NCBI GenBank assembly: GCA_025463765.1
Contig: JAODBC010000093.1
Location: 62,001-126,000 of the forward strand
DNA from: Subtercola sp.
Lineage (GTDB): Bacteria; Actinomycetota; Actinomycetes; Actinomycetales; Microbacteriaceae
Reading direction: 5' to 3'
Length of the DNA: 64,000 nt
The stretch's first letter is position 1; every line of letters starts with the position of its first letter. The notes below the pieces were generated by a model that did not search any database, was not told the origin of the DNA, and worked only from the letters and a program-made list of their open reading frames with translations. The translations under genes were made by a program, and so were the position numbers. Shown here piece after piece: positions 1 to 64,000 of this stretch.

Positions 1-1
1 G

Positions 2-718
2 TTCGAGCTCGCCGAGAAGGCGACCTTCGAGTTTCCGACCCCAGAGATACGCAAGCAGATCGAAGGCGAGATCGAAGGCCTGATCTCGGGGCTCTACGAG
101 TACCGCCGCACCAACCCGGGCGACGATCTGGCCACGGCGATGGTCAACATGCGAGTGAACGGCGAACCGATTCCCGAAGAAGTTCTGGTGCCGATGGGCA
201 CGCTTGCCTTTATCGCCGGCCAAGAGACCACGTCGACCCAGCTCGGCTACATCATGTGGCACCTTGCACGTTTTCCTAAAGACCGTCGGCGCCTGATCGA
301 CGACCCGGCCCTGATTCCGGACGCCATCGAAGAGTTGATGCGCGTCTACAACACGGGTGGTCCGTCTGGTCGCACGGCACGGGCATCCGGTGACGTCGAC
401 GGCGTGCAGATCGAGGCGGGCGACCGCATCTTCATCGCTCGCGCCGGCGCCGACCGCGCGATGGCGGCTGACGTTCAGCTGGATCGCACGCCCAATCGGC
501 ACACCGCGTTCGGTCTCGGAATCCACCGTTGCATCGGGTCGCATATCGCGCGCATCGAAATGCGAATCGCGCTTGAGGTCTGGCTGAAACGTGTTCCGGA
601 GTTCTCGATTCCTGCGGGCTTCGTGCCGACGCATCGTTACGGCTCTTTCATGCAGCAACTGAATTCGCTGCCGCTCGAGATCCCTGGCCTCGGATCGCCG
701 CACCGGGCCGCTGCGTGA
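2..718 (+). CDS. Cytochrome P450, C-terminal part (5' end outside window)
   Basis: Frame open from base 2; I-helix AGQETTS, ExxR (EELMR), heme loop FGLGIHRCIGSHIAR. Confidence 0.95.
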   Translation, partial: FELAEKATFEFPTPEIRKQIEGEIEGLISGLYEYRRTNPGDDLATAMVNMRVNGEPIPEEVLVPMGTLAFIAGQETTSTQLGYIMWHLARFPKDRRRLIDDPALIPDAIEELMRVYNTGGPSGRTARASGDVDGVQIEAGDRIFIARAGADRAMAADVQLDRTPNRHTAFGLGIHRCIGSHIARIEMRIALEVWLKRVPEFSIPAGFVPTHRYGSFMQQLNSLPLEIPGLGSPHRAAA

Positions 719-755
719 TGTCTGTTGTAACAGAATGCTCGAGAAAGAGAAGGTC

Positions 756-974
756 ATGAGTGAAACCCGTTTGAAATACGTCATCGACGACTCGATCTGC
801 TCTGGTCACGGTCGCTGCTATGTTCTCGCACCGCAGTCGTTCACGGCGGACGAGATCGGCTACGGCCAGGTGATCGAGAAGACCTATTCGCTCCAACAGC
901 GTCAAGAGATGGAGAACCTCGTCGTCTCATGCCCAGAAGGCGCTATCTCGATCGAGACGGTCGAGGTCGTCTGA
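756..974 (+). CDS. Ferredoxin, [3Fe-4S]/P450-type
   Basis: CSGHGRC...CPEGAI cysteine pattern; directly after P450. Confidence 0.93.
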   Translation: MSETRLKYVIDDSICSGHGRCYVLAPQSFTADEIGYGQVIEKTYSLQQRQEMENLVVSCPEGAISIETVEVV

Positions 975-975
975 G

Positions 976-1731
976 GTGACCTATCTTCAGCGGCACATCC
1001 GCGCTGTCGATGAGCTTTACGAACTCGACCCCGAGTTCGTCGCTGCGAGCGAGGCCTTGTTCGGGCATCCGCATCGCCATTCTGTGCTCGCCCCCAAGGT
1101 GCGCTCGCTGGTGGTGCTGGCCATCGAGACGGTGATTCCGATCGGTGACGACACGCGCGTCGGACTCGCGGTGAGGCAGGCGGTCGACGACGGCGCGAGT
1201 GTAAATGAACTGCTGTGCGTTCTCGAGATCTCGTGCTCGATCGGCCTGCACACCATCAGCGTGGGGCTGCCCATTCTGCTCGAAGAGATGCAGAAGCTGG
1301 GCTTGGAGCTGCCGCCCGACGACGACGAACGCCGCCGGGAGCTACGCCGTTACATCGAGACCGAAGGGCCTCGGCCCCGGCCGCTCAACTCGATCTACGC
1401 GGCCATCCTTCAAATCGACCCCGAGTACTTCAAAGCTCGCATCGATTTCATCGACCTGCCGTGGACTCGAGCGGGCGTGCTCGACCACGAGGTAAAGCAC
1501 CTGCTTTCGATCGCGATCGATGCCGTCAGCCCGCAGCATTATGCCGACGGGCTTCGTAAGCACACCCACGACGCATTGGCGATCGGCGTGCAACCGGCAG
1601 CGATTCTCGAGGTACTCGAGTTGGCTTCGGTCACGGGCCTGCGCTCGTTCGATGCAACCGTGCCGATTCTCACCACCTTGTCTTCAGGGCAGCCCACTTC
1701 AGAAGGATCGAAACATGAACGTCTCAGCTGA
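976..1731 (+). CDS. Carboxymuconolactone decarboxylase/AhpD-fold protein (two CMD-like repeats)
   Basis: GTG start right after ferredoxin stop; two CMD-like halves. Confidence 0.7.
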   Translation: MTYLQRHIRAVDELYELDPEFVAASEALFGHPHRHSVLAPKVRSLVVLAIETVIPIGDDTRVGLAVRQAVDDGASVNELLCVLEISCSIGLHTISVGLPILLEEMQKLGLELPPDDDERRRELRRYIETEGPRPRPLNSIYAAILQIDPEYFKARIDFIDLPWTRAGVLDHEVKHLLSIAIDAVSPQHYADGLRKHTHDALAIGVQPAAILEVLELASVTGLRSFDATVPILTTLSSGQPTSEGSKHERLS

Positions 1732-3376
1732 CAAGTCATTCGACTACATCGTGGTGGGCGCGGGTGCGGCGGGTGCTGTTCTCGCGTCACGCCTGAGCGA
1801 CGACCCGTCGGTGTCGGTGCTGCTGCTCGAGGCCGGCGGATCCGACCGCAGTCTGCTGCACCTCGTGCCCAAGGGCTTCTACTTCACGTCGAGCAACCCC
1901 AAATACACAAAGAAGTTCACGACCGAGAAATGGGGAAGCGGGGCCCAAGAGACCTGGAGCCGCGGCCGCGTGCTCGGCGGGTCGACTACCGTCAACGGAA
2001 TGGTCTGGAACCGGGGCTGGGCCGCCGATTACGACGCATGGGAGAAGGCCGGCGACGCCGGCTGGAATTGGGATGCGTTTCGGGCGGCGTACCGTGGAAT
2101 CGAGAAACACCAGTTAGGCGGCACATCGTTCCGAGGCGCCAACGGCCCCGTCGGCGTGTCTGTCGCGTCACCTCGCGACCCGGCCTGTGACGCGCTGATT
2201 GCTTCGATGGCGGCCAACGGCATCGAGTATCAAGACGATATGAACGGCAGCGACGACGACCGGGTCTCATATGTTGCGTCGCAGGTTCAACGTGGTCTGC
2301 GGGTCAGCTCGACTCGGGCGTTTCTCAACACCAGTCGCAAACGTTCGAACCTCACCGTCGTCACGCACACCGAGGCGAGCCGCATCATCATCGAGAACGG
2401 CCGAGCCGTCGGCATCGAGGCTATCGTCAAGGGCTCGAGTACCGTTTTATACGGCGCGAGCCGTGAGGTACTGGTCTGTGGCGGCGCGTTCGATTCGCCG
2501 ATGCTGCTCGAACGCTCGGGGATCGGTAATCCTGAGGTGCTGGCTGCGGCGGGCGTTCCGGTCGTGGTCGCGAGCCCGAAAGTGGGCGAGAACCTACTCG
2601 AGCATCGCGGCATCGAGTTTCAGGTCACTCTGAAAGGCGTTAAAGGATTCAACGGCAAGCTGCAAAGCCCTCTGAAGCAGTTCTGGACGGGCTTCAAATA
2701 CCTTTTCACGCGAAACGGCGTGATGGCGCACGGCGGCTTCGCGGTCGGCGCGAACTACGAGTCCGACCCGGCTTCGGGCCGGCCCGACACCCAGGCGTTC
2801 TTCACGCCGATCTCGACATCGGCTGTGAACCCGATGTCGGGCCGGATTGTGGTCGACAGCGAGCCGGGCGCGAAGTACGTCACCTACCCGTTGCACCCCA
2901 CGAGCGCGGGCTCGATTCACATCACCGGCACGTCGTTGCACGACGCGCCGAAACTCGTGCCGAACTTTCTCGACACCGCACACGACCGCGAACTCCTGCT
3001 CAAAGTGATTCGCAAGGCGCGCACCATTCTCGCAACCGAGCCCTTCTCGAACTATGTCGTCGACGAGGTCATTCCCGGCCGAGAGATTCAGACCGACGAG
3101 CAGATACTCGACTTCGCACTGAACAAGGGCAAAGCCGGCTATCACACGCTCGGTACCTGCGCCATCGGCCCGAACGACGACGACGTGGTGGATGACCGGC
3201 TGCGCGTTCGCGGAGTCGACGGTCTGCGCGTGGTCGATGCCTCGGTCGTCCCGTTCCAGCCGTCTGGCAACAGTGCCGCGCCCGTGATGGCGGTTGCGTG
3301 GATCGCGGCAGACCTAATCAAGGCCGACCGTTACGCTGCCCAGAAGGCAGCCGCGTCCACAGCGACGACCGCTTAG
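1715..3376 (+). CDS. GMC family FAD-dependent oxidoreductase (alcohol dehydrogenase/choline dehydrogenase-like)
   Basis: FDYIVVGAGAAGAVLASRLSDDPSVSVLLLEAGG; C-terminal GYHTLGTCAIG...LRVVDASVVP. Confidence 0.95.
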   Translation: MNVSADKSFDYIVVGAGAAGAVLASRLSDDPSVSVLLLEAGGSDRSLLHLVPKGFYFTSSNPKYTKKFTTEKWGSGAQETWSRGRVLGGSTTVNGMVWNRGWAADYDAWEKAGDAGWNWDAFRAAYRGIEKHQLGGTSFRGANGPVGVSVASPRDPACDALIASMAANGIEYQDDMNGSDDDRVSYVASQVQRGLRVSSTRAFLNTSRKRSNLTVVTHTEASRIIIENGRAVGIEAIVKGSSTVLYGASREVLVCGGAFDSPMLLERSGIGNPEVLAAAGVPVVVASPKVGENLLEHRGIEFQVTLKGVKGFNGKLQSPLKQFWTGFKYLFTRNGVMAHGGFAVGANYESDPASGRPDTQAFFTPISTSAVNPMSGRIVVDSEPGAKYVTYPLHPTSAGSIHITGTSLHDAPKLVPNFLDTAHDRELLLKVIRKARTILATEPFSNYVVDEVIPGREIQTDEQILDFALNKGKAGYHTLGTCAIGPNDDDVVDDRLRVRGVDGLRVVDASVVPFQPSGNSAAPVMAVAWIAADLIKADRYAAQKAAASTATTA

Positions 3377-3408
3377 CCAACAGCCACTTCGACCGGGCAA
3401 GCGATAGT

Positions 3409-4266
3409 TCACGATTCCTCGAGCGCGCGTTGAGCGGCGTCGTTCTCCTCGACGAGATGAATGAGCTGAGCGCGCGCCGAGGCCTCTGCTGCGCGACGCA
3501 GCGCGGGGTCGAGACCGGCGTTGAAGTGATCGACGATGAGGGCGACGGTTTCGTCATCGGTCGAGAGGGGTACGCCGAGCCCGTCGAGAAAGGCGACCAT
3601 CTGCGTGAGACGCTCGCGCCGGCGAAGCGACTGACGCTCGCAGGTCGCGGCGAGGTCAGGAATGAGTGATCCGTGACCGGGAAGCCCGACCATTCCGCCT
3701 AGTCTTTCGAGCTTTTTGAGAGAACGCAGAAAATCGCCGATCGTTCCACCGCCGTGCGGAGAGATCGCTGTCGATCCGCGGCCCAGAACGGTGTCGCCGG
3801 TGAGCACGACACCGAATTCACCGCCACCCGGCACGACGACGCGGTCGTCGGGCAGCTGAAAGCAGACGGAATCACCGGTGTGTCCGGGCGTGTCAAGGGA
3901 GAGGATCCGGATGCCCGCAGCCCTGATGACCTCACCGTCGCCCAATGGGTCGGCATCTCGGCAGAATTCGCCGGCCTTGGCGCGCACCGGCGCACCAGTG
4001 CGGTCGGCGAGCTCGTTCATCGCCTCGACATGATCGGAGTGCCGATGAGTGATCAGGATGAGTTCGACACGGCCCGCACTGCAGAGGCGATCAAGATGGG
4101 CGCTGTCGGAGGGCCCGGGGTCGACGACCACGACCGATCGCGAACCCGGCGCTTGCAGCAGAAACGAATTCGTTCCCTCGAGCCGGGCAGGGCTCGGATT
4201 GGGGGCGAGAACACGGCGGGCGGTGCCGCTGAAGTTCACAATGGTCTCGGCCACCGGCCGAGTCAC
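3409..4266 (-). CDS. MBL-fold metallohydrolase
   Basis: THRHSDHVEAM motif; GTG start overlaps upstream stop (GTGA). Confidence 0.9.
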   Translation of the reverse strand: MTRPVAETIVNFSGTARRVLAPNPSPARLEGTNSFLLQAPGSRSVVVVDPGPSDSAHLDRLCSAGRVELILITHRHSDHVEAMNELADRTGAPVRAKAGEFCRDADPLGDGEVIRAAGIRILSLDTPGHTGDSVCFQLPDDRVVVPGGGEFGVVLTGDTVLGRGSTAISPHGGGTIGDFLRSLKKLERLGGMVGLPGHGSLIPDLAATCERQSLRRRERLTQMVAFLDGLGVPLSTDDETVALIVDHFNAGLDPALRRAAEASARAQLIHLVEENDAAQRALEES

Positions 4267-5531
4267 CGGCTGCTCACCCGGCCGAAGCGCGAAGCGATGG
4301 GCGCGAGAACGAGGGGTCGAGCTGCGATCCAGGCAGCCCCCATGACGATTAGAGACACGACGAAGATCGCGAATCCGAACCAGTTGATCTCGTCTTGGCC
4401 GCCGTACATGTGATTCAGGTTGCGGAGCGCTCCCGTGGCGAAAACCAGGGTCACGTGCGCCACGATGAAGAACACGAAGTAGAGCATCACCGGAAAATGG
4501 ATGGTGCGGGCGATCTCCACCGGGTACCACCTGCTGAGTCGCTTCCAACTGGGCTGCCAGAGACCCGACATGCGCACGCCTGTTGCTATCGCGAGCGGGG
4601 CGGCGATGAAGACCGTCACGAAGTACGACAGCTGCTGCAGGCTGTTGTAGTTGACCCAGCCGTCTTCCGTGGGCCATTCGAGAGTCAGATATTTCAGCAA
4701 CGCCGAGATCGCGTTCGGAAAAACCGACCAGCTGCTCGGCACCAGCCGCACCCATTGACCGGTAACGAACAGCAGCACGATGAAGATGGCGCCGTTCAGC
4801 ACCCAGAGCAGGTCGAGCGCTTGATGAAACCAGAGAGTGAGGCTGATCTTCTTTTCGGTCTTGCGCCACTTGGCGGTCCAGAACGCGCTCGGACGCTTCT
4901 GCGTACGCACCTGCCACCCCGAACGGATGATCAGCACCATCAAGAACGCGCTGAAGAAGTGCTGCCACTCGACCCAGGCCGGAAATCCGACTGGAGCGAA
5001 ATCGGGCAACGCGTACTCACCCGGATAGATGATGAGAAAATCGTGCACGCCGGTGAATGTTGTGAGACCTCGGGCGGCCAGAATCACGCCGAGCACGATG
5101 GCGGCGGCAGCGATGATGCCGAGCACTATGCGGGTGGCGAGCCGACGGGGCAGAGGGAGGGCGAACGTCGGCGAGATGGAGTTCGCGGCGACAGCGGCGG
5201 CGGCGCTCGCGGGAGTGGTCATGCCGACGGGGCGGGGGGCGACTGCGGTAGTGGGGGCGGAGGACTCGGACTCGACTGCCCGGGCTTCGGGAGCCGAGTC
5301 GCCGGCGATAAGTGGCTCAGCCGTGACCGCGGGAGGTGACGTCGGGGCTGCGGGAGGTGACGTCGGGGCTGCAGGCTGGCCCGGCTGTGGAAGGCCAGCG
5401 CGACGAGGCAGACCCGATCGGGGCGTGCCCGGCGCGGGTCGCGCGGGAGTCGCAGGCGCGGGCTCGCCGCCAGGGGTGCGCGGAAGGCCCCGCCTCGGCG
5501 CGCCTGGGCCGTTCGCACCGGCTGCAGCCAC
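4263..5531 (-). CDS. Membrane cytochrome b/b561-like protein with long Pro/Ala-rich N-terminus
   Basis: Several TM segments, four conserved-looking His in TM context (WQHFF, WFHQA, TIHFP, VAHVT); GTG start overlaps etfA stop. Confidence 0.8.
5331..5372. repeat. Two perfect tandem copies of a 21-bp unit gggaggtgacgtcggggctgc
   Basis: Read directly; encodes the repeated AAPTSPP in the cytochrome b N-terminus. Confidence 0.95.
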
Positions 5532-6517
5532 TATTTCTTCTTCGTTTCGAGGGCTTCGATGAGTTGCGGCACGACGGTGAAGACGTCTCCGACAATACCG
5601 AAATCCGCGATGTCGAAGATCGGAGCATCCGCGTCTTTGTTAATGGCAACGATCGTTTTAGCAGTCTGCATACCGGCACGATGCTGGATGGCGCCCGAGA
5701 TACCGAGCGCGACGTACAGTTGCGGGGCGACCGAAACACCGGTTTGACCGACCTGGAAGCTCTGCGGTACGTAGCCGGCATCAACGGCCGCCCGCGAAGC
5801 GCCGACTGCGGCACCAAGAGCGTCAGCGAGCTCGCCGACGAGGGCGAACTTCTCTTCTGAGCCCAACCCACGGCCGCCGGAGACCACCTTGGCGGCACCG
5901 CGCAGCTCGGGTCTGCTCGACACGTCAGTCACCGGTTCGAAGGAGACGATCGCGGCTGAGCGACCCGAAGATTCGGCGACGCTCAGCGTCTCCGGTATCG
6001 CCTGCGTCGCCTCCGCGCGAGCGTCGATCGACCCTTGACGAATGGTGACGATCGGAGCACCGAAGGTGACGGCCGACTCGACGTTGTACGACCCGCCGTA
6101 GACCGAGTGACGCACGACGACGCCCTCGGCGTCTCGAGACACACCGACAGCATCCACTGCGATGGCCGAACGGCGGCGAGCGGCAAACCGCCCAGCGGCT
6201 TCCCGACCGTCAACAGAGTTCGAAATGAGAACCGCGGCCGGATCGAGTAGCTCGGCCGCGCTCATCAGCGCGTCAACGACCGGAGTCGAGGGTGCGGTCA
6301 GAACACGAGCGTCTTCTGCCACAAGCACTCGGGCGGCGCCCGCCGTTGCGGCAGCAGCGCCGGCCGCGGCGCCAGAGCCGGGCGCCACGACCACGAGCGC
6401 AACCGGTGTACCGATACCGGCGGCGGCTCCGAGCAGTGCCGCAGCACTTTTCGTGAGTTCGCCGGAGGGTGTCGTCTCGGCCAGAACGAGAATCGGGTCA
6501 GTGAATGTTTCTGTCAT
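5531..6517 (-). CDS. etfA: Electron transfer flavoprotein alpha subunit
   Basis: C-terminal [45 protein letters not shown]. Confidence 0.96.
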
Positions 6518-6527
6518 GATGCGCTCC

Positions 6528-7304
6528 TCACGCGAGCCGGTTCGAGACGAGGAAGTCGGCGAGCTGGTCCGCTGCGTCTCCTTCATCGACGATCTTGGTT
6601 CCGGCCGCCCTCGCTTCTTTCTCGGCGACGCTGATCATGATCGATCGCGAGACGGCCTGATCTTCCGGGTCTATGCCGAGGTCGTCGACGGAAAGCCGTT
6701 CGACCGGCTTCTTCTTTGCCGCCATGATGCCCTTGAAATTAGGAAAGCGCGCGGCCGGCATGCGCTCAGTGATTGAAATGACCGCCGGCAACTCCGCTGT
6801 CACGGTCATGCTGCCGGCGTCTGCCTCGCGCACACCCGTGACGGCAGCGTCGCTGATCTGCACCGAACTGAGCGCGCCGAGAATCGGCACGTCGAGCAGT
6901 TCGGCGATCATTCCGGGCAGAACGCCCCCTGAGCCATCTGTCGAGAGGTTTCCCGCGACGACGAGATCGAAGCCGCTGCGCCGAATGGCCGCAGCGAGCA
7001 CTTCGGTCGTGAGCCAGAGGTCAGCTCCGGCGAGCCGCTCGTCAGCGATCTGCACGACGCTCGCGGCGCCCATGGCCAACCCCTTGCGAAGAGTGGGCTC
7101 GGCGCTGGCCGGCGCCATCGACATCAGCACGATCGACGTATCGGGGTGAGTATCGGCGTAGCTCAGCGCCACTTCGAGCGATCGTTCGCCGATCTCGTCA
7201 AGCACGGCTTCGCTCGCCGAACGATCAGCGACCCCTGTTTCCAAGTCGAGCTTGCGGTCGCCATATGTGTCAGGCACCTCTTTAGCCAGAACGACGATCT
7301 TCAT
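6528..7304 (-). CDS. etfB: Electron transfer flavoprotein beta subunit
   Basis: [13 protein letters not shown]; upstream of etfA; ETF-beta type sequence. Confidence 0.95.
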
Positions 7305-7371
7305 CGGTGGTTCTCCTCGTTATCTCGTGACGATCGCGGCCGCAATCGTTCTCGTCGCGGTAATCCGCGCC

Positions 7372-7683
7372 TCAGGCTTGTCGCGGTTCGGCCGCATTCC
7401 AGGCGACGTCGAGGTCACCCTCGAGATCGTGGCGAATCGAGAGTGCGAGACGCAGAAGTTGCCGCGCGCTCAGCTGTTCACCGGGAAACGTCTCATCGTC
7501 AGAACTTGCCACCAGACCGAGCTCGGTGAGGGCACCTCCGACGAGGCGCGCGATGCCCAGCGCAGCCGCCCAGACGACCTCACGCCAGGCCAGGTAGCTC
7601 GTTGCGTCATCGAGAGTCGGGCTCTCCGGAATGACCGCGACGAGGCGATCTGCCAATGCGTTCACTCGCTCGCTCAACTCCAT
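7372..7683 (-). CDS. Small uncharacterised protein (S1), paralogue of 36775..37059
   Basis: MELSERVNALADRL...YLAWREVVW; first gene ahead of etfBA; shared promoter motif with its paralogue. Confidence 0.75.
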   Translation of the reverse strand: MELSERVNALADRLVAVIPESPTLDDATSYLAWREVVWAAALGIARLVGGALTELGLVASSDDETFPGEQLSARQLLRLALSIRHDLEGDLDVAWNAAEPRQA

Positions 7684-7771
7684 CGCTGAACCCTCTTTTC
7701 CGTACGGCCTCGTACTTGAATGGCCCGTCTCCGCAAAGCTGCAGACGCGTACCAACCAATCTCCTGACGAA

Positions 7772-7815
7772 ACTCTAAGCAGCCCGAACAATGTTGTCAA
7801 GTGATGCTATTGACA
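7772..7815 (-). promoter_or_regulatory. Promoter with operator-like inverted repeat TGTCAATAGCATCACTTGACA; TTGACA-N17-TAGAGT
   Basis: -35 at 7795-7800, -10 at 7772-7777; near-identical arrangement at 36659-36702. Confidence 0.75.
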
Positions 7816-7822
7816 CACTCCA

Positions 7823-9238
7823 TCAGCGGAGCGATACCACAGTCGTCTTCAGCTGCGTGTAGTGCAGCAACGACTCGAACCCCTTTTCGCGCCCGAGTCC
7901 GCTCGACTTGAAGCCGCCGAACGGCGTCTCGATGCCCGTTCTGCCCCCGTTCACTGTCACCTGGCCCGAGTCGACGCGCGAGGCGACCCGCAGCGCTCGT
8001 GCACCATCGTTCGTCCACACGCTGGCGACCAGACCGAAGTCGGAATCGTTGGCCAATCGAATCGCGTCTTCTTCGTCGTCGAAGGCGGTGACGGCCAAAA
8101 CCGGCCCGAAGATCTCTTCCCGAAAGATCCGCATGCCCGGCGTGACGTCGGCGTAGACGGTGGGCTCGACGTACCGACCGGCAGAGAGCGGTCCGGAAAC
8201 AGGATGACCGCCCGTGACCAGCCGGGCGCCCTCCCGCGAGGCGATCGCGAAATACTCGATCACCTTCTCGAACTGACCCTCTGTGGTCATCGGGGCAAGC
8301 CGTTCGCCCGGCACCTGCAGCGCCATCGCATGACCGATTCTTTCGACGAACGCGTCGTAGATACGCGACTGAACGAGAAGCCTCGAGAGGGCCGCGCACT
8401 GCTGCCCCGCACCCACTGTGATGGTCAGCGCACTCTGCAACGCACGGTCGAGGTCGGCGTCGTCGAAGACGATGTTCGCCGACTTGCCACCGAGTTCCAG
8501 AATCGCGGGCACCAGTCGCTCGGCCGCCACTTTCGCGATGTGCCGACCGGTCTCAACCGAACCGGTGAATGCGATCAGCCGAACATCCGGATGCTCGATC
8601 AACACCGCACCGGCCTCGGGCCCGGTACCGAGTACGACGTTGAGAACCCCGGGCGGAAAACCGATTTCGCTGGCGAGCTGAGCCAGCATGACCGTCGAGC
8701 TCGAGGTGAACTCCGACGGCTTGACGACGACCGTATTACCCGCGGCAAGCGCCGCCCCGAGGCCCCTCGACGCCTGAGTCAACGGCCCATTCCACGGAGT
8801 GATCATCGCGACGACACCGTACGGATCGCGGGTGGTGAATGCGCGGTCCTCTGCTCCGAGCGAGATGGTCTCGCCGAACAAGGCCCGCACGACGCCGCCG
8901 TAGTACTCGAAGTAGTCGGCAGATGTCTGCACGCCGCCGCGCATTTCGCCGGCGAGTTTGCCGGTTTCAGAAACCTCGACGTCGACGAACTCGTCGGAAC
9001 GCCTCCTCAACTCGCGCGCGAGTTCACCACACAATCGGCCTCGAACGACCGGCGCGAGGTCGCGCCACGTCGGAAAGGCACTGCGCGCCGACGCGACGGC
9101 CTGATGGGTCATCTCAACCGAACCGCGCGGCACCTCGGCGACCGGCCGACGGTCGAGCGGACCGGTCACGACGGAACGCAATTCGGTAGCTGAAGCGATC
9201 GACGCTCCGTCGATCCAATGCTTGAGGATCCGCATCAC
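7823..9238 (-). CDS. Aldehyde dehydrogenase family protein
   Basis: TPWNGPLTQ, FTGSVETGRHI, LELGGKSANIVF, GQQCAALSRLLV. Confidence 0.95.
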   Translation of the reverse strand: MMRILKHWIDGASIASATELRSVVTGPLDRRPVAEVPRGSVEMTHQAVASARSAFPTWRDLAPVVRGRLCGELARELRRRSDEFVDVEVSETGKLAGEMRGGVQTSADYFEYYGGVVRALFGETISLGAEDRAFTTRDPYGVVAMITPWNGPLTQASRGLGAALAAGNTVVVKPSEFTSSSTVMLAQLASEIGFPPGVLNVVLGTGPEAGAVLIEHPDVRLIAFTGSVETGRHIAKVAAERLVPAILELGGKSANIVFDDADLDRALQSALTITVGAGQQCAALSRLLVQSRIYDAFVERIGHAMALQVPGERLAPMTTEGQFEKVIEYFAIASREGARLVTGGHPVSGPLSAGRYVEPTVYADVTPGMRIFREEIFGPVLAVTAFDDEEDAIRLANDSDFGLVASVWTNDGARALRVASRVDSGQVTVNGGRTGIETPFGGFKSSGLGREKGFESLLHYTQLKTTVVSLR

Positions 9239-9260
9239 CGTGCTCCTTAGCTTGACAACC

Positions 9261-9285
9261 AGTTCAAAACAATTTCAACAACATT
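9261..9285 (-). promoter_or_regulatory. Putative operator/promoter element A (AATGTTGTTGAAATTGTTTTGAACT)
   Basis: 20/25 identical to 21878-21902 and at nearly the same distance from the start codon. Confidence 0.5.
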
Positions 9286-9378
9286 ACAGATCGTATCGGC
9301 GCTGTAAACAGGCCCGGTAGTATGATGGAGATAAGTTCGAGACGATAAGAGCATGAGTAAAGCAAAAGAGGTGTACCG

Positions 9379-9876
9379 ATGACACGAGACCGCACTGCGC
9401 GTACCAGAATCCGCCAGGTCCTTGCGTCCACTGGTCCGATCGTCGATCCGTCGGGTTACGCCACGGGCGCCTTGAAAGACCTGATCGGGTACGAGGGTTC
9501 ACCGGTCGCGTTCATTCAGTTGATCGCGGCGATGGAACGCGATGGGGAGATCGTTCGAGACATTCGCGGAAAACGCACCTACGGCATCACGGCTAGCGCA
9601 TCGACCATCGAATCCCAACTCGCTCAGACCCCGACGCCGGTGCGTATTGTTCGGGCAGAGGAGGTCGAGGGCATCCCCATCGACTACGACCTGCTGGCCC
9701 GCTCGATCGTGCGCGAACTGCTCTCGGTCTTCGCGACACGCCAGACGCAGACCGCTAGCGTGGAGTTCGCCGAGCGTCAGCAGAGCGACTACACACGCCG
9801 ACTCGACGAAGCACGCGAAAAGCTGGATGCCCTGCTGGGTGAAGCCGCGCAGCTCAGCACCGAATACTCGGGCTGA
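9379..9876 (+). CDS. Small winged-helix-like protein with C-terminal coiled coil (W1), paralogue of 36047..36559
   Basis: TRDRTARTRIRQVL...SPVAFIQLIAAMERDGEIVRDIRGKRTYGI; DLLARSIVRELL. Confidence 0.75.
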   Translation: MTRDRTARTRIRQVLASTGPIVDPSGYATGALKDLIGYEGSPVAFIQLIAAMERDGEIVRDIRGKRTYGITASASTIESQLAQTPTPVRIVRAEEVEGIPIDYDLLARSIVRELLSVFATRQTQTASVEFAERQQSDYTRRLDEAREKLDALLGEAAQLSTEYSG

Positions 9877-9885
9877 CGCCCTCGA

Positions 9886-10731
9886 ATGCCCGCAGATCAA
9901 CTGAGCGACCATACGCACGACTGGCTGATAGCGCCGACCTCGTCGGTTTCTGTGGGCGAGTGCACCATTCGCTTTCGTCGACTCGGCGAGCCGGGCGCCC
10001 CCGCACTGCTTCTGATTCACGGTGGGGGTGGTCACGCGGGCTGGTGGCTCGATGTCGCGCCCTTGCTCGCTGGCGATCACGACGTCATCGTCATCGAGCT
10101 CTCGGGGCACGGTGACAGCGGTCACCGCAAAGACTATTCCTTCGACGTTTGGGCTGCCGAACTGGCCAGCGTGGTCCGCGCGACGGGAGTCGCGTCGGTC
10201 GACGTGGTCGGGCACAGCATGGGAGGAATGGTCGCGCTACGCCTGGCGGCCCTCTACCCCGCTCTGGCTCGAAGTCTCGTACTCATCGATACTGCCGTGC
10301 GCCGCACGTCACGGCTCGAGCGCCGGGAGCGTGCGGCGAAGTTCTACGCCACCCTCGACGAGGGCCTAGCCAATTTCCGATTGCGACCGCGCGGAACCAT
10401 CGCCTCGCACGAGACCCTGATGGCCGTCGGGCGGGCAGGCATCACCGAAACCGAGGACGGCTGGCGGTGGAAGTTCGACCCACACGCTGTGCAGAGCTTT
10501 CCGAGCGAAACGCTCGAGCGGCCCGAGGAGGCAATTCGTTCGCGAGCCGCCTTCATTTATGGAGGGCGCAGCGAGCTGACCAATTCTGAAACCGTCGCCC
10601 ATCTCGAACATATGCTCGGAGCCTCGGTGTCGAGCATCGAGATTCCCGAAGCATTCCACCACGTTCCACTCGACTCGCCGCTTCAGACAGTCGACGCGGT
10701 GCGAACACTTCTCGAAGCGATGCGTTCATAA
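9886..10731 (+). CDS. Alpha/beta hydrolase
   Basis: LLIHGGGGHAGWW; nucleophile elbow GHSMGG. Confidence 0.95.
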   Translation: MPADQLSDHTHDWLIAPTSSVSVGECTIRFRRLGEPGAPALLLIHGGGGHAGWWLDVAPLLAGDHDVIVIELSGHGDSGHRKDYSFDVWAAELASVVRATGVASVDVVGHSMGGMVALRLAALYPALARSLVLIDTAVRRTSRLERRERAAKFYATLDEGLANFRLRPRGTIASHETLMAVGRAGITETEDGWRWKFDPHAVQSFPSETLERPEEAIRSRAAFIYGGRSELTNSETVAHLEHMLGASVSSIEIPEAFHHVPLDSPLQTVDAVRTLLEAMRS

Positions 10732-11196
10732 CTGCGCTCTCTGAGGCGAGCCGGCTACTGAGCCGCCAGGAGTGAAGACGTGCAGGGTGGCGGTGCCGGG
10801 GGCGAGAATCTCGCCGCTCTCGTTCTCAAGACCGATCGTGAGGTCGAGTATCTGATCGCCCGTGTCGACCAGCCGGACGACGTCGATGTGCGCGCGAATG
10901 TCGAACATGGCGTCGCGAAGAAGTGGGCGCCGGAACTGCATCGAGACAGAGGCGATGCGGCCGTCGGTGCCGAGCCAGGCGCGAAGAAGGTTATGCGCCC
11001 ACGACCACTGCAGCCGGCCCATCGCGATCGCACCGGGGTAGCCGGCGACCCGGCCCGCTTCGTCGCCCATGTGCAGCGGTATGAACTCATCGTTCACGGC
11101 GGCGAAGCGATTCCACTCCGCAAAGCCAGAAGAGCGCAATCCCGCCGAGAACGTACCGCCGGGTTGTGCGGATTCCGGGGTGCAGTTCGCGATCAT
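10726..11196 (-). CDS. MaoC-like hot-dog protein (small partner)
   Basis: FIPLHMGDEAGRVAGYPGAIAMGRLQWSWAHNLLRAWLG; next to FAS1-like dehydratase partner. Confidence 0.75.
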   Translation of the reverse strand: MIANCTPESAQPGGTFSAGLRSSGFAEWNRFAAVNDEFIPLHMGDEAGRVAGYPGAIAMGRLQWSWAHNLLRAWLGTDGRIASVSMQFRRPLLRDAMFDIRAHIDVVRLVDTGDQILDLTIGLENESGEILAPGTATLHVFTPGGSVAGSPQRAQL

Positions 11197-11213
11197 CGGC
11201 CGGCATACCCTCG

Positions 11214-11741
11214 TCAGTAGCGAATAGACGTGGCGCGTTCGGTGCGAACGAGTTCGCCACGCTGGTTGGTCCAGGTCGCTGTCGTCACGCTGAAGAGCAT
11301 CCGCCCGACACGTCCGTCGCGTTCGCTGTAGCTGGTGAGACGGGACTCCGCGCGAATCACCTCTCCCACCCGAATGTTCTCGCCGTATTGGGCCGAGGTA
11401 CCGCCGTTCAGCTGCGTCGTGAATGCGAGCGGCGGCAGACCGAGCATGCATTCGAGTGCGTCGGGGTCGCCGCGGCGCGATGCCGTCGCCCGCATGCATT
11501 CCGCGACCGCCCACGCAAACGGGTTGAACTCTTCGGGGGCCACGAATTCGACACCGGATGCCTCGGCCGACGCCCTGTCGGTGAACACCGCCGGAGGCGC
11601 CGACGGATAGTACACGGCGAGCGCCCAGCGGCGGATGTCGGACTCGTCGACCGGGTACGAGACCCGCCAGTCGATGAGCGAGCCGACCGCAGCACGCATC
11701 GCCTCAGTGAGAAGCGGCATACTCGCGTACCGGGCGCACAC
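11214..11741 (-). CDS. FAS1-like dehydratase domain / MaoC N-terminal-type protein
   Basis: Y(P/A)VDESDIRRWALAVYYP...GENIRVGEVIRAESRLTSYSERDGRVGRMLF. Confidence 0.8.
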   Translation of the reverse strand: MCARYASMPLLTEAMRAAVGSLIDWRVSYPVDESDIRRWALAVYYPSAPPAVFTDRASAEASGVEFVAPEEFNPFAWAVAECMRATASRRGDPDALECMLGLPPLAFTTQLNGGTSAQYGENIRVGEVIRAESRLTSYSERDGRVGRMLFSVTTATWTNQRGELVRTERATSIRY

Positions 11742-11744
11742 TGA

Positions 11745-12602
11745 TCACAGCGGAAAGCCTTCGTCTTTGAAGGCGCTGTCACGCCACGCGAGAGCGGAGC
11801 GCAGGCCCTCGGCAGTGGCTTTGTTCTGAAATTCTCCGCCGCCGGGGCGGAAGTTTCGGGCGATCACGTACCACGGCACAGCCGCCTGCATCGCCGCACG
11901 CATGCCCATGGTCTCGTACGACTGGTTCAGCGTGAACTTGTTCGCGGCGAGCATGGCGGGGTGGATCTTCGACATCGGGCGCAGTTCGCGCATCACCATC
12001 TCGTCGAGCTCGGCAGCGGGAAAACTCTTCGCGATCCAGCCGATTTCTTCGGCGCGTACACCCGTCACCGACTGGCCAGTGAGCTGCAGGTATTTGGCCT
12101 GCGCCATAGACATCTTCCACGGAAAGTACTCGACATCGGGCGTCGACTGCGCACGTGTCGGCGGGTAGCCGATGATCGTATCGTCGGCCGCGAACACAAT
12201 GTCGCACATCGACATGATCTCCGAGCCGCCGGCCAGGCAGTAGCCGTGGATCTTGGCGACGACCGGCTTCATCAGATCCCAAATGACCATCCAGTCGCGC
12301 AGGGCGCTTCGGGGAAACTGGCCGGTCCACGACTCGTAGAGCGGGCTGTGGTTCCACCCGTCGGGGCGTTCGGGTTCGGCTTCGCCGCCGGCGTAGCTGT
12401 TCATGTCATAGCCCGCACAGAAGGCTTCGCCAGCACCCTGCAGCAGGATGATCGTGACGTCGTCATCGCGTTCGGCGTCGCGCAGGGCGGCGACCAGTTC
12501 GCGGCGGAGTGCCGGACTCAGCGCATTTCGCTTCTCGGGCCTGTTCAGCGTGATAGTCGCGATGCGATCGTCGACGCTGTACAAGATGTTCTCGTATTCC
12601 AT
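11745..12602 (-). CDS. Enoyl-CoA hydratase/isomerase (crotonase) family
   Basis: ITLNRPEKRNALSPALR; FCAGYDMNSY; AGGSEIMSMCDIVFA. Confidence 0.93.
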   Translation of the reverse strand: MEYENILYSVDDRIATITLNRPEKRNALSPALRRELVAALRDAERDDDVTIILLQGAGEAFCAGYDMNSYAGGEAEPERPDGWNHSPLYESWTGQFPRSALRDWMVIWDLMKPVVAKIHGYCLAGGSEIMSMCDIVFAADDTIIGYPPTRAQSTPDVEYFPWKMSMAQAKYLQLTGQSVTGVRAEEIGWIAKSFPAAELDEMVMRELRPMSKIHPAMLAANKFTLNQSYETMGMRAAMQAAVPWYVIARNFRPGGGEFQNKATAEGLRSALAWRDSAFKDEGFPL

Positions 12603-12716
12603 GAGGTGCCCTCTCGTCAGGTGCTGCACAATGCCGAGGGCTGTACGCTCCGACTTGATTGCCTTATCCTAACTACACCACCATTCTAGCAACATTGCAC
12701 CAAGGTAGGTTCAATC

Positions 12717-14042
12717 ATGTCGATAACACTCGAGACACCGAAGTTCCGCCCCCGCGACTTTGTGAGGTACCGCGGTTACCGGCAGGCCGCCATCGGCTGG
12801 CTGGTGAACGGCGTTTCGGTAGGGGCCGTCTACTTCACCATCGGGCCGCTGTTCGCGGCGATGATCCCCGATACGGGGTGGAGCCTGGCCCTGGTGTCAG
12901 CGGCCCTGCTCATCAGGGGTTTTGTTGCAATCGTCTTCGCACCCATGGCCGGGTGGCTGATCAGAGCATTCGGCCTCCGAGTAGTGGTCGTCACCGGTAG
13001 CGTTCTGACCGCCATTTGTTTCGCGGCAACCGGGCTCGTCACCAACCCGATCGTCTTTTGCATCGTTTTCGGCATCGGTCTCTCGTTCGCCGACGCACTG
13101 ATCGGCTATGTACCGGCATCGACGATCATGAGCCGGTGGTTCCTTGCCCGCCGCGGCGCGGTCATGGGCGTCGTCAGCTCGGGCGCCGGTATCGGCGGAT
13201 TCATCTTCGCGCCGCTGATGGCGCTGCTTGTCGCAGGTCTGGGCTGGCGTGGGGCGCTGTTCGTGTTGGGTGCTCTCGTGCTCGTGCTGTGCGTCCCGTC
13301 GGTGTTCTTGAAGAACGGGCCGCGCGATGTCGGTCAGTGGGTCGACGGTGTCGAGGGCCGTGTGATCCCCGAGCAGGGCGAGGCCGACGCGGTCGGAACC
13401 GTGCAGAAGAGCGTCAAGCAGATTGCTCGGTCACCACTGTTCTGGGCGGTGTTCTCGATCTACGGCATTCAGGCATGGGCGCTCGCCGTCTACTCCGCTG
13501 ACCAGGTGCTCTATCTCACGACGATTGGCACCAATGCGGTTCAGGCTTCGACGGCGCTCGGCATCTCCGGCGGCGTGGCGGCGCTGTCGGGCATCTTGTT
13601 CGCCCGGCTGAACGACCGAATCAGCCCCTATTACGTGCTTATCGCCGCGACTGTGCTGATGTCGATCGCCTCGGTGGTCTTCATCTTCGCCAGCTCGCTG
13701 TTCGCGGTGTACGCGTATTCGATTCTCTTCGGCGCCGGGTACGGAATTCTGCTGCCGACCGTCGCCGTCGCGATCGGCAGGTACTTCGGCAGCCTGGACA
13801 TCTCGCGTGCTGTCGGGCTCGGGCTGGGATTCGTGTCGCTGATGGCCGGCATCGGCCCGTTCCTCACCGGCCTGGTGAGCGACGCGACGGGCAGCTTCAC
13901 CATTCCGATCTATGTGGTGGCGGGGTTGCTCATTCTTTCGGTGCTCATCGCCATCGTCGCGCGACCGCCGCGAGAGGCGCTCGCCGCCGTCGAGACCGTC
14001 GATGCAGCCGAGGTGCACGAGAGGCAACCACCCCTGACCTGA
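12717..14042 (+). CDS. MFS transporter (12 TM)
   Basis: Repeated hydrophobic helices; monocarboxylate/oxalate-formate-type MFS features. Confidence 0.9.
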   Translation: MSITLETPKFRPRDFVRYRGYRQAAIGWLVNGVSVGAVYFTIGPLFAAMIPDTGWSLALVSAALLIRGFVAIVFAPMAGWLIRAFGLRVVVVTGSVLTAICFAATGLVTNPIVFCIVFGIGLSFADALIGYVPASTIMSRWFLARRGAVMGVVSSGAGIGGFIFAPLMALLVAGLGWRGALFVLGALVLVLCVPSVFLKNGPRDVGQWVDGVEGRVIPEQGEADAVGTVQKSVKQIARSPLFWAVFSIYGIQAWALAVYSADQVLYLTTIGTNAVQASTALGISGGVAALSGILFARLNDRISPYYVLIAATVLMSIASVVFIFASSLFAVYAYSILFGAGYGILLPTVAVAIGRYFGSLDISRAVGLGLGFVSLMAGIGPFLTGLVSDATGSFTIPIYVVAGLLILSVLIAIVARPPREALAAVETVDAAEVHERQPPLT

Positions 14043-14120
14043 CCGCTTCACTCTCGGTCGGTTGCTGATACGAATTGATAAGATAACTTGAACACAATTG
14101 AATCGAAGGGGAAATCGCCG

Positions 14121-15101
14121 ATGACTGAACCCGAGACCGTCTCTGCCCGACGCAATTACACGGCTGTCGACATCGACGAACTCGCTACGCGATACCGCAC
14201 GTGGGGTCGGTGGGGCGAGGGCGACGAACGCGGTTCGACGAATTACGTCACCCCCGAGACGATTCGCGCGGCCGCCGCATTGGTTCGCAGCGGGAGGGCG
14301 TTCTCGCTCTCGATTCCTTTCGACCGAGAGGGCCCACTCCCCGGGCGCACGGCACGGGTGAACCCTCAGCACATCATGTTCCGGCATGGCGGCGACCTAC
14401 TGGCCGCCGGCGAAGAGGCGATGAGCGGCGGGTTCTCGACCGACGACGGAATCTACATGCCACTGCAAGCGGCAACGCAGTGGGATGCGTTCTGTCACAT
14501 CTTTTACAAGGGCGAGACCTACAACGGGCACGGCCCCGAGTCGGTGACGAGCACGGGAGCGGCACACAACAGCATCACGAACACCAGCGTCACGACCACC
14601 GGCAGGGGAGTGCTGCTCGACTTTCCGCGGCTCTACGGGGTGCCGTGGCTCGAGCCCGGCGACGCGATCCAAGACGTCGATCTCGCTCGTTGCGCAGAAC
14701 ACCAGGGCGTACAGATCGGCGAAGGCGATTTTGTGATCATCCGCACCGGCCACATGCTGCGCCGCCGAGCCGAGGCGTTCTGGGGCGATTACGCGGCGGG
14801 GTCGGCGCCCGGTCTCGGGGTGAGCGCCGCAGACTACCTTCTGCCACGACACGTTGCGGGCGTTGCATCCGACACCTGGGGGCTCGACGCTCTCCCCTAT
14901 GAGTCGCTGCCCGAAGTGAAGTATCCGCTGCACGTTCTCTTTTTGGTCAACGCCGGCGTGCTCATCGGCGAGATGTGGGATGTGGAACCTCTGGCCGAGG
15001 CCTGTGCCGTCGACGGTGTGTACGAATTCTTTCTCACCGCTGCGCCCCTAATGGTGACCGGCGCCGTAGGATCGCCGCTCAACCCGATCGCGATCAAATA
15101 G
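14121..15101 (+). CDS. Cyclase/kynurenine-formamidase-like metal-dependent hydrolase
   Basis: RWGEGDERGSTNYVTPE; ATQWDAFCHIFYKG metal-site-like segment. Confidence 0.85.
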   Translation: MTEPETVSARRNYTAVDIDELATRYRTWGRWGEGDERGSTNYVTPETIRAAAALVRSGRAFSLSIPFDREGPLPGRTARVNPQHIMFRHGGDLLAAGEEAMSGGFSTDDGIYMPLQAATQWDAFCHIFYKGETYNGHGPESVTSTGAAHNSITNTSVTTTGRGVLLDFPRLYGVPWLEPGDAIQDVDLARCAEHQGVQIGEGDFVIIRTGHMLRRRAEAFWGDYAAGSAPGLGVSAADYLLPRHVAGVASDTWGLDALPYESLPEVKYPLHVLFLVNAGVLIGEMWDVEPLAEACAVDGVYEFFLTAAPLMVTGAVGSPLNPIAIK

Positions 15102-15205
15102 GGGCCGCATTACCGAGCAGTACCAATCCGGGATTCTCGGGGCTAGCGCAGCCGCTTATACGGTCGGTCGGTCTCGGCCCTCGACCTCCCAGAGCGACTG
15201 ACCCA

Positions 15206-15664
15206 TCAAACCAAAGGCACGGCGGGTAGTACTGTCTTGGCCGGCCCGAAGACCGGAACGACGCCGTGGTCGCCGACTTCGCGATAGTCGACCGTGAGCG
15301 CCATGCCGACCTCAGCACCCTCGTGGGGCAGATCGACCAGGCGGGTGAGCAGCCGAACACCGCAGTCGAGTTCGACCAGGCCGACCGGGTAGGGCACCTG
15401 CTCTTTCAGCGAAGCGGCGTAGGCACGGCGATAGGTCACGTTGCTCCAGAGGGTGCCCACACCGTCGACCTCTAGCCAGGTGGATGCCCGGGAAAGACAC
15501 TCGGGGCACACGCCGGCGGCGGGCCACCGAATGTAGCTGCACTGGTCGCACTTCTGAAAGAGCAGGTGCCCCTCAGCTGCGCTCTGCCAGAACCGTGTGT
15601 CGTCTTCGGTCGGAAGGTAGGGCGTCTGCGTGCTGACCTCTGCACGGGCCGTCTCGGCGCTCAC
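15206..15664 (-). CDS. DUF35 OB-fold Zn-ribbon protein (thiolase partner)
   Basis: CDQC-x10-CPEC Zn ribbon; GTG start overlaps thiolase stop. Confidence 0.9.
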   Translation of the reverse strand: MSAETARAEVSTQTPYLPTEDDTRFWQSAAEGHLLFQKCDQCSYIRWPAAGVCPECLSRASTWLEVDGVGTLWSNVTYRRAYAASLKEQVPYPVGLVELDCGVRLLTRLVDLPHEGAEVGMALTVDYREVGDHGVVPVFGPAKTVLPAVPLV

Positions 15665-16815
15665 GACCGGTCCAGACTGAAGATCGTGCTCGCTGCCTTC
15701 AGCATTCCGTAGGTCGAACAGTACTGCGCGACCCGGAACGGTTCGAGTTGCCGGGCGCCTGCCTCTCCACGCAGTTGCCGGATCATCTCCACCAGATGCA
15801 GAAAGCCCCACATGTACGCTTCCGACAGCTGGCCGCCATTCGTATTCAGCGGCAGTTTGCCGCCGAACCCGACCGCTCCCGAACGAAACGCGTCGCCTAC
15901 CCCTCCGAACGGCGCGAATCCGTACCACTCGAGCATCTGCATGACCCAGACGCTCGTCGGGTCTTGAATGTACAGCGCCTGCACATCTGCACGATCGATG
16001 CCCGCTGCCGGGTAGATGCGTTCGGCGACCTGCTCGATCCAGGGGCGCATCCACTGATCGGCGTTCTGCCGATCGCGAAGGCCGGTCTGCTGCGCAATAC
16101 CCATCACGTGCACCGGCGTGCCGGTCAGCTCTGCCGCCTTGTCGGCGCTGGCGACGATCAGACACGCACCACCATCAGAGATCATGCAGATGTCGGCGCG
16201 TCGAAGCGGCTCGATCAGGTACGGCTCGGCCAGGTAATCGTCGATCGAGAGGGGTTTACGAAAAATGGCGAGCTCGTTGTCAATCGCGTATTTGCGCTGC
16301 GATACTGCAATCTCGCCCAGGTCTGCCTCGGTCGTACCGTAGAGCTTCTTGTGCCGCTGGAACGCCATGCCCGCGACACCAGCGACATTCAAGAAACCGT
16401 AGACGCTGGCGTCGTCTTGCCTGCCGAGCGGCAGGGTGAATCGGTTGCCCGCACTTCGCTGATTCGTGCCGTAGACAATCGCGATCACGCTCGCGAGACC
16501 CGCTTCGATCGCCGCGACAGCGAGGTGCAACGAGAAGTTGCAGGTGCCGTAGTCGAGGGTCGCACTATACGCCGGGTTGAGCCCGGCGAGTCGGCCGATC
16601 TCGGTGTCGATGCCGAAGCCGCCATACGACTTGCACGTGATGAGCCCGTCGATCTGGGACTTCTGGATGCCCGATTGCTGCAGCGTCACACGGAGTGCTT
16701 CGACGCCGATCTCGTCGGCTGACATGCCGGGCAGTTCGCCTTGTAGGGTATTGCCCACCGCGACGACCGCAGCGCGGCCGCGCACAGCGCCGGGTGCGGA
16801 GGCGAATGCGGCCAT
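15661..16815 (-). CDS. Thiolase-fold protein (SCPx/Ltp2-like, probable aldolase or lipid-transfer thiolase)
   Basis: PLNTNGGQLSEAYMWGF; paired with DUF35. Confidence 0.88.
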   Translation of the reverse strand: MAAFASAPGAVRGRAAVVAVGNTLQGELPGMSADEIGVEALRVTLQQSGIQKSQIDGLITCKSYGGFGIDTEIGRLAGLNPAYSATLDYGTCNFSLHLAVAAIEAGLASVIAIVYGTNQRSAGNRFTLPLGRQDDASVYGFLNVAGVAGMAFQRHKKLYGTTEADLGEIAVSQRKYAIDNELAIFRKPLSIDDYLAEPYLIEPLRRADICMISDGGACLIVASADKAAELTGTPVHVMGIAQQTGLRDRQNADQWMRPWIEQVAERIYPAAGIDRADVQALYIQDPTSVWVMQMLEWYGFAPFGGVGDAFRSGAVGFGGKLPLNTNGGQLSEAYMWGFLHLVEMIRQLRGEAGARQLEPFRVAQYCSTYGMLKAASTIFSLDRS

Positions 16816-19382
16816 CAGATCACCCCTCGCTCGGCGAGCGCGTCGACGTCGGCCGCAGACAGGTCGAGCAGGTCGGAATACACCTCGTAGTTGTGCTCGC
16901 CGTAGGCAGCAGCCGCTCGGCCGACCGGCCCACCGATGAACTGCGGTGTCTCACTCATCGACACCGACGGCGCGGCCACCGGCCAGCGGCCGAAGTTGGT
17001 CGCCTCGAGCTCGGTGAGCCAGTTCAGGTGGCGCAGCTGCGGGTCGCGTTCGTAGCGATCCTGCGCGGTCTGAGCCACACCGGCCGCGATGCCGATGTCT
17101 TGCAGGCGAGCCATCAGGGCGAACGGCTCCTGCTCGCGAGTCCACGACTCGACGAGTTTCTCGAGTTCGCCGCGGTTCTCCAGCCGGGCATCGTGGGTGC
17201 GAAAGGCGGGGTGTTCGAGCCATTCCGGGTGCCCCGCTTCGCGAGCCAGGCGCGTCCACTCGTCTTCGGTGGCGCAAGTGATCGCGATCCAACGGTCGTA
17301 GCCCTGGGTGCGGAAGATGCCTTCCGGCACGGCCGTCGAATATGGCGAGCGGTTGCCGACCCGCGCGAATTCGCGGCCGTTGACCTCGTAATCGAGAAGC
17401 GGCAGCGCGGTGAGGTAGAGACCGACCTCGCTTTGCGACGCGTCGATGGACTGCCCCTCGCCGGTCATCTCGCGGTGGTAGACCGCCGTGAGAATCGCGA
17501 GCGCGAAGCTGTACGCGCCGTACCAGTCGAGATACGAATACCCCCAGCCGGCCGGCGGAAACGGCTCGGGCAGCCCGCTCATGTGAGAGAGCCCCGAGAA
17601 GGCCTGGGCCACCGGGCCGACCGTTCGGAACCGGCCGTAGACGCCCTTGCTGCCCATTCCCGATTGCTTCGCGTAAATTACCGACGGATTCAGTTCGCTT
17701 AGTACGTCATAGCCGAGCCCCCAGGCTTCCATCACACCCGGCGAGAAGCCTTCGGTGACGATTCCGCACTCCCGCACCATCCGTTTGGCGAGCGCAAGTC
17801 CCTCGGGGTGTTTGACATTCAACGAGATTCCGCGCTTGCCAGGGTTCTTGTTGTTGTACTGCGCACCGACTGGGCCGCCCTGGTCGGCGGGCCAACGTGA
17901 GGGCACGGGGCCGGTCGCTCTCTCGACCGCCTCGCGGCCCCCCTCGGGTGCTCCACCACGACGAGGATCGAGGTTCTTATGCCATTCGACCTTAATGACG
18001 TCGGCGCCGAGTGCCGCGAGAAAGCGCGTCGCTCCGGCCGAGGCGAGCATCCAGGTGAAGTCGAGAACGCGCACGCCTTGGAGAGGAAACGGCTTACCGT
18101 GCGGCGACAGCAACTCTTTCGCACGCGGAATCACAAGAGGCGAGGCAGGGGTGCGCGGCGCTGCCGTCAGCACCGCCTGGCGATCTTCGTCGAGCAGGGG
18201 GGCCCGGCGCCCCGTGACCCACTTCGACCCCTCGGTGACCCACTTGCTGGTCGGGTAACGGAACGATCTGCCGAGTTCAGGATGCTCGACGTCGGTGTAC
18301 GAGCAGCGCTGCAGCCAATGCTCGTCTTGAGCGTTCTCGTGCGGCTTGCGAACTGGCACCCACATCAACCCCGCCTGCTGCGCCTCCCGCCACGGAACGT
18401 CGTCGAACATATAACGCCGCACAGTCTGCTCGACGACATCCATGTTGCTCGCGGCGCCGCCCTCCATGCCGGGCAGCACACGCGAGTCTTGCTCTTTCTC
18501 TTCGCTGCCGTCACTGATATGGCCGCCAATACCCCACGTTTCGAGAAACGGGCCGAGCAGTGCCGCGTTACGGGTCATTGCGAGGTACCACCGGCCGTCT
18601 TTCGAGCTGAAGATCGAGCGATGGCGCGAGACGGTGGGCGCCGAGTGCCGGCAGGTCTGGCGGTGGAACGGTGTACGTAACGCGACCCACGACATCAGAT
18701 CGCCCTCGGTGTTCTTCGCGACGGCCTCATGGATGCCACAGGAGAGGTGCTGTCCGCGCCCCGTGCGGTTGCGCGAGATCGCAGCAGCGATGATGGTGAA
18801 GGCCATTTGCTCCCCCGCGATGGCGTACGAGTGCCCGAGCTGGGGGGCGATGGGCGGCGTCTCATAGCGCATCTTCGGGTCGGGGTCGTACCCGTTGTTC
18901 ATGGTGACCCCGCCGAGAGCCAGGTGCACCAGATCAGACGCTTTGTAGTCTTTCAGCGGCCCGTCTTCGCCGAACGGCGTGATGCGGGCGTAGATGAGCC
19001 GCTCATCTTTCGCCCGGAGGTCGGCGCTGCCGATCGCCTTTCCGTCGAGGTAACCCAGTGCGGTCGAGTCGAGTACGACGTCGGCGTCAGCAGCCAGCTT
19101 CGTGAACTCGGCGACTCCGTCTGCGGTCTCGAGGTCGACCACAATGGAACTCTTACCGCGGTTGTACGCCCAGAAATGCAGCGACTTCTCTGGGTCGACG
19201 ATGTCATCGACGAACGGACCGAAGCGACGGCTGCCTACGCCACCCACCGGTTCGATCTTGATCACTTCGGCGCCGAGACCGGCGAGCACGAGACCGGCAT
19301 ATTCGCCTTGGTGGTCGCCGATCTCGAGCACGCGCAATGGCGCGAGCGAGCCGGGTCGTGCTGCTGAGGGTGAAGAACTCAC
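16815..19382 (-). CDS. Double-length CaiB/BaiF type III CoA-transferase
   Basis: Two CaiB repeats (LRVLEIGDHQGEYAGLVLAGLGAEVIKIEP and VRVLDFTWMLASAGATRFLAALGADVIKVE). Confidence 0.93.
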   Translation of the reverse strand: MSSSPSAARPGSLAPLRVLEIGDHQGEYAGLVLAGLGAEVIKIEPVGGVGSRRFGPFVDDIVDPEKSLHFWAYNRGKSSIVVDLETADGVAEFTKLAADADVVLDSTALGYLDGKAIGSADLRAKDERLIYARITPFGEDGPLKDYKASDLVHLALGGVTMNNGYDPDPKMRYETPPIAPQLGHSYAIAGEQMAFTIIAAAISRNRTGRGQHLSCGIHEAVAKNTEGDLMSWVALRTPFHRQTCRHSAPTVSRHRSIFSSKDGRWYLAMTRNAALLGPFLETWGIGGHISDGSEEKEQDSRVLPGMEGGAASNMDVVEQTVRRYMFDDVPWREAQQAGLMWVPVRKPHENAQDEHWLQRCSYTDVEHPELGRSFRYPTSKWVTEGSKWVTGRRAPLLDEDRQAVLTAAPRTPASPLVIPRAKELLSPHGKPFPLQGVRVLDFTWMLASAGATRFLAALGADVIKVEWHKNLDPRRGGAPEGGREAVERATGPVPSRWPADQGGPVGAQYNNKNPGKRGISLNVKHPEGLALAKRMVRECGIVTEGFSPGVMEAWGLGYDVLSELNPSVIYAKQSGMGSKGVYGRFRTVGPVAQAFSGLSHMSGLPEPFPPAGWGYSYLDWYGAYSFALAILTAVYHREMTGEGQSIDASQSEVGLYLTALPLLDYEVNGREFARVGNRSPYSTAVPEGIFRTQGYDRWIAITCATEDEWTRLAREAGHPEWLEHPAFRTHDARLENRGELEKLVESWTREQEPFALMARLQDIGIAAGVAQTAQDRYERDPQLRHLNWLTELEATNFGRWPVAAPSVSMSETPQFIGGPVGRAAAAYGEHNYEVYSDLLDLSAADVDALAERGVI

Positions 19383-19406
19383 TTTTCTCTCCAAGAGGTC
19401 GTCAAG

Positions 19407-20258
19407 TCAGGTAGAAGTCGTCGCCGCCGCGTGCGGCCACTCGAGCCAGTCGGCCAAGGCCGAGCCGAGCACCAGGTCGCGTTCGTCGTCGCTGAGTTGC
19501 GGCGTGTGGTTCACGAAGACATCGACGAGCTCGTCGTAGGGCACCGGCAGCCGCGACAAGTCCGAACCCCAGAAGACTCGTTCGGCGCCGAACCACTCGA
19601 CGAGTCGGTAGACCGCCTCGGTGATGCTGGCGAACGGGTACCGCTCGTCGATGAAGCACGGCAAGGCCGACGCTTTCACCGCGATGCCGGGGTGTGCGGC
19701 GAGTGCCTGTAGCGGTGCGATGGCTTCGGCGAGCGAGGCGCCTCGATGCTCGAGAGCAGCGTGATCGACGGTGATCTTGAGCGCCGGAAACTCGACGGCG
19801 AGCGACTCGTACAAATCGTATCTACCGGGCGCATAGATGCTCAGGGGAACACCATACGCTTCGGAGTTGGCGAAGAATCCGCTGGTCGTCGCTCGACGCA
19901 CTGCACCTTCGACATCACCGCGGTTGAGTGACATGCGAATGCCGCGCATCCCCTCGACCGAGCGCCAGTCGACCAGACCGGCGGCGGCTTCGGGGTCGCT
20001 GACATCATGGCGCAGCAGAGCGCCGAAGCGACTCGGGTCTGCGGCGGCCGTCTCAAGAACGTAGTCGTTCCGCGAACCCTCCCAGGTAGGAGCGAGCAGC
20101 AGCGCGCCGGTGACTCCCGCCGACATCATGAGCTCGCGCACTTCAGGAATTTCGAGCGGATCGCGGTGCGGCGTGATCGCATCGGCAGGCCACGGGCGTT
20201 TCGAGGTCGAAGCCTTCCAGACATGAATCTGCGCATCGATGATCGGGGCGACGGTCAC
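19407..20258 (-). CDS. Amidohydrolase-2 family protein
   Basis: IIDAQIHVWK; VFWGSDLSRLP; TIM-barrel amidohydrolase features. Confidence 0.88.
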   Translation of the reverse strand: MTVAPIIDAQIHVWKASTSKRPWPADAITPHRDPLEIPEVRELMMSAGVTGALLLAPTWEGSRNDYVLETAAADPSRFGALLRHDVSDPEAAAGLVDWRSVEGMRGIRMSLNRGDVEGAVRRATTSGFFANSEAYGVPLSIYAPGRYDLYESLAVEFPALKITVDHAALEHRGASLAEAIAPLQALAAHPGIAVKASALPCFIDERYPFASITEAVYRLVEWFGAERVFWGSDLSRLPVPYDELVDVFVNHTPQLSDDERDLVLGSALADWLEWPHAAATTST

Positions 20259-20267
20259 ATCGGATCC

Positions 20268-21854
20268 TTAGGCGCCGGAGCCGGAGACGCCATCGGCCTC
20301 GCCGGCGTCGGCAACCGCAGCCGCAGCCGCTGTCGCACCCGCACCGACCGCCGCGGCCCGACCCCGTTCGTTCGATGCGTCGCGCAGCGGGAACGCCTCG
20401 AAGTCATGCAGATCGAGCACGGCATACTGCTCGGCGTGGCGCGCCCTGGTGAACGGAAAGATGATGGGCGTGCCGACCTTCTGGCTGTACCAGTTGTCGC
20501 CCTCGGAGTAGGTCGTACCCGGCAGCGCCTCGCGGATCTCCTGCAAGAACGCGTCGGTCGCCTGCGGTGTCGGCGCATAGGCGGCGCCTGTACGTTGCAT
20601 TTCGCCGATCAGTCTCATCAGATACCCGACCGAGTCGCGCAGGGTGGTCGGAATGGTGATCGAGTTGACCGGCGCGAACGGGCCGCACAGAAGAAAGAAG
20701 TTCGGAAAAAGCGGTACGCCGAGCGATTTGAACGCCACGACACCGCCGGCCCAGGCGTCATTGATGTCGAGACCGTCGGCACCGATGACTTTCATCGGTC
20801 GCATGTAGGCGTGCGCGTCGAAGCCGGTGGCCCAGACGATCACGTCGACCTCGTGGAAGTCACCGTTACTGTCGACAATTCCGTTCGCCTCGATATGGTC
20901 GATTCCAGCGAACACGGGATGCACGTTCTGCTGCTGCACCACCCGGTAGTAGTTCGGGGTCTTCGCGATTCTCTTGACACCCAACGGCTCATGCGGCGTG
21001 AACTTCGCCCGCAACTCCTCGTCGGGAATCTCGTCTTCGAGCATCTTGAGAAAGCGCTGCTTCATCATTTCGCGATCAGGCCCCGGTACCAGCCGCCAGG
21101 TCTCGTTGCCGTCGGTCTTCTCGCGGATGACGGCCATCTTGGCGTCGTACCGCTTGGCGAGCCGAGGAATGCGGAACGTGAGTTTCTCGCGGAGCGTGTA
21201 GCGCGGGTTGTCTTTGACCTGCATCCACTGCGGGTGACGGATGAACTGCGTGACGTCGCGCCCCAAGGTGCCCAGTGCCGAGGTGATCTGCACACCGCTG
21301 GACCCGGTGCCGATGACGGCGTACCGGATGCTCGTGTCTTCGAGATCGATCGTGTTGTCCCACTCCGACGAGTGAAACGATTTTCCTTCGAAGCTGTCAG
21401 CACCCGCGATGCGCGGGATGCTCGGCACCCGAAGAAAGCCGGTGGCGGTGACCACGATGTCGAAGATCTCGACATCGCCGTTGTCGAGCGTGAGCGTCCA
21501 CGCGCCGTCAGTCCAGACCGCGGAAGTCGCTTCGGTGTTGTATCGGATGTGCTTGTTGAGGCCCTGCTGAGCGGCGAAGTTCTGCAGATAGCTGCGCACC
21601 TCGGCGCCGGGAGCGTAACGCTTGCTCCAGTGGTGCCCGCGGGCGAACGGAAATTCATAGTTGCGCGTGAGCACGTCGACGTGCAGCCCCGGGTAGGTGT
21701 TGGCGTCCCACGTTCCGCCGGCGGCGGCGCGCTTCTCGTAGACAGTGAATCGGAGCCCGGCCTGCTGCAGCTGGTAGGCCATGAACAGTCCCGACATGCC
21801 GGCGCCGATCACCGCTGCTCTCAAGGGCTGCTTTGACTCAGGCTGTGACACCAC
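20268..21854 (-). CDS. Flavin monooxygenase, Baeyer-Villiger type (BVMO-1)
   Basis: GAGMSGLFMAYQL; FEGKSFHSSEW (FxGxxxHxxxW); GTGSSGVQ. Confidence 0.92.
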   Translation of the reverse strand: MVSQPESKQPLRAAVIGAGMSGLFMAYQLQQAGLRFTVYEKRAAAGGTWDANTYPGLHVDVLTRNYEFPFARGHHWSKRYAPGAEVRSYLQNFAAQQGLNKHIRYNTEATSAVWTDGAWTLTLDNGDVEIFDIVVTATGFLRVPSIPRIAGADSFEGKSFHSSEWDNTIDLEDTSIRYAVIGTGSSGVQITSALGTLGRDVTQFIRHPQWMQVKDNPRYTLREKLTFRIPRLAKRYDAKMAVIREKTDGNETWRLVPGPDREMMKQRFLKMLEDEIPDEELRAKFTPHEPLGVKRIAKTPNYYRVVQQQNVHPVFAGIDHIEANGIVDSNGDFHEVDVIVWATGFDAHAYMRPMKVIGADGLDINDAWAGGVVAFKSLGVPLFPNFFLLCGPFAPVNSITIPTTLRDSVGYLMRLIGEMQRTGAAYAPTPQATDAFLQEIREALPGTTYSEGDNWYSQKVGTPIIFPFTRARHAEQYAVLDLHDFEAFPLRDASNERGRAAAVGAGATAAAAAVADAGEADGVSGSGA

Positions 21855-21877
21855 CGGTCGCTCCTCACCTTCAACAT

Positions 21878-21902
21878 AGTTAAAACTAATTAGAACAACA
21901 TT
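21878..21902 (-). promoter_or_regulatory. Putative operator/promoter element A copy 2 (AATGTTGTTCTAATTAGTTTTAACT)
   Basis: 20/25 match to 9261-9285; shares TGTTCTAATTAG with 25311-25322. Confidence 0.5.
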
Positions 21903-21927
21903 AGCATGACGCTAACGAGCTGCCCAC

Positions 21928-23427
21928 TCAGATCGACGATCCCCATACGGTGCGACGGTACGATTCCGGATCGATTTCGACGTGCGAATTCAGATCGAGA
22001 CGCTGCACGCGGCGCTCGTCGCCGTACACCGGCCAGCCGGGGTCGCCGGTACTGACGAATTGCACCCACGCGCGATGAACCACATCGGCGAGGTTCTGGG
22101 GCGCATCCGCCCCCCGCAATTCGAGACCCCAGGGGTCGTCGAGCGTGTCGAAGACGAACGGAATCTCGAGCGTGTGGAACGCACCGAGCTCACCGTCGTA
22201 GGTCGACGGGCGCCAGGTGAAGTCGTAGAGATAGCTCTCGGCGCCGGCGGCTCGCCGGGCATCCGCGTACCGTGTTGCCGGCACTCGGCAGAACCAGTCC
22301 GACTGAATGGCGATGAAGAGTTCGGCCGGCGTGGCGCCCGGTCGTTGTTCGCGATAGCTGTTCAGAACGTCGAAGGCGGAGTCTCCGATCAACCGTTCGA
22401 CCGACCGCGTCAGTACGTCGTCGCCCATTCCCGAGAGCCCGAACGGGGCCACGAACAGCCCGTACTCGTCGCCGTTCATGCCGATCACGACGTCGATCTC
22501 TGAGCCGGCGCCCGCCGCAGCCGCGGCCAATGGATGCTCGGGCAGGGTCTCGCCGTCGACCACCGGTTGCACGACCAGCCGTGTGAAGCTGGCGAATCGT
22601 GGGTCACCACCCGCTCCCACCCGCGAGATCGTCGCGTTGGTGGCGGCGTGCAGCGCGTCGATCGGAACGGCGAGCAGCGCGTCGACGGTGAGCGGAACGT
22701 CGAGTTCGGCGGCCACCTCTGCCGCGATGAGGGCAGCTTGTTCTGGCGTGTGCACGTGATGGCCATCGCCGCTCTGCGAGATCGCTCGGCGAAAAAGCCC
22801 GCGGGCGGCCGGCATGGCGAGCAGCGTCAGTACCGACATGGCGCCCGCGGATTCGCCGGCGATCGTGACTCGGCCCGGGTCGCCGCCGAACGCCGTGATG
22901 TTCTGCTGTAACCATTCGAGGGCGGCGATCTGATCGAGCAATCCACGATTGGCCGGAGCGCCCGGAATCGCGAGAAACCCGTCGGCCGCGAGGCGGTAGT
23001 TGATAGTGACGGCCACGACGCCGTCGCGCGCGAAAGCCGTACCGTCGAAGGCACTCGTCGATCCAGCGCCGGTGACGAAACCACCCCCGTGAATGAAGAC
23101 GAAGACAGGCGCCGAGCCGCCCGCATCTGGAGTCCAGATGTTCAAGTTGAGACCGTTCGAACCGGGCCGCACAGGGTCTGGCAGCAATCGGTCGATGACG
23201 GCAGAACGCTGGGGAGGCGCCGAGACGGTCGCACCGTATTCCACAGCATCAACGATTCCGTTATGGGGCTCCGGCAGCCGGGGTGCGGTGAAGCGGTCGA
23301 CACCCGCGGGCGCCGCGGCATACGGAATGCCTTTAAAACAGAGAACGCCACCGGCGCGAGACCCGCGATAGTCTCCCTGCACGGTGGTCACCACTGTCGA
23401 ATGATCGCTCGCAGTCTCATCCACCAC
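21928..23427 (-). CDS. Type B carboxylesterase
   Basis: GIPYA; VFIHGGGFVTGAG; GESAGAMSV. Confidence 0.96.
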   Translation of the reverse strand: MVDETASDHSTVVTTVQGDYRGSRAGGVLCFKGIPYAAAPAGVDRFTAPRLPEPHNGIVDAVEYGATVSAPPQRSAVIDRLLPDPVRPGSNGLNLNIWTPDAGGSAPVFVFIHGGGFVTGAGSTSAFDGTAFARDGVVAVTINYRLAADGFLAIPGAPANRGLLDQIAALEWLQQNITAFGGDPGRVTIAGESAGAMSVLTLLAMPAARGLFRRAISQSGDGHHVHTPEQAALIAAEVAAELDVPLTVDALLAVPIDALHAATNATISRVGAGGDPRFASFTRLVVQPVVDGETLPEHPLAAAAAGAGSEIDVVIGMNGDEYGLFVAPFGLSGMGDDVLTRSVERLIGDSAFDVLNSYREQRPGATPAELFIAIQSDWFCRVPATRYADARRAAGAESYLYDFTWRPSTYDGELGAFHTLEIPFVFDTLDDPWGLELRGADAPQNLADVVHRAWVQFVSTGDPGWPVYGDERRVQRLDLNSHVEIDPESYRRTVWGSSI

Positions 23428-23463
23428 GATCTCCCATCGGGCCAGTGCGCTCTAGCCGTGCTG

Positions 23464-23485
23464 CTATTATGTCACAATAATCTTA
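23464..23485. promoter_or_regulatory. Putative element B (CTATTATGTCACAATAATCTTA) in divergent intergenic region
   Basis: 20/22 identical to 33443-33464. Confidence 0.5.
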
Positions 23486-23550
23486 TTGCGATCATGAGGT
23501 CATCCGCCACGCGGAGCCGGGCATCCACCATCGTCAGGAGAGACCACACG

Positions 23551-25272
23551 GTGAAAATTCTCGACCAAACCCAGAAGCTCGACATACTCACCGCGCCCGG
23601 CGGCGCCTTTCCGCTGCGTGATCTCGAGATCGACGGAGTGACACTCAGCACGTTCGACCGGGATCCATATACGCTGCGCGATGCGTTTATCGCCGCGTCG
23701 ACCTTCGGCGATCGTGCCGCCATCGCGTACGAAGACGAGCGTTGGACGTACGACGAGCTCTGGTCTTCCATCGCCACGCTGGCTCATATTCTGCGCACCG
23801 AACTCGGCATCGGCAAAGGCGACCGGGTCGGCATCGCTATGCGAAACTACCCGGAATACGTGTTCATCTTCGGCGCGACCCAGTTGCTCGGAGCGGTCGC
23901 CGTTCCCTTGAACGCCTGGCTGAAGGGGCCCGAACTCGCAGCCCTGATCGAAGAGGCGCGGCCGGTCGCCCTCTTCGCCGACCAAGAACGTCTCGCAGTT
24001 CTGCGCGACGTCGATCTCGCGGCCGCCGGCACCGATACAGTCGTTGCGGTGCGCGCCACGCAACTGCCCGATAGCGTCGTCGACTACCACGAGCTGGCCT
24101 CTCGGATGCCCGCCAGAACCGACGCGCCAGAAGCCGATGTGACGCCTGACGACCTCTCGACCATTCTGTTCACCTCTGGCACCACGGGAAAGCCGAAAGC
24201 GGCGGCCCACAATCATCGCAACCACTCAGCCTCGCTGCTCAACAAGTACATTCGCGCGGTCGGCGTGGAGGTACCAGACGGAGGCGGGGAGACTATCGTG
24301 ACGCCGCCGCCGGCGTCGTGCAAGCTGGTCACCTTTCCGTTCTTTCACATCGCAGGTATCAACACGATGTACAACACCATCTACTCGGGACAACCGATTG
24401 TGCTGATGTACAAGTGGGATCCCGTGAAGGCCGTGCGCCTGGTCGAGACCGAGAAAGTGAACGAGCTTTCCGGGCCTCCCTTCATCGCCCGCACCTTTCT
24501 CGACGCCGTCGTCGAGTCGGGCGGAGATGTGAGTTCGCTGCGCATCATCGGCATGGGCGGTGCCGCGGCGCCCGCTCACATCATCGAACAGGTACGCACG
24601 GTGCTCGGCCCGACGATCGTGCCGCGCACAGGCTACGGCATGACCGAGACCACCTCGGGAGTGGTCGCCATCTCTGCCGGCGATTTCGAGCAGCGCCCCA
24701 ACAGCGTCGGGCGCACGCTGCCGACTGCAGAGATCGCGATCATCGACGCCCAGGGCATCCACTTAGGCGCAGACGAGGTGGGCGAAGTGATCTTTCGCGG
24801 GCCGCAGGTGATTCAGGGCTATCTCGGTGCCGACAACGCGGGAACCTTCGAAGGCGGCTGGTTCCACACCGGCGACTTGGGCCGGGTCGATGCAGAGGGG
24901 TTCGTCTATCTCGTCGGACGCCTGAAAGACATCGTGATCCGCGGCGGCGAGAACATCAACTGCTCGGAGGTCGAGGTGTGCCTCGAGAGCCACGACGACG
25001 TCGTTGAAGCGGTAGTGCTCGGAGCGCCCCATGCGACGCTCGGCGAAGAACTCGTCGCAGTGGTTCGAACTCGGCAGGGCTCTCCGATCGAGCCGGAAGA
25101 CCTTCGCGCGTTCGTGAAGGAGCACCTCGCGTCGTTCAAGGTACCAGCGCGCATCGCCATCATCGACGGGCCGCTGCCGCGAACGCCGAGCGGCAAGATC
25201 ATCAAGCGCGAGGTCATCCCGGAGCTCGACCTGCAGTGGCTGCTCGAAGCGGCTCCGGAGCCGGCTGTTTAG
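23551..25272 (+). CDS. Acyl-CoA synthetase (AMP-binding)
   Basis: LFTSGTTGKPKAAAHNHRN; TGYGMTETTS; GWFHTGDLG; RTPSGKIIKRE. Confidence 0.96.
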   Translation: MKILDQTQKLDILTAPGGAFPLRDLEIDGVTLSTFDRDPYTLRDAFIAASTFGDRAAIAYEDERWTYDELWSSIATLAHILRTELGIGKGDRVGIAMRNYPEYVFIFGATQLLGAVAVPLNAWLKGPELAALIEEARPVALFADQERLAVLRDVDLAAAGTDTVVAVRATQLPDSVVDYHELASRMPARTDAPEADVTPDDLSTILFTSGTTGKPKAAAHNHRNHSASLLNKYIRAVGVEVPDGGGETIVTPPPASCKLVTFPFFHIAGINTMYNTIYSGQPIVLMYKWDPVKAVRLVETEKVNELSGPPFIARTFLDAVVESGGDVSSLRIIGMGGAAAPAHIIEQVRTVLGPTIVPRTGYGMTETTSGVVAISAGDFEQRPNSVGRTLPTAEIAIIDAQGIHLGADEVGEVIFRGPQVIQGYLGADNAGTFEGGWFHTGDLGRVDAEGFVYLVGRLKDIVIRGGENINCSEVEVCLESHDDVVEAVVLGAPHATLGEELVAVVRTRQGSPIEPEDLRAFVKEHLASFKVPARIAIIDGPLPRTPSGKIIKREVIPELDLQWLLEAAPEPAV

Positions 25273-25310
25273 TTGATCTCTGCGTACTACATGACATCGA
25301 GTCGTAGTAC

Positions 25311-25322
25311 TGTTCTAATTAG
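25311..25322 (+). promoter_or_regulatory. Element A core copy (TGTTCTAATTAG) upstream of BVMO-2
   Basis: 12/12 identical to the core upstream of BVMO-1; similar position to start codon. Confidence 0.5.
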
Positions 25323-25349
25323 CTTTTATTTATGTTTCAGGAGGGGCAG

Positions 25350-26987
25350 ATGTCTCAGGTACTCACCGCAGAGTCAACAACACAGCAGCAGACCACGGAG
25401 GTGTTCGACGCCCTCGTGATCGGTGCGGGCACATCTGGCCTGTATGAGCTGTACCTGCTCACCCAGCAGGGCCTGAACGTTCGCGGAATCGAAGCCGGCA
25501 GCAGCGTCGGCGGAACCTGGTACTGGAACCGCTACCCCGGCTGCCGTCTCGACTCTGAGAGCTTCACCTACCAGTACGCCTTTCCCGACGACGTGCTCGC
25601 GACGTGGAACTGGAAAGAGCTCTTCGCGGGCCAGCCCGAGCTCGAGAGTTACTTCAATGAGGTCGCCGACCACTACAACCTGCGTGCGAACATCGACTTC
25701 AATACCCGCGTCGCGTCGATGACCTTCGACGAGCAGAACAACCAGTGGACGGTAACCGCGGAGTCGGGAAAGACGTACATTGCTCGCGTCGTCGTCTCGG
25801 CGACCGGTCTGCTCTCGGCCCCGATCTACCCGCAGATCTCGGGAATGGAGACGTTCACGGGCGAGTCATACCACACCGGGCTCTGGCCCGACAAAGAGGT
25901 CACGTTCTCGGGCAAGAAGGTCATCGTTATCGGCACCGGTGCCAGTGGTGTTCAGGTCATCACCGAGATCGCTAAAGACGTCAGTCACCTCACAGTGTTC
26001 CAGCGCACGCCGAACTGGGTTATTCCGCTACGCAACCGCCCGCTCACCGACGACGACATGCAGCGCATTCGTGCCGGCTATCCCGAGATGTTCCCTAAGC
26101 TCCGTAATACCTGGAGCGGGTTCCTGCACAGCTGGGATCCCAAGCCGACGACCGACTACACCGATGAGGAATTGCGCGAGCGTTTCGAGACGGCCTACAA
26201 CTCGCCCGGTTTCGCGAAATGGTTCGGTCTGCCGAACGACATCGCTTTCGACGACGTCGCGAACCAGAAGTGGTGCGATTTCATGGCGGAGAAGATTCAC
26301 GAGATCGTGCCGGATCCCGAGCTCTCACGACTGCTCATCCCGAACCACCCGTTCGGCGCTAAGCGCGTGCCATGTGGAACGCATTACTTCGAGCTCTACA
26401 ACCAAGACAATGTCGAGCTCCTCTCGCTCGCCGAGCATCCGATTCTCGAGGTCACGTCCACCGGCGTGCGTACGCCAGACGGCGACATCGAGGCCGACAT
26501 GATCGTGTACGCGACCGGCTTCGAGGCTTTCGTGGGGGCGTTGAACCGCATGGATATCACCGGTCTCGGCGGCGCAAAACTCCGCGACAAGTGGGAAGAC
26601 GGCCCGAAGACGTTCCTGGGGCTCCAGGTCGCCGGCTTTCCGAACCTGTTCCTCATCGGCGGCCCGCACGGCAAAGGCGGCCATGGCAACTCGCCGCGCT
26701 GCGCCGAAGGCTCACTCGAGTGGATGGCGCTGCTGGTCGGCAAGCTGGCCCGCAACGAGCTGACACGGGTCGAAGCCACCCCCGAAGCCGAAGCGGAGTG
26801 GACCGAAACGGTCAACGCCTCTGGCATGGGCGGATTCATGGCCAAGACGAAGAACGCGTTCTTCGGAGACAACGTTCCCGGGCGCAAGCGGGCATTCCTC
26901 GCCTACACGGGTGCGCTGCCCGAGTTCGACGAGAGGCTGCGTACCATGGCTCAGAGCGGTTACCCCGGGCTGCAGATCACCGCCTGA
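25350..26987 (+). CDS. Baeyer-Villiger monooxygenase (BVMO-2, cyclohexanone-type)
   Basis: GAGTSGLYELYLL; WNRYPGCRLDSES; FTGESYHTGLW; RBS GGAGGGG. Confidence 0.95.
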   Translation: MSQVLTAESTTQQQTTEVFDALVIGAGTSGLYELYLLTQQGLNVRGIEAGSSVGGTWYWNRYPGCRLDSESFTYQYAFPDDVLATWNWKELFAGQPELESYFNEVADHYNLRANIDFNTRVASMTFDEQNNQWTVTAESGKTYIARVVVSATGLLSAPIYPQISGMETFTGESYHTGLWPDKEVTFSGKKVIVIGTGASGVQVITEIAKDVSHLTVFQRTPNWVIPLRNRPLTDDDMQRIRAGYPEMFPKLRNTWSGFLHSWDPKPTTDYTDEELRERFETAYNSPGFAKWFGLPNDIAFDDVANQKWCDFMAEKIHEIVPDPELSRLLIPNHPFGAKRVPCGTHYFELYNQDNVELLSLAEHPILEVTSTGVRTPDGDIEADMIVYATGFEAFVGALNRMDITGLGGAKLRDKWEDGPKTFLGLQVAGFPNLFLIGGPHGKGGHGNSPRCAEGSLEWMALLVGKLARNELTRVEATPEAEAEWTETVNASGMGGFMAKTKNAFFGDNVPGRKRAFLAYTGALPEFDERLRTMAQSGYPGLQITA

Positions 26988-27044
26988 CGCAAACACGTCG
27001 ACCTGCCTGGTCGAGCATCGTCACGGCCGTAGACTGTGCGAGTC

Positions 27045-28691
27045 ATGGTTGAGAATGAATCGAGCATTTCCGATGCCCTCGAGGCTCTGGCTATTTCGCT
27101 CGGCGAGGCGGGTGCCGTTCCGGTCAGTGAACTAGCCCGGGCTCTCGAGCGGGCCGCTGAGCGTCTGCGCTATCGCGCGACCCCGGTGCCGGCTCCCGAT
27201 GACCTCGTGTCGCAGGCCGAAGCATCTCGGCGCATGGGCGTCAGCCGCCAGGCGGTGAACCAGTGGGTTCGTAAAGGCGTGCTGCGCACCTATGACACAG
27301 TGACGGATGCCGGCCGACACGGCCAGGGCGTATCGCTTTCTGAGGTGGCCGTCGCCGCGAACCGTGGTGCGCCCGAGGCGTTCCGGGCTGACAGGCGACG
27401 GGAGTTGACGACGTTTCTCGATGCACTTCCCCGTTCCGCGGCGGGCGGCCTGGCAGAGCAGATCCAGTCGTCTTTCGAGGCCGAACCCGACGAAGCCCGT
27501 TTCGCGAGCGAATTGCGCGTGTTGCGTGAATTCGTTGTGGCCGCCATGGACACCCGCGAACATCAGCGCGAGTTCACGGCGTCTGGTGTGCGCCAGCTCT
27601 CTGAGCTCAGCCCTACCTTCATCGTGGACCGGTCAAGCGACTTCGGCGCCACGGCCGAGTCGCTCGGGCTGCTCGTCGCATCGTCTGACGGGGTGGCGGG
27701 ATTCGACTCGGCCTCCACCGCCATGCTCGGCCTGCTCGGCATAGCGACAGTCGGCGCCCAGTTCGATGGGCCGGGCCGCAAGATCTCTGCGGCCATCGCA
27801 GAGGCCGCAGAATCCGTGTGGATGAGCGAGTGGCCCGAGCGGCTGTACGAAGCTGTCTTTCATGTCGGTGAAGGGTCGCCAAGCCCACTCACCCGGTACA
27901 CCTCGTCGCTGACCTACCTCGACAACAACAGATTTCTGCGGCAGGCACAGCAGTCGGGCGTCAGCATCTCGTATTCGCGTGGCCCCGGCCCCATCCTGCC
28001 CCAGCGCTTCTTCGGAGCACCGATCTTCGCCGACATTCTCGGGCACCACGGTCGGCGCGGCGGTTCACCCTGGGCTTTCACCTCGTCAGCGGCCGAATCG
28101 GTCGGGCAACCGCTGAGAACGCCGAGCGCGGTAAACCCGTTTCGCATCTTCAATTACGAATTCGGGCTGCTCGACACATCGATCCACGGCATCCGCCGAT
28201 ATTGTTATTCGGCTGACGACGCCCGCGACGAGCTGAAGCGCACGGTAGCCGAGCTCGGCCCCGAGCAACGAACGATATACATCGACACCGCGATCGACAC
28301 CTTGGCGCGAACGCTCGGCAGTACGCCGGTCGAACTCGCAGTGATCGACGATCGCAAGAACTTCGACTGGTGGAAAGACCACATCATCCGCGCCTCAGAG
28401 CGAGAGATCGTGCTCGGCCTTCGCGACGAGCGAGCGCGCACTGTGGCTCACGCCTTACTCGTTCACACCAGCATGCTGCCCGATCTGGTGAATGCCGCAG
28501 ACAACGACAGCGCTCTGCGCGATCGCCTGCGCATCTACGTCAAGAATCTCGAATTCGAGGTCGTCGACGCTCGCTACCGCGACGACCTGCGCCTGGGAGT
28601 GGCTCGAATCGTGAAAGAAGGAGGTCTGGCGCTCGACGCCCCGTCGGCCAGACGGCTCGCCGAGGCCGAGATCGCGAGCTATCTGAAGTGA
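27045..28691 (+). CDS. Large uncharacterised protein with N-terminal HTH (H1), paralogue of 38333..39991
   Basis: SQAEASRRMGVSRQAVNQWVRKGVL helix-turn-helix; remainder matches no family I recognise. Confidence 0.8.
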   Translation: MVENESSISDALEALAISLGEAGAVPVSELARALERAAERLRYRATPVPAPDDLVSQAEASRRMGVSRQAVNQWVRKGVLRTYDTVTDAGRHGQGVSLSEVAVAANRGAPEAFRADRRRELTTFLDALPRSAAGGLAEQIQSSFEAEPDEARFASELRVLREFVVAAMDTREHQREFTASGVRQLSELSPTFIVDRSSDFGATAESLGLLVASSDGVAGFDSASTAMLGLLGIATVGAQFDGPGRKISAAIAEAAESVWMSEWPERLYEAVFHVGEGSPSPLTRYTSSLTYLDNNRFLRQAQQSGVSISYSRGPGPILPQRFFGAPIFADILGHHGRRGGSPWAFTSSAAESVGQPLRTPSAVNPFRIFNYEFGLLDTSIHGIRRYCYSADDARDELKRTVAELGPEQRTIYIDTAIDTLARTLGSTPVELAVIDDRKNFDWWKDHIIRASEREIVLGLRDERARTVAHALLVHTSMLPDLVNAADNDSALRDRLRIYVKNLEFEVVDARYRDDLRLGVARIVKEGGLALDAPSARRLAEAEIASYLK

Positions 28692-28741
28692 TCGCTGTTT
28701 GAGCGATACAGTCATGCTGTAATTATGCGCGAAGATCGCGC
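28691..28741. other. Cluster of three consecutive inverted repeats after H1 stop codon
   Basis: ATCGCTgtttgAGCGAT, TACAGtcatgCTGTA, GCGCGAagaTCGCGC. Confidence 0.6.
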
Positions 28742-28938
28742 TTGGCGTACCCGGGTCGTGTCGTATCGACAAGAGGTGCACGATGGCCTCGAAGCGGTGC
28801 CTGCTGCCTTGATCGGGCCTTTCAGCGGCCAGAATTTCGATAAAACTCCCGCATTCGCGCCGCATCGGCTCCCTAATATGTTCTTCCGTCATCCTAACTT
28901 GTTTTGATCATAGCTAGAAGACTATTGTAAAGATCACT

Positions 28939-31443
28939 ATGAGCGACTCCACCGCCCCTGACGAAGCGCAGCCTATGCCTTTGGCAGGTATTCGCGTTCT
29001 CGACCTATCCCGCGTCGTATCCGGCCCGTTCGGGTCATTACTGCTGGCCGATCTCGGCGCGGAGGTGATCCGGGTCGAGTCCATTCCCGGGGCACGGCAG
29101 CCGGTAGAGACGGTAGCCAGCCCGCTCACAGAAGAAGAGGCCTTTGCCTGGGGTCTGCACCGCAACAAGCACTCGATCGCGATCGACCTGAAGAGCGCGG
29201 CCGGCCGCGAGATCATCTACAAGCTCGTCGGCGAAGCAGATATCGTTTACGACAACTTCAGGCCCGGAGTGATGGAGCGACTCGGGCTCTCGCACGATGC
29301 GCTCCTTGCTCAGAATCCGTCGATCATCACCTGTTCGCTCTCGGGGTTCGGCGGCGACGGCCCCTGGGCGAGGATGCCCGCATACGACCCGATTGTGCAG
29401 GCCATGTCGGGAACGATGAGCTTCACCAAACTCTCTCTCGACGGCGTGCCCGTTCGCTGGGGCATTCCGATCGGCGACCTCTTCGCAGGCATCATCGCCG
29501 CGATCGGAATCGTGGCCGCGACTATTCATCGCGACAAGACCGGCGTCGGGCAGCACATCGATGTGTCGATGCTCGACGTGATGCTCGCACTCAACACCTA
29601 CCGAGTTCCCCAGGCGCTGACGTTCGAGAACGAACCCGTTCCGTCGCCGTTCGAAGGCGGCCAAGGCACGGTGCCGTTCGGCAACTTCGAGTGCAGCGAC
29701 GGGTGGGTGGCGCTGTGCATCAGTCAGCGCATGTGGAAGACGGCGTGCACCATCATGCAACGGCCTGACCTCATCGTCGACGAACGCTTCTCGACCAATC
29801 TCGCTCGCAACACCAATCGCGACGAACTGATCGCGATTCTGCAGGGCGTTTTCAAAACTCGCACCGCCGACGACTGGCAGGCCGAGATGATGTCTTCAGG
29901 TGTGGTCGTCGGCAAGGTGACCGGGGTCGGCGATGTCTTCAACCACCCTCAGGTTCTGGGGCGCGGCATGGCGGTCAAGATCAGCGATAAAGCCGGCCGC
30001 ACGGCGACCGTCGCCGGCGACTCGCTGAAGTTCAGCGATGTCGACACCTGGTGGGCGCCGCGCGAGGCGGGCGCCGACAGCGCCCTCGTGCTCGGTTCTC
30101 TACTGCGCCTCAGCACCGACGAATTGAACCAGCTCGACGAGGCACGCGTGATTCACCTAGGCGACCCGACGGGCGGTGCTCCGTTGATCGAGCGCACGCC
30201 GCACGTTGTGCAGCCTGCTAAGGATGCCGCACCCACCGATCGCCCCTTGAAGGGCTCGATCGTGCTCGAGCTGAACGGCGACGAGCCGAGCAAGTGCTTC
30301 GCCGGGCAACTGCTCGCCGATCTGGGCGCCCGCGTCATTCGGGTGGATCGGCCCGCCGGGCAGAACGTCGAACCGTACCCGGACGAGGCACGCGAAGCGG
30401 CCTTCCGTGCCGCGCTGAACCGAGGCAAGCAGAGTGTCACCGCCGACCTCAAGCAACCAGAAGGCGCAGCGTTCTTCAAAGACCTGGTGGCTCGGGCCGA
30501 CGTCGTGCTCGACAACTACCGGCCAGGTGTGCTCACCCGGCTCGGCATCGACGGAGCTTCGCTTCGCGAAGTGAACCCGCGAGTCATCTCGACTTCCATC
30601 ACGGGCTTCGGCCACACGGGGCCGTGGAGTTCGTACCCGGCATTCGACAACGCCATCCAGGCCCTCGGCGGCGGAATGAGCATCACCGTCGATCCATCGC
30701 AGCCCGAAATCCCGATCCGCTGGGGCAACCCGATCGGCGGACTGACCGGAGCGATGTTCGCCGCACTCGGAACGGTCGCCGCCCTTCGTCGTCGCGAGTC
30801 GACCGGTGTGGGTGAGCAACTCGACATCAGCTTGCTCGACTCGCAAGTCGCGCTCTTGTCGTATCGAGTTCCTCAGGCCGTGACGGTGGGTCGGCTCTTT
30901 CTGCCAGAGCCGCGACGCGGCGGCAGTGGTTCGCTGCCCTTCGGCGCATTCCGTTGCGGTGACGGGCGCTACTTCGTCATCTGCATCACGCCTCAGTTCT
31001 GGCACCGGTTCTGTGAGACGGCCGGGCATCCGGAGTGGGCCGAAGACCCGCGTTTCGTCACGGAACCGCTGCGCCGTGCCAATGAGCAAGAGTTGTACGA
31101 CGTGGTCGAGCCGAGCTTTCTCGCCCGCACCGCCGACGACTGGCAGAGCGAGTATTTCGAGGCGAATCTGCCGGGTGCCGTGGTGCTCACCACCTCAGAG
31201 GCGTTCAGTCAGCCCCAGGCGCTCGCTCGCGGAATGCGCATCACCATTCCCGACGATGAGATCACGGGGGGCATTGAGGTGGCGAATTCGCCGTTGAAGT
31301 TCTCGGTGTCGGCGCCGGTACCTCCGCTCGGCGCTCCGATACCCGGTCGCGACACCGCCGCCGTGGCCGCGGAGTTCGGTCTTACAGCGCCGCTCGTCGA
31401 AGTCGACTCTCCCGCCGCGCGCTGGGGACGCCTGCCGGCCTGA
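28939..31443 (+). CDS. Double-length CaiB/BaiF type III CoA-transferase
   Basis: Two repeats: LAGIRVLDLSRVVSGPFGSLLLADLGAEVIRVE and FAGQLLADLGARVIRVDRP...DNYRPGVLTRLG. Confidence 0.95.
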   Translation: MSDSTAPDEAQPMPLAGIRVLDLSRVVSGPFGSLLLADLGAEVIRVESIPGARQPVETVASPLTEEEAFAWGLHRNKHSIAIDLKSAAGREIIYKLVGEADIVYDNFRPGVMERLGLSHDALLAQNPSIITCSLSGFGGDGPWARMPAYDPIVQAMSGTMSFTKLSLDGVPVRWGIPIGDLFAGIIAAIGIVAATIHRDKTGVGQHIDVSMLDVMLALNTYRVPQALTFENEPVPSPFEGGQGTVPFGNFECSDGWVALCISQRMWKTACTIMQRPDLIVDERFSTNLARNTNRDELIAILQGVFKTRTADDWQAEMMSSGVVVGKVTGVGDVFNHPQVLGRGMAVKISDKAGRTATVAGDSLKFSDVDTWWAPREAGADSALVLGSLLRLSTDELNQLDEARVIHLGDPTGGAPLIERTPHVVQPAKDAAPTDRPLKGSIVLELNGDEPSKCFAGQLLADLGARVIRVDRPAGQNVEPYPDEAREAAFRAALNRGKQSVTADLKQPEGAAFFKDLVARADVVLDNYRPGVLTRLGIDGASLREVNPRVISTSITGFGHTGPWSSYPAFDNAIQALGGGMSITVDPSQPEIPIRWGNPIGGLTGAMFAALGTVAALRRRESTGVGEQLDISLLDSQVALLSYRVPQAVTVGRLFLPEPRRGGSGSLPFGAFRCGDGRYFVICITPQFWHRFCETAGHPEWAEDPRFVTEPLRRANEQELYDVVEPSFLARTADDWQSEYFEANLPGAVVLTTSEAFSQPQALARGMRITIPDDEITGGIEVANSPLKFSVSAPVPPLGAPIPGRDTAAVAAEFGLTAPLVEVDSPAARWGRLPA

Positions 31444-31529
31444 CGGCGTGCGCTCGGGACGCCTGGCCTGACTCCACACAGCACACGGCTGACCTGCGGC
31501 CAGAGCGACGACACCCGGAGCGCAGCCCG

Positions 31530-32441
31530 CTAGCGCTTGGCTCCGGGCGGAAGGTCTTTGCCTCCACGGGCGGAGGCCGCCGCCTTGCGCCATTGCACCG
31601 CGCCATCTTCCACGGTCGCGTGCGCGACTTCGCCGTTGTGAATCTCCGCCCAGTGGGCGTGATTCATCTGGTGGATGTTGAAGGCAGCCTGAAGTGCGGT
31701 GTAGAAGCCCTGGTTGTCTTGCGTCTGATTGACCGCCTCCTTGATCAGCAGCGCGGTCACCGTCGGGAGTTTCGCGATCTCACGCGCATAGTCGAGAGTG
31801 CGCTCGACGAGCTCGTTCGCCGGAAAGATCTGCGAAACCATACCGAGAAGATGAGCCTCGTCGATGCCGACGCTTCCGCCCGTGAGCAGCAACTCTTTCG
31901 CTCGGCGAGCGCCGAACTCCCACGGATGCGCGAAGTACTCGACGCCGCACATGCCGAGGCGGGTTCCGACCGGGTCGGAGAAGGTCGTGCCTTCGGCGCC
32001 CACGATCAGATCACATGACCACGCGAGCGTCAGCCCGGCTGCGAAGACCTGACCCTGCACCTGCGCGATGGTTATCTTGCGAAGGTTCCGCCACCGCAAT
32101 GCGTTCTGGTAGTAATAGTGCCATTCCTGCACCATGCGTTTCTCGAGGCTGACCTTGGTGGCGCCGTTGGATGAGAAGGAGGGGTGCTGATCGGGCCCGG
32201 GCGCACGTTCGATCTTGCGGTCGGGAGTGCCCATGTCGTGCCCGGCTGAGAAGGTATCGCCGTTACCGGCGAGAATGACCACACGTACGGTGTCATCTGC
32301 CTCAGCGGCCAGAAACGCCTCGTCGAGTTCGACGAGCATCGTTCGGCTCTGAGCGTTGCGATAGCGCGGGCGATTCAGAGTGATGCGCGCAATGGCGCCC
32401 TCGTCGAGCAATTCGTACGTGAGTGCTGTGTACTCGGTCAT
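31530..32441 (-). CDS. Crotonase-fold (enoyl-CoA hydratase family) protein
   Basis: ITLNRPRYRNAQ; FSAGHDMG; tandem paralogue of next gene. Confidence 0.93.
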   Translation of the reverse strand: MTEYTALTYELLDEGAIARITLNRPRYRNAQSRTMLVELDEAFLAAEADDTVRVVILAGNGDTFSAGHDMGTPDRKIERAPGPDQHPSFSSNGATKVSLEKRMVQEWHYYYQNALRWRNLRKITIAQVQGQVFAAGLTLAWSCDLIVGAEGTTFSDPVGTRLGMCGVEYFAHPWEFGARRAKELLLTGGSVGIDEAHLLGMVSQIFPANELVERTLDYAREIAKLPTVTALLIKEAVNQTQDNQGFYTALQAAFNIHQMNHAHWAEIHNGEVAHATVEDGAVQWRKAAASARGGKDLPPGAKR

Positions 32442-32487
32442 CGAGCCTCCTTCTTCATGGGAACCTAGCGCCGAGCCGAGCTCCCCG

Positions 32488-33384
32488 TCAGGCCCGGCCC
32501 GGCTGCGCGCGGGCGGCCGCCGACTTCCAGTTGACAGCGCCGTCTTCCTGCTTCGCGTGAGCGACCTCGCCGTGATGCACCTCGGCCCAATGAGCATGAT
32601 TGAGCTGGTGGATGCTGAATGACGCGTTCAGAGCGTTGTGGAAGCCCTGAATGTCTTGCGTCTGGTTGACCGATTCTTTGATCAGCAGTGCGGTGATAGA
32701 CGGACGACGTGCGATCTCCCGGGCGTAGTCCAGCGTGCGCTCCGCCAGTTCGTCTGCCGGGTAGATCTGACTCACCATGCCGAGCCGATGGGCCTCCTCC
32801 GCATCGACTGACCCTCCTGTGAGCAAGAGCTCCTTCGTGCGACGTGCGCCGAACTCCCACGGGTGGGCGAAGTACTCGACACCGCACATCCCCAGACGAA
32901 CACCGACTGGGTCGGAATAGGTGGTGCCCTCAGCCGCGACGATGAGATCGCACGCCCAGGCCAACATCAGACCCGCAGCAAAGATCTGACCGTGTGTCTC
33001 GGCGATCGTGATCTTGCGAAGGTTGCGCCACCGCAGGGTGTTCTGAAAGAAGTAGTGCCACTCCTGAAGCATGCGCTTCTCCAGGCTCACCTTGGTGGCG
33101 CCGTTGGACTGGAAGGTCGGGTGCTGCAGCGGCCCAGGCTCGCGCTCGTTCACGCGCTCTGTCGTGCCCATGTCGTGGCCAGAAGAGAACGACTCCCCCG
33201 CCCCCGCCAGAATCACGACACGGCACGTGTCATCTGATTCTGCCCGCAGCATGGCCTCATCGAGTTCGACCAGCAGAGTTCTGTGCTGAGCGTTGCGGTA
33301 GCGCGGTCGATTCAGAGTGATCCGAACGATCGTTCCCTCGTCGAGGGTTTCATAAAGAATCGAATCGTATTCGGGCTCGGTCAT
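32488..33384 (-). CDS. Crotonase-fold (enoyl-CoA hydratase family) protein
   Basis: ITLNRPRYRNAQ; FSSGHDMG; tandem paralogue of 31530..32441. Confidence 0.93.
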   Translation of the reverse strand: MTEPEYDSILYETLDEGTIVRITLNRPRYRNAQHRTLLVELDEAMLRAESDDTCRVVILAGAGESFSSGHDMGTTERVNEREPGPLQHPTFQSNGATKVSLEKRMLQEWHYFFQNTLRWRNLRKITIAETHGQIFAAGLMLAWACDLIVAAEGTTYSDPVGVRLGMCGVEYFAHPWEFGARRTKELLLTGGSVDAEEAHRLGMVSQIYPADELAERTLDYAREIARRPSITALLIKESVNQTQDIQGFHNALNASFSIHQLNHAHWAEVHHGEVAHAKQEDGAVNWKSAAARAQPGRA

Positions 33385-33442
33385 CGTCGTTCCTCACTGA
33401 GGCTCTGCAGGCGAAAGGGGCAGGCCAGGCGGTGGTCAGCCT

Positions 33443-33464
33443 CTATTATGTCTAAATAATCTTA
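33443..33464. promoter_or_regulatory. Putative element B copy 2 (CTATTATGTCTAAATAATCTTA)
   Basis: 20/22 identical to 23464-23485; also in a divergent intergenic region. Confidence 0.5.
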
Positions 33465-33600
33465 GGCCATCATTAGTCTGATCAGCTGCGGGATTGCCGA
33501 GGGCGTTAAGAATCTCAATTCTGTTACAGTGGTCTTCAACACAATAGTAATCCGTCGGCCCGACGCAGCGGCTTACGGCACAGCGACGGCGAGGGAACAG

Positions 33601-34800
33601 ATGACGACAGCAGAAGTCGGGGTCGTGCCCGACGCAGCGACGATCGAGCAGATCGCGCGTGACGTTCTGGCCGAGCATCCACCCGCCAGCACGCCGATCA
33701 CTCACCTCATGGGCGCCTGGTATGACGCCGGGCTGACCTGGGTGTATTTTCCCCGGGGATTCGGCGGCCTCGATGCACCGCGCAGTCTGCAGCCTCTCGC
33801 GAACCGCTTGATGCGCGAAGCAGGCGGCCCCGAGCCTCGCACGGTCAATACCATCGGATACGGCATCGTGGCCGGCACGATACGACGCTATGCGACACCG
33901 GAGCTCGCCTCGCGTCTGCTGCGACCGCTCGCCACCGGTGAAGAGAAATGGTGCCAGCTGTTCAGCGAACCGGGTGCCGGTTCTGATCTCGCCGGTCTTA
34001 CCACGCGAGCAGTGAGAGATGGCGACGGCTGGCGCATCACCGGCCAGAAGGTCTGGAACAGTCTTGCCCACCAGTCGCGCTGGGCGATTCTGCTGGCCCG
34101 CACCGACCCAGACGTACCCAAGCACAAGGGCCTGACGTACTTCATTCTCGACATGCAGACACCGGGTGTCACCGTTCGGCCGCTGCGCCAGCTCACCGGT
34201 CGCGCGCAGTTCAACGAGGTCTTTCTCGATGAGGTCTACCTTCCGGATACGCAACGCTTCGGCGATGTCGGCGCGGGCTGGATCGTTGCAAACAGCACGC
34301 TCGGTGACGAACGCACCTCCCTCGGCGACCGAGTATCTGCACGAGGCAGCGGCGCCATCGGCGACGCGCTCGCTCTCTGGGCGGAAAAGCCCGAGAATCA
34401 CAGCCCGATTCTGCGCGAGCAGCTGACCCGGCTCTGGATTCGAGCGGAAGCGCATCGCCTCACTTCAGACCGAGCGCGGGTTGCCGCAACGATGGGTGTG
34501 CAAGGCCCCGAAAGCGCGATCACCAAGCTCGTCGGATCCGAACTGACCCAGCAGATCTACGAATACTGCATCGAGTTGCTCGGGCCCGAGGGAACGCTGA
34601 TCGACACGTATTCGCCCGAAGCGCCTGACGACGAGAGCGGCCCCACGGCCATTCAACGCAAGTACCTCCGTTCTAGAGCCACCACCATTGAGGGCGGTAC
34701 CAGCGAGATCTTGCGCAATGTGATCGGCGAGCGTGTGCTGAAACTGCCGCAAGAGCTCCGCGCCGACAAGGGCATTCCGTGGCGCGACGTGCCGCGATGA
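33601..34800 (+). CDS. Acyl-CoA dehydrogenase (catalytic-type subunit)
   Basis: FSEPGAGSDLAGL; TTIEGGTSEILRNVIGERVL. Confidence 0.95.
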   Translation: MTTAEVGVVPDAATIEQIARDVLAEHPPASTPITHLMGAWYDAGLTWVYFPRGFGGLDAPRSLQPLANRLMREAGGPEPRTVNTIGYGIVAGTIRRYATPELASRLLRPLATGEEKWCQLFSEPGAGSDLAGLTTRAVRDGDGWRITGQKVWNSLAHQSRWAILLARTDPDVPKHKGLTYFILDMQTPGVTVRPLRQLTGRAQFNEVFLDEVYLPDTQRFGDVGAGWIVANSTLGDERTSLGDRVSARGSGAIGDALALWAEKPENHSPILREQLTRLWIRAEAHRLTSDRARVAATMGVQGPESAITKLVGSELTQQIYEYCIELLGPEGTLIDTYSPEAPDDESGPTAIQRKYLRSRATTIEGGTSEILRNVIGERVLKLPQELRADKGIPWRDVPR

Positions 34801-34852
34801 GTGCGGCGAGCCAGCTATCCGACATCAGAGACAACTGTCGACGAGGAAGACG

Positions 34853-35995
34853 ATGACACAGGAATTCGAGTTCACCGAAGAGATGAAGGAGCTTCGCGAG
34901 ATGGTTCGCGAGTTCTGCGCCGAATTCTCCGACGAGCAGACCGTTCGCCAGACGATGGAGACCGAAGCCGGTTACGACGCCGCGCTGTGGCAGCGCTTCG
35001 GGTCTGAACTCGGTGTCTTCGGGCTCGCGGTCGCCGAAGAACTCGGCGGTGCGGGCCTCGGTCTCGTACACCACGCGATCGTAGTCGAAGAACTCGGTGC
35101 CGCTCTGGTCTGCGGCCCGGTGCTCGGCACCCTCTGCCTGGCGATTCCCGCCCTCTCCGCGTTGCCCGAAGAAACCATCCGCGCCGAATACCTGCCGGGC
35201 TTGGTCAGCGGCGAGACGACGGCAACAGTCGCCATCCCCCAGCGCGCAGGCGAGTATTCGCCCGACGATCTCTCGGTCGACGCCGTCAGCGATGGCGAGG
35301 CGTTCGCACTGAGCGGCCGACTCGACTATGTCGCCGACGGAAGCACGGCCGACGTTCTGTTCATCGCAGCCCGCACCCCCACGGGGGTCGCCCTCTTCGC
35401 TGTCGACAGCGAGTCGACCGGCGTCGAGCGCACTCGCTTGTTCACCCTCGACCAGACCCGACGCCAGGCAACGATTGTGCTCCAGAATGCGGCAGCCCGA
35501 TTGATCTGCGCCGAAACCGAGACACCCGACGTGCTCGTGCAGACTCTGGCCACCGCGACGGCATTGCTCGCGGCTTCTCAGGTCGGCGGCGGCCAACGGA
35601 TGCTCGACGCAACCATCGCGCACGTCAGCAGCCGCATTCAGTTCGGTCAAGCCATCGGCGCGTTCCAAGCGATCAAACACCGCTGCGCCAACATGCTGAT
35701 CGCCGAGGAACAAGCTCGCTCAGCGGCCTATCACGCCGCCTGGGCGATACAAGACGGTACCGACGAGCCCCTCATCGCCGCGAGCCTCGCCAAGGCCGTC
35801 GCATCGGAGTCGTTCCTCTGGATCAGTCGAAGCGCTATACAACTGCACGGCGGCATGGGCTTCACCTGGGAAGGCGCTCCTCAGCTCTACCTCAAGCGAG
35901 CGACAGCCGACTCACTGACCCTCGGCACGGCCGCAGAACACACCGAACGACTTGCCCGCGTCGCGATCGACGAGTGGGAGCCCGCTCTGGTCTGA
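34853..35995 (+). CDS. Acyl-CoA dehydrogenase (second, probably non-catalytic subunit)
   Basis: LHGGMGFTWE; ACAD fold; no obvious catalytic Glu in C-terminal segment. Confidence 0.93.
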   Translation: MTQEFEFTEEMKELREMVREFCAEFSDEQTVRQTMETEAGYDAALWQRFGSELGVFGLAVAEELGGAGLGLVHHAIVVEELGAALVCGPVLGTLCLAIPALSALPEETIRAEYLPGLVSGETTATVAIPQRAGEYSPDDLSVDAVSDGEAFALSGRLDYVADGSTADVLFIAARTPTGVALFAVDSESTGVERTRLFTLDQTRRQATIVLQNAAARLICAETETPDVLVQTLATATALLAASQVGGGQRMLDATIAHVSSRIQFGQAIGAFQAIKHRCANMLIAEEQARSAAYHAAWAIQDGTDEPLIAASLAKAVASESFLWISRSAIQLHGGMGFTWEGAPQLYLKRATADSLTLGTAAEHTERLARVAIDEWEPALV

Positions 35996-36046
35996 AGCCG
36001 AACGGGCTCGCGTCACCGTGGCGATGGCGCGAGCTCCTCATTGCGA

Positions 36047-36559
36047 TCAGCTGGTGGATGCCGGCTCGCCCGCGAAGTTCGCGGCATCGTTCAGCAGGTC
36101 GTCGAGCTGCTTACGCGCCTCATCGATACGCCGAGCGTAGTCTTCGCGTTGCAGAGTGACCGCTTTGTCACGAAAACCTGCCGGGCTCGACGTCACCGGC
36201 TCAGGTCGAGGTTCGGCGAGCAGTTCGCGTACGATCGCACGCGCCAGCACGTCATAGTCGAGAGAAACAGCAGGCCGAGTCGCAGCCGACGACCCGACGC
36301 CGTTATCACCGTTCAGACGGAACGACAGAACCAACGATTCGCTTGCCGACACTCGGTAGGTTCGCTTGCCTTTGATCTCCCGAACGATCTCATTGTCGCG
36401 CTCCATCGTCGAAATGAGCTGAATGAACGCCACCGGCGACCCGACATAGTCGATCGCTTCGCGCAGCATGCTCGTCGCGAAACCCGAGGGGTCGAATACG
36501 GGGCCCTCAGCGACCAGAAACTCGCGAATTCTCGCGCGGGCCGTTCGGTCTCTCGGCAT
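36047..36559 (-). CDS. Small winged-helix-like protein (W2), paralogue of 9379..9876
   Basis: PRDRTARARIREFL...SPVAFIQLISTMERDNEIVREIKGKRTYRV; DVLARAIVRELL. Confidence 0.75.
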   Translation of the reverse strand: MPRDRTARARIREFLVAEGPVFDPSGFATSMLREAIDYVGSPVAFIQLISTMERDNEIVREIKGKRTYRVSASESLVLSFRLNGDNGVGSSAATRPAVSLDYDVLARAIVRELLAEPRPEPVTSSPAGFRDKAVTLQREDYARRIDEARKQLDDLLNDAANFAGEPASTS

Positions 36560-36658
36560 CGTGTGCTCTCCTCAGGGAGTTCGGCGTATGGGCGTTTCCT
36601 CAGTAATCATCGTATAACTTCGCCCATCACTGTGTCAGTAGTAGGCGGCCAGAGAATA

Positions 36659-36702
36659 TGTCAATGGCATCACTTGACGACTTGCGCGGCGACGCCTACA
36701 GT
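36659..36702 (+). promoter_or_regulatory. Promoter with operator-like repeat TGTCAATGGCATCACTTGACG; TTGACG-N17-TACAGT
   Basis: -35 at 36674-36679, -10 at 36697-36702; same layout as 7772-7815 on the minus strand. Confidence 0.75.
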
Positions 36703-36774
36703 GACGGAGTGGTTGTGATTCGCAAACCCGGCGATCACCGTACGAAGATGTGCGACAAGAAAAGGAGTTCCCGC

Positions 36775-37059
36775 GTGGAACACAGTGAAAGCATCGTTGC
36801 GCTCGCCCGTCGCGCGGCAGCATTGATTCCTGGGCCGCCCGCCGACGGCGACGCGCTAGGTTACCTCGCCTGGCGCGAATTGGTCTGGGGAACCGCACTG
36901 CGAATCGGCGAAATCGCAGACGACATTCTTCACCGCGAACCAGCTAGTGCGAACCCCCTGAGCCCGGATGGCTCTGTTGCCGAAGACGACGACACGATGC
37001 CCGTCAGCGGCGAGTACCTTCTGGCGCTCGCCGGCGTGAGCATTCGCGCCCACCACTGA
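36775..37059 (+). CDS. Small uncharacterised protein (S2), paralogue of 7372..7683
   Basis: GTG start with AAAGGAG RBS at 36761; EHSESIVALARR...YLAWRELVW. Confidence 0.72.
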   Translation: MEHSESIVALARRAAALIPGPPADGDALGYLAWRELVWGTALRIGEIADDILHREPASANPLSPDGSVAEDDDTMPVSGEYLLALAGVSIRAHH

Positions 37060-37072
37060 ACGAGAGAAGAAC

Positions 37073-37537
37073 ATGACACCGGATGCGCGGGCCCTCGCTG
37101 ATGAGCTGGGAATCAGGGAGGCGATTCACTATTACTCCATCGGTATGGATGAGCGCCGCTGGGAACTCTGGGACCGCTCCTTCACCCCTGACGGCATCAT
37201 CGACTTCAGCCCGATGGCAGGCCGCACCGAGCCGATCAGCTCATTTCGCGAGCGCCTCGACGTCGACGATCCGAGTTTCGTGTTCGCGCAGCATCCGGTC
37301 TCGAATACCGTTATCGACGTGCACGGTGACGGAGCGACCGCGCACTCGGAATACACCTGGGAAAGCGGCAAGCTCGCGAAAGACAGTGCAGCGGGTGCGC
37401 TCGTGAGAATCTCGGGCGGCGGATCGTACGACGACGAGCTGGTCAGAACCGAAGCGGGGTGGCGGATCAAGCTGCGCCGTGTCAGCCTGAAGTGGAAGGA
37501 AACGCGTGTCACCATCGATGAGGCCAAACGCGGCTGA
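37073..37537 (+). CDS. SnoaL-like/nuclear transport factor 2-fold protein
   Basis: LGIREAIHYYSIGMDERRWELWDRSFTPDGIIDFSP. Confidence 0.85.
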   Translation: MTPDARALADELGIREAIHYYSIGMDERRWELWDRSFTPDGIIDFSPMAGRTEPISSFRERLDVDDPSFVFAQHPVSNTVIDVHGDGATAHSEYTWESGKLAKDSAAGALVRISGGGSYDDELVRTEAGWRIKLRRVSLKWKETRVTIDEAKRG

Positions 37538-38336
37538 GGCAGAATCGACGTCATTTGCGGCGGGCGTCGGTGCCAGTACCAGCATCTTGTACAGCAAAGC
37601 TGGTGCGGTGGCCCGAATCCGGCTCAATCGGCCGGCTGCCGGCAACGCTCTCGACCTGGAACTCGTGCGCGCCTTCTTCGCCGCAGTGCGAGACGCCGAT
37701 GCCGACGAAACGATTCGCGTCATTTCAATCTCTGCGGGCGGAAAACTCTTCTGCGGCGGAGGAGACTTGGCCGCCGTTTCGTCGGCCGAACAGCCGGCTG
37801 CGTACATGGCCGAACTGGCGAGTACCTTTCATGGCGCACTCGAACTGCTGACGAAATCGAGCTGCATCGTCGTGGCGATTCAGCAAGGCTCAGCCGCCGG
37901 TGGAGGCCTGGGGCTGCTTCTGGCATGCGACTACGTGATCGCGAGCGCGTCGGTCTCGTATTCGAGCGCGTATGCGCTGGTAGGGCTGACGCCCGATTCC
38001 GGCGTTTCGTATCTGTTGCCGAGGGTCATCGGGCACCGTCACGCGAACGAGATGTGCTTGTTCGGGCGCGTGATCGATGCCCCGACCGCCCTCGACTGGG
38101 GTCTAATCGACAAAGTGGTCGCTCCAGAGAGCCTCGATGCCGCCGGCGAGGCGGTCGTCGAGCACCTGACCTCGTCGGCCATACAGATCCTGGGCGACAC
38201 GAAGCGGCTGCTCCTCGCCGCGCCTTCGCGCAGCTTCAGCGATCACCTGGCAGACGAGGCGACCACGATCGCCGCCTTTACCGGGCAGGTCGACTCCGCT
38301 GCACGCATCCGCGCCTTCGTCGAGCGTCGGCGTTAG
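37506..38336 (+). CDS. Crotonase-fold protein, isomerase (PaaG)-like
   Basis: RIRLNRPAAGNALDLEL; FCGGGDLAA; GLTPDSGVSYLLPR. Confidence 0.88.
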   Translation: MSPSMRPNAAEAESTSFAAGVGASTSILYSKAGAVARIRLNRPAAGNALDLELVRAFFAAVRDADADETIRVISISAGGKLFCGGGDLAAVSSAEQPAAYMAELASTFHGALELLTKSSCIVVAIQQGSAAGGGLGLLLACDYVIASASVSYSSAYALVGLTPDSGVSYLLPRVIGHRHANEMCLFGRVIDAPTALDWGLIDKVVAPESLDAAGEAVVEHLTSSAIQILGDTKRLLLAAPSRSFSDHLADEATTIAAFTGQVDSAARIRAFVERRR

Positions 38337-39991
38337 CTAGAGGCACGAGCCAGCAACCGAGAGATCTCCGTTTCGGCCATCTCTCTCGCAGCGGACTCGT
38401 CGATCGCCTGGCCACCCGGCTTGATCATGCGCGTCACGCCCCGCTTCAGGTCGTCGGAATAGCGGGCCGAGATCACATCGAACTCGAGATTCTTCACGTA
38501 AATGCGAAGTCTGTCGCGCAGCGGTCCGTCAGACTCGGCCGCTTCGATCACATCGGGCAGCAACGTCGTGTGTACGAGCAAGGCGTGTGCCACCTTTCGC
38601 GCGGACTCATCGCGCAGCCCGAGCAAGATCTCACGGGGAGACGAGCGGATGATGTGATCCTTCCACCAATCGAAGTCGTCAAGCTCATCGACCGCACACA
38701 ACTCGATCTGCGAGTCGGCGATGGTACGGGCGAGAATGGAGACCGCCTGGTCGAGGTAGAACGCACGGTCAGAAGCCGAGAGCGTGTCTGCGTGCCGCTT
38801 CAACTCCCGCCCGGCATCCGCCCCCGAGTACGAGTACCGGCGGATGCCGTGAATGCTTCCTTGAAGCAAGCCGAGTTCGAAGTTGAACAGACGGAACGGG
38901 CTCGACGTACTCGGTATGCCGACCGGCCAGCCGAGCTCGGCCGCACGCTGGCTGAAACTCCAGACCGGCCCGCTGGAACGCTCACCCGACATCATGTCGT
39001 GCAGAATAGGGGCACCGAAGAACCGTTCGGGCAGCAGCGGGCCGGGGCCGCGAGAATAGGCGATGCTGACACCCGAGGGCTGGGCCTGGCGCAGAAAGCG
39101 GTTGTGATCCAGATACGTCAGCGACGCGGTGAAGCGAACAAGCGGGCATGGAACCAGCTCTCCGACATGGAATGAGGCCTCGTAGAGCCGCGTCGGCCAT
39201 TCCCTCGCCCAGACCCGCTGCGCGGCGCCGGCGATGCCTCTCGCACCGTCGGCGTCTCGCCCGGGGTATTGCGATCCCACCGTTGCCACGCCGAGCAGGC
39301 CGAGCAGCGCCGTCGACGGCGAATCGAAACCAGCGCTCCCGTCGGTCGCGACGATCAAGAGCCCCAGCGAGTGCGCGAGACGCCCGAAAGCAGAATCGAG
39401 GTCGACGTGCAGGGGCGGCGTCATCTGTGCGAGCTGCCTGACCCCGGCGGGAGAGAATTCCTGCTGCTCGTCTCCCTCGCCCATCGAGGCGACGACGAAC
39501 TCTTTCAGCACGAGGGCGTGCTCGCTCACGTCGCGCTCGACCGCACCGGCCTCGACCAACGACGCGACCTGACCCGCGAGACGGGCAGCAGGGCCCGATT
39601 GCAGCAAGGTCAAGAACTCGATCAGCTCCCGCTTACGAGTTGCTGAGAATGGCACCTCGCGGGTACGCCTGTTCGCCGCGATCGCAACCTCGCTGAGCGA
39701 AACCGACGGACCATAACGGCTCGCCCCGGTTCCTCCCGCGTACGACTTCAGCACGCCGTTGCGCACCCACTGGTTCACCGCCTGCCTACTCACTCCGATG
39801 GCTCGGGATGCGTCGGCCTGCGAGACGAGATCGGTGGGCTGCTCGACAGAATCGGTGCGCGTGCGAAGTCGTTCGCCGGCGCGTTCCAGTGCGCGGACGA
39901 GTTCGGGAAGGGGCACAGCTCCACTCTCGCCGAGCGCGAGCGCTAGTTGCTCCAGCGCAGTGGTAATCGAGTTGTCACCTTGATTGAGCAT
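38333..39991 (-). CDS. Large uncharacterised protein with N-terminal HTH (H2), paralogue of 27045..28691
   Basis: SQADASRAIGVSRQAVNQWVRNGVL; FDWWKDHIIRSS; LRDRLRIYVKNLEF shared with H1. Confidence 0.8.
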   Translation of the reverse strand: MLNQGDNSITTALEQLALALGESGAVPLPELVRALERAGERLRTRTDSVEQPTDLVSQADASRAIGVSRQAVNQWVRNGVLKSYAGGTGASRYGPSVSLSEVAIAANRRTREVPFSATRKRELIEFLTLLQSGPAARLAGQVASLVEAGAVERDVSEHALVLKEFVVASMGEGDEQQEFSPAGVRQLAQMTPPLHVDLDSAFGRLAHSLGLLIVATDGSAGFDSPSTALLGLLGVATVGSQYPGRDADGARGIAGAAQRVWAREWPTRLYEASFHVGELVPCPLVRFTASLTYLDHNRFLRQAQPSGVSIAYSRGPGPLLPERFFGAPILHDMMSGERSSGPVWSFSQRAAELGWPVGIPSTSSPFRLFNFELGLLQGSIHGIRRYSYSGADAGRELKRHADTLSASDRAFYLDQAVSILARTIADSQIELCAVDELDDFDWWKDHIIRSSPREILLGLRDESARKVAHALLVHTTLLPDVIEAAESDGPLRDRLRIYVKNLEFDVISARYSDDLKRGVTRMIKPGGQAIDESAAREMAETEISRLLARASS

Positions 39992-40180
39992 TCTGTTCCC
40001 AGCATATGTCCCGCACAGCATTGTGCTTGATATTTCGCGCATGCAACCTTGCCAGAAGCCCCCCAATGGTTGCCTGCGCATAATTGCAAACGTATTGTAA
40101 ATAGAGTACCCGCATTCCGCCCAGATACTACAGCTGCTGCCCTCTGCCAAGGGAGAGAGCCGAACCCGAAAGAGTGACGA

Positions 40181-41401
40181 ATGAATTCGAACCGCACAAT
40201 CGCGATAGTCGGAGCGTCGCTCGCCGGACTGCGCACTCTTGAGGCGTTACGAAAGCAAGGCTTCACAGAACGCATCATCATGGTCGGCGAAGAATTGCAC
40301 ATGCCGTACACCCGACCGCCGCTGTCGAAGAAGCTCTTGAATACGGGCGGCGAACTCACCGAGGTCTTGCTGAAGACGGCAGAGAGCGAGCACGACACCG
40401 AGTGGAGACTCGGTCGTCGCGCGGTCGCCTGCGACCTCGAGACACGCACACTCACCCTCGACGACGCTTCGACAATCGAGTTCGACGGCCTCGTCGCCGC
40501 GACCGGCGTTCGATCACGGCGACTTCCCGGCGACGGGGGTTCGTCACGCATGGTGCTGCGTACCATCGATGACAGTGTCGCGTTGTCGGAACGGCTCGTT
40601 GCCGGAACCCGGCTAGTGATCGCCGGAGCGGGCTTCATCGGGTGCGAAGTGGCTGCTGCCGCGATCGCCCGCGGCTGTTCGGTGACGATCGTCGCGCTCG
40701 ATGCCGCGCCGATGCTGATGCCGCTCGGCGCGATGCTCGGACAAGAATTGCAGCGCAGACACGAAGCCGCCGGCGTGACCTTCTACCTCCGGCACGGTAT
40801 CGACGGCATGTCGACCAGCGCTTCGGGCTCCACTCTGGTGAAGCTCGACGACGGAACAGTGCTCGAGGCCGACATCGTCGTCGAGGCGATCGGCTCGATT
40901 CCGAATGTCGACTGGCTCTCAGACAACGATCTCGATCTGCGAGACGGCGTGCTGTGCGACGAGTACCTGCGAATGGTGCGAGGCTCGGGTTCCGTACGGG
41001 GTGCGCTCGCCGTCGGTGACGTCGCACGGTTTCCGAATGCCTTGTTCGGTGCACCTGCACGGCGCGTCGAGCACTGGCAGATCGCGGGTGACACGGCCCG
41101 GGCCGCAGCCACCACGTTGTTGCACGACCTCGACGAGCGTGAAGCCGACCTCGCCGAGTTCGCGACGCTGCCGACCTTCTGGAGCGATCAGAAAGTCGTC
41201 AGCATCCGTGCCTTCGGCTCACCAGGCCTCGGCGACACAGCGACAGTGCTGGAGGGCGATATCACCGAGCAGGCCGCGATCGGCTACCACCGCGAGGGCA
41301 CGCTCGTGGGCGTCGTACTGCTCGGCCTCGCCCGGCGGGGCGGGTTCTATGCGGCCGAACTCACCCGCGGCCTCAGCAGCACGCCGACCGCAGCCGCCTA
41401 G
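40181..41401 (+). CDS. FAD-dependent ferredoxin reductase (P450/Rieske redox partner type)
   Basis: IAIVGASLAGLRTLEALRKQGF; YTRPPLSKKLL; AGAGFIGCEVAAAA. Confidence 0.93.
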   Translation: MNSNRTIAIVGASLAGLRTLEALRKQGFTERIIMVGEELHMPYTRPPLSKKLLNTGGELTEVLLKTAESEHDTEWRLGRRAVACDLETRTLTLDDASTIEFDGLVAATGVRSRRLPGDGGSSRMVLRTIDDSVALSERLVAGTRLVIAGAGFIGCEVAAAAIARGCSVTIVALDAAPMLMPLGAMLGQELQRRHEAAGVTFYLRHGIDGMSTSASGSTLVKLDDGTVLEADIVVEAIGSIPNVDWLSDNDLDLRDGVLCDEYLRMVRGSGSVRGALAVGDVARFPNALFGAPARRVEHWQIAGDTARAAATTLLHDLDEREADLAEFATLPTFWSDQKVVSIRAFGSPGLGDTATVLEGDITEQAAIGYHREGTLVGVVLLGLARRGGFYAAELTRGLSSTPTAAA

Positions 41402-41476
41402 TGCCGAGCGGGCAACAGGTCGGCGACGCGACGATGCTGGGCAGGTCGTCGATGCGCGCGCCCTGGCGCCAGTCTT

Positions 41477-43129
41477 CTACTTGTTGAAAACGAAGCCGGC
41501 GTAGCCGGCATCCTTCGCTTCGGCGATCTTCTGGCGGTACTGCGGCTGCCCACCGTTGTAGAGCAGGTACGCGCGGCGGCGCCCCTCGACGTTCGAACCG
41601 AACGCCCACGACGATGCCGTCTCCTGAAGCGTGCCCTTGATGCCTTCGTTGACGTGGTCGTTCCACTCGTCTTCGGCGGCGGTAGTGGTCGTCACTTCGC
41701 TGTAGCCGTTCTCGAGAACATACAAGATGCACTCAGTCACCCAGTCGACCTGAGTCTCGGTGATGCGGGGAATCGTGCCCGCTGCACTCTGCGGACCACC
41801 GACATAGAACAGATTGGGAAAGTTCGCGCTCTGCAGACCGAGGTAGGTGCGCGGGCCGTCGAGCCAGTACTCGTCGAGCGGCTGCCCACCCTTGCCGGTG
41901 ATGTTCATGCGGGTGATCGAACCGGTTACCGCCTCGAATCCGGTGGCGAACACGATCATGTCGAGCTCGTACTCCTGCTCGGTCGTCTGGATGCCCTTCT
42001 CGGTGAAGCTGGTCATCGGCTCGTCGACAGTCGACACCAGCGTCACGTTCGGCTGGTTGAACACCTCGAAGTAGCCGTTCTCGAGCGGCGGCCGCTTCTG
42101 GCCGAAACCGTGATCGGTGGGAATGAGTTTCTCGGCAACCTCAGGGTCGTTCACCCGCGACCGGATCTTGTTCGCAAGAAACGCGTTCAGCGATGCGTTA
42201 GCGCTCTGGTTGCGCGAGATATCGCGGAAGTTTCCGAGCGCCATGGTCAGCCCGGGTGCCTGGTAGAGCCGCTCGAACTGCGCGTCACGCTCTTCAGGGG
42301 TGACGTCAGTCGAGAGCATATTCATAGGGCTATGCGGCGAACCCGAGGGCGACGTGAGGCAGGCCTGGTAAATGGCTTCGCTCGTGGCCCGGATCTCGGC
42401 CATGCGCTCCGCCGTGATCGCGAAGTTGTTGATCGGCGTGACCCAGTTGGGAGTGCGCTGAAATACGAACAGGTGCTCAGCGTCTTCAGCGACGAACGGA
42501 ATGATCTGCACACCGCTTGACCCGGTGCCGATCACAGCCACGCGTTTGCCCGCGAACGACACCTCCTCTTTCGGCCAGAGCGCGGTATGGTACCACTCCC
42601 CACTGTACTGGTCGAGGCCGGGAGTACGAGGAAACTGCGGGGCCGAGAGAATACCGACGGCGGTGATGAAGAACGTGGTGCGGAAGACCTCGCCGGCCTC
42701 CGTCGTGACGATCCATACGTGCTCGTTCTCATCGAACGTCGCCGACGCCACTCGCGTGTTCAGCTGGATGTTCGGGCGCAGGCCCAGACGGTCGGCGGCG
42801 AAGTTCAGGTACCGCTCTATCTCCGGCTGACCGGCGTACTCTTCTGTCCACGTCCACTCGTTGCGCAGCTCTTCTGAGAAGAAGTAGCCGTACGAGTAGC
42901 TTTCGGCGTCAAAGCGCGCGCCGGGGTAGCGATTCCAGTACCACACGCCGCCCACGCCCGACCCGGCGTCGAGAAGTCGAACCTTGAGACCGGCTTCTTG
43001 CAGGCGGTAGAGCTGGTGCAGGCCGGTGATGCCGGCGCCGACCACGATCGCGTCGAAGGTGCGGTCGTCTTCTAGCCGCGCATCCGGCGTCTCCACCTCG
43101 GTCGATTCGCTGGGTCCCGTGCCGCTCAT
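41477..43129 (-). CDS. Baeyer-Villiger monooxygenase (BVMO-3, cyclohexanone-type)
   Basis: GAGITGLHQLYRL; WNRYPGARFDAES; YSGEWYHTALW; GTGSSGVQ. Confidence 0.94.
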   Translation of the reverse strand: MSGTGPSESTEVETPDARLEDDRTFDAIVVGAGITGLHQLYRLQEAGLKVRLLDAGSGVGGVWYWNRYPGARFDAESYSYGYFFSEELRNEWTWTEEYAGQPEIERYLNFAADRLGLRPNIQLNTRVASATFDENEHVWIVTTEAGEVFRTTFFITAVGILSAPQFPRTPGLDQYSGEWYHTALWPKEEVSFAGKRVAVIGTGSSGVQIIPFVAEDAEHLFVFQRTPNWVTPINNFAITAERMAEIRATSEAIYQACLTSPSGSPHSPMNMLSTDVTPEERDAQFERLYQAPGLTMALGNFRDISRNQSANASLNAFLANKIRSRVNDPEVAEKLIPTDHGFGQKRPPLENGYFEVFNQPNVTLVSTVDEPMTSFTEKGIQTTEQEYELDMIVFATGFEAVTGSITRMNITGKGGQPLDEYWLDGPRTYLGLQSANFPNLFYVGGPQSAAGTIPRITETQVDWVTECILYVLENGYSEVTTTTAAEDEWNDHVNEGIKGTLQETASSWAFGSNVEGRRRAYLLYNGGQPQYRQKIAEAKDAGYAGFVFNK

Positions 43130-43199
43130 GTCTCCTCTTCCCGCTCTGCAATTCTGCTTAAAGAAGATTACAACACGATTGCAAACTTATAGCGCTGCT

Positions 43200-44660
43200 T
43201 CACCAGGTGGCCGCGATGTACTTCGACTCGAGGTACTCCAGAATGCCCTCCGCGCCGCCTTCCCGGCCGATGCCACTCTGCTTCACCCCGCCGAACGGGG
43301 CGGCAGGGTCGGAGACGAGTCCGCGGTTCAGCCCGATCATCCCGGCATCGATGCGCTCGCCGACCCGCAGGCCGCGCTCGAGATCACTGGTGAAAACGTA
43401 CGCCACCAGCCCGAACTCGGTGTTGTTCGCGAGGGTGACGGCCTCGTCCTCGCTTGAGAACGAGACGATCGGCGCGACCGGCCCGAAGATCTCCTCCTGC
43501 AGAATCGCGGCAGACGCCGGCACCCCAGCGAGCACGGTCGGCTCGTAGTAGTACCCGGCCCGATCTGGGCGCGAACCGCCCGTCACGACCTGTGCGCCCT
43601 CGCCCACCGCAGTGGCGACGAGTTCGGCGACCTTGTCTACCGCCTCTTGGTTGACGAGCGGGCCGACGTTGCTCGCTTCATCCAGACCCGGCCCGAGCGT
43701 GAGCCCGGCCATCCGCTCGCCCAGGCGCACCGAGAACTCGTGCGCGACACTGTCTTCGACGTAGAACCGGTTCGCCGCGGTGCATGCCTCGCCGGCGTTT
43801 CGCATCTTCGCTATCATCGCGCCGTCGATCGCCGCGTCGAGATCGGCGTCGGCGAAGACCAGAAAAGGGGCGTTACCACCCAGTTCCATCGACGTGTTGA
43901 GCACCAAGTCTGCTGCCTCTTTCAACAGCACGCGACCCACCTCCGTCGAACCGGTGAATGACAGTTTGCGCACCCGCGAGTCGTGCAGCATCGCAGAGAC
44001 GACCGAACCCGACTTGCGGCTCGGCACCACGTTCAGAACCCCGGCAGGCAAGCCGGCCTGCTCGAAAGTGCGGGCCATGGCCAGGGCGGTCAGCGGGGTG
44101 TCGCTCGCGGGCTTCAGCACCACGGTGCATCCTGCAGCGAGCGCCGGGCCGATCTTGCGAGTCGCCATCGCCGCCGGAAAATTCCACGGGGTCACGAGAA
44201 CGCAGATGCCGATGGGCTGATGTGAGATCAAGATGCGGTTCGTGCCCGCGGGCGCCGTCGAGAGTGAACCCGGAATGCGCACGGCCTCTTCCGAGTACCA
44301 GCGTAAGAATTCGGCGGCGTATGCGACCTCGCCGCGAGCATCCGTCAGCGCCTTGCCGTTCTCGAGCGAGATGAGCGCGGCGTACTCGTCGAGTTGCTCG
44401 GTCATGAGGTCGAATGCTTTCCGAAGTATCTCGGCGCGCACCCGCGGTGCGGTCGCCGCCCAACTCGCGGCAGCCGCATCGGCGGCGTCGATAGCCGCGA
44501 GCGCGTCAGAGACGCCACCGTTGGCGACGGATGCGATCGGCTCTGCGGTCGCCGGGTCGATCACATCGAATCGAGAACCATCGTGGGCGGCGACCGCTGC
44601 CCCACCGATGTACAGGTCGGTGTTCACAGTGGCGAGGAGTTCGGGTGCAGAGCGAAACAT
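43200..44660 (-). CDS. Aldehyde/succinate-semialdehyde dehydrogenase family protein
   Basis: TPWNFPAAMATRKIGPALAAGCTVVLKPA; FTGSTEVGR; ELGGNAPFLVF; GEACTAANRFYV. Confidence 0.96.
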   Translation of the reverse strand: MFRSAPELLATVNTDLYIGGAAVAAHDGSRFDVIDPATAEPIASVANGGVSDALAAIDAADAAAASWAATAPRVRAEILRKAFDLMTEQLDEYAALISLENGKALTDARGEVAYAAEFLRWYSEEAVRIPGSLSTAPAGTNRILISHQPIGICVLVTPWNFPAAMATRKIGPALAAGCTVVLKPASDTPLTALAMARTFEQAGLPAGVLNVVPSRKSGSVVSAMLHDSRVRKLSFTGSTEVGRVLLKEAADLVLNTSMELGGNAPFLVFADADLDAAIDGAMIAKMRNAGEACTAANRFYVEDSVAHEFSVRLGERMAGLTLGPGLDEASNVGPLVNQEAVDKVAELVATAVGEGAQVVTGGSRPDRAGYYYEPTVLAGVPASAAILQEEIFGPVAPIVSFSSEDEAVTLANNTEFGLVAYVFTSDLERGLRVGERIDAGMIGLNRGLVSDPAAPFGGVKQSGIGREGGAEGILEYLESKYIAATW

Positions 44661-44763
44661 GGGGGCCTTTCTCACGGGTGTGTCACAATTATGTTTCAAA
44701 TGGTCATCGGTACAGCTAGTCTTCCTTATTCCCGACCATGCCCGGCCCGTTGAGGAGAATACG

Positions 44764-45300
44764 ATGCCAGCAGAAACCCTCTCGTTAGAAGAACGGTTCG
44801 CCGCACTCGAAGCCAAAGTGGAGTTACTCGAAGACGAGCGGGCCATCCGCGAGGTGCTGGCCAAATACGGGCACTTCGCCGACGCTCCCGACGATGACAA
44901 GTACTTTGCGCTCTTCACCGAGAACTGTGTGATGGATGTTTCGACCGGCATCCAGCCGACTCCCTACGACATCGAACGCTGGGAGGGGCTGGCCGAGATG
45001 AAGCGCTTCATGATCGAGCGAACGGCCCTACACGGCAATGCGTTCCTGGGCAGAAGCCTGCATATGCAGGGGAACAACCTGACGGTCGTCGTCTCGGGAG
45101 ACCGCGCGACGGCGACCGGATACTCGTTCATCCTCCACCAAGATGAGGCGCATGTGCGGTTGGTCAGCGCCTCGATCAACGAGTGGCAGCTCGAGCGCGC
45201 GCCCGGCGGCGAGCGGTCGGTCGAGCGCGGCTGGTTGATTCAGATGCGCAAGCGTCGCGGCCTCGGCGCGCCCGACACCGCTGAGATTCTGGCGCCGTGA
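44764..45300 (+). CDS. SnoaL-like/NTF2-fold protein
   Basis: DERAIREVLAKYGHFADAPDDDKYFALFTENCVMDV. Confidence 0.85.
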   Translation: MPAETLSLEERFAALEAKVELLEDERAIREVLAKYGHFADAPDDDKYFALFTENCVMDVSTGIQPTPYDIERWEGLAEMKRFMIERTALHGNAFLGRSLHMQGNNLTVVVSGDRATATGYSFILHQDEAHVRLVSASINEWQLERAPGGERSVERGWLIQMRKRRGLGAPDTAEILAP

Positions 45301-45422
45301 ATCAGAGGATTGTGTGGGCGCAGGTCGCTCTGGTGTTTTAATTTTGTTGCAAGTGTGGCAGATGCTCGGTATCTGACGCGGCCCGGGTCGGGCGCGACCG
45401 CAGCTCCCCGCCGCGTCGGCGA

Positions 45423-46610
45423 CTACCGCAGCGGGCGGAAGAAGGCGCGCAAGTCATCGACCAAGAGTTCCGGAACCTCGGCTGGCCCGAAATGGCCGCC
45501 GCGCGCAAATCGCGTCCACTGGCGCAAATCGGTGTCTTGTTGCGCGTGCAGACGCGGAAGCGCGTTCACATCCGCAGGCAGAACTCCAATGGCAAGGGGG
45601 GCATCGATTCGGGTACCGGGTGCGATGGGCCGATTCTCGCGGGCCGTCTCGTAGTAGTAACGCATCGATGACCCGATGGTCTGGGTCACCCAGTAGATCA
45701 TCACGGTCGTGATCAAGTCGTCCCGCGAGAACACCGACTCGAACCCAGCTCGGCGATCCGACCAGTTGTATCGGCGCTCGATTATCCACGAGGCGAGACC
45801 CACTGGTGAATCGTTGAGGGCGTTCGCCAGCGACTGAGGGTCGGCGGAGTGCACCGACAAATGGCTCGCGCTGAGCTTCGCGCCGGCTGCATCGCGCTCG
45901 AAGTCGCCCGCCTCGTCGGGCGCGTACTCCTCTGGGAGCACGACAGATGCGCCCAGCCCCCCTGCTGCAGCCGGTCTGCGATAGCGGCTGAGATGCGCGC
46001 CAATCAAGTCTTCCGGATGCTCGTGGGCGATGCGTTGAGAGACAACGGCCCCGAAATCCGCTCCCATCACGCCGTACCGGGAGTAACCCAGTACGTCGCG
46101 CATCAACTTGCGCCAGAGGTCCGCCGTGGCCGCAACGCCGACCCCTGGCCGGCTCAACGGTGAAGAGAATCCGAACCCTGGCAGGGAAGGGATGACGAGG
46201 TCGAAAGAGTCTGCGGCATCTGCGCCGTAGGCCGCCGGGTTGCTCAGTGGCCCGATCATCTGAGCGAAATCCCAGAACGTCCACGGCCACCCATGCGTGA
46301 GCAGCAGCGGCCGTGGCGAGGGGCCTTGGCCGCGGACGCGTAGAAAGTGCACCGGCACGCCATCGATGTCGACGCGGAACTGTTCGAACGCATTCATCGC
46401 GGCTTCGTGCGATCGCCAGTCGTATTCGTCGAGCCAGTACTGCACGAGCGGCTTCAGGAACGAAACCGGCGTGCCATACCGCCAATCGTCGTTGTCCCAG
46501 TCGTCGGACCATCGCGTCGCGAGCAGTCGAGCGCGCAGATCGTCAATCACCGCATCGTCGACAGAGATGCGGAACGGCTCGGGAGCGAGATCGGTGTCGT
46601 TCACGGTCAT
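45423..46610 (-). CDS. Epoxide hydrolase (EHN-type N-terminus)
   Basis: FRISVDDAVIDDLRARLLATRW; LLLTHGWPWTFWDF. Confidence 0.94.
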   Translation of the reverse strand: MTVNDTDLAPEPFRISVDDAVIDDLRARLLATRWSDDWDNDDWRYGTPVSFLKPLVQYWLDEYDWRSHEAAMNAFEQFRVDIDGVPVHFLRVRGQGPSPRPLLLTHGWPWTFWDFAQMIGPLSNPAAYGADAADSFDLVIPSLPGFGFSSPLSRPGVGVAATADLWRKLMRDVLGYSRYGVMGADFGAVVSQRIAHEHPEDLIGAHLSRYRRPAAAGGLGASVVLPEEYAPDEAGDFERDAAGAKLSASHLSVHSADPQSLANALNDSPVGLASWIIERRYNWSDRRAGFESVFSRDDLITTVMIYWVTQTIGSSMRYYYETARENRPIAPGTRIDAPLAIGVLPADVNALPRLHAQQDTDLRQWTRFARGGHFGPAEVPELLVDDLRAFFRPLR

Positions 46611-46689
46611 CTCAAAGGCCTAACACAACTAGAAATTGAAAATACGATCATACCGAATCAAAAAGGCCCACGATGAGCGAGGGAGTGGC

Positions 46690-47160
46690 CTATTCCGTGG
46701 CTGGTGCAGCCGACGGCACCACTTCGGCGAACTTGAGACGAACACCATGGAGAGGCGGAGTTAGCGCGGCCTCGGCGAAGATATCGATCTCTTTGCGCCA
46801 GTTCTCGTTGATGTCAAAGCCGTCGGCCCATCGCCACACCTCGTAACCCAACCCTTCGGCCCGCGCCACTGCTGCATCGCGGTCGGCGACGCCGAATGCG
46901 ACAGTCATGAGACCTTCGCCGTGCTTCTCCAGATGATCGAAATGCCGAATGGCGAGCGTTCTATCGTAGGGAGCGACAATCTCGATACCGGCAGAGATAT
47001 CGATGAACACCTTCAGGCCCCCGCTCTTGGAGTCGAACGGCCCTTCCATCTGCAGATCGAGGAGCCGGGAAAATTGTTCCGCAGCCTTTTCAAAGTTTTC
47101 CTCATGAACAACGATGACGACGTGATTCACTCGATTGATGTTCTGAACGAACTTTGCCAT
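46690..47160 (-). CDS. VOC/glyoxalase-fold protein
   Basis: INRVNHVVIVVHEENFEKAAEQFSRLLDL. Confidence 0.85.
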   Translation of the reverse strand: MAKFVQNINRVNHVVIVVHEENFEKAAEQFSRLLDLQMEGPFDSKSGGLKVFIDISAGIEIVAPYDRTLAIRHFDHLEKHGEGLMTVAFGVADRDAAVARAEGLGYEVWRWADGFDINENWRKEIDIFAEAALTPPLHGVRLKFAEVVPSAAPATE

Positions 47161-47587
47161 CGACCACTCCTCTATGCACTGCCACGAACTACACCTGTCG
47201 ACGCGAGAAGACGAGGCTGCCTCGGCGCCCTCAGCACGATCTCGCGTATCGCTACCGAGGTGCTCTACGTTGAGCTCGAGCCCGGCGCAGGAGGTAGTAA
47301 GGTACCCGTAAACCTAACTGAAACAGTACTATAACAAGACTGTGGACGCGGGACAGAACACGAGCGCGTTTCGAAGATGCCGGTCACTGCGGTGTCGATG
47401 CCGACGGTGGAAGCGTAAGTGCCGACTTTTCCGAAAGAAGCGTCGAGTCTTGCCCGGTGCGTCTCGGGAGGGAAGGCACACGGGAGACCATAAGAGGCCT
47501 GCCGGGGCTTCTGCAGCACCCTCTATTCGCCACCCGCCGCCCGCCGCCCGGCCTCCGCGGGCCCGTCGGCGGGTTCGACATCACGGC

Positions 47588-49498
47588 CTAGCCGATTGTT
47601 CGGCGGCGGCGCACCACGAATACGATAACTCCGGCGGCCACCAGGAGGGCGGCCCCCCCGATCGGCACCGCAACGTTCATGCCCGTGTTGGCGAGGTTCG
47701 ACCCGCTAGCAACGGGCGCCGATGTAGCGGTGGCTGACGGAGACGTCGACGGGCTCGGGCTCGAGCTGGGAGTCGGAGTCGGAGTCGTGGGAACGGCGAC
47801 AACCACGGGAACGATGGAACCGACCGATCCGTCGGTGTTCAGCATCACAGCCCGCTGTTGCGGGTTCGTGAAGTCGAACAGCGGGCTGAGCGAGCCTGCT
47901 CGAGTGTCAAAGGAGCCGTCGCCGAGGCTGCCCGTAGACCAGTTCTGCTCGATGAACTGTGTGATCGATGTCTGTTCGATGGCGGTGTGATCGATGTTGT
48001 TCTGCTTGGTCCAAGGCGAGATGACCAGGAAGGGCAGGCGCGGGCCGGGGCCGCAGCGGTCGAGGTAGCCGTTGGCCGCCGCGGGGCCGTTCTGGCACAT
48101 CGGCTGGTCGCCCACAGGGCTCGCGGGTGCTGGCGGTGTGTACACCGCGGAGTCGGTCGAACCGTTGAGGATCGTCGGTGCCGCGTGGTCGTACCATCCG
48201 TCGGAGTCGTCGTAGTTGATGACGATCGCGGTGCTCGGCCAGGCGCTCGATGACTCGATGGCGTTGATCTCCTTGATCAGGAAGTTCTGCTCATCGATCG
48301 GGTCTGAGTAGTTGGCGTGGCCATCCTGGTACTCCGGTGCCTTCACGAAGGAAACGGCGGGGAGGTTGTTGTCGGCAAGGGCGGTGTCGAAGCTGCTCAC
48401 GTCGTACTGGTGATTGGCCTGGTCGGTCTTGCCGATCATCGCGTTTGACGATGGCGCCAGGTGGTGCGGGTTCGACGTGGATGCGTAGTACTGGAACGGC
48501 GAGTGGTGGGGCGAGTAGTCGACCGACGAAGCACCATTCACGTTCGCGTGCGTCGTTCCTGCGCAGGAGGCCGGGGTGCTTCCGTCAGACGGTGTGCTCG
48601 GCGTGAATCCACCCTGGAACCAGCCCCAGGTGACATTCTTCGCGTTCAGCAGGTCGCCGATGTTCTGGCCTTGCATCTGCACCGTGGGATTTCCGCCCGT
48701 GGTCTTGGCGGTCGAGTTGTCTGAGCAGTCGTCGTAGTAGGGGTCTGGGTCGTTGATGACCGTGCCGACACCGGATGCATCGGGCGACTGGATGTCGTAC
48801 GCGCTGGCCGTCGGCGCGCCGGTGAGTGAGTTCACGGCAACTCCGCCGTGCGTCTGCCCCGCGATCAGGTTCAGCGCACCGGGAGTCGACGGCCCGAAGA
48901 CCGAGGCCCACGCGTTGTCGCTCATCGTGTAGTTCTGGGCGTAGTTCCAGAGCCCCGTCACGGTGTTGCCGTCGTAGTAGTTCATGACGAGGCCGGGTGT
49001 GTCGTACACGGTGGTCGCGCCACTCTTGCACGGCTGTTCGGTGAACTGAACGAACTTGTCCATGGCGCCGCCGTTCATGGCGAGCTGTTCGGCGCCGTAC
49101 TGGTGGTTCTGGTCGCAGGTCACTGCCTGGTCAGGAGTCAACCGAGCGGGTGCGTACTGGTTGGGGTTCGCCGTGAGCAGCGCAGGGTCGCTCACGAAGT
49201 TGTTCGATGTCGGCGTTCCGGCCGCTGCGGTGAAGGGAGTCTCTCCCGTGGCGTTCACCGCGTTCGGATACGTGCCGAAGTAGTGGTCGTACGAGATGTT
49301 CTCGTCGAACAGCACGACGACGTGCTGAATAGGTGTGGTGGTCGCCGCCAAAGTGTCGGTGGATCCGGTCGCAGCGAAGGCGCTCGTTGCGCTGACGCTG
49401 ATCACCGTAACGCCGGCCAGAGCCAGAAAGGCCGCGGCCGCGTAAGCGGTTCGGCGCCGGGCTTGGCCGTTGAAACGGCGCTGTGGCATGTCTGTCAT
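47588..49498 (-). CDS. Secreted phosphoesterase (phospholipase C/acid phosphatase family) with LAxTG cell-wall sorting signal
   Basis: Signal peptide; IQHVVVLFDENISYDHYFGTYPN; C-term LANTG + TM + RRRR. Confidence 0.92.
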   Translation of the reverse strand: MTDMPQRRFNGQARRRTAYAAAAFLALAGVTVISVSATSAFAATGSTDTLAATTTPIQHVVVLFDENISYDHYFGTYPNAVNATGETPFTAAAGTPTSNNFVSDPALLTANPNQYAPARLTPDQAVTCDQNHQYGAEQLAMNGGAMDKFVQFTEQPCKSGATTVYDTPGLVMNYYDGNTVTGLWNYAQNYTMSDNAWASVFGPSTPGALNLIAGQTHGGVAVNSLTGAPTASAYDIQSPDASGVGTVINDPDPYYDDCSDNSTAKTTGGNPTVQMQGQNIGDLLNAKNVTWGWFQGGFTPSTPSDGSTPASCAGTTHANVNGASSVDYSPHHSPFQYYASTSNPHHLAPSSNAMIGKTDQANHQYDVSSFDTALADNNLPAVSFVKAPEYQDGHANYSDPIDEQNFLIKEINAIESSSAWPSTAIVINYDDSDGWYDHAAPTILNGSTDSAVYTPPAPASPVGDQPMCQNGPAAANGYLDRCGPGPRLPFLVISPWTKQNNIDHTAIEQTSITQFIEQNWSTGSLGDGSFDTRAGSLSPLFDFTNPQQRAVMLNTDGSVGSIVPVVVAVPTTPTPTPSSSPSPSTSPSATATSAPVASGSNLANTGMNVAVPIGGAALLVAAGVIVFVVRRRRTIG

Positions 49499-49728
49499 CG
49501 ATCGACTCTCTTTCACTACGAGACGCCAGAATCGAACCTCGCCGAACGTGCTGGTCGACAAGATGTTCTGGGTACCTTGGCAGCGAACCCCAAGGTAGCG
49601 GCACGCAGACCACAAGCTACGCTCATGTGAACTACATGCTCCACGTCTCTCGCTCGACTTCCGGTTGACTTCACCAATCGTTCACCTAAAGCTCACCGTC
49701 GCGTGCACACAACGGGGGGCACGCTGAA

Positions 49729-50982
49729 TCAAGCGGTGAGCAACCCGCGCCCGAGATAGTCGCTCGGCCCACTCACGCCGGGAAGAGCATAGAAATAGCC
49801 TCCCCCGAACGGCGAGATGTAGTCGACAAGCGGCTCGTCGGCCAGCCGCTTCTGTATCGCCACGAACTGGTTCTCGAGATTCCGGTTGAAGGCGACGAAG
49901 ACGAGACCCATGTCGAGGTTGCCATTGGGGTCCATCCCTCCGTCGTAGTTATATGCCCGGCGCAGAATACGAGTGTCGAGCTCGGCCTGCGACCGGGAGT
50001 TCGCCACTCGGATATGAGCACTCAGAGGCACGGATTCACCTGTCGGATCGCTGCCGTAGTGAGGCTCGTCGAACTCCGCGGCGGCGGAGAGTGGCGCACC
50101 GGTGTCTCGCCGCCGGCCGATCATGTTCTCCTGCTCCTGGATGTTCACGCGGTCCCAGAATTCCACGAGCATCCGGATGCGGCGCACGACGTGATACGTA
50201 CCGCCTGCGGCCCAGCCGGGTTCCCCGTCGGATGCCCAGACGAGCTTCTGCATGAGGCCGGTGTCGGTCACGTCGGGGTTGCTGGTGCCGTCTTTGAACC
50301 CCATCAGGTTGCGTGGTGTTCCCTCAGGGCGCGGAACGGAGACGAAACCGTCCTGCCGCCAGCGAACCTGCATGGCACCTCGGGTTGCACGCGCGACGTC
50401 GCGCAGGGCGTGCAGAACGGTGTCGCTGTTCTGCGCGCAGATCTGCAACAGCAGATCTCCGTCGCACTCGTCACGCCGCAGGGCGTCGTTCGGGAAATCC
50501 TCCATCGTGCGAAGGAGAGCCGGTTTCACACCGCCCAGCCCGTATCGGCCGTCGAACAGGCTCGCGCCGACCGAGGCGGTGATCGTGAGGCTGTCGGGCA
50601 CGACGGTGGGCCCGAGCACACCGGAATCGGCCGGAGGAGCGGAGATTCCAGTGGTCTGGGGCGTTCCGCCCGCCGTCAGAAAACGCGCGCGGTCGGTGAT
50701 CGCCTTGAATAGGTCGGTCAGTTCGGCCTTCGTGCCCGCGGTGATGTCGAACGAGACGAAGGCGGCCGAGCGTTGCGATGGTGTGAGGATTCCCTGCTGG
50801 TAGTCGCCCTCGAAATCGAGCCGCGCCCCGGGGTCGGCCGAGCCACCGCTGTTCGAGCCGCCGGCCGCGGGCGTCGCCGCCTCGGCTGCGAGCGGCGCGG
50901 GCGCCAGGGCTGCAAAGGGTGTCGCTATTCCGGCACCGACTAGCCCTGACAAGAAGGATCGTCGAGGGAGATCTGCACTCAT
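49729..50982 (-). CDS. efeB: Dyp-type peroxidase, EfeB-like, Tat-like signal
   Basis: LPRRSFLSGLVGAG; NLMGFKDGTSNP (GxxDG). Confidence 0.93.
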   Translation of the reverse strand: MSADLPRRSFLSGLVGAGIATPFAALAPAPLAAEAATPAAGGSNSGGSADPGARLDFEGDYQQGILTPSQRSAAFVSFDITAGTKAELTDLFKAITDRARFLTAGGTPQTTGISAPPADSGVLGPTVVPDSLTITASVGASLFDGRYGLGGVKPALLRTMEDFPNDALRRDECDGDLLLQICAQNSDTVLHALRDVARATRGAMQVRWRQDGFVSVPRPEGTPRNLMGFKDGTSNPDVTDTGLMQKLVWASDGEPGWAAGGTYHVVRRIRMLVEFWDRVNIQEQENMIGRRRDTGAPLSAAAEFDEPHYGSDPTGESVPLSAHIRVANSRSQAELDTRILRRAYNYDGGMDPNGNLDMGLVFVAFNRNLENQFVAIQKRLADEPLVDYISPFGGGYFYALPGVSGPSDYLGRGLLTA

Positions 50983-52214
50983 GCCCCGGCTCCTTGTCGT
51001 ACGTCGCAGATGGCCGCGACCGGAGCGAGCAGCTCGACCGTCTGGCTCAGCGTCGCATTGAGCTTCTCACGCTGGTCGCGGGTGATGGCGGCAAGCGGAG
51101 TCCACGAACCGTCGGGCTGGTGGTAGCTCTCGACGAGGGCGCTCGAACGGCCGAGCCAGTCATCGAGTGAGGCCAAATCGTATCCTCGGCTTGCAAGGAG
51201 GTCGCGCAGGGGTTTGACCGCTTGCGCGGTGCCGGTGATGTTGGCGTCGATGGTCGGGAACGTCGACCCCGAGCCGGCGTCATCTGTGCCGTTCAATTCT
51301 TCCTGCACGCTGTTCTCGAGAATCTCGTGTGACCGTAGGCCCACATCGAGTGGATCGAGCCGTGCCGAGGCAAACGCGCCCTGCAGCCCGACCGCGTCGG
51401 AGATGAGCTTCGCGCCGAACGGGTCGGCGGCGCTCACGGGTTGATTGCCCCACAGAATCGCCTCAATACGGTGGAACCCGGTCAGATCAGGGTCGGTGTC
51501 GGCGGTCAGTCCAGCAGCTGGGGTGCCGTTGATCGCCGTATCGGCGTCGCCAAACGCTCCGTAGGCCGCGCCGAGCTGTTCGTAGGTCACATGAGCGGCG
51601 ATCCACGCACGTTTCGCGGTCTCTCTGTCGCCCGACTGGATGCTCGACTCGAGCGCAGTTACGCCAGTCACCAGAACGGGTAGCTGCGAGGTGATCCACG
51701 CCGAATACTGCTGGGTCGGTGCATACAGGTCGTTGCGCGTGACCGGCACGATGCCCGGCGTGAGGTCAGACCGCGTCGCCGCGTTCGTGATGCTAACCGG
51801 CTTTCCTGAGGTGATCGGCGAATCTCCGCCGATGCACACGAACTCGTACGAACCATCGCCGAGCACCGCGGTAAGAGTCGCGCTTGCGTCGGGCCCGAGC
51901 CCCTCGAGCTCGGCATAGACGGCCGCCGTCCGGGCGTCCTGCAAGTAGACGTCCATGCTCGAGATCGAGCTGTTCTTCACGGTGAAGGTAAGGGCGCCGC
52001 CGGCCGAAGTGCTCCAGCCTTCGCCGCAATCATCGAGACCGGCTGTCACAGCGACGGATCCATCTGGTTCAACCAGATTCGACACGGCGGAGGAGCCCGA
52101 GCCGTTCTGCCCTGCTCGCCAGATGAGCACGGCTGCCACGACGACGATCACGGCGGCAACCGTGACGCAGACGACAACGACCCGGCGGGCCGGTCGACGG
52201 GCAAGAAAAGACAT
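50979..52214 (-). CDS. efeO: Iron uptake component EfeO (cupredoxin-like + M75 domain)
   Basis: GFHRIEAILWG (HxxE); overlaps efeB start (ATGA). Confidence 0.92.
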   Translation of the reverse strand: MSFLARRPARRVVVVCVTVAAVIVVVAAVLIWRAGQNGSGSSAVSNLVEPDGSVAVTAGLDDCGEGWSTSAGGALTFTVKNSSISSMDVYLQDARTAAVYAELEGLGPDASATLTAVLGDGSYEFVCIGGDSPITSGKPVSITNAATRSDLTPGIVPVTRNDLYAPTQQYSAWITSQLPVLVTGVTALESSIQSGDRETAKRAWIAAHVTYEQLGAAYGAFGDADTAINGTPAAGLTADTDPDLTGFHRIEAILWGNQPVSAADPFGAKLISDAVGLQGAFASARLDPLDVGLRSHEILENSVQEELNGTDDAGSGSTFPTIDANITGTAQAVKPLRDLLASRGYDLASLDDWLGRSSALVESYHQPDGSWTPLAAITRDQREKLNATLSQTVELLAPVAAICDVRQGAGA

Positions 52215-52260
52215 CCGACTCAAAATACGCCCTCAGGGCGACCGAGATGCTTCCCGAAGG

Positions 52261-52449
52261 TTAACTTCTGCTGAAGCTCGACTCGTTCGCGGCGCGTCGG
52301 GCAACGGAGATCCGTCCGGCGAACGCGAAGCCGTCCCCAAGTTCACGGAGCGTGTCGATGATCCGATCCACGAGCGCTTGCTCGAGGCCCCGCTCCTTCA
52401 CCTCACTGTCGACTGCGAGGAAGTGCAGAACGTAAGGGTCTTTGGTGAT
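52261..52449 (-). pseudogene. 3' fragment of DUF1016 (YhcG-type PDDEXK nuclease) gene
   Basis: TKDPYVLHFLAVDSEVKERGLEQALVDRIIDTLRELGDGFAFAGR then diverges and stops. Confidence 0.8.
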
Positions 52450-52510
52450 TGTTAACGCCAACTCAATATGGGGCCACGGCTGCCAACTGAAATAGGGCCA
52501 CGTGGTTTGT

Positions 52511-54477
<1,967 letters not shown>

Positions 54478-54545
54478 CTTCCATAATGGTTGGTGGTCCT
54501 GTTTTCAGTTGGCAAGACTGGCCCTGTCTTCAGTTGGCGTTATCA

Positions 54546-54871
54546 GGTGATCTGCTGCGCAAGATCGGAGTCGGTGCCGGTAAGGACCCGAGCGAAGTTT
54601 GACGGCGCCGCTTCGTAGTGGGTGTGCGCGCCCGTCTTGACGCGGTGCGAGAGAACGTTGCGGGACCACCCGTGAGCGAGTGACTGGTCCGCGTATCAGA
54701 TACGTAGGCTCTCGCCGTTGAGCCGGTCAAGCAGAATCGTGACGTGACCCCACCGCCGAGGTCGTTGTCGTCGCGCTGTTGAGCGGTGAACCGGGCTGCA
54801 TGCACCTGGTCTTTCAGTTCAGCGAGAGTGGCGTCATATGAGGATGGCACGGGGGTGTTCTCAGATACCAC
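54546..54871 (-). pseudogene. 5' fragment of the same DUF1016 gene, with deletion/frameshift and in-frame stop
   Basis: LAELKDQVHAARFTAQQR, then in another frame GHVTILLDRLNGESLRI*YADQSLAHGWSRNVLSHRVKTGAHTHYEAAPSNFARVLTGTDSDLAQQIT. Confidence 0.8.
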
Positions 54872-55500
54872 GATCAAGTGTGCCGCATCGAACCACGAAC
54901 TCCGGCCTTCCACGCAAGTGCGTTGACATATCGTCACATATATCAGTGCCGTCTGGATTCGGAGCGCCCCAATTGAATGTATGCTGCGTCGTCTCAGAAG
55001 TCCCGAGTCAAAGTCGTGAGGCACCAACGACCGCGAGATGAGTTTTCAGGACAAGGAGGTTCCGCTGGAATCGGGGGTTCACGTCGCCCCGCTGTCGCGA
55101 AGTGCCGTGTCTCAACAACCTTTACCTCTTCTAGACAGTCGTCGGATGACGTTTGCGGCCCTTGCGAGTCGCCTCGCGCTCCGCAGGGAGGCCCGGACAG
55201 GCATCCGCTGCGCCCTCAGTCGGTTCGACATGTCCAAGCCGGCTGCTTTCGTTGCTGGCGACCCAGGCGTTGATCGCAGCGACAGACTGAGCAAGTGCGA
55301 ACAGGTGACTACTTGGAGCCAGGGTTCGATTGAGGACACGAGTCATTAGACACGACACGTCGATCTCGGCGTCGGGGACATCGACCATCTCATAAACGCC
55401 TTTTTCACGTACCGCCGAGTTAGCGTTTCGCCGTCAGACCACTGGATCCGCTAGCAGCCGAAGCCCCTTTGCTCCACCTCCCAGCGCCCGGCGGGACCGC

Positions 55501-56859
55501 TTATGGGTGCAGAAGGGGCGCCTTGCGGTAGGAGGCTCCAATGTGATTGGAGGGGAGTCGATCGCCTGAGCCGTGGAGCTTTCGCCGAAGAGTGCCCGGT
55601 GTGTACTCGCGCTGGGAGATGCCTCGTCGCTGGAGCTCAGGGATCACGAAGTCGACGAAGTCGACAAGCGACGAGTTGCGCGTCGGAATGAGTACATTGA
55701 TCGCAGTGAGACCCGCGTGCTGCCAGTCTTGCAATTGGTCGGCGATCTGTTCGGGTGTGCCGATAAATAGGCCGTTCTTGCTTCGTACTTCGACGATTTC
55801 GGCGAGAGTCGGGTTGTAGCCGGGTGGGAAAGCCGCCAGAATAGCGTCGAAGATGCCGGTGATGCCTGGTTTGGTCCATTCGGAGAGCGGAACCGAGGGG
55901 TCGAGCTTGGTGAGATCCATACCGACATACCCCGAAAGCTTGGAAGCCATTCCTTCGATGTTCAGGTACGAGAACATCTCATCGGCCTTGCGATTGGCCT
56001 CCTCTTCGGTGCTGCCGACGATGAACGTGAACGCCTGTGTGAAATACAGATCGTCGGGCTTGCGGCCTGCGCTCACGGCGCGCGCGCGAATGTCGTCGAT
56101 CAGCGTTTTGGCTGACTTCGGGTCTGCGGAATTGATGAACGTGGCCTCGCCATGGGTCGCGGCGAAGGTGCGACCGGCCTCCGAACTGCCTGCCTGAAAG
56201 ATGACCGGGCTGCGCTGCGGCGACGGCTCGACCATGTGCGGGCCGGTCACTTGGTAACGCGTGCCGACGTGGTCGATTTGGCGTACGTGCGCCGGATCTG
56301 CCCAGACGCCGGTCTCGCGGTCGTGAACGATGGCCTGGTCATCCCATGATCCCTCCCACAGCTTGTAGACGACCTCCATGTATTCGTCGGCCCAGGCGTA
56401 TCGATCAGCGTGCGACGGCACACCTGGCTGTCCGAAGTTCTTCCACGCCTCGTCGCTGTACGAGGTCACGACGTTCCAGCCGATGCGTCCCTTCGTGAGG
56501 TGATCGAGTGTGCTCATCCGCCTGGCCAGCTGAAACGGGTGGTCTTGCAGAATCGATCCGGTGACAACGAACCCGAGGTTCTCGGTGACCGTCGCCATCG
56601 CCGGAATGAGGCTGGTCGGGTCGTTTTGAATCAGAATGCCTTCGCGCACGTTCGCATCGAAGTCGCCGCCGAGCCCGATCGCGTCGGCGAACATGATGGT
56701 GTCGAGACATCCTCTTTCGGCGATACGGGCCAAGTCGAGCCAGCTGTCCATCGAGTTGAGAGCTCGGTGTTCGACGGCGTCGGGCACGCGCCACATACCC
56801 TGCAGCGTGTGCGACGGCGTGAATTCGGTGAAAGCATTGATCACGAGTGTTGAGCGCAT
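55501..56859 (-). CDS. LLM-class flavin-dependent monooxygenase (NtaA/SnaA/DszA-type)
   Basis: GLDTIMFADAIGLGG-type N-terminus; DHLTKGRIGWNVVTSY; PVIFQAGSSEAGRTFAA. Confidence 0.95.
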   Translation of the reverse strand: MRSTLVINAFTEFTPSHTLQGMWRVPDAVEHRALNSMDSWLDLARIAERGCLDTIMFADAIGLGGDFDANVREGILIQNDPTSLIPAMATVTENLGFVVTGSILQDHPFQLARRMSTLDHLTKGRIGWNVVTSYSDEAWKNFGQPGVPSHADRYAWADEYMEVVYKLWEGSWDDQAIVHDRETGVWADPAHVRQIDHVGTRYQVTGPHMVEPSPQRSPVIFQAGSSEAGRTFAATHGEATFINSADPKSAKTLIDDIRARAVSAGRKPDDLYFTQAFTFIVGSTEEEANRKADEMFSYLNIEGMASKLSGYVGMDLTKLDPSVPLSEWTKPGITGIFDAILAAFPPGYNPTLAEIVEVRSKNGLFIGTPEQIADQLQDWQHAGLTAINVLIPTRNSSLVDFVDFVIPELQRRGISQREYTPGTLRRKLHGSGDRLPSNHIGASYRKAPLLHP

Positions 56860-56896
56860 TGATTCTTCTCCAGATTGTGCGGGCGACGGGGTCGGG

Positions 56897-58012
56897 TCAG
56901 AGGTGGTGCATCAAAAACGAGATGTCTGTCGGCGGCTGTTCGTGCATGACGAGAGCAGCTGCGGCCTCACCGAAGGCCGGAGCGAACTTGAAGCCGATTC
57001 CCGACATTCCGACGGCCAGCACGACGCGGTCCGAGGTCGCCTGGATGACGGGTCTTCCATCCGCGACATATCCCTCGAAGTAGGCGTTCACGCGCACGGG
57101 GTGGCGGCGCAGGGCCGGAAAGTGCTCACGCACGAGATCGTCGAAGGGAGCAACCTCGGCCGGAGTCACGAAATAGTCCTGCTCGTGGGGGATGTCTGTG
57201 ATCGACGTCTGGCTGGTGCCCGCCCAGCCGAGCTTGAGAAAGCGGCCGTCGCTGCTGGGCACCCCGTAATACTGGCGATCACGGGTGCGCGAGAAGACGG
57301 TGAGAGGGCGAAACGGATCGCCGTTCGGGAGCGCGAACCACGCCGAGACCGGCTTGTGCACCTGAACGATCGCCCGAGTCGTCGGAGCGAGTTCACGCGC
57401 CCAGGCGCCGACCGAGACGACGACGCGGTCGAACCGATAGTCGCGCGCGGTGGTGCAGATCGCCACCCCGCCTGCGTCGTCGTCGATCGACAGTACCCTC
57501 TCGCCGGAGTGCAGGATCGCGCCGCGGGCCACCGCGGCCTCTGCAGTGAGCGGATTGACGAGCTCAGACCGGATGACGCCACCGTCGCGATCGAGAATAC
57601 CCAGGTCGTCGTCTTTGATCAGCTGAAACGGAAACAGTCGCCGAAGAGCGGCGGGTTCGAGTACTTCCACCGGAGCTGACATCGTCTTGGCTTGAGAAAG
57701 CACGCTGTGCATCTCGGGATCATCAGAGGGGCCGAGGGTGAGGTGACCGTGGAACGTACGAAGGGCCACGCCGACCTCTGCCTCGAGGGATTCGAAGCCC
57801 CGGAAAGCCCGCTCGGCGAGCCCCGCCCATCCGGCACCGCTTCCCGTGACGCGGCGAAAAATTCGCCCTTCGCCGCCAGCAGCGCCAGAGGAGTGGCCCG
57901 GCTCGAACGTCTCGAATCCGTGAACCTCGACGTCGCTCCGACAGGCGAGACGGTGCATCGTCTGGGCGCCGATCGTGCCGATTCCGATCACCGCGATCTT
58001 CACAGGATTCAT
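56897..58012 (-). CDS. FAD-dependent oxidase, sarcosine/N-methyltryptophan oxidase-like
   Basis: IAVIGIGTIGAQTMHRLA; VVVSVGAWARELAP; MSGIGFKFAPAFGEAAA. Confidence 0.92.
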   Translation of the reverse strand: MNPVKIAVIGIGTIGAQTMHRLACRSDVEVHGFETFEPGHSSGAAGGEGRIFRRVTGSGAGWAGLAERAFRGFESLEAEVGVALRTFHGHLTLGPSDDPEMHSVLSQAKTMSAPVEVLEPAALRRLFPFQLIKDDDLGILDRDGGVIRSELVNPLTAEAAVARGAILHSGERVLSIDDDAGGVAICTTARDYRFDRVVVSVGAWARELAPTTRAIVQVHKPVSAWFALPNGDPFRPLTVFSRTRDRQYYGVPSSDGRFLKLGWAGTSQTSITDIPHEQDYFVTPAEVAPFDDLVREHFPALRRHPVRVNAYFEGYVADGRPVIQATSDRVVLAVGMSGIGFKFAPAFGEAAAALVMHEQPPTDISFLMHHL

Positions 58013-58209
58013 CCGCGTAGGCTATCAGACGGTCCGGCATGTAACACGCCATGCCGCATTGTAGATCTTACCACGCGTGAACATGCCCACAGATTCAGAT
58101 CGAAACACAACCCGTCTAGCGTGATCGAAATCCGGTGCATCGATCCGAACGCGGTGGATGGCGGCGAAATCCGCCACCACACCCGGTGCCCCGGCGACAA
58201 GGAGTTGTC

Positions 58210-58992
58210 ATGCCTACAGCAATCGACATGAAGGTCTATATCCTCGCGTGCGGCGCGCTCGGTATGGAACGACGCCTTCTTCTGCCCTCGGCGAATGGTG
58301 GTTCGGCGAGCCGCGATTCGGAATGGATCGAGTGCCCGGTGCACGCCGTTCTGATCGAGCATCCACAGGGCCTCATGCTCTGGGACTGCGCGGTCTCGCC
58401 GGGATGGCAGAGCGAGTGGGGAGAAGAGCAGAAGCGACTCATGCCCTACGAGTTCGCTTCGACCGCGGATCACCTCACCTCGCAGCTCGCAAATCTGGGA
58501 TACTCGCCGGCTGACATCGATCTGCTGGTTCTGAGTCATTTCCACGTCGATCATGCCGGAAATGTCGGCTTGTTCCGCGATTCGGCAACTCGGTTGATCG
58601 TGCAGGAGGCAGAATTGGCGTCGGTCGTCGCCGACAGCAACTACCCGGCTAGAGCTGCAATCCTGGCTTGCGAGTTCACCACCATTCGCGGGGACCACGA
58701 AATTCTGCCGGGTGTACGGGTTCTCTCGACTCCCGGCCACACTCCGGGACTAATGAGCCTCGTCGTCGATCTCGCGAACGACGGTCCGATCATCTTCGCC
58801 TCAGACGCGATCTACCTCTCCGAGTCGATCGAGACGCGAAATTTTGGTGCCGCAGTGTGGAACGGTGAGGAGTGGGCGTCTTCTCTGGATCGGGTGGTGG
58901 GGCTTGCTGAGAAGCTGAACGCTCGACTCGTGTTCGGGCACGATGCAGAGCAGCGCCGTACTTTGCGCCATTCCCCGGACTTCTACAGCTGA
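58210..58992 (+). CDS. MBL-fold hydrolase, N-acylhomoserine-lactonase-like subfamily
   Basis: LSHFHVDHAGNVG; STPGHTPG; MLWDCAV. Confidence 0.9.
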   Translation: MPTAIDMKVYILACGALGMERRLLLPSANGGSASRDSEWIECPVHAVLIEHPQGLMLWDCAVSPGWQSEWGEEQKRLMPYEFASTADHLTSQLANLGYSPADIDLLVLSHFHVDHAGNVGLFRDSATRLIVQEAELASVVADSNYPARAAILACEFTTIRGDHEILPGVRVLSTPGHTPGLMSLVVDLANDGPIIFASDAIYLSESIETRNFGAAVWNGEEWASSLDRVVGLAEKLNARLVFGHDAEQRRTLRHSPDFYS

Positions 58993-59136
58993 GCCGCTCA
59001 TCGATGCCGCCATGTAACCAGTTTGTTAATTGTGCTGGTCAGCCCGAATCGACTTGAGCGCCGGAGCTAGTGTGGAGAAATACCGTTCCACATTGCGGAG
59101 CGCCTGTGCCAAATTCGGTTTCACGAGGAGAAGATC

Positions 59137-60747
59137 ATGCATATGAGAACGCGAATGAGGGCATCAGCGGCGGCCGCGGCCCTGCTGGTGACAGCCCTGG
59201 CGCTGAGCGCCTGCAGCTCGGGTGGCACTTCGACCGGGTCGACTGCAGGGGCGGTGCCCGATAGCCTGACGGTCTCACTGAGCCAGGATCCCGACACGCT
59301 CGACCCCGGTGCGACGGGTACGAATGCCGCTCTGCTGGTCAGTGCTCAGATGTTCGATACGCTTATCTATCACTTGAGAGACGGAAAGGGTGACTACCAG
59401 CCCGGGCTCGCGACCTCCTACGACATGAATACCGACGCAACGGAATTCACGTTCCATCTGCGAAGCGACGTGACGTTCCAGGACGGAACACCTCTCACCG
59501 CCGAGGCAGTCAAAGCCACCTTCGACCACGTAGCGGATCCGGCCACCAAGTCGATCGTGGGAATGCCCTACCTCGGGCCCTACAAAGAGACGAGGATCGT
59601 CGACGACCACACCGCCACCGTGGTCTTCAATACGCCGTATCCGGCATTCGCCGATCAGGCGGCTCAACCTTCATTGGCCATCTCGTCGCCCACGGCACTC
59701 ACGAAGTGGGGAGCCGACTACGGCCAGCACCCGGTCGGTACCGGCCCATTCTCGTTCGTCTCGTGGACGAAGGGTCAGGAGGTCGTGCTCGAACGGAATC
59801 CCGCGTACAACTGGGGCCCTGAACCGCTCGGCACTGGGCCAGCCACTATCTCAAAGCTGACCATTAAGGTGCTGACCGACCAGACCGCCGAATACAACGC
59901 TCTGCGCACGGGCGAGATCGACGCTGCAGACAACCTGACCAGCCAGGATCTGTCGTCAGCCCAGAGCTCCGGCATGCACGTGACCTCTGCGATTGCCGCC
60001 GGATTGCCGTTCGGATTCTTTCTGAACAGTACACTCGCTCCTCTCAACGACCCGGCCGTTCGTCAAGCCATCGTGAACGGCGTCGACCGTAAAGCAATCG
60101 TCGACACGCTCTTCCAAGGCGTCTTCACCCCCTCCACTGGAGTTCTCACGCCGGGAAGCAGTGCCTACGTCGACGGCTCGGAGTACCTGAAATATGACCC
60201 GGATGCTGCAACCGCCGCCCTGCAGAAGGCAGGCTGGAGCATGGGCAGCGACGGCATCATGGAGAAGGGCGGCCAGAAGCTCACCCTGCAACTCGCCGAC
60301 CTCACCGACTGGTCGACATGGGGATACGGCGACATGGCAACCCTCATCCAGGCACAGCTGAAGAAGATTGGCGTCGACCTGCAGATCACTTCTGAACCGC
60401 AGAGCACGGCACTGCCGAAGATCACCAGTGCCAGCGATCCGTACCACCTCGCGCCGATGTTCTACTGGGCCGCAGACCCGAGTCTGCTGCGTAACACCTT
60501 CGGCACGGCTGGTCTCGACGGCTACAACTGGGGGCGTACGTCAGACCCCGCCCTCGATGCCGCATTCGACGCGGCCGACGCGTCGACCACAGGACGAATC
60601 GCCGCCTACAAAAACATCGTCTCCACGCTCAACTCGGAGTCGCTGTACCTGCCGATCTACGACCTGCAGTTCTCGCTGGTCTCACCGACGGTGAGCTCTG
60701 TCGAGGTAAGCCCCGAAGGGCTGCCGTATTACAAGACAGTGAAGTAA
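59137..60747 (+). CDS. ABC transporter substrate-binding lipoprotein (SBP family 5, Dpp/Opp type)
   Basis: Lipobox LALSACSS; SQDPDTLDPGATGTNAALLVSAQMFDTL. Confidence 0.96.
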   Translation: MHMRTRMRASAAAAALLVTALALSACSSGGTSTGSTAGAVPDSLTVSLSQDPDTLDPGATGTNAALLVSAQMFDTLIYHLRDGKGDYQPGLATSYDMNTDATEFTFHLRSDVTFQDGTPLTAEAVKATFDHVADPATKSIVGMPYLGPYKETRIVDDHTATVVFNTPYPAFADQAAQPSLAISSPTALTKWGADYGQHPVGTGPFSFVSWTKGQEVVLERNPAYNWGPEPLGTGPATISKLTIKVLTDQTAEYNALRTGEIDAADNLTSQDLSSAQSSGMHVTSAIAAGLPFGFFLNSTLAPLNDPAVRQAIVNGVDRKAIVDTLFQGVFTPSTGVLTPGSSAYVDGSEYLKYDPDAATAALQKAGWSMGSDGIMEKGGQKLTLQLADLTDWSTWGYGDMATLIQAQLKKIGVDLQITSEPQSTALPKITSASDPYHLAPMFYWAADPSLLRNTFGTAGLDGYNWGRTSDPALDAAFDAADASTTGRIAAYKNIVSTLNSESLYLPIYDLQFSLVSPTVSSVEVSPEGLPYYKTVK

Positions 60748-60828
60748 CACCGGCACAAACACCGTATTCACCCTGAGAGGGGTCGCGCACGCAGTGCGGC
60801 CCCTCTCGCAAATGGAAAGACGACAGCC

Positions 60829-61752
60829 GTGCGATATGTAGTGGGCAGAGTTCTTTCGGCCATACCCGTTCTCCTAGGCGTGGCCATCATCGTCTTTCTC
60901 ATTCTGCGACTGATCCCCGGTGATCCAGCCACCCTCATCCTGCAGGGTACCGAAATCACCCCCGATCGGCTCGCTCAGGTACGGGCGCAATTCGGCCTCG
61001 ACCAACCTCTGCCCGCCCAATTCGTCGTCTTCATCGGCAACATCGTGCGGGGTGACTTCGGATACTCCTACCTCACGTCGTCGCCCGTCTCGAGCGAGCT
61101 CGCTCAGCGCATACCATCCTCACTCGGGCTGGCCTCCGGCGCGCTCATCGTCGCCCTGGCCGTGGGAATTCCGGCCGGAATCCTGGCTGGTGTTCGCCCC
61201 AATTCATTCATCGACCGAGTTATGACGGGCGTCTCGGTGCTCGGCATCGCGATTCCGTATTTCTGGCTCGCGCTGCTACTCATCTCCGTCTTCGCCGTGA
61301 ACCTGCGCTGGTTTCCTGCCCTCGGCGTGAACGGTATAAACGCTCTCGTGCTTCCGAGCATCGCCCTCGGCCTGGGTTACGCAGCCATCATCACCCGATT
61401 GCTCCGATCATCCTTGATCACGATCTATCAACAGCCGTACATCCTGGTGGCCCGAGCCAAGGGGCTCTCAGAATCGCGCATCCTCTTTCGGCACGCTCTG
61501 CGGAACGGGATATCGTCATCGATCACCATGATCGGATTGCAGATCGGAAACATGCTCGCGGGCGCGGTGGCCATCGAGGTCGTGTTCGGCAGACCGGGAA
61601 TCGGCTACTACCTCGTCGACTCGGTCAACAAGCGCGACATCCCGGCCATCCAGGCGATTGTGCTGCTCATCGCCGTTCTCTACGTGGTGATCAACATCAT
61701 CGTCGATATTCTGCAGGGCATTCTCGACCCGAAAGTGAGAAAAGACTGGTGA
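60829..61752 (+). CDS. ABC transporter permease (DppB type)
   Basis: RYVVGRVLSAIPVLLGVAIIVFLILRLIPGDPA. Confidence 0.96.
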   Translation: MRYVVGRVLSAIPVLLGVAIIVFLILRLIPGDPATLILQGTEITPDRLAQVRAQFGLDQPLPAQFVVFIGNIVRGDFGYSYLTSSPVSSELAQRIPSSLGLASGALIVALAVGIPAGILAGVRPNSFIDRVMTGVSVLGIAIPYFWLALLLISVFAVNLRWFPALGVNGINALVLPSIALGLGYAAIITRLLRSSLITIYQQPYILVARAKGLSESRILFRHALRNGISSSITMIGLQIGNMLAGAVAIEVVFGRPGIGYYLVDSVNKRDIPAIQAIVLLIAVLYVVINIIVDILQGILDPKVRKDW

Positions 61753-62627
61753 CCCAAGGCACCCTCATCACCGCCCCAGTGCTGCCGAGCGTGCGGAGGC
61801 CAGCCCGGCGGGAGCGGAGCTTCGTACTCCGCCACCTCGGTGCTCTGGTTCTGGTGGCGGCTTCGGTGGCGATCGTCGTCGTCGTTGCAGCTGCTCCTCT
61901 GATCGCGCACTTCTCACCCATCGACGTGGTTGGCCCTGCCCGCACTGCTCCGAACGGAACGTACTGGTTCGGCACAGACAATCTCGGTCGTGATGTCTTC
62001 TCGCGAACGCTGTTCGGCGGCCAGCAGACGCTCGCCATCGCGGCGATCAGCATTGCCGTCGCGACGTTCATCGGGGTGCTCATCGGGGTGGTCGCGGGCT
62101 ATTTCTCCGGGGCAGGTTCGATGACGCTGATGCGGCTTATGGATGTTCTGCTGGCCTTTCCGACGATGCTTCTCGCGCTCGTGGTGATCGCCGTCGCCGG
62201 ATCGAATGCTCAAACGCTGACCATCGCCGTCGCGATAGCGTACATCCCTACTTTCGCCCGGGTGGTCTTCGGTTCCACGCGGCGGATACGGAGCGAGGAC
62301 TACATTCTGGCCGCCCGCGTCGTCGGTTGCTCGACGTTACGCATCCTCTACAACCACGTTCTGCGATCGCTCTTTGTGGAGATCATCATTCTGGCGAGCA
62401 GCGCCCTGGGCTGGGCGGTACTGCTTGCGGCCGGGCTCAGCTTTCTGGGGTTCGGAGTCACGCCGCCTGATCCCGAGTGGGGAGCCTCATTGAGTGCGGG
62501 AACCGCTTACATCAACAACGCATTCTGGATGTCGGCTGCACCGGGAGTCGCTATCACCCTCGTCATTCTCATCACCAACCTGGCCGGCGACCGCATCGCG
62601 GCCTGGTGGCAGCGAACGGGGCGCTGA
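61749..62627 (+). CDS. ABC transporter permease (DppC type)
   Basis: YWFGTDNLGRDVFSRTLFGGQQTL. Confidence 0.96.
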   Translation: MTQGTLITAPVLPSVRRPARRERSFVLRHLGALVLVAASVAIVVVVAAAPLIAHFSPIDVVGPARTAPNGTYWFGTDNLGRDVFSRTLFGGQQTLAIAAISIAVATFIGVLIGVVAGYFSGAGSMTLMRLMDVLLAFPTMLLALVVIAVAGSNAQTLTIAVAIAYIPTFARVVFGSTRRIRSEDYILAARVVGCSTLRILYNHVLRSLFVEIIILASSALGWAVLLAAGLSFLGFGVTPPDPEWGASLSAGTAYINNAFWMSAAPGVAITLVILITNLAGDRIAAWWQRTGR

Positions 62628-63475
62628 TGACGAATTCGCCTGTGATCGTCCAGCGGCCAGCCGCACCAGCGAACTCGGTTCTGCTCGACGTCTCTGGTCT
62701 GTGCATCACCTACCCCTCGGCAACCGAGGCGTCGGTCGACTCCGTCTCGTTCGCGCTCGATGCCGGCCGTACGCTGGGTATCGTCGGCGAATCCGGGTCA
62801 GGCAAGAGCACTTTGTGCCTCGCCCTGCTCGGCCTTCTGCCCACGGGCACCACGGTCACGGGTCAGGCGCTGTTCGGCGATCGCGACCTGATCGGGCTGC
62901 CGCCACGTGAACTCCGCAAGATTCGGGGTAAAGAGATCGGTCTCGTCTACCAGGACCCGATGGCGGCGCTCAACCCGGTGAAATCGATCGGAGCGCAACT
63001 GCGCGAGCCGCTCGTTCTGCACACAGGCCTCGGCAGGGCCGCAGCAGACAAGGAAGCCGTTCGGCTGCTCGATCGGGTCGGCATCGCTGACGCGCAGGGC
63101 AAGCTGTCGATGTACCCGTTCGAGTTGAGCGGCGGCATGCGCCAACGGGTCGCTATAGCGATGGCGATCTCGTGCGAGCCCGCCCTGATCATCGCCGACG
63201 AACCGACGACCGCACTCGATGTGACGGTTCAAGCTCAGGTTCTCGCGCTGCTCGCAGAACTGCAGACCGACCTCTCGCTCACGATGCTGTTCGTCAGTCA
63301 CGACCTGAGCGTCGTCGCGTCGGTCTCCGACCAGATTCTCGTGATGCAGAACGGTGTCGCCGTCGAACAGGGCACGGTTCACGAGGTTCTCAATTCGCCC
63401 GCAGACCCTTACACGAGGCAACTCATCGAGTCGCTGCTCACGCTGGAGAAACCACGGAAGGATCGAGAGCGATGA
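62627..63475 (+). CDS. ABC transporter ATP-binding protein (DppD type)
   Basis: GESGSGKSTLCLALLGLL; ELSGGMRQRVAIAMAI; LIIADEPTTALDV. Confidence 0.97.
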   Translation: MTNSPVIVQRPAAPANSVLLDVSGLCITYPSATEASVDSVSFALDAGRTLGIVGESGSGKSTLCLALLGLLPTGTTVTGQALFGDRDLIGLPPRELRKIRGKEIGLVYQDPMAALNPVKSIGAQLREPLVLHTGLGRAAADKEAVRLLDRVGIADAQGKLSMYPFELSGGMRQRVAIAMAISCEPALIIADEPTTALDVTVQAQVLALLAELQTDLSLTMLFVSHDLSVVASVSDQILVMQNGVAVEQGTVHEVLNSPADPYTRQLIESLLTLEKPRKDRER

Positions 63476-64000
63476 CGGAAGTTTCCCCGCCCGGTATGAC
63501 ATCGGATCAGACGCCGCTGTTGGCAGCGCAGAACATCACCCTGAGCTACAAGCCGCGTCGCGTGCGGGTTCCGTGGTCGACCCACACGAAACACGACGTA
63601 CTGGCTCTGGATGACGTCAGCATCGATGTCTACCAAGGCGAGATTCTGGGCATCGTCGGCGAGTCGGGCAGCGGCAAGAGCAGCCTCGCCCGAGTGCTCG
63701 TCGGGTTGCAGAAGCCGACCTCCGGTACGGTGACGATCGGAGAGAACAGTTCGGCGAGCGGCAAGTCTGCCGAGCGCCGGCACCTGCACCGTGGCGTACA
63801 GATGGTGTTCCAGGACTCGCTCAATTCGCTCGACCCGGGAATGAGCGTGCTCGACTCTGTTGCCGAAGCGCACCTGGTCAATCATCCCGGCTCCTCCGGC
63901 TCTGCCAGTAGACGGGCCGCGAGCGAATTTCTGACCGACCTCGGGCTGGCCACGGCCATGCTCAGTCGTCGCCCGCTCGAACTCTCGGGGGGCCAGCGTC
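63473..64000 (+). CDS. ABC transporter ATP-binding protein (DppF type), truncated by window end
   Basis: GESGSGKSSLARVLVGLQ; LELSGGQR at the edge. Confidence 0.95.

Follow-up and report, generated by a model that had tools for sequence, protein, structure and literature searches.

The window analysed here is a stretch of 64,000 nucleotides (bases 62001-126000 of the 165-kb contig C35) from an actinobacterial assembly of 4.3 Mb and 63% GC, and its genes include those for an ALDH, BVMO-1, BVMO-2, BVMO-3, an esterase, an acyl-CoA synthetase, a double CoA-transferase and crotonases. Close homologues of BVMO-1 are present in Nocardia alni and N. miyunensis, in the genomes G341, G537 and G799, and on the mobilizable plasmid pJCM13574 of Mycolicibacterium madagascariense, the sole one among 72,556 plasmids to carry such a homologue. 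Orthologous catabolic clusters are found in six other actinobacteria (two Nocardia, one Mycolicibacterium plasmid, G341, G537 and G799); BVMO-1, BVMO-2, the double CoA-transferase, a thiolase and an OB-fold protein are common to all seven loci, in shuffled order, while the ALDH, esterase, acyl-CoA synthetase, an amidohydrolase and crotonases are present in most of them. Since the same gene set recurs in all seven loci, the genes behind the shared element described below form one catabolic cluster. They had been taken for unrelated enzymes, which does not agree with the ALDH, both BVMOs, the esterase, the acyl-CoA synthetase, the CoA-transferases and the crotonases staying clustered in other genera. 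IstB-like and Mu/IS21-type transposase genes are located just past the motif-bearing region, and these, together with the presence of the Mycolicibacterium cluster on a mobilizable plasmid, are signs of horizontal spread. In the literature we found no description of the pathway or of the plasmid.

A preliminary description of this DNA reported a shared leader element in front of the ALDH, BVMO-1 and BVMO-2 genes and a weaker version in front of a crotonase gene. The coordinates and sequences of these four sites are correct: the ALDH (9285-9261, minus strand) and BVMO-1 (21902-21878, minus strand) sites are identical at 20 of 25 positions, with their ends 22 and 23 nt, respectively, before GTG start codons, and the 12-bp core TGTTCTAATTAG is common to BVMO-1 and BVMO-2 (25311-25337, plus strand). 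The extents of two sites needed revision, as the BVMO-2 site truly starts at 25306 and not at 25311, and the crotonase site consists of three repeats (12696-12666, minus strand) and is therefore longer than had been noted. Allowing at most one mismatch, TGTTCTAATTAG occurs only at these two BVMO places in the 4.3-Mb genome, and its reversed control also has two matches genome-wide; because the control is equally frequent, the single 12-mer is weak evidence and was discarded as such. Further sites are found at 14.08, 23.47, 28.91, 33.44, 33.52, 43.17, 46.62 and 47.33 kb (Table 1).

Table 1. Sites, candidate regulator genes and other features of the window (window positions; site scores are from the matrix trained without the window)
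Feature	Position	Strand	Repeat units or description	Score
ALDH site	9255-9285	-	AATGTTGTT.GA.AATTGTTTT and a third, degenerate repeat; region shared by ALDH and the divergent W gene	14.2
Crotonase site	12666-12696	-	three repeats with 11-bp spacing, AATGTTGCT.AG.AATGGTGGT.GT.AGTTAGGAT	14.0
Cyclase-family site	14080-14099	-	AATTGTGTT.CA.AGTTATCTT; directly before the gene, orientation opposite to it	16.5
BVMO-1 site	21873-21902	-	AATGTTGTT.CT.AATTAGTTT.T.AACTATGTT	17.2
Site in the divergent esterase/acyl-CoA synthetase intergenic region	23465-23484	+	TATTATGTC.AC.AATAATCTT	18.8
BVMO-2 site	25306-25336	+	AGTACTGTT.CT.AATTAGCTT.TT.ATTTATGTT	14.0 and 14.6
Site before double CoA-transferase gene (28939-31443)	28907-28926	-	orientation opposite	13.6
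Two sites between crotonase gene (-) and acyl-CoA dehydrogenase gene (+)	33444-33463 and 33517-33536	+		
BVMO-3 site	43161-43180	-	AATCGTGTT.GT.AATCTTCTT	14.8
Weaker site before epoxide-hydrolase-like gene (45426-46610)	46611-46630	-		10.4
Site about 150 nt upstream of glyoxalase-family gene (46693-47160)	47311-47341	-	AGTCTTGTT.AT.AGTACTGTT.TC.AGTTAGGTT	16.7
W, candidate regulator (165 aa)	9379-9873	+	N-terminal winged HTH, C-terminal helices; divergent from ALDH	
W, second copy	36050-36559	-	50% identical	
551-aa candidate regulator	27042-28688	+	HTH_17/excisionase-like HTH at about residues 51-84; about 450 residues without Pfam match	
551-aa candidate regulator, second copy	38336-40108	-	58% identical	
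TGTCAA-N9-TTGACA	7795-7815 and 36659-36679		inverted repeat	
IstB-like and Mu/IS21-type transposase genes	52514-54477			

The short, AT-rich motif is built from two or three copies of the 9-mer ARTNRTGTT in direct orientation, 11 bp apart. EM on the 11 promoter regions of the window alone gave AATnnTGTTnTAgTtatnTT with an LL of 78.9, compared with a mean of 58.0 (sd 2.4, maximum 61.9) for 20 AT-matched 30-bp block shuffles. Motif discovery in the window alone thus exceeds AT-matched shuffles, the comparison on which the preliminary description had let the shared element stand or fall, and the element stands. With 52 promoter regions of orthologous genes from the seven clusters as input, EM returned one dominant motif, ARTNRTGTTNYARTNATNTT (LL 207 vs 67-77 in dinucleotide shuffles), which persisted without the near-duplicate N. 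alni and against 30-bp block shuffles that keep the local AT content (191 vs at most 96); it was also recovered from G537 alone. On the held-out matrix, i.e. the one trained without the window, the noted ALDH, BVMO-1 and BVMO-2 sites score 14.2, 17.2 and 14.0 and are among the best in the window.

Matches are largely restricted to the cluster. At a score of at least 14 the held-out matrix finds 11 sites in window positions 1-47.6 kb and none in 47.6-64 kb, i.e. 2.3 vs 0 matches per 10 kb. The background consisted of 371 kb of sampled stretches from the same genome and a whole-genome pattern search: the former contains nine matches of at least 14, five of them in the two C35 stretches adjacent to the window, and of the 19 consensus matches in the latter 12 fall on C35 (11 matches genome-wide for the reversed-control pattern). 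To the left of the window (C35:41146-59615; L081, L082) more good sites are located near ALDH, transporter, periplasmic-binding, P450 and SDR genes, and the regulon is therefore wider than the window. Cluster specificity, conservation in the six other clusters and the 11-bp-period direct repeat all support the earlier suggestion of co-regulation by one operator or promoter class.

For the periodicity analysis, we cut the matrix down to its first nine positions (ARTNRTGTT) and, starting at the best site in each promoter, scored the DNA at successive offsets. The next copy of the 9-mer peaks at exactly +11 on the same strand (z 6.7-8.6, a value reached by 0 of 2000 shuffles); this is the only strong peak on either strand and is followed by a second one at +22 (z 3.1-5.0). 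The element is a head-to-tail row of 9-mers spaced one helical turn. A palindrome, CTAAT-N9-ATTAG, fits the BVMO-1 site of the window; it was rejected, with no trend across the promoters and no opposite-strand offset having a peak comparable to that at +11.

A -10-like hexamer, TANNNT, begins at an offset of 24-27 nt, counted from the first base of repeat 1, in nine of 23 promoters (0.81 expected) and was seen only twice elsewhere between offsets 20 and 49. Only these 23, which belong to orthologous genes and carry a site on the same strand as the gene, were used, because offsets over all 94 sites are confounded by TATGTT inside the repeat. BVMO-1 and BVMO-2 of the window are two of the nine; here the supposed -10 box, TATGTT, coincides with the third repeat, may be just that, and would give a very short leader, and the third unit of the BVMO-1 site can be read either way. 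The ALDH site of the window has no TANNNT at offset 24-27. Taking TANNNT as the -10 box gives a predicted position of roughly -38 to -30 for repeat 1 and of roughly -27 to -19 for repeat 2, so that the two together would span about -38 to -19. With the repeats upstream of such a box in many promoters, they would mostly be untranscribed promoter DNA, and the term "leader" is probably wrong. The best site and the gene are on opposite strands in 10 of 32 promoters, and the sites at 14.08 and 28.91 kb of the window are directed away from the gene closest to them.

Two uncharacterised regulator families, a 551-aa HTH protein and the 165-aa winged-helix protein W, accompany all seven clusters. The 551-aa protein is present in exactly the three of 401 Nocardia-family genomes that hold BVMO-1, and on one of 72,556 plasmids, pJCM13574. 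Among Pfam families HTH_17 fits its HTH best and most consistently, though weakly (all seven members match, with 7.7e-6 as the best E value; for the member whose score was compared, the match stays under Pfam's cut-off); the match to TIGR01764 excise has an E value of 0.0098, and the recognition stretch GVSRQAVNQWVR is identical across seven aligned 551-aa proteins. Its structure model is poor (mean pLDDT 41; AF2, 3-row alignment), while W is modelled as a winged HTH with pLDDT 70-78 over much of the protein and resembles MarR/ArsR-type folds at low confidence, with no match below E 0.001. PDB searches with both regulators found no relative. The regulatory genes of the window form diverged pairs (Table 1; 36658-37056 is also listed with them), N. 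alni likewise has two copies of each regulator, and the pairs are what duplication of a regulatory block would produce. A second element, the inverted repeat TGTCAA-N9-TTGACA (TGTCAATGGCATCACTTGACA), is found in each of the seven clusters beside genes for regulators or small proteins (in addition to the window, L024, L025, L026, L103, L106, L109 and L110). It is absent, at up to one mismatch, from 311 kb of other DNA of the same genome and probably serves the second regulator as its operator.

Several known systems use direct repeats. In the pho box, OmpR/PhoB-type response regulators bind tandem direct repeats with an 11-bp period that replace the -35 element, and the present repeats are alike in arrangement and period; no Trans_reg_C (PF00486) match was found on the contig of the window (G000:C35) or on the whole Mycolicibacterium plasmid. 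SARPs are known activators whose 11-bp direct repeats overlap the -35 region (PMC10936776). The sites described here resemble the SARP (AfsR/PimR-type) boxes of Streptomyces in the 11-bp period, the two or three units, the predicted overlap with -35 and the predicted position just upstream of -10 (PMC10936776, PMC5930380), but the repeat ARTNRTGTT differs and the cluster is catabolic. Matches to the BTAD/SARP activator domain (PF03704) were absent from G000:C35, the Mycolicibacterium plasmid, G149:C222 and G537:C3; the one match on G341:C58 is about 50 kb away and not shared. BldC, an HTH_17 protein, binds short AT-rich direct repeats head to tail with one protomer per turn (PMC5859096, PMC11963761), and HTH_17 is also the family that the HTH of the 551-aa protein matches best. 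BldC has 68 aa and 9-bp AATTNNNNC units, whereas the candidate binder here has 551 aa, including a large C-terminal part without Pfam match, and the period is 11 bp.

Taken together, our data suggest that an activator encoded by the cluster probably acts head to tail on the tandem repeats of all pathway promoters. Bound in this way the regulator would take over the -35 region and recruit RNA polymerase in the presence of a pathway substrate or of the corresponding CoA derivative, so that the whole pathway would be switched on together by a regulator made by the cluster itself. The likeliest binder is the 551-aa HTH_17-like protein, for which we see roughly an even chance on the basis of its co-occurrence with the clusters and its weak HTH matches; W comes next, with a distinctly smaller one.

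The main rival keeps the same tandem-repeat operator and makes the regulator a repressor that would cover the promoter until released by an effector, in the manner of many catabolic repressors. Overlap of the repeats with the core promoter, up to the probable -10 box in BVMO-1 and BVMO-2 of the window, speaks for it; both site orientations occur in divergent regions, which would suit a roadblock; and the MarR/ArsR-like folds that the modelled W domain may share are often those of repressors. However, repressor operators are usually palindromic, while same-strand 11-bp repeats dominate here, and the fixed distance to the -10 box suggests that the site helps to position RNA polymerase. On balance we regard repression as unlikely, though it is the strongest competitor of activation.

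It is considerably less probable that the motif is a promoter element only, read without a dedicated regulator, either as an extended -10 (TGTTNTAAT) or as a -35 box TTGTGT 16-18 bp from the -10. TGTTATAAT does resemble an extended -10, and TTGTGT precedes TANNNT by about 16-18 bp in several promoters. The most conserved bases (ARTNRTGTT) nevertheless differ from a -10 or -35 box and the motif recurs at +11 and +22; moreover, a generic sigma-70 element would be expected at promoters across the genome, whereas the matches concentrate on C35 and the motif is nearly absent from the remaining genome. Conserved bases, rarity and the +11/+22 repeats led us to reject an extended -10 as the full explanation. 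Chance similarity of AT-rich intergenic DNA would fit the 12-mer TGTTCTAATTAG, which on its own is no commoner than its reversed control, but the AT-matched block shuffles, the held-out training, the conservation and the periodicity all rule it out, and we give it hardly any weight.

Returning to the activator, we propose, tentatively and at rather less than even confidence, that the 551-aa proteins constitute a new family of large regulators, with an excisionase-like HTH and about 450 residues of unknown fold, which recognise tandem repeats of 11-bp period placed as in SARP boxes and activate a Baeyer-Villiger/CoA catabolic regulon that has spread horizontally among actinobacteria. If true, recognition of such repeats would extend to a protein family with no relation to the SARP or OmpR regulators, and the system would be a case in which direct-repeat binding by regulators of another class can be tested. 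The regulon is defined by a precise operator and some twelve target promoters in a single genome, with six more clusters to compare and two regulator families without described function, and it gives a direct handle on an undescribed, mobile catabolic pathway.
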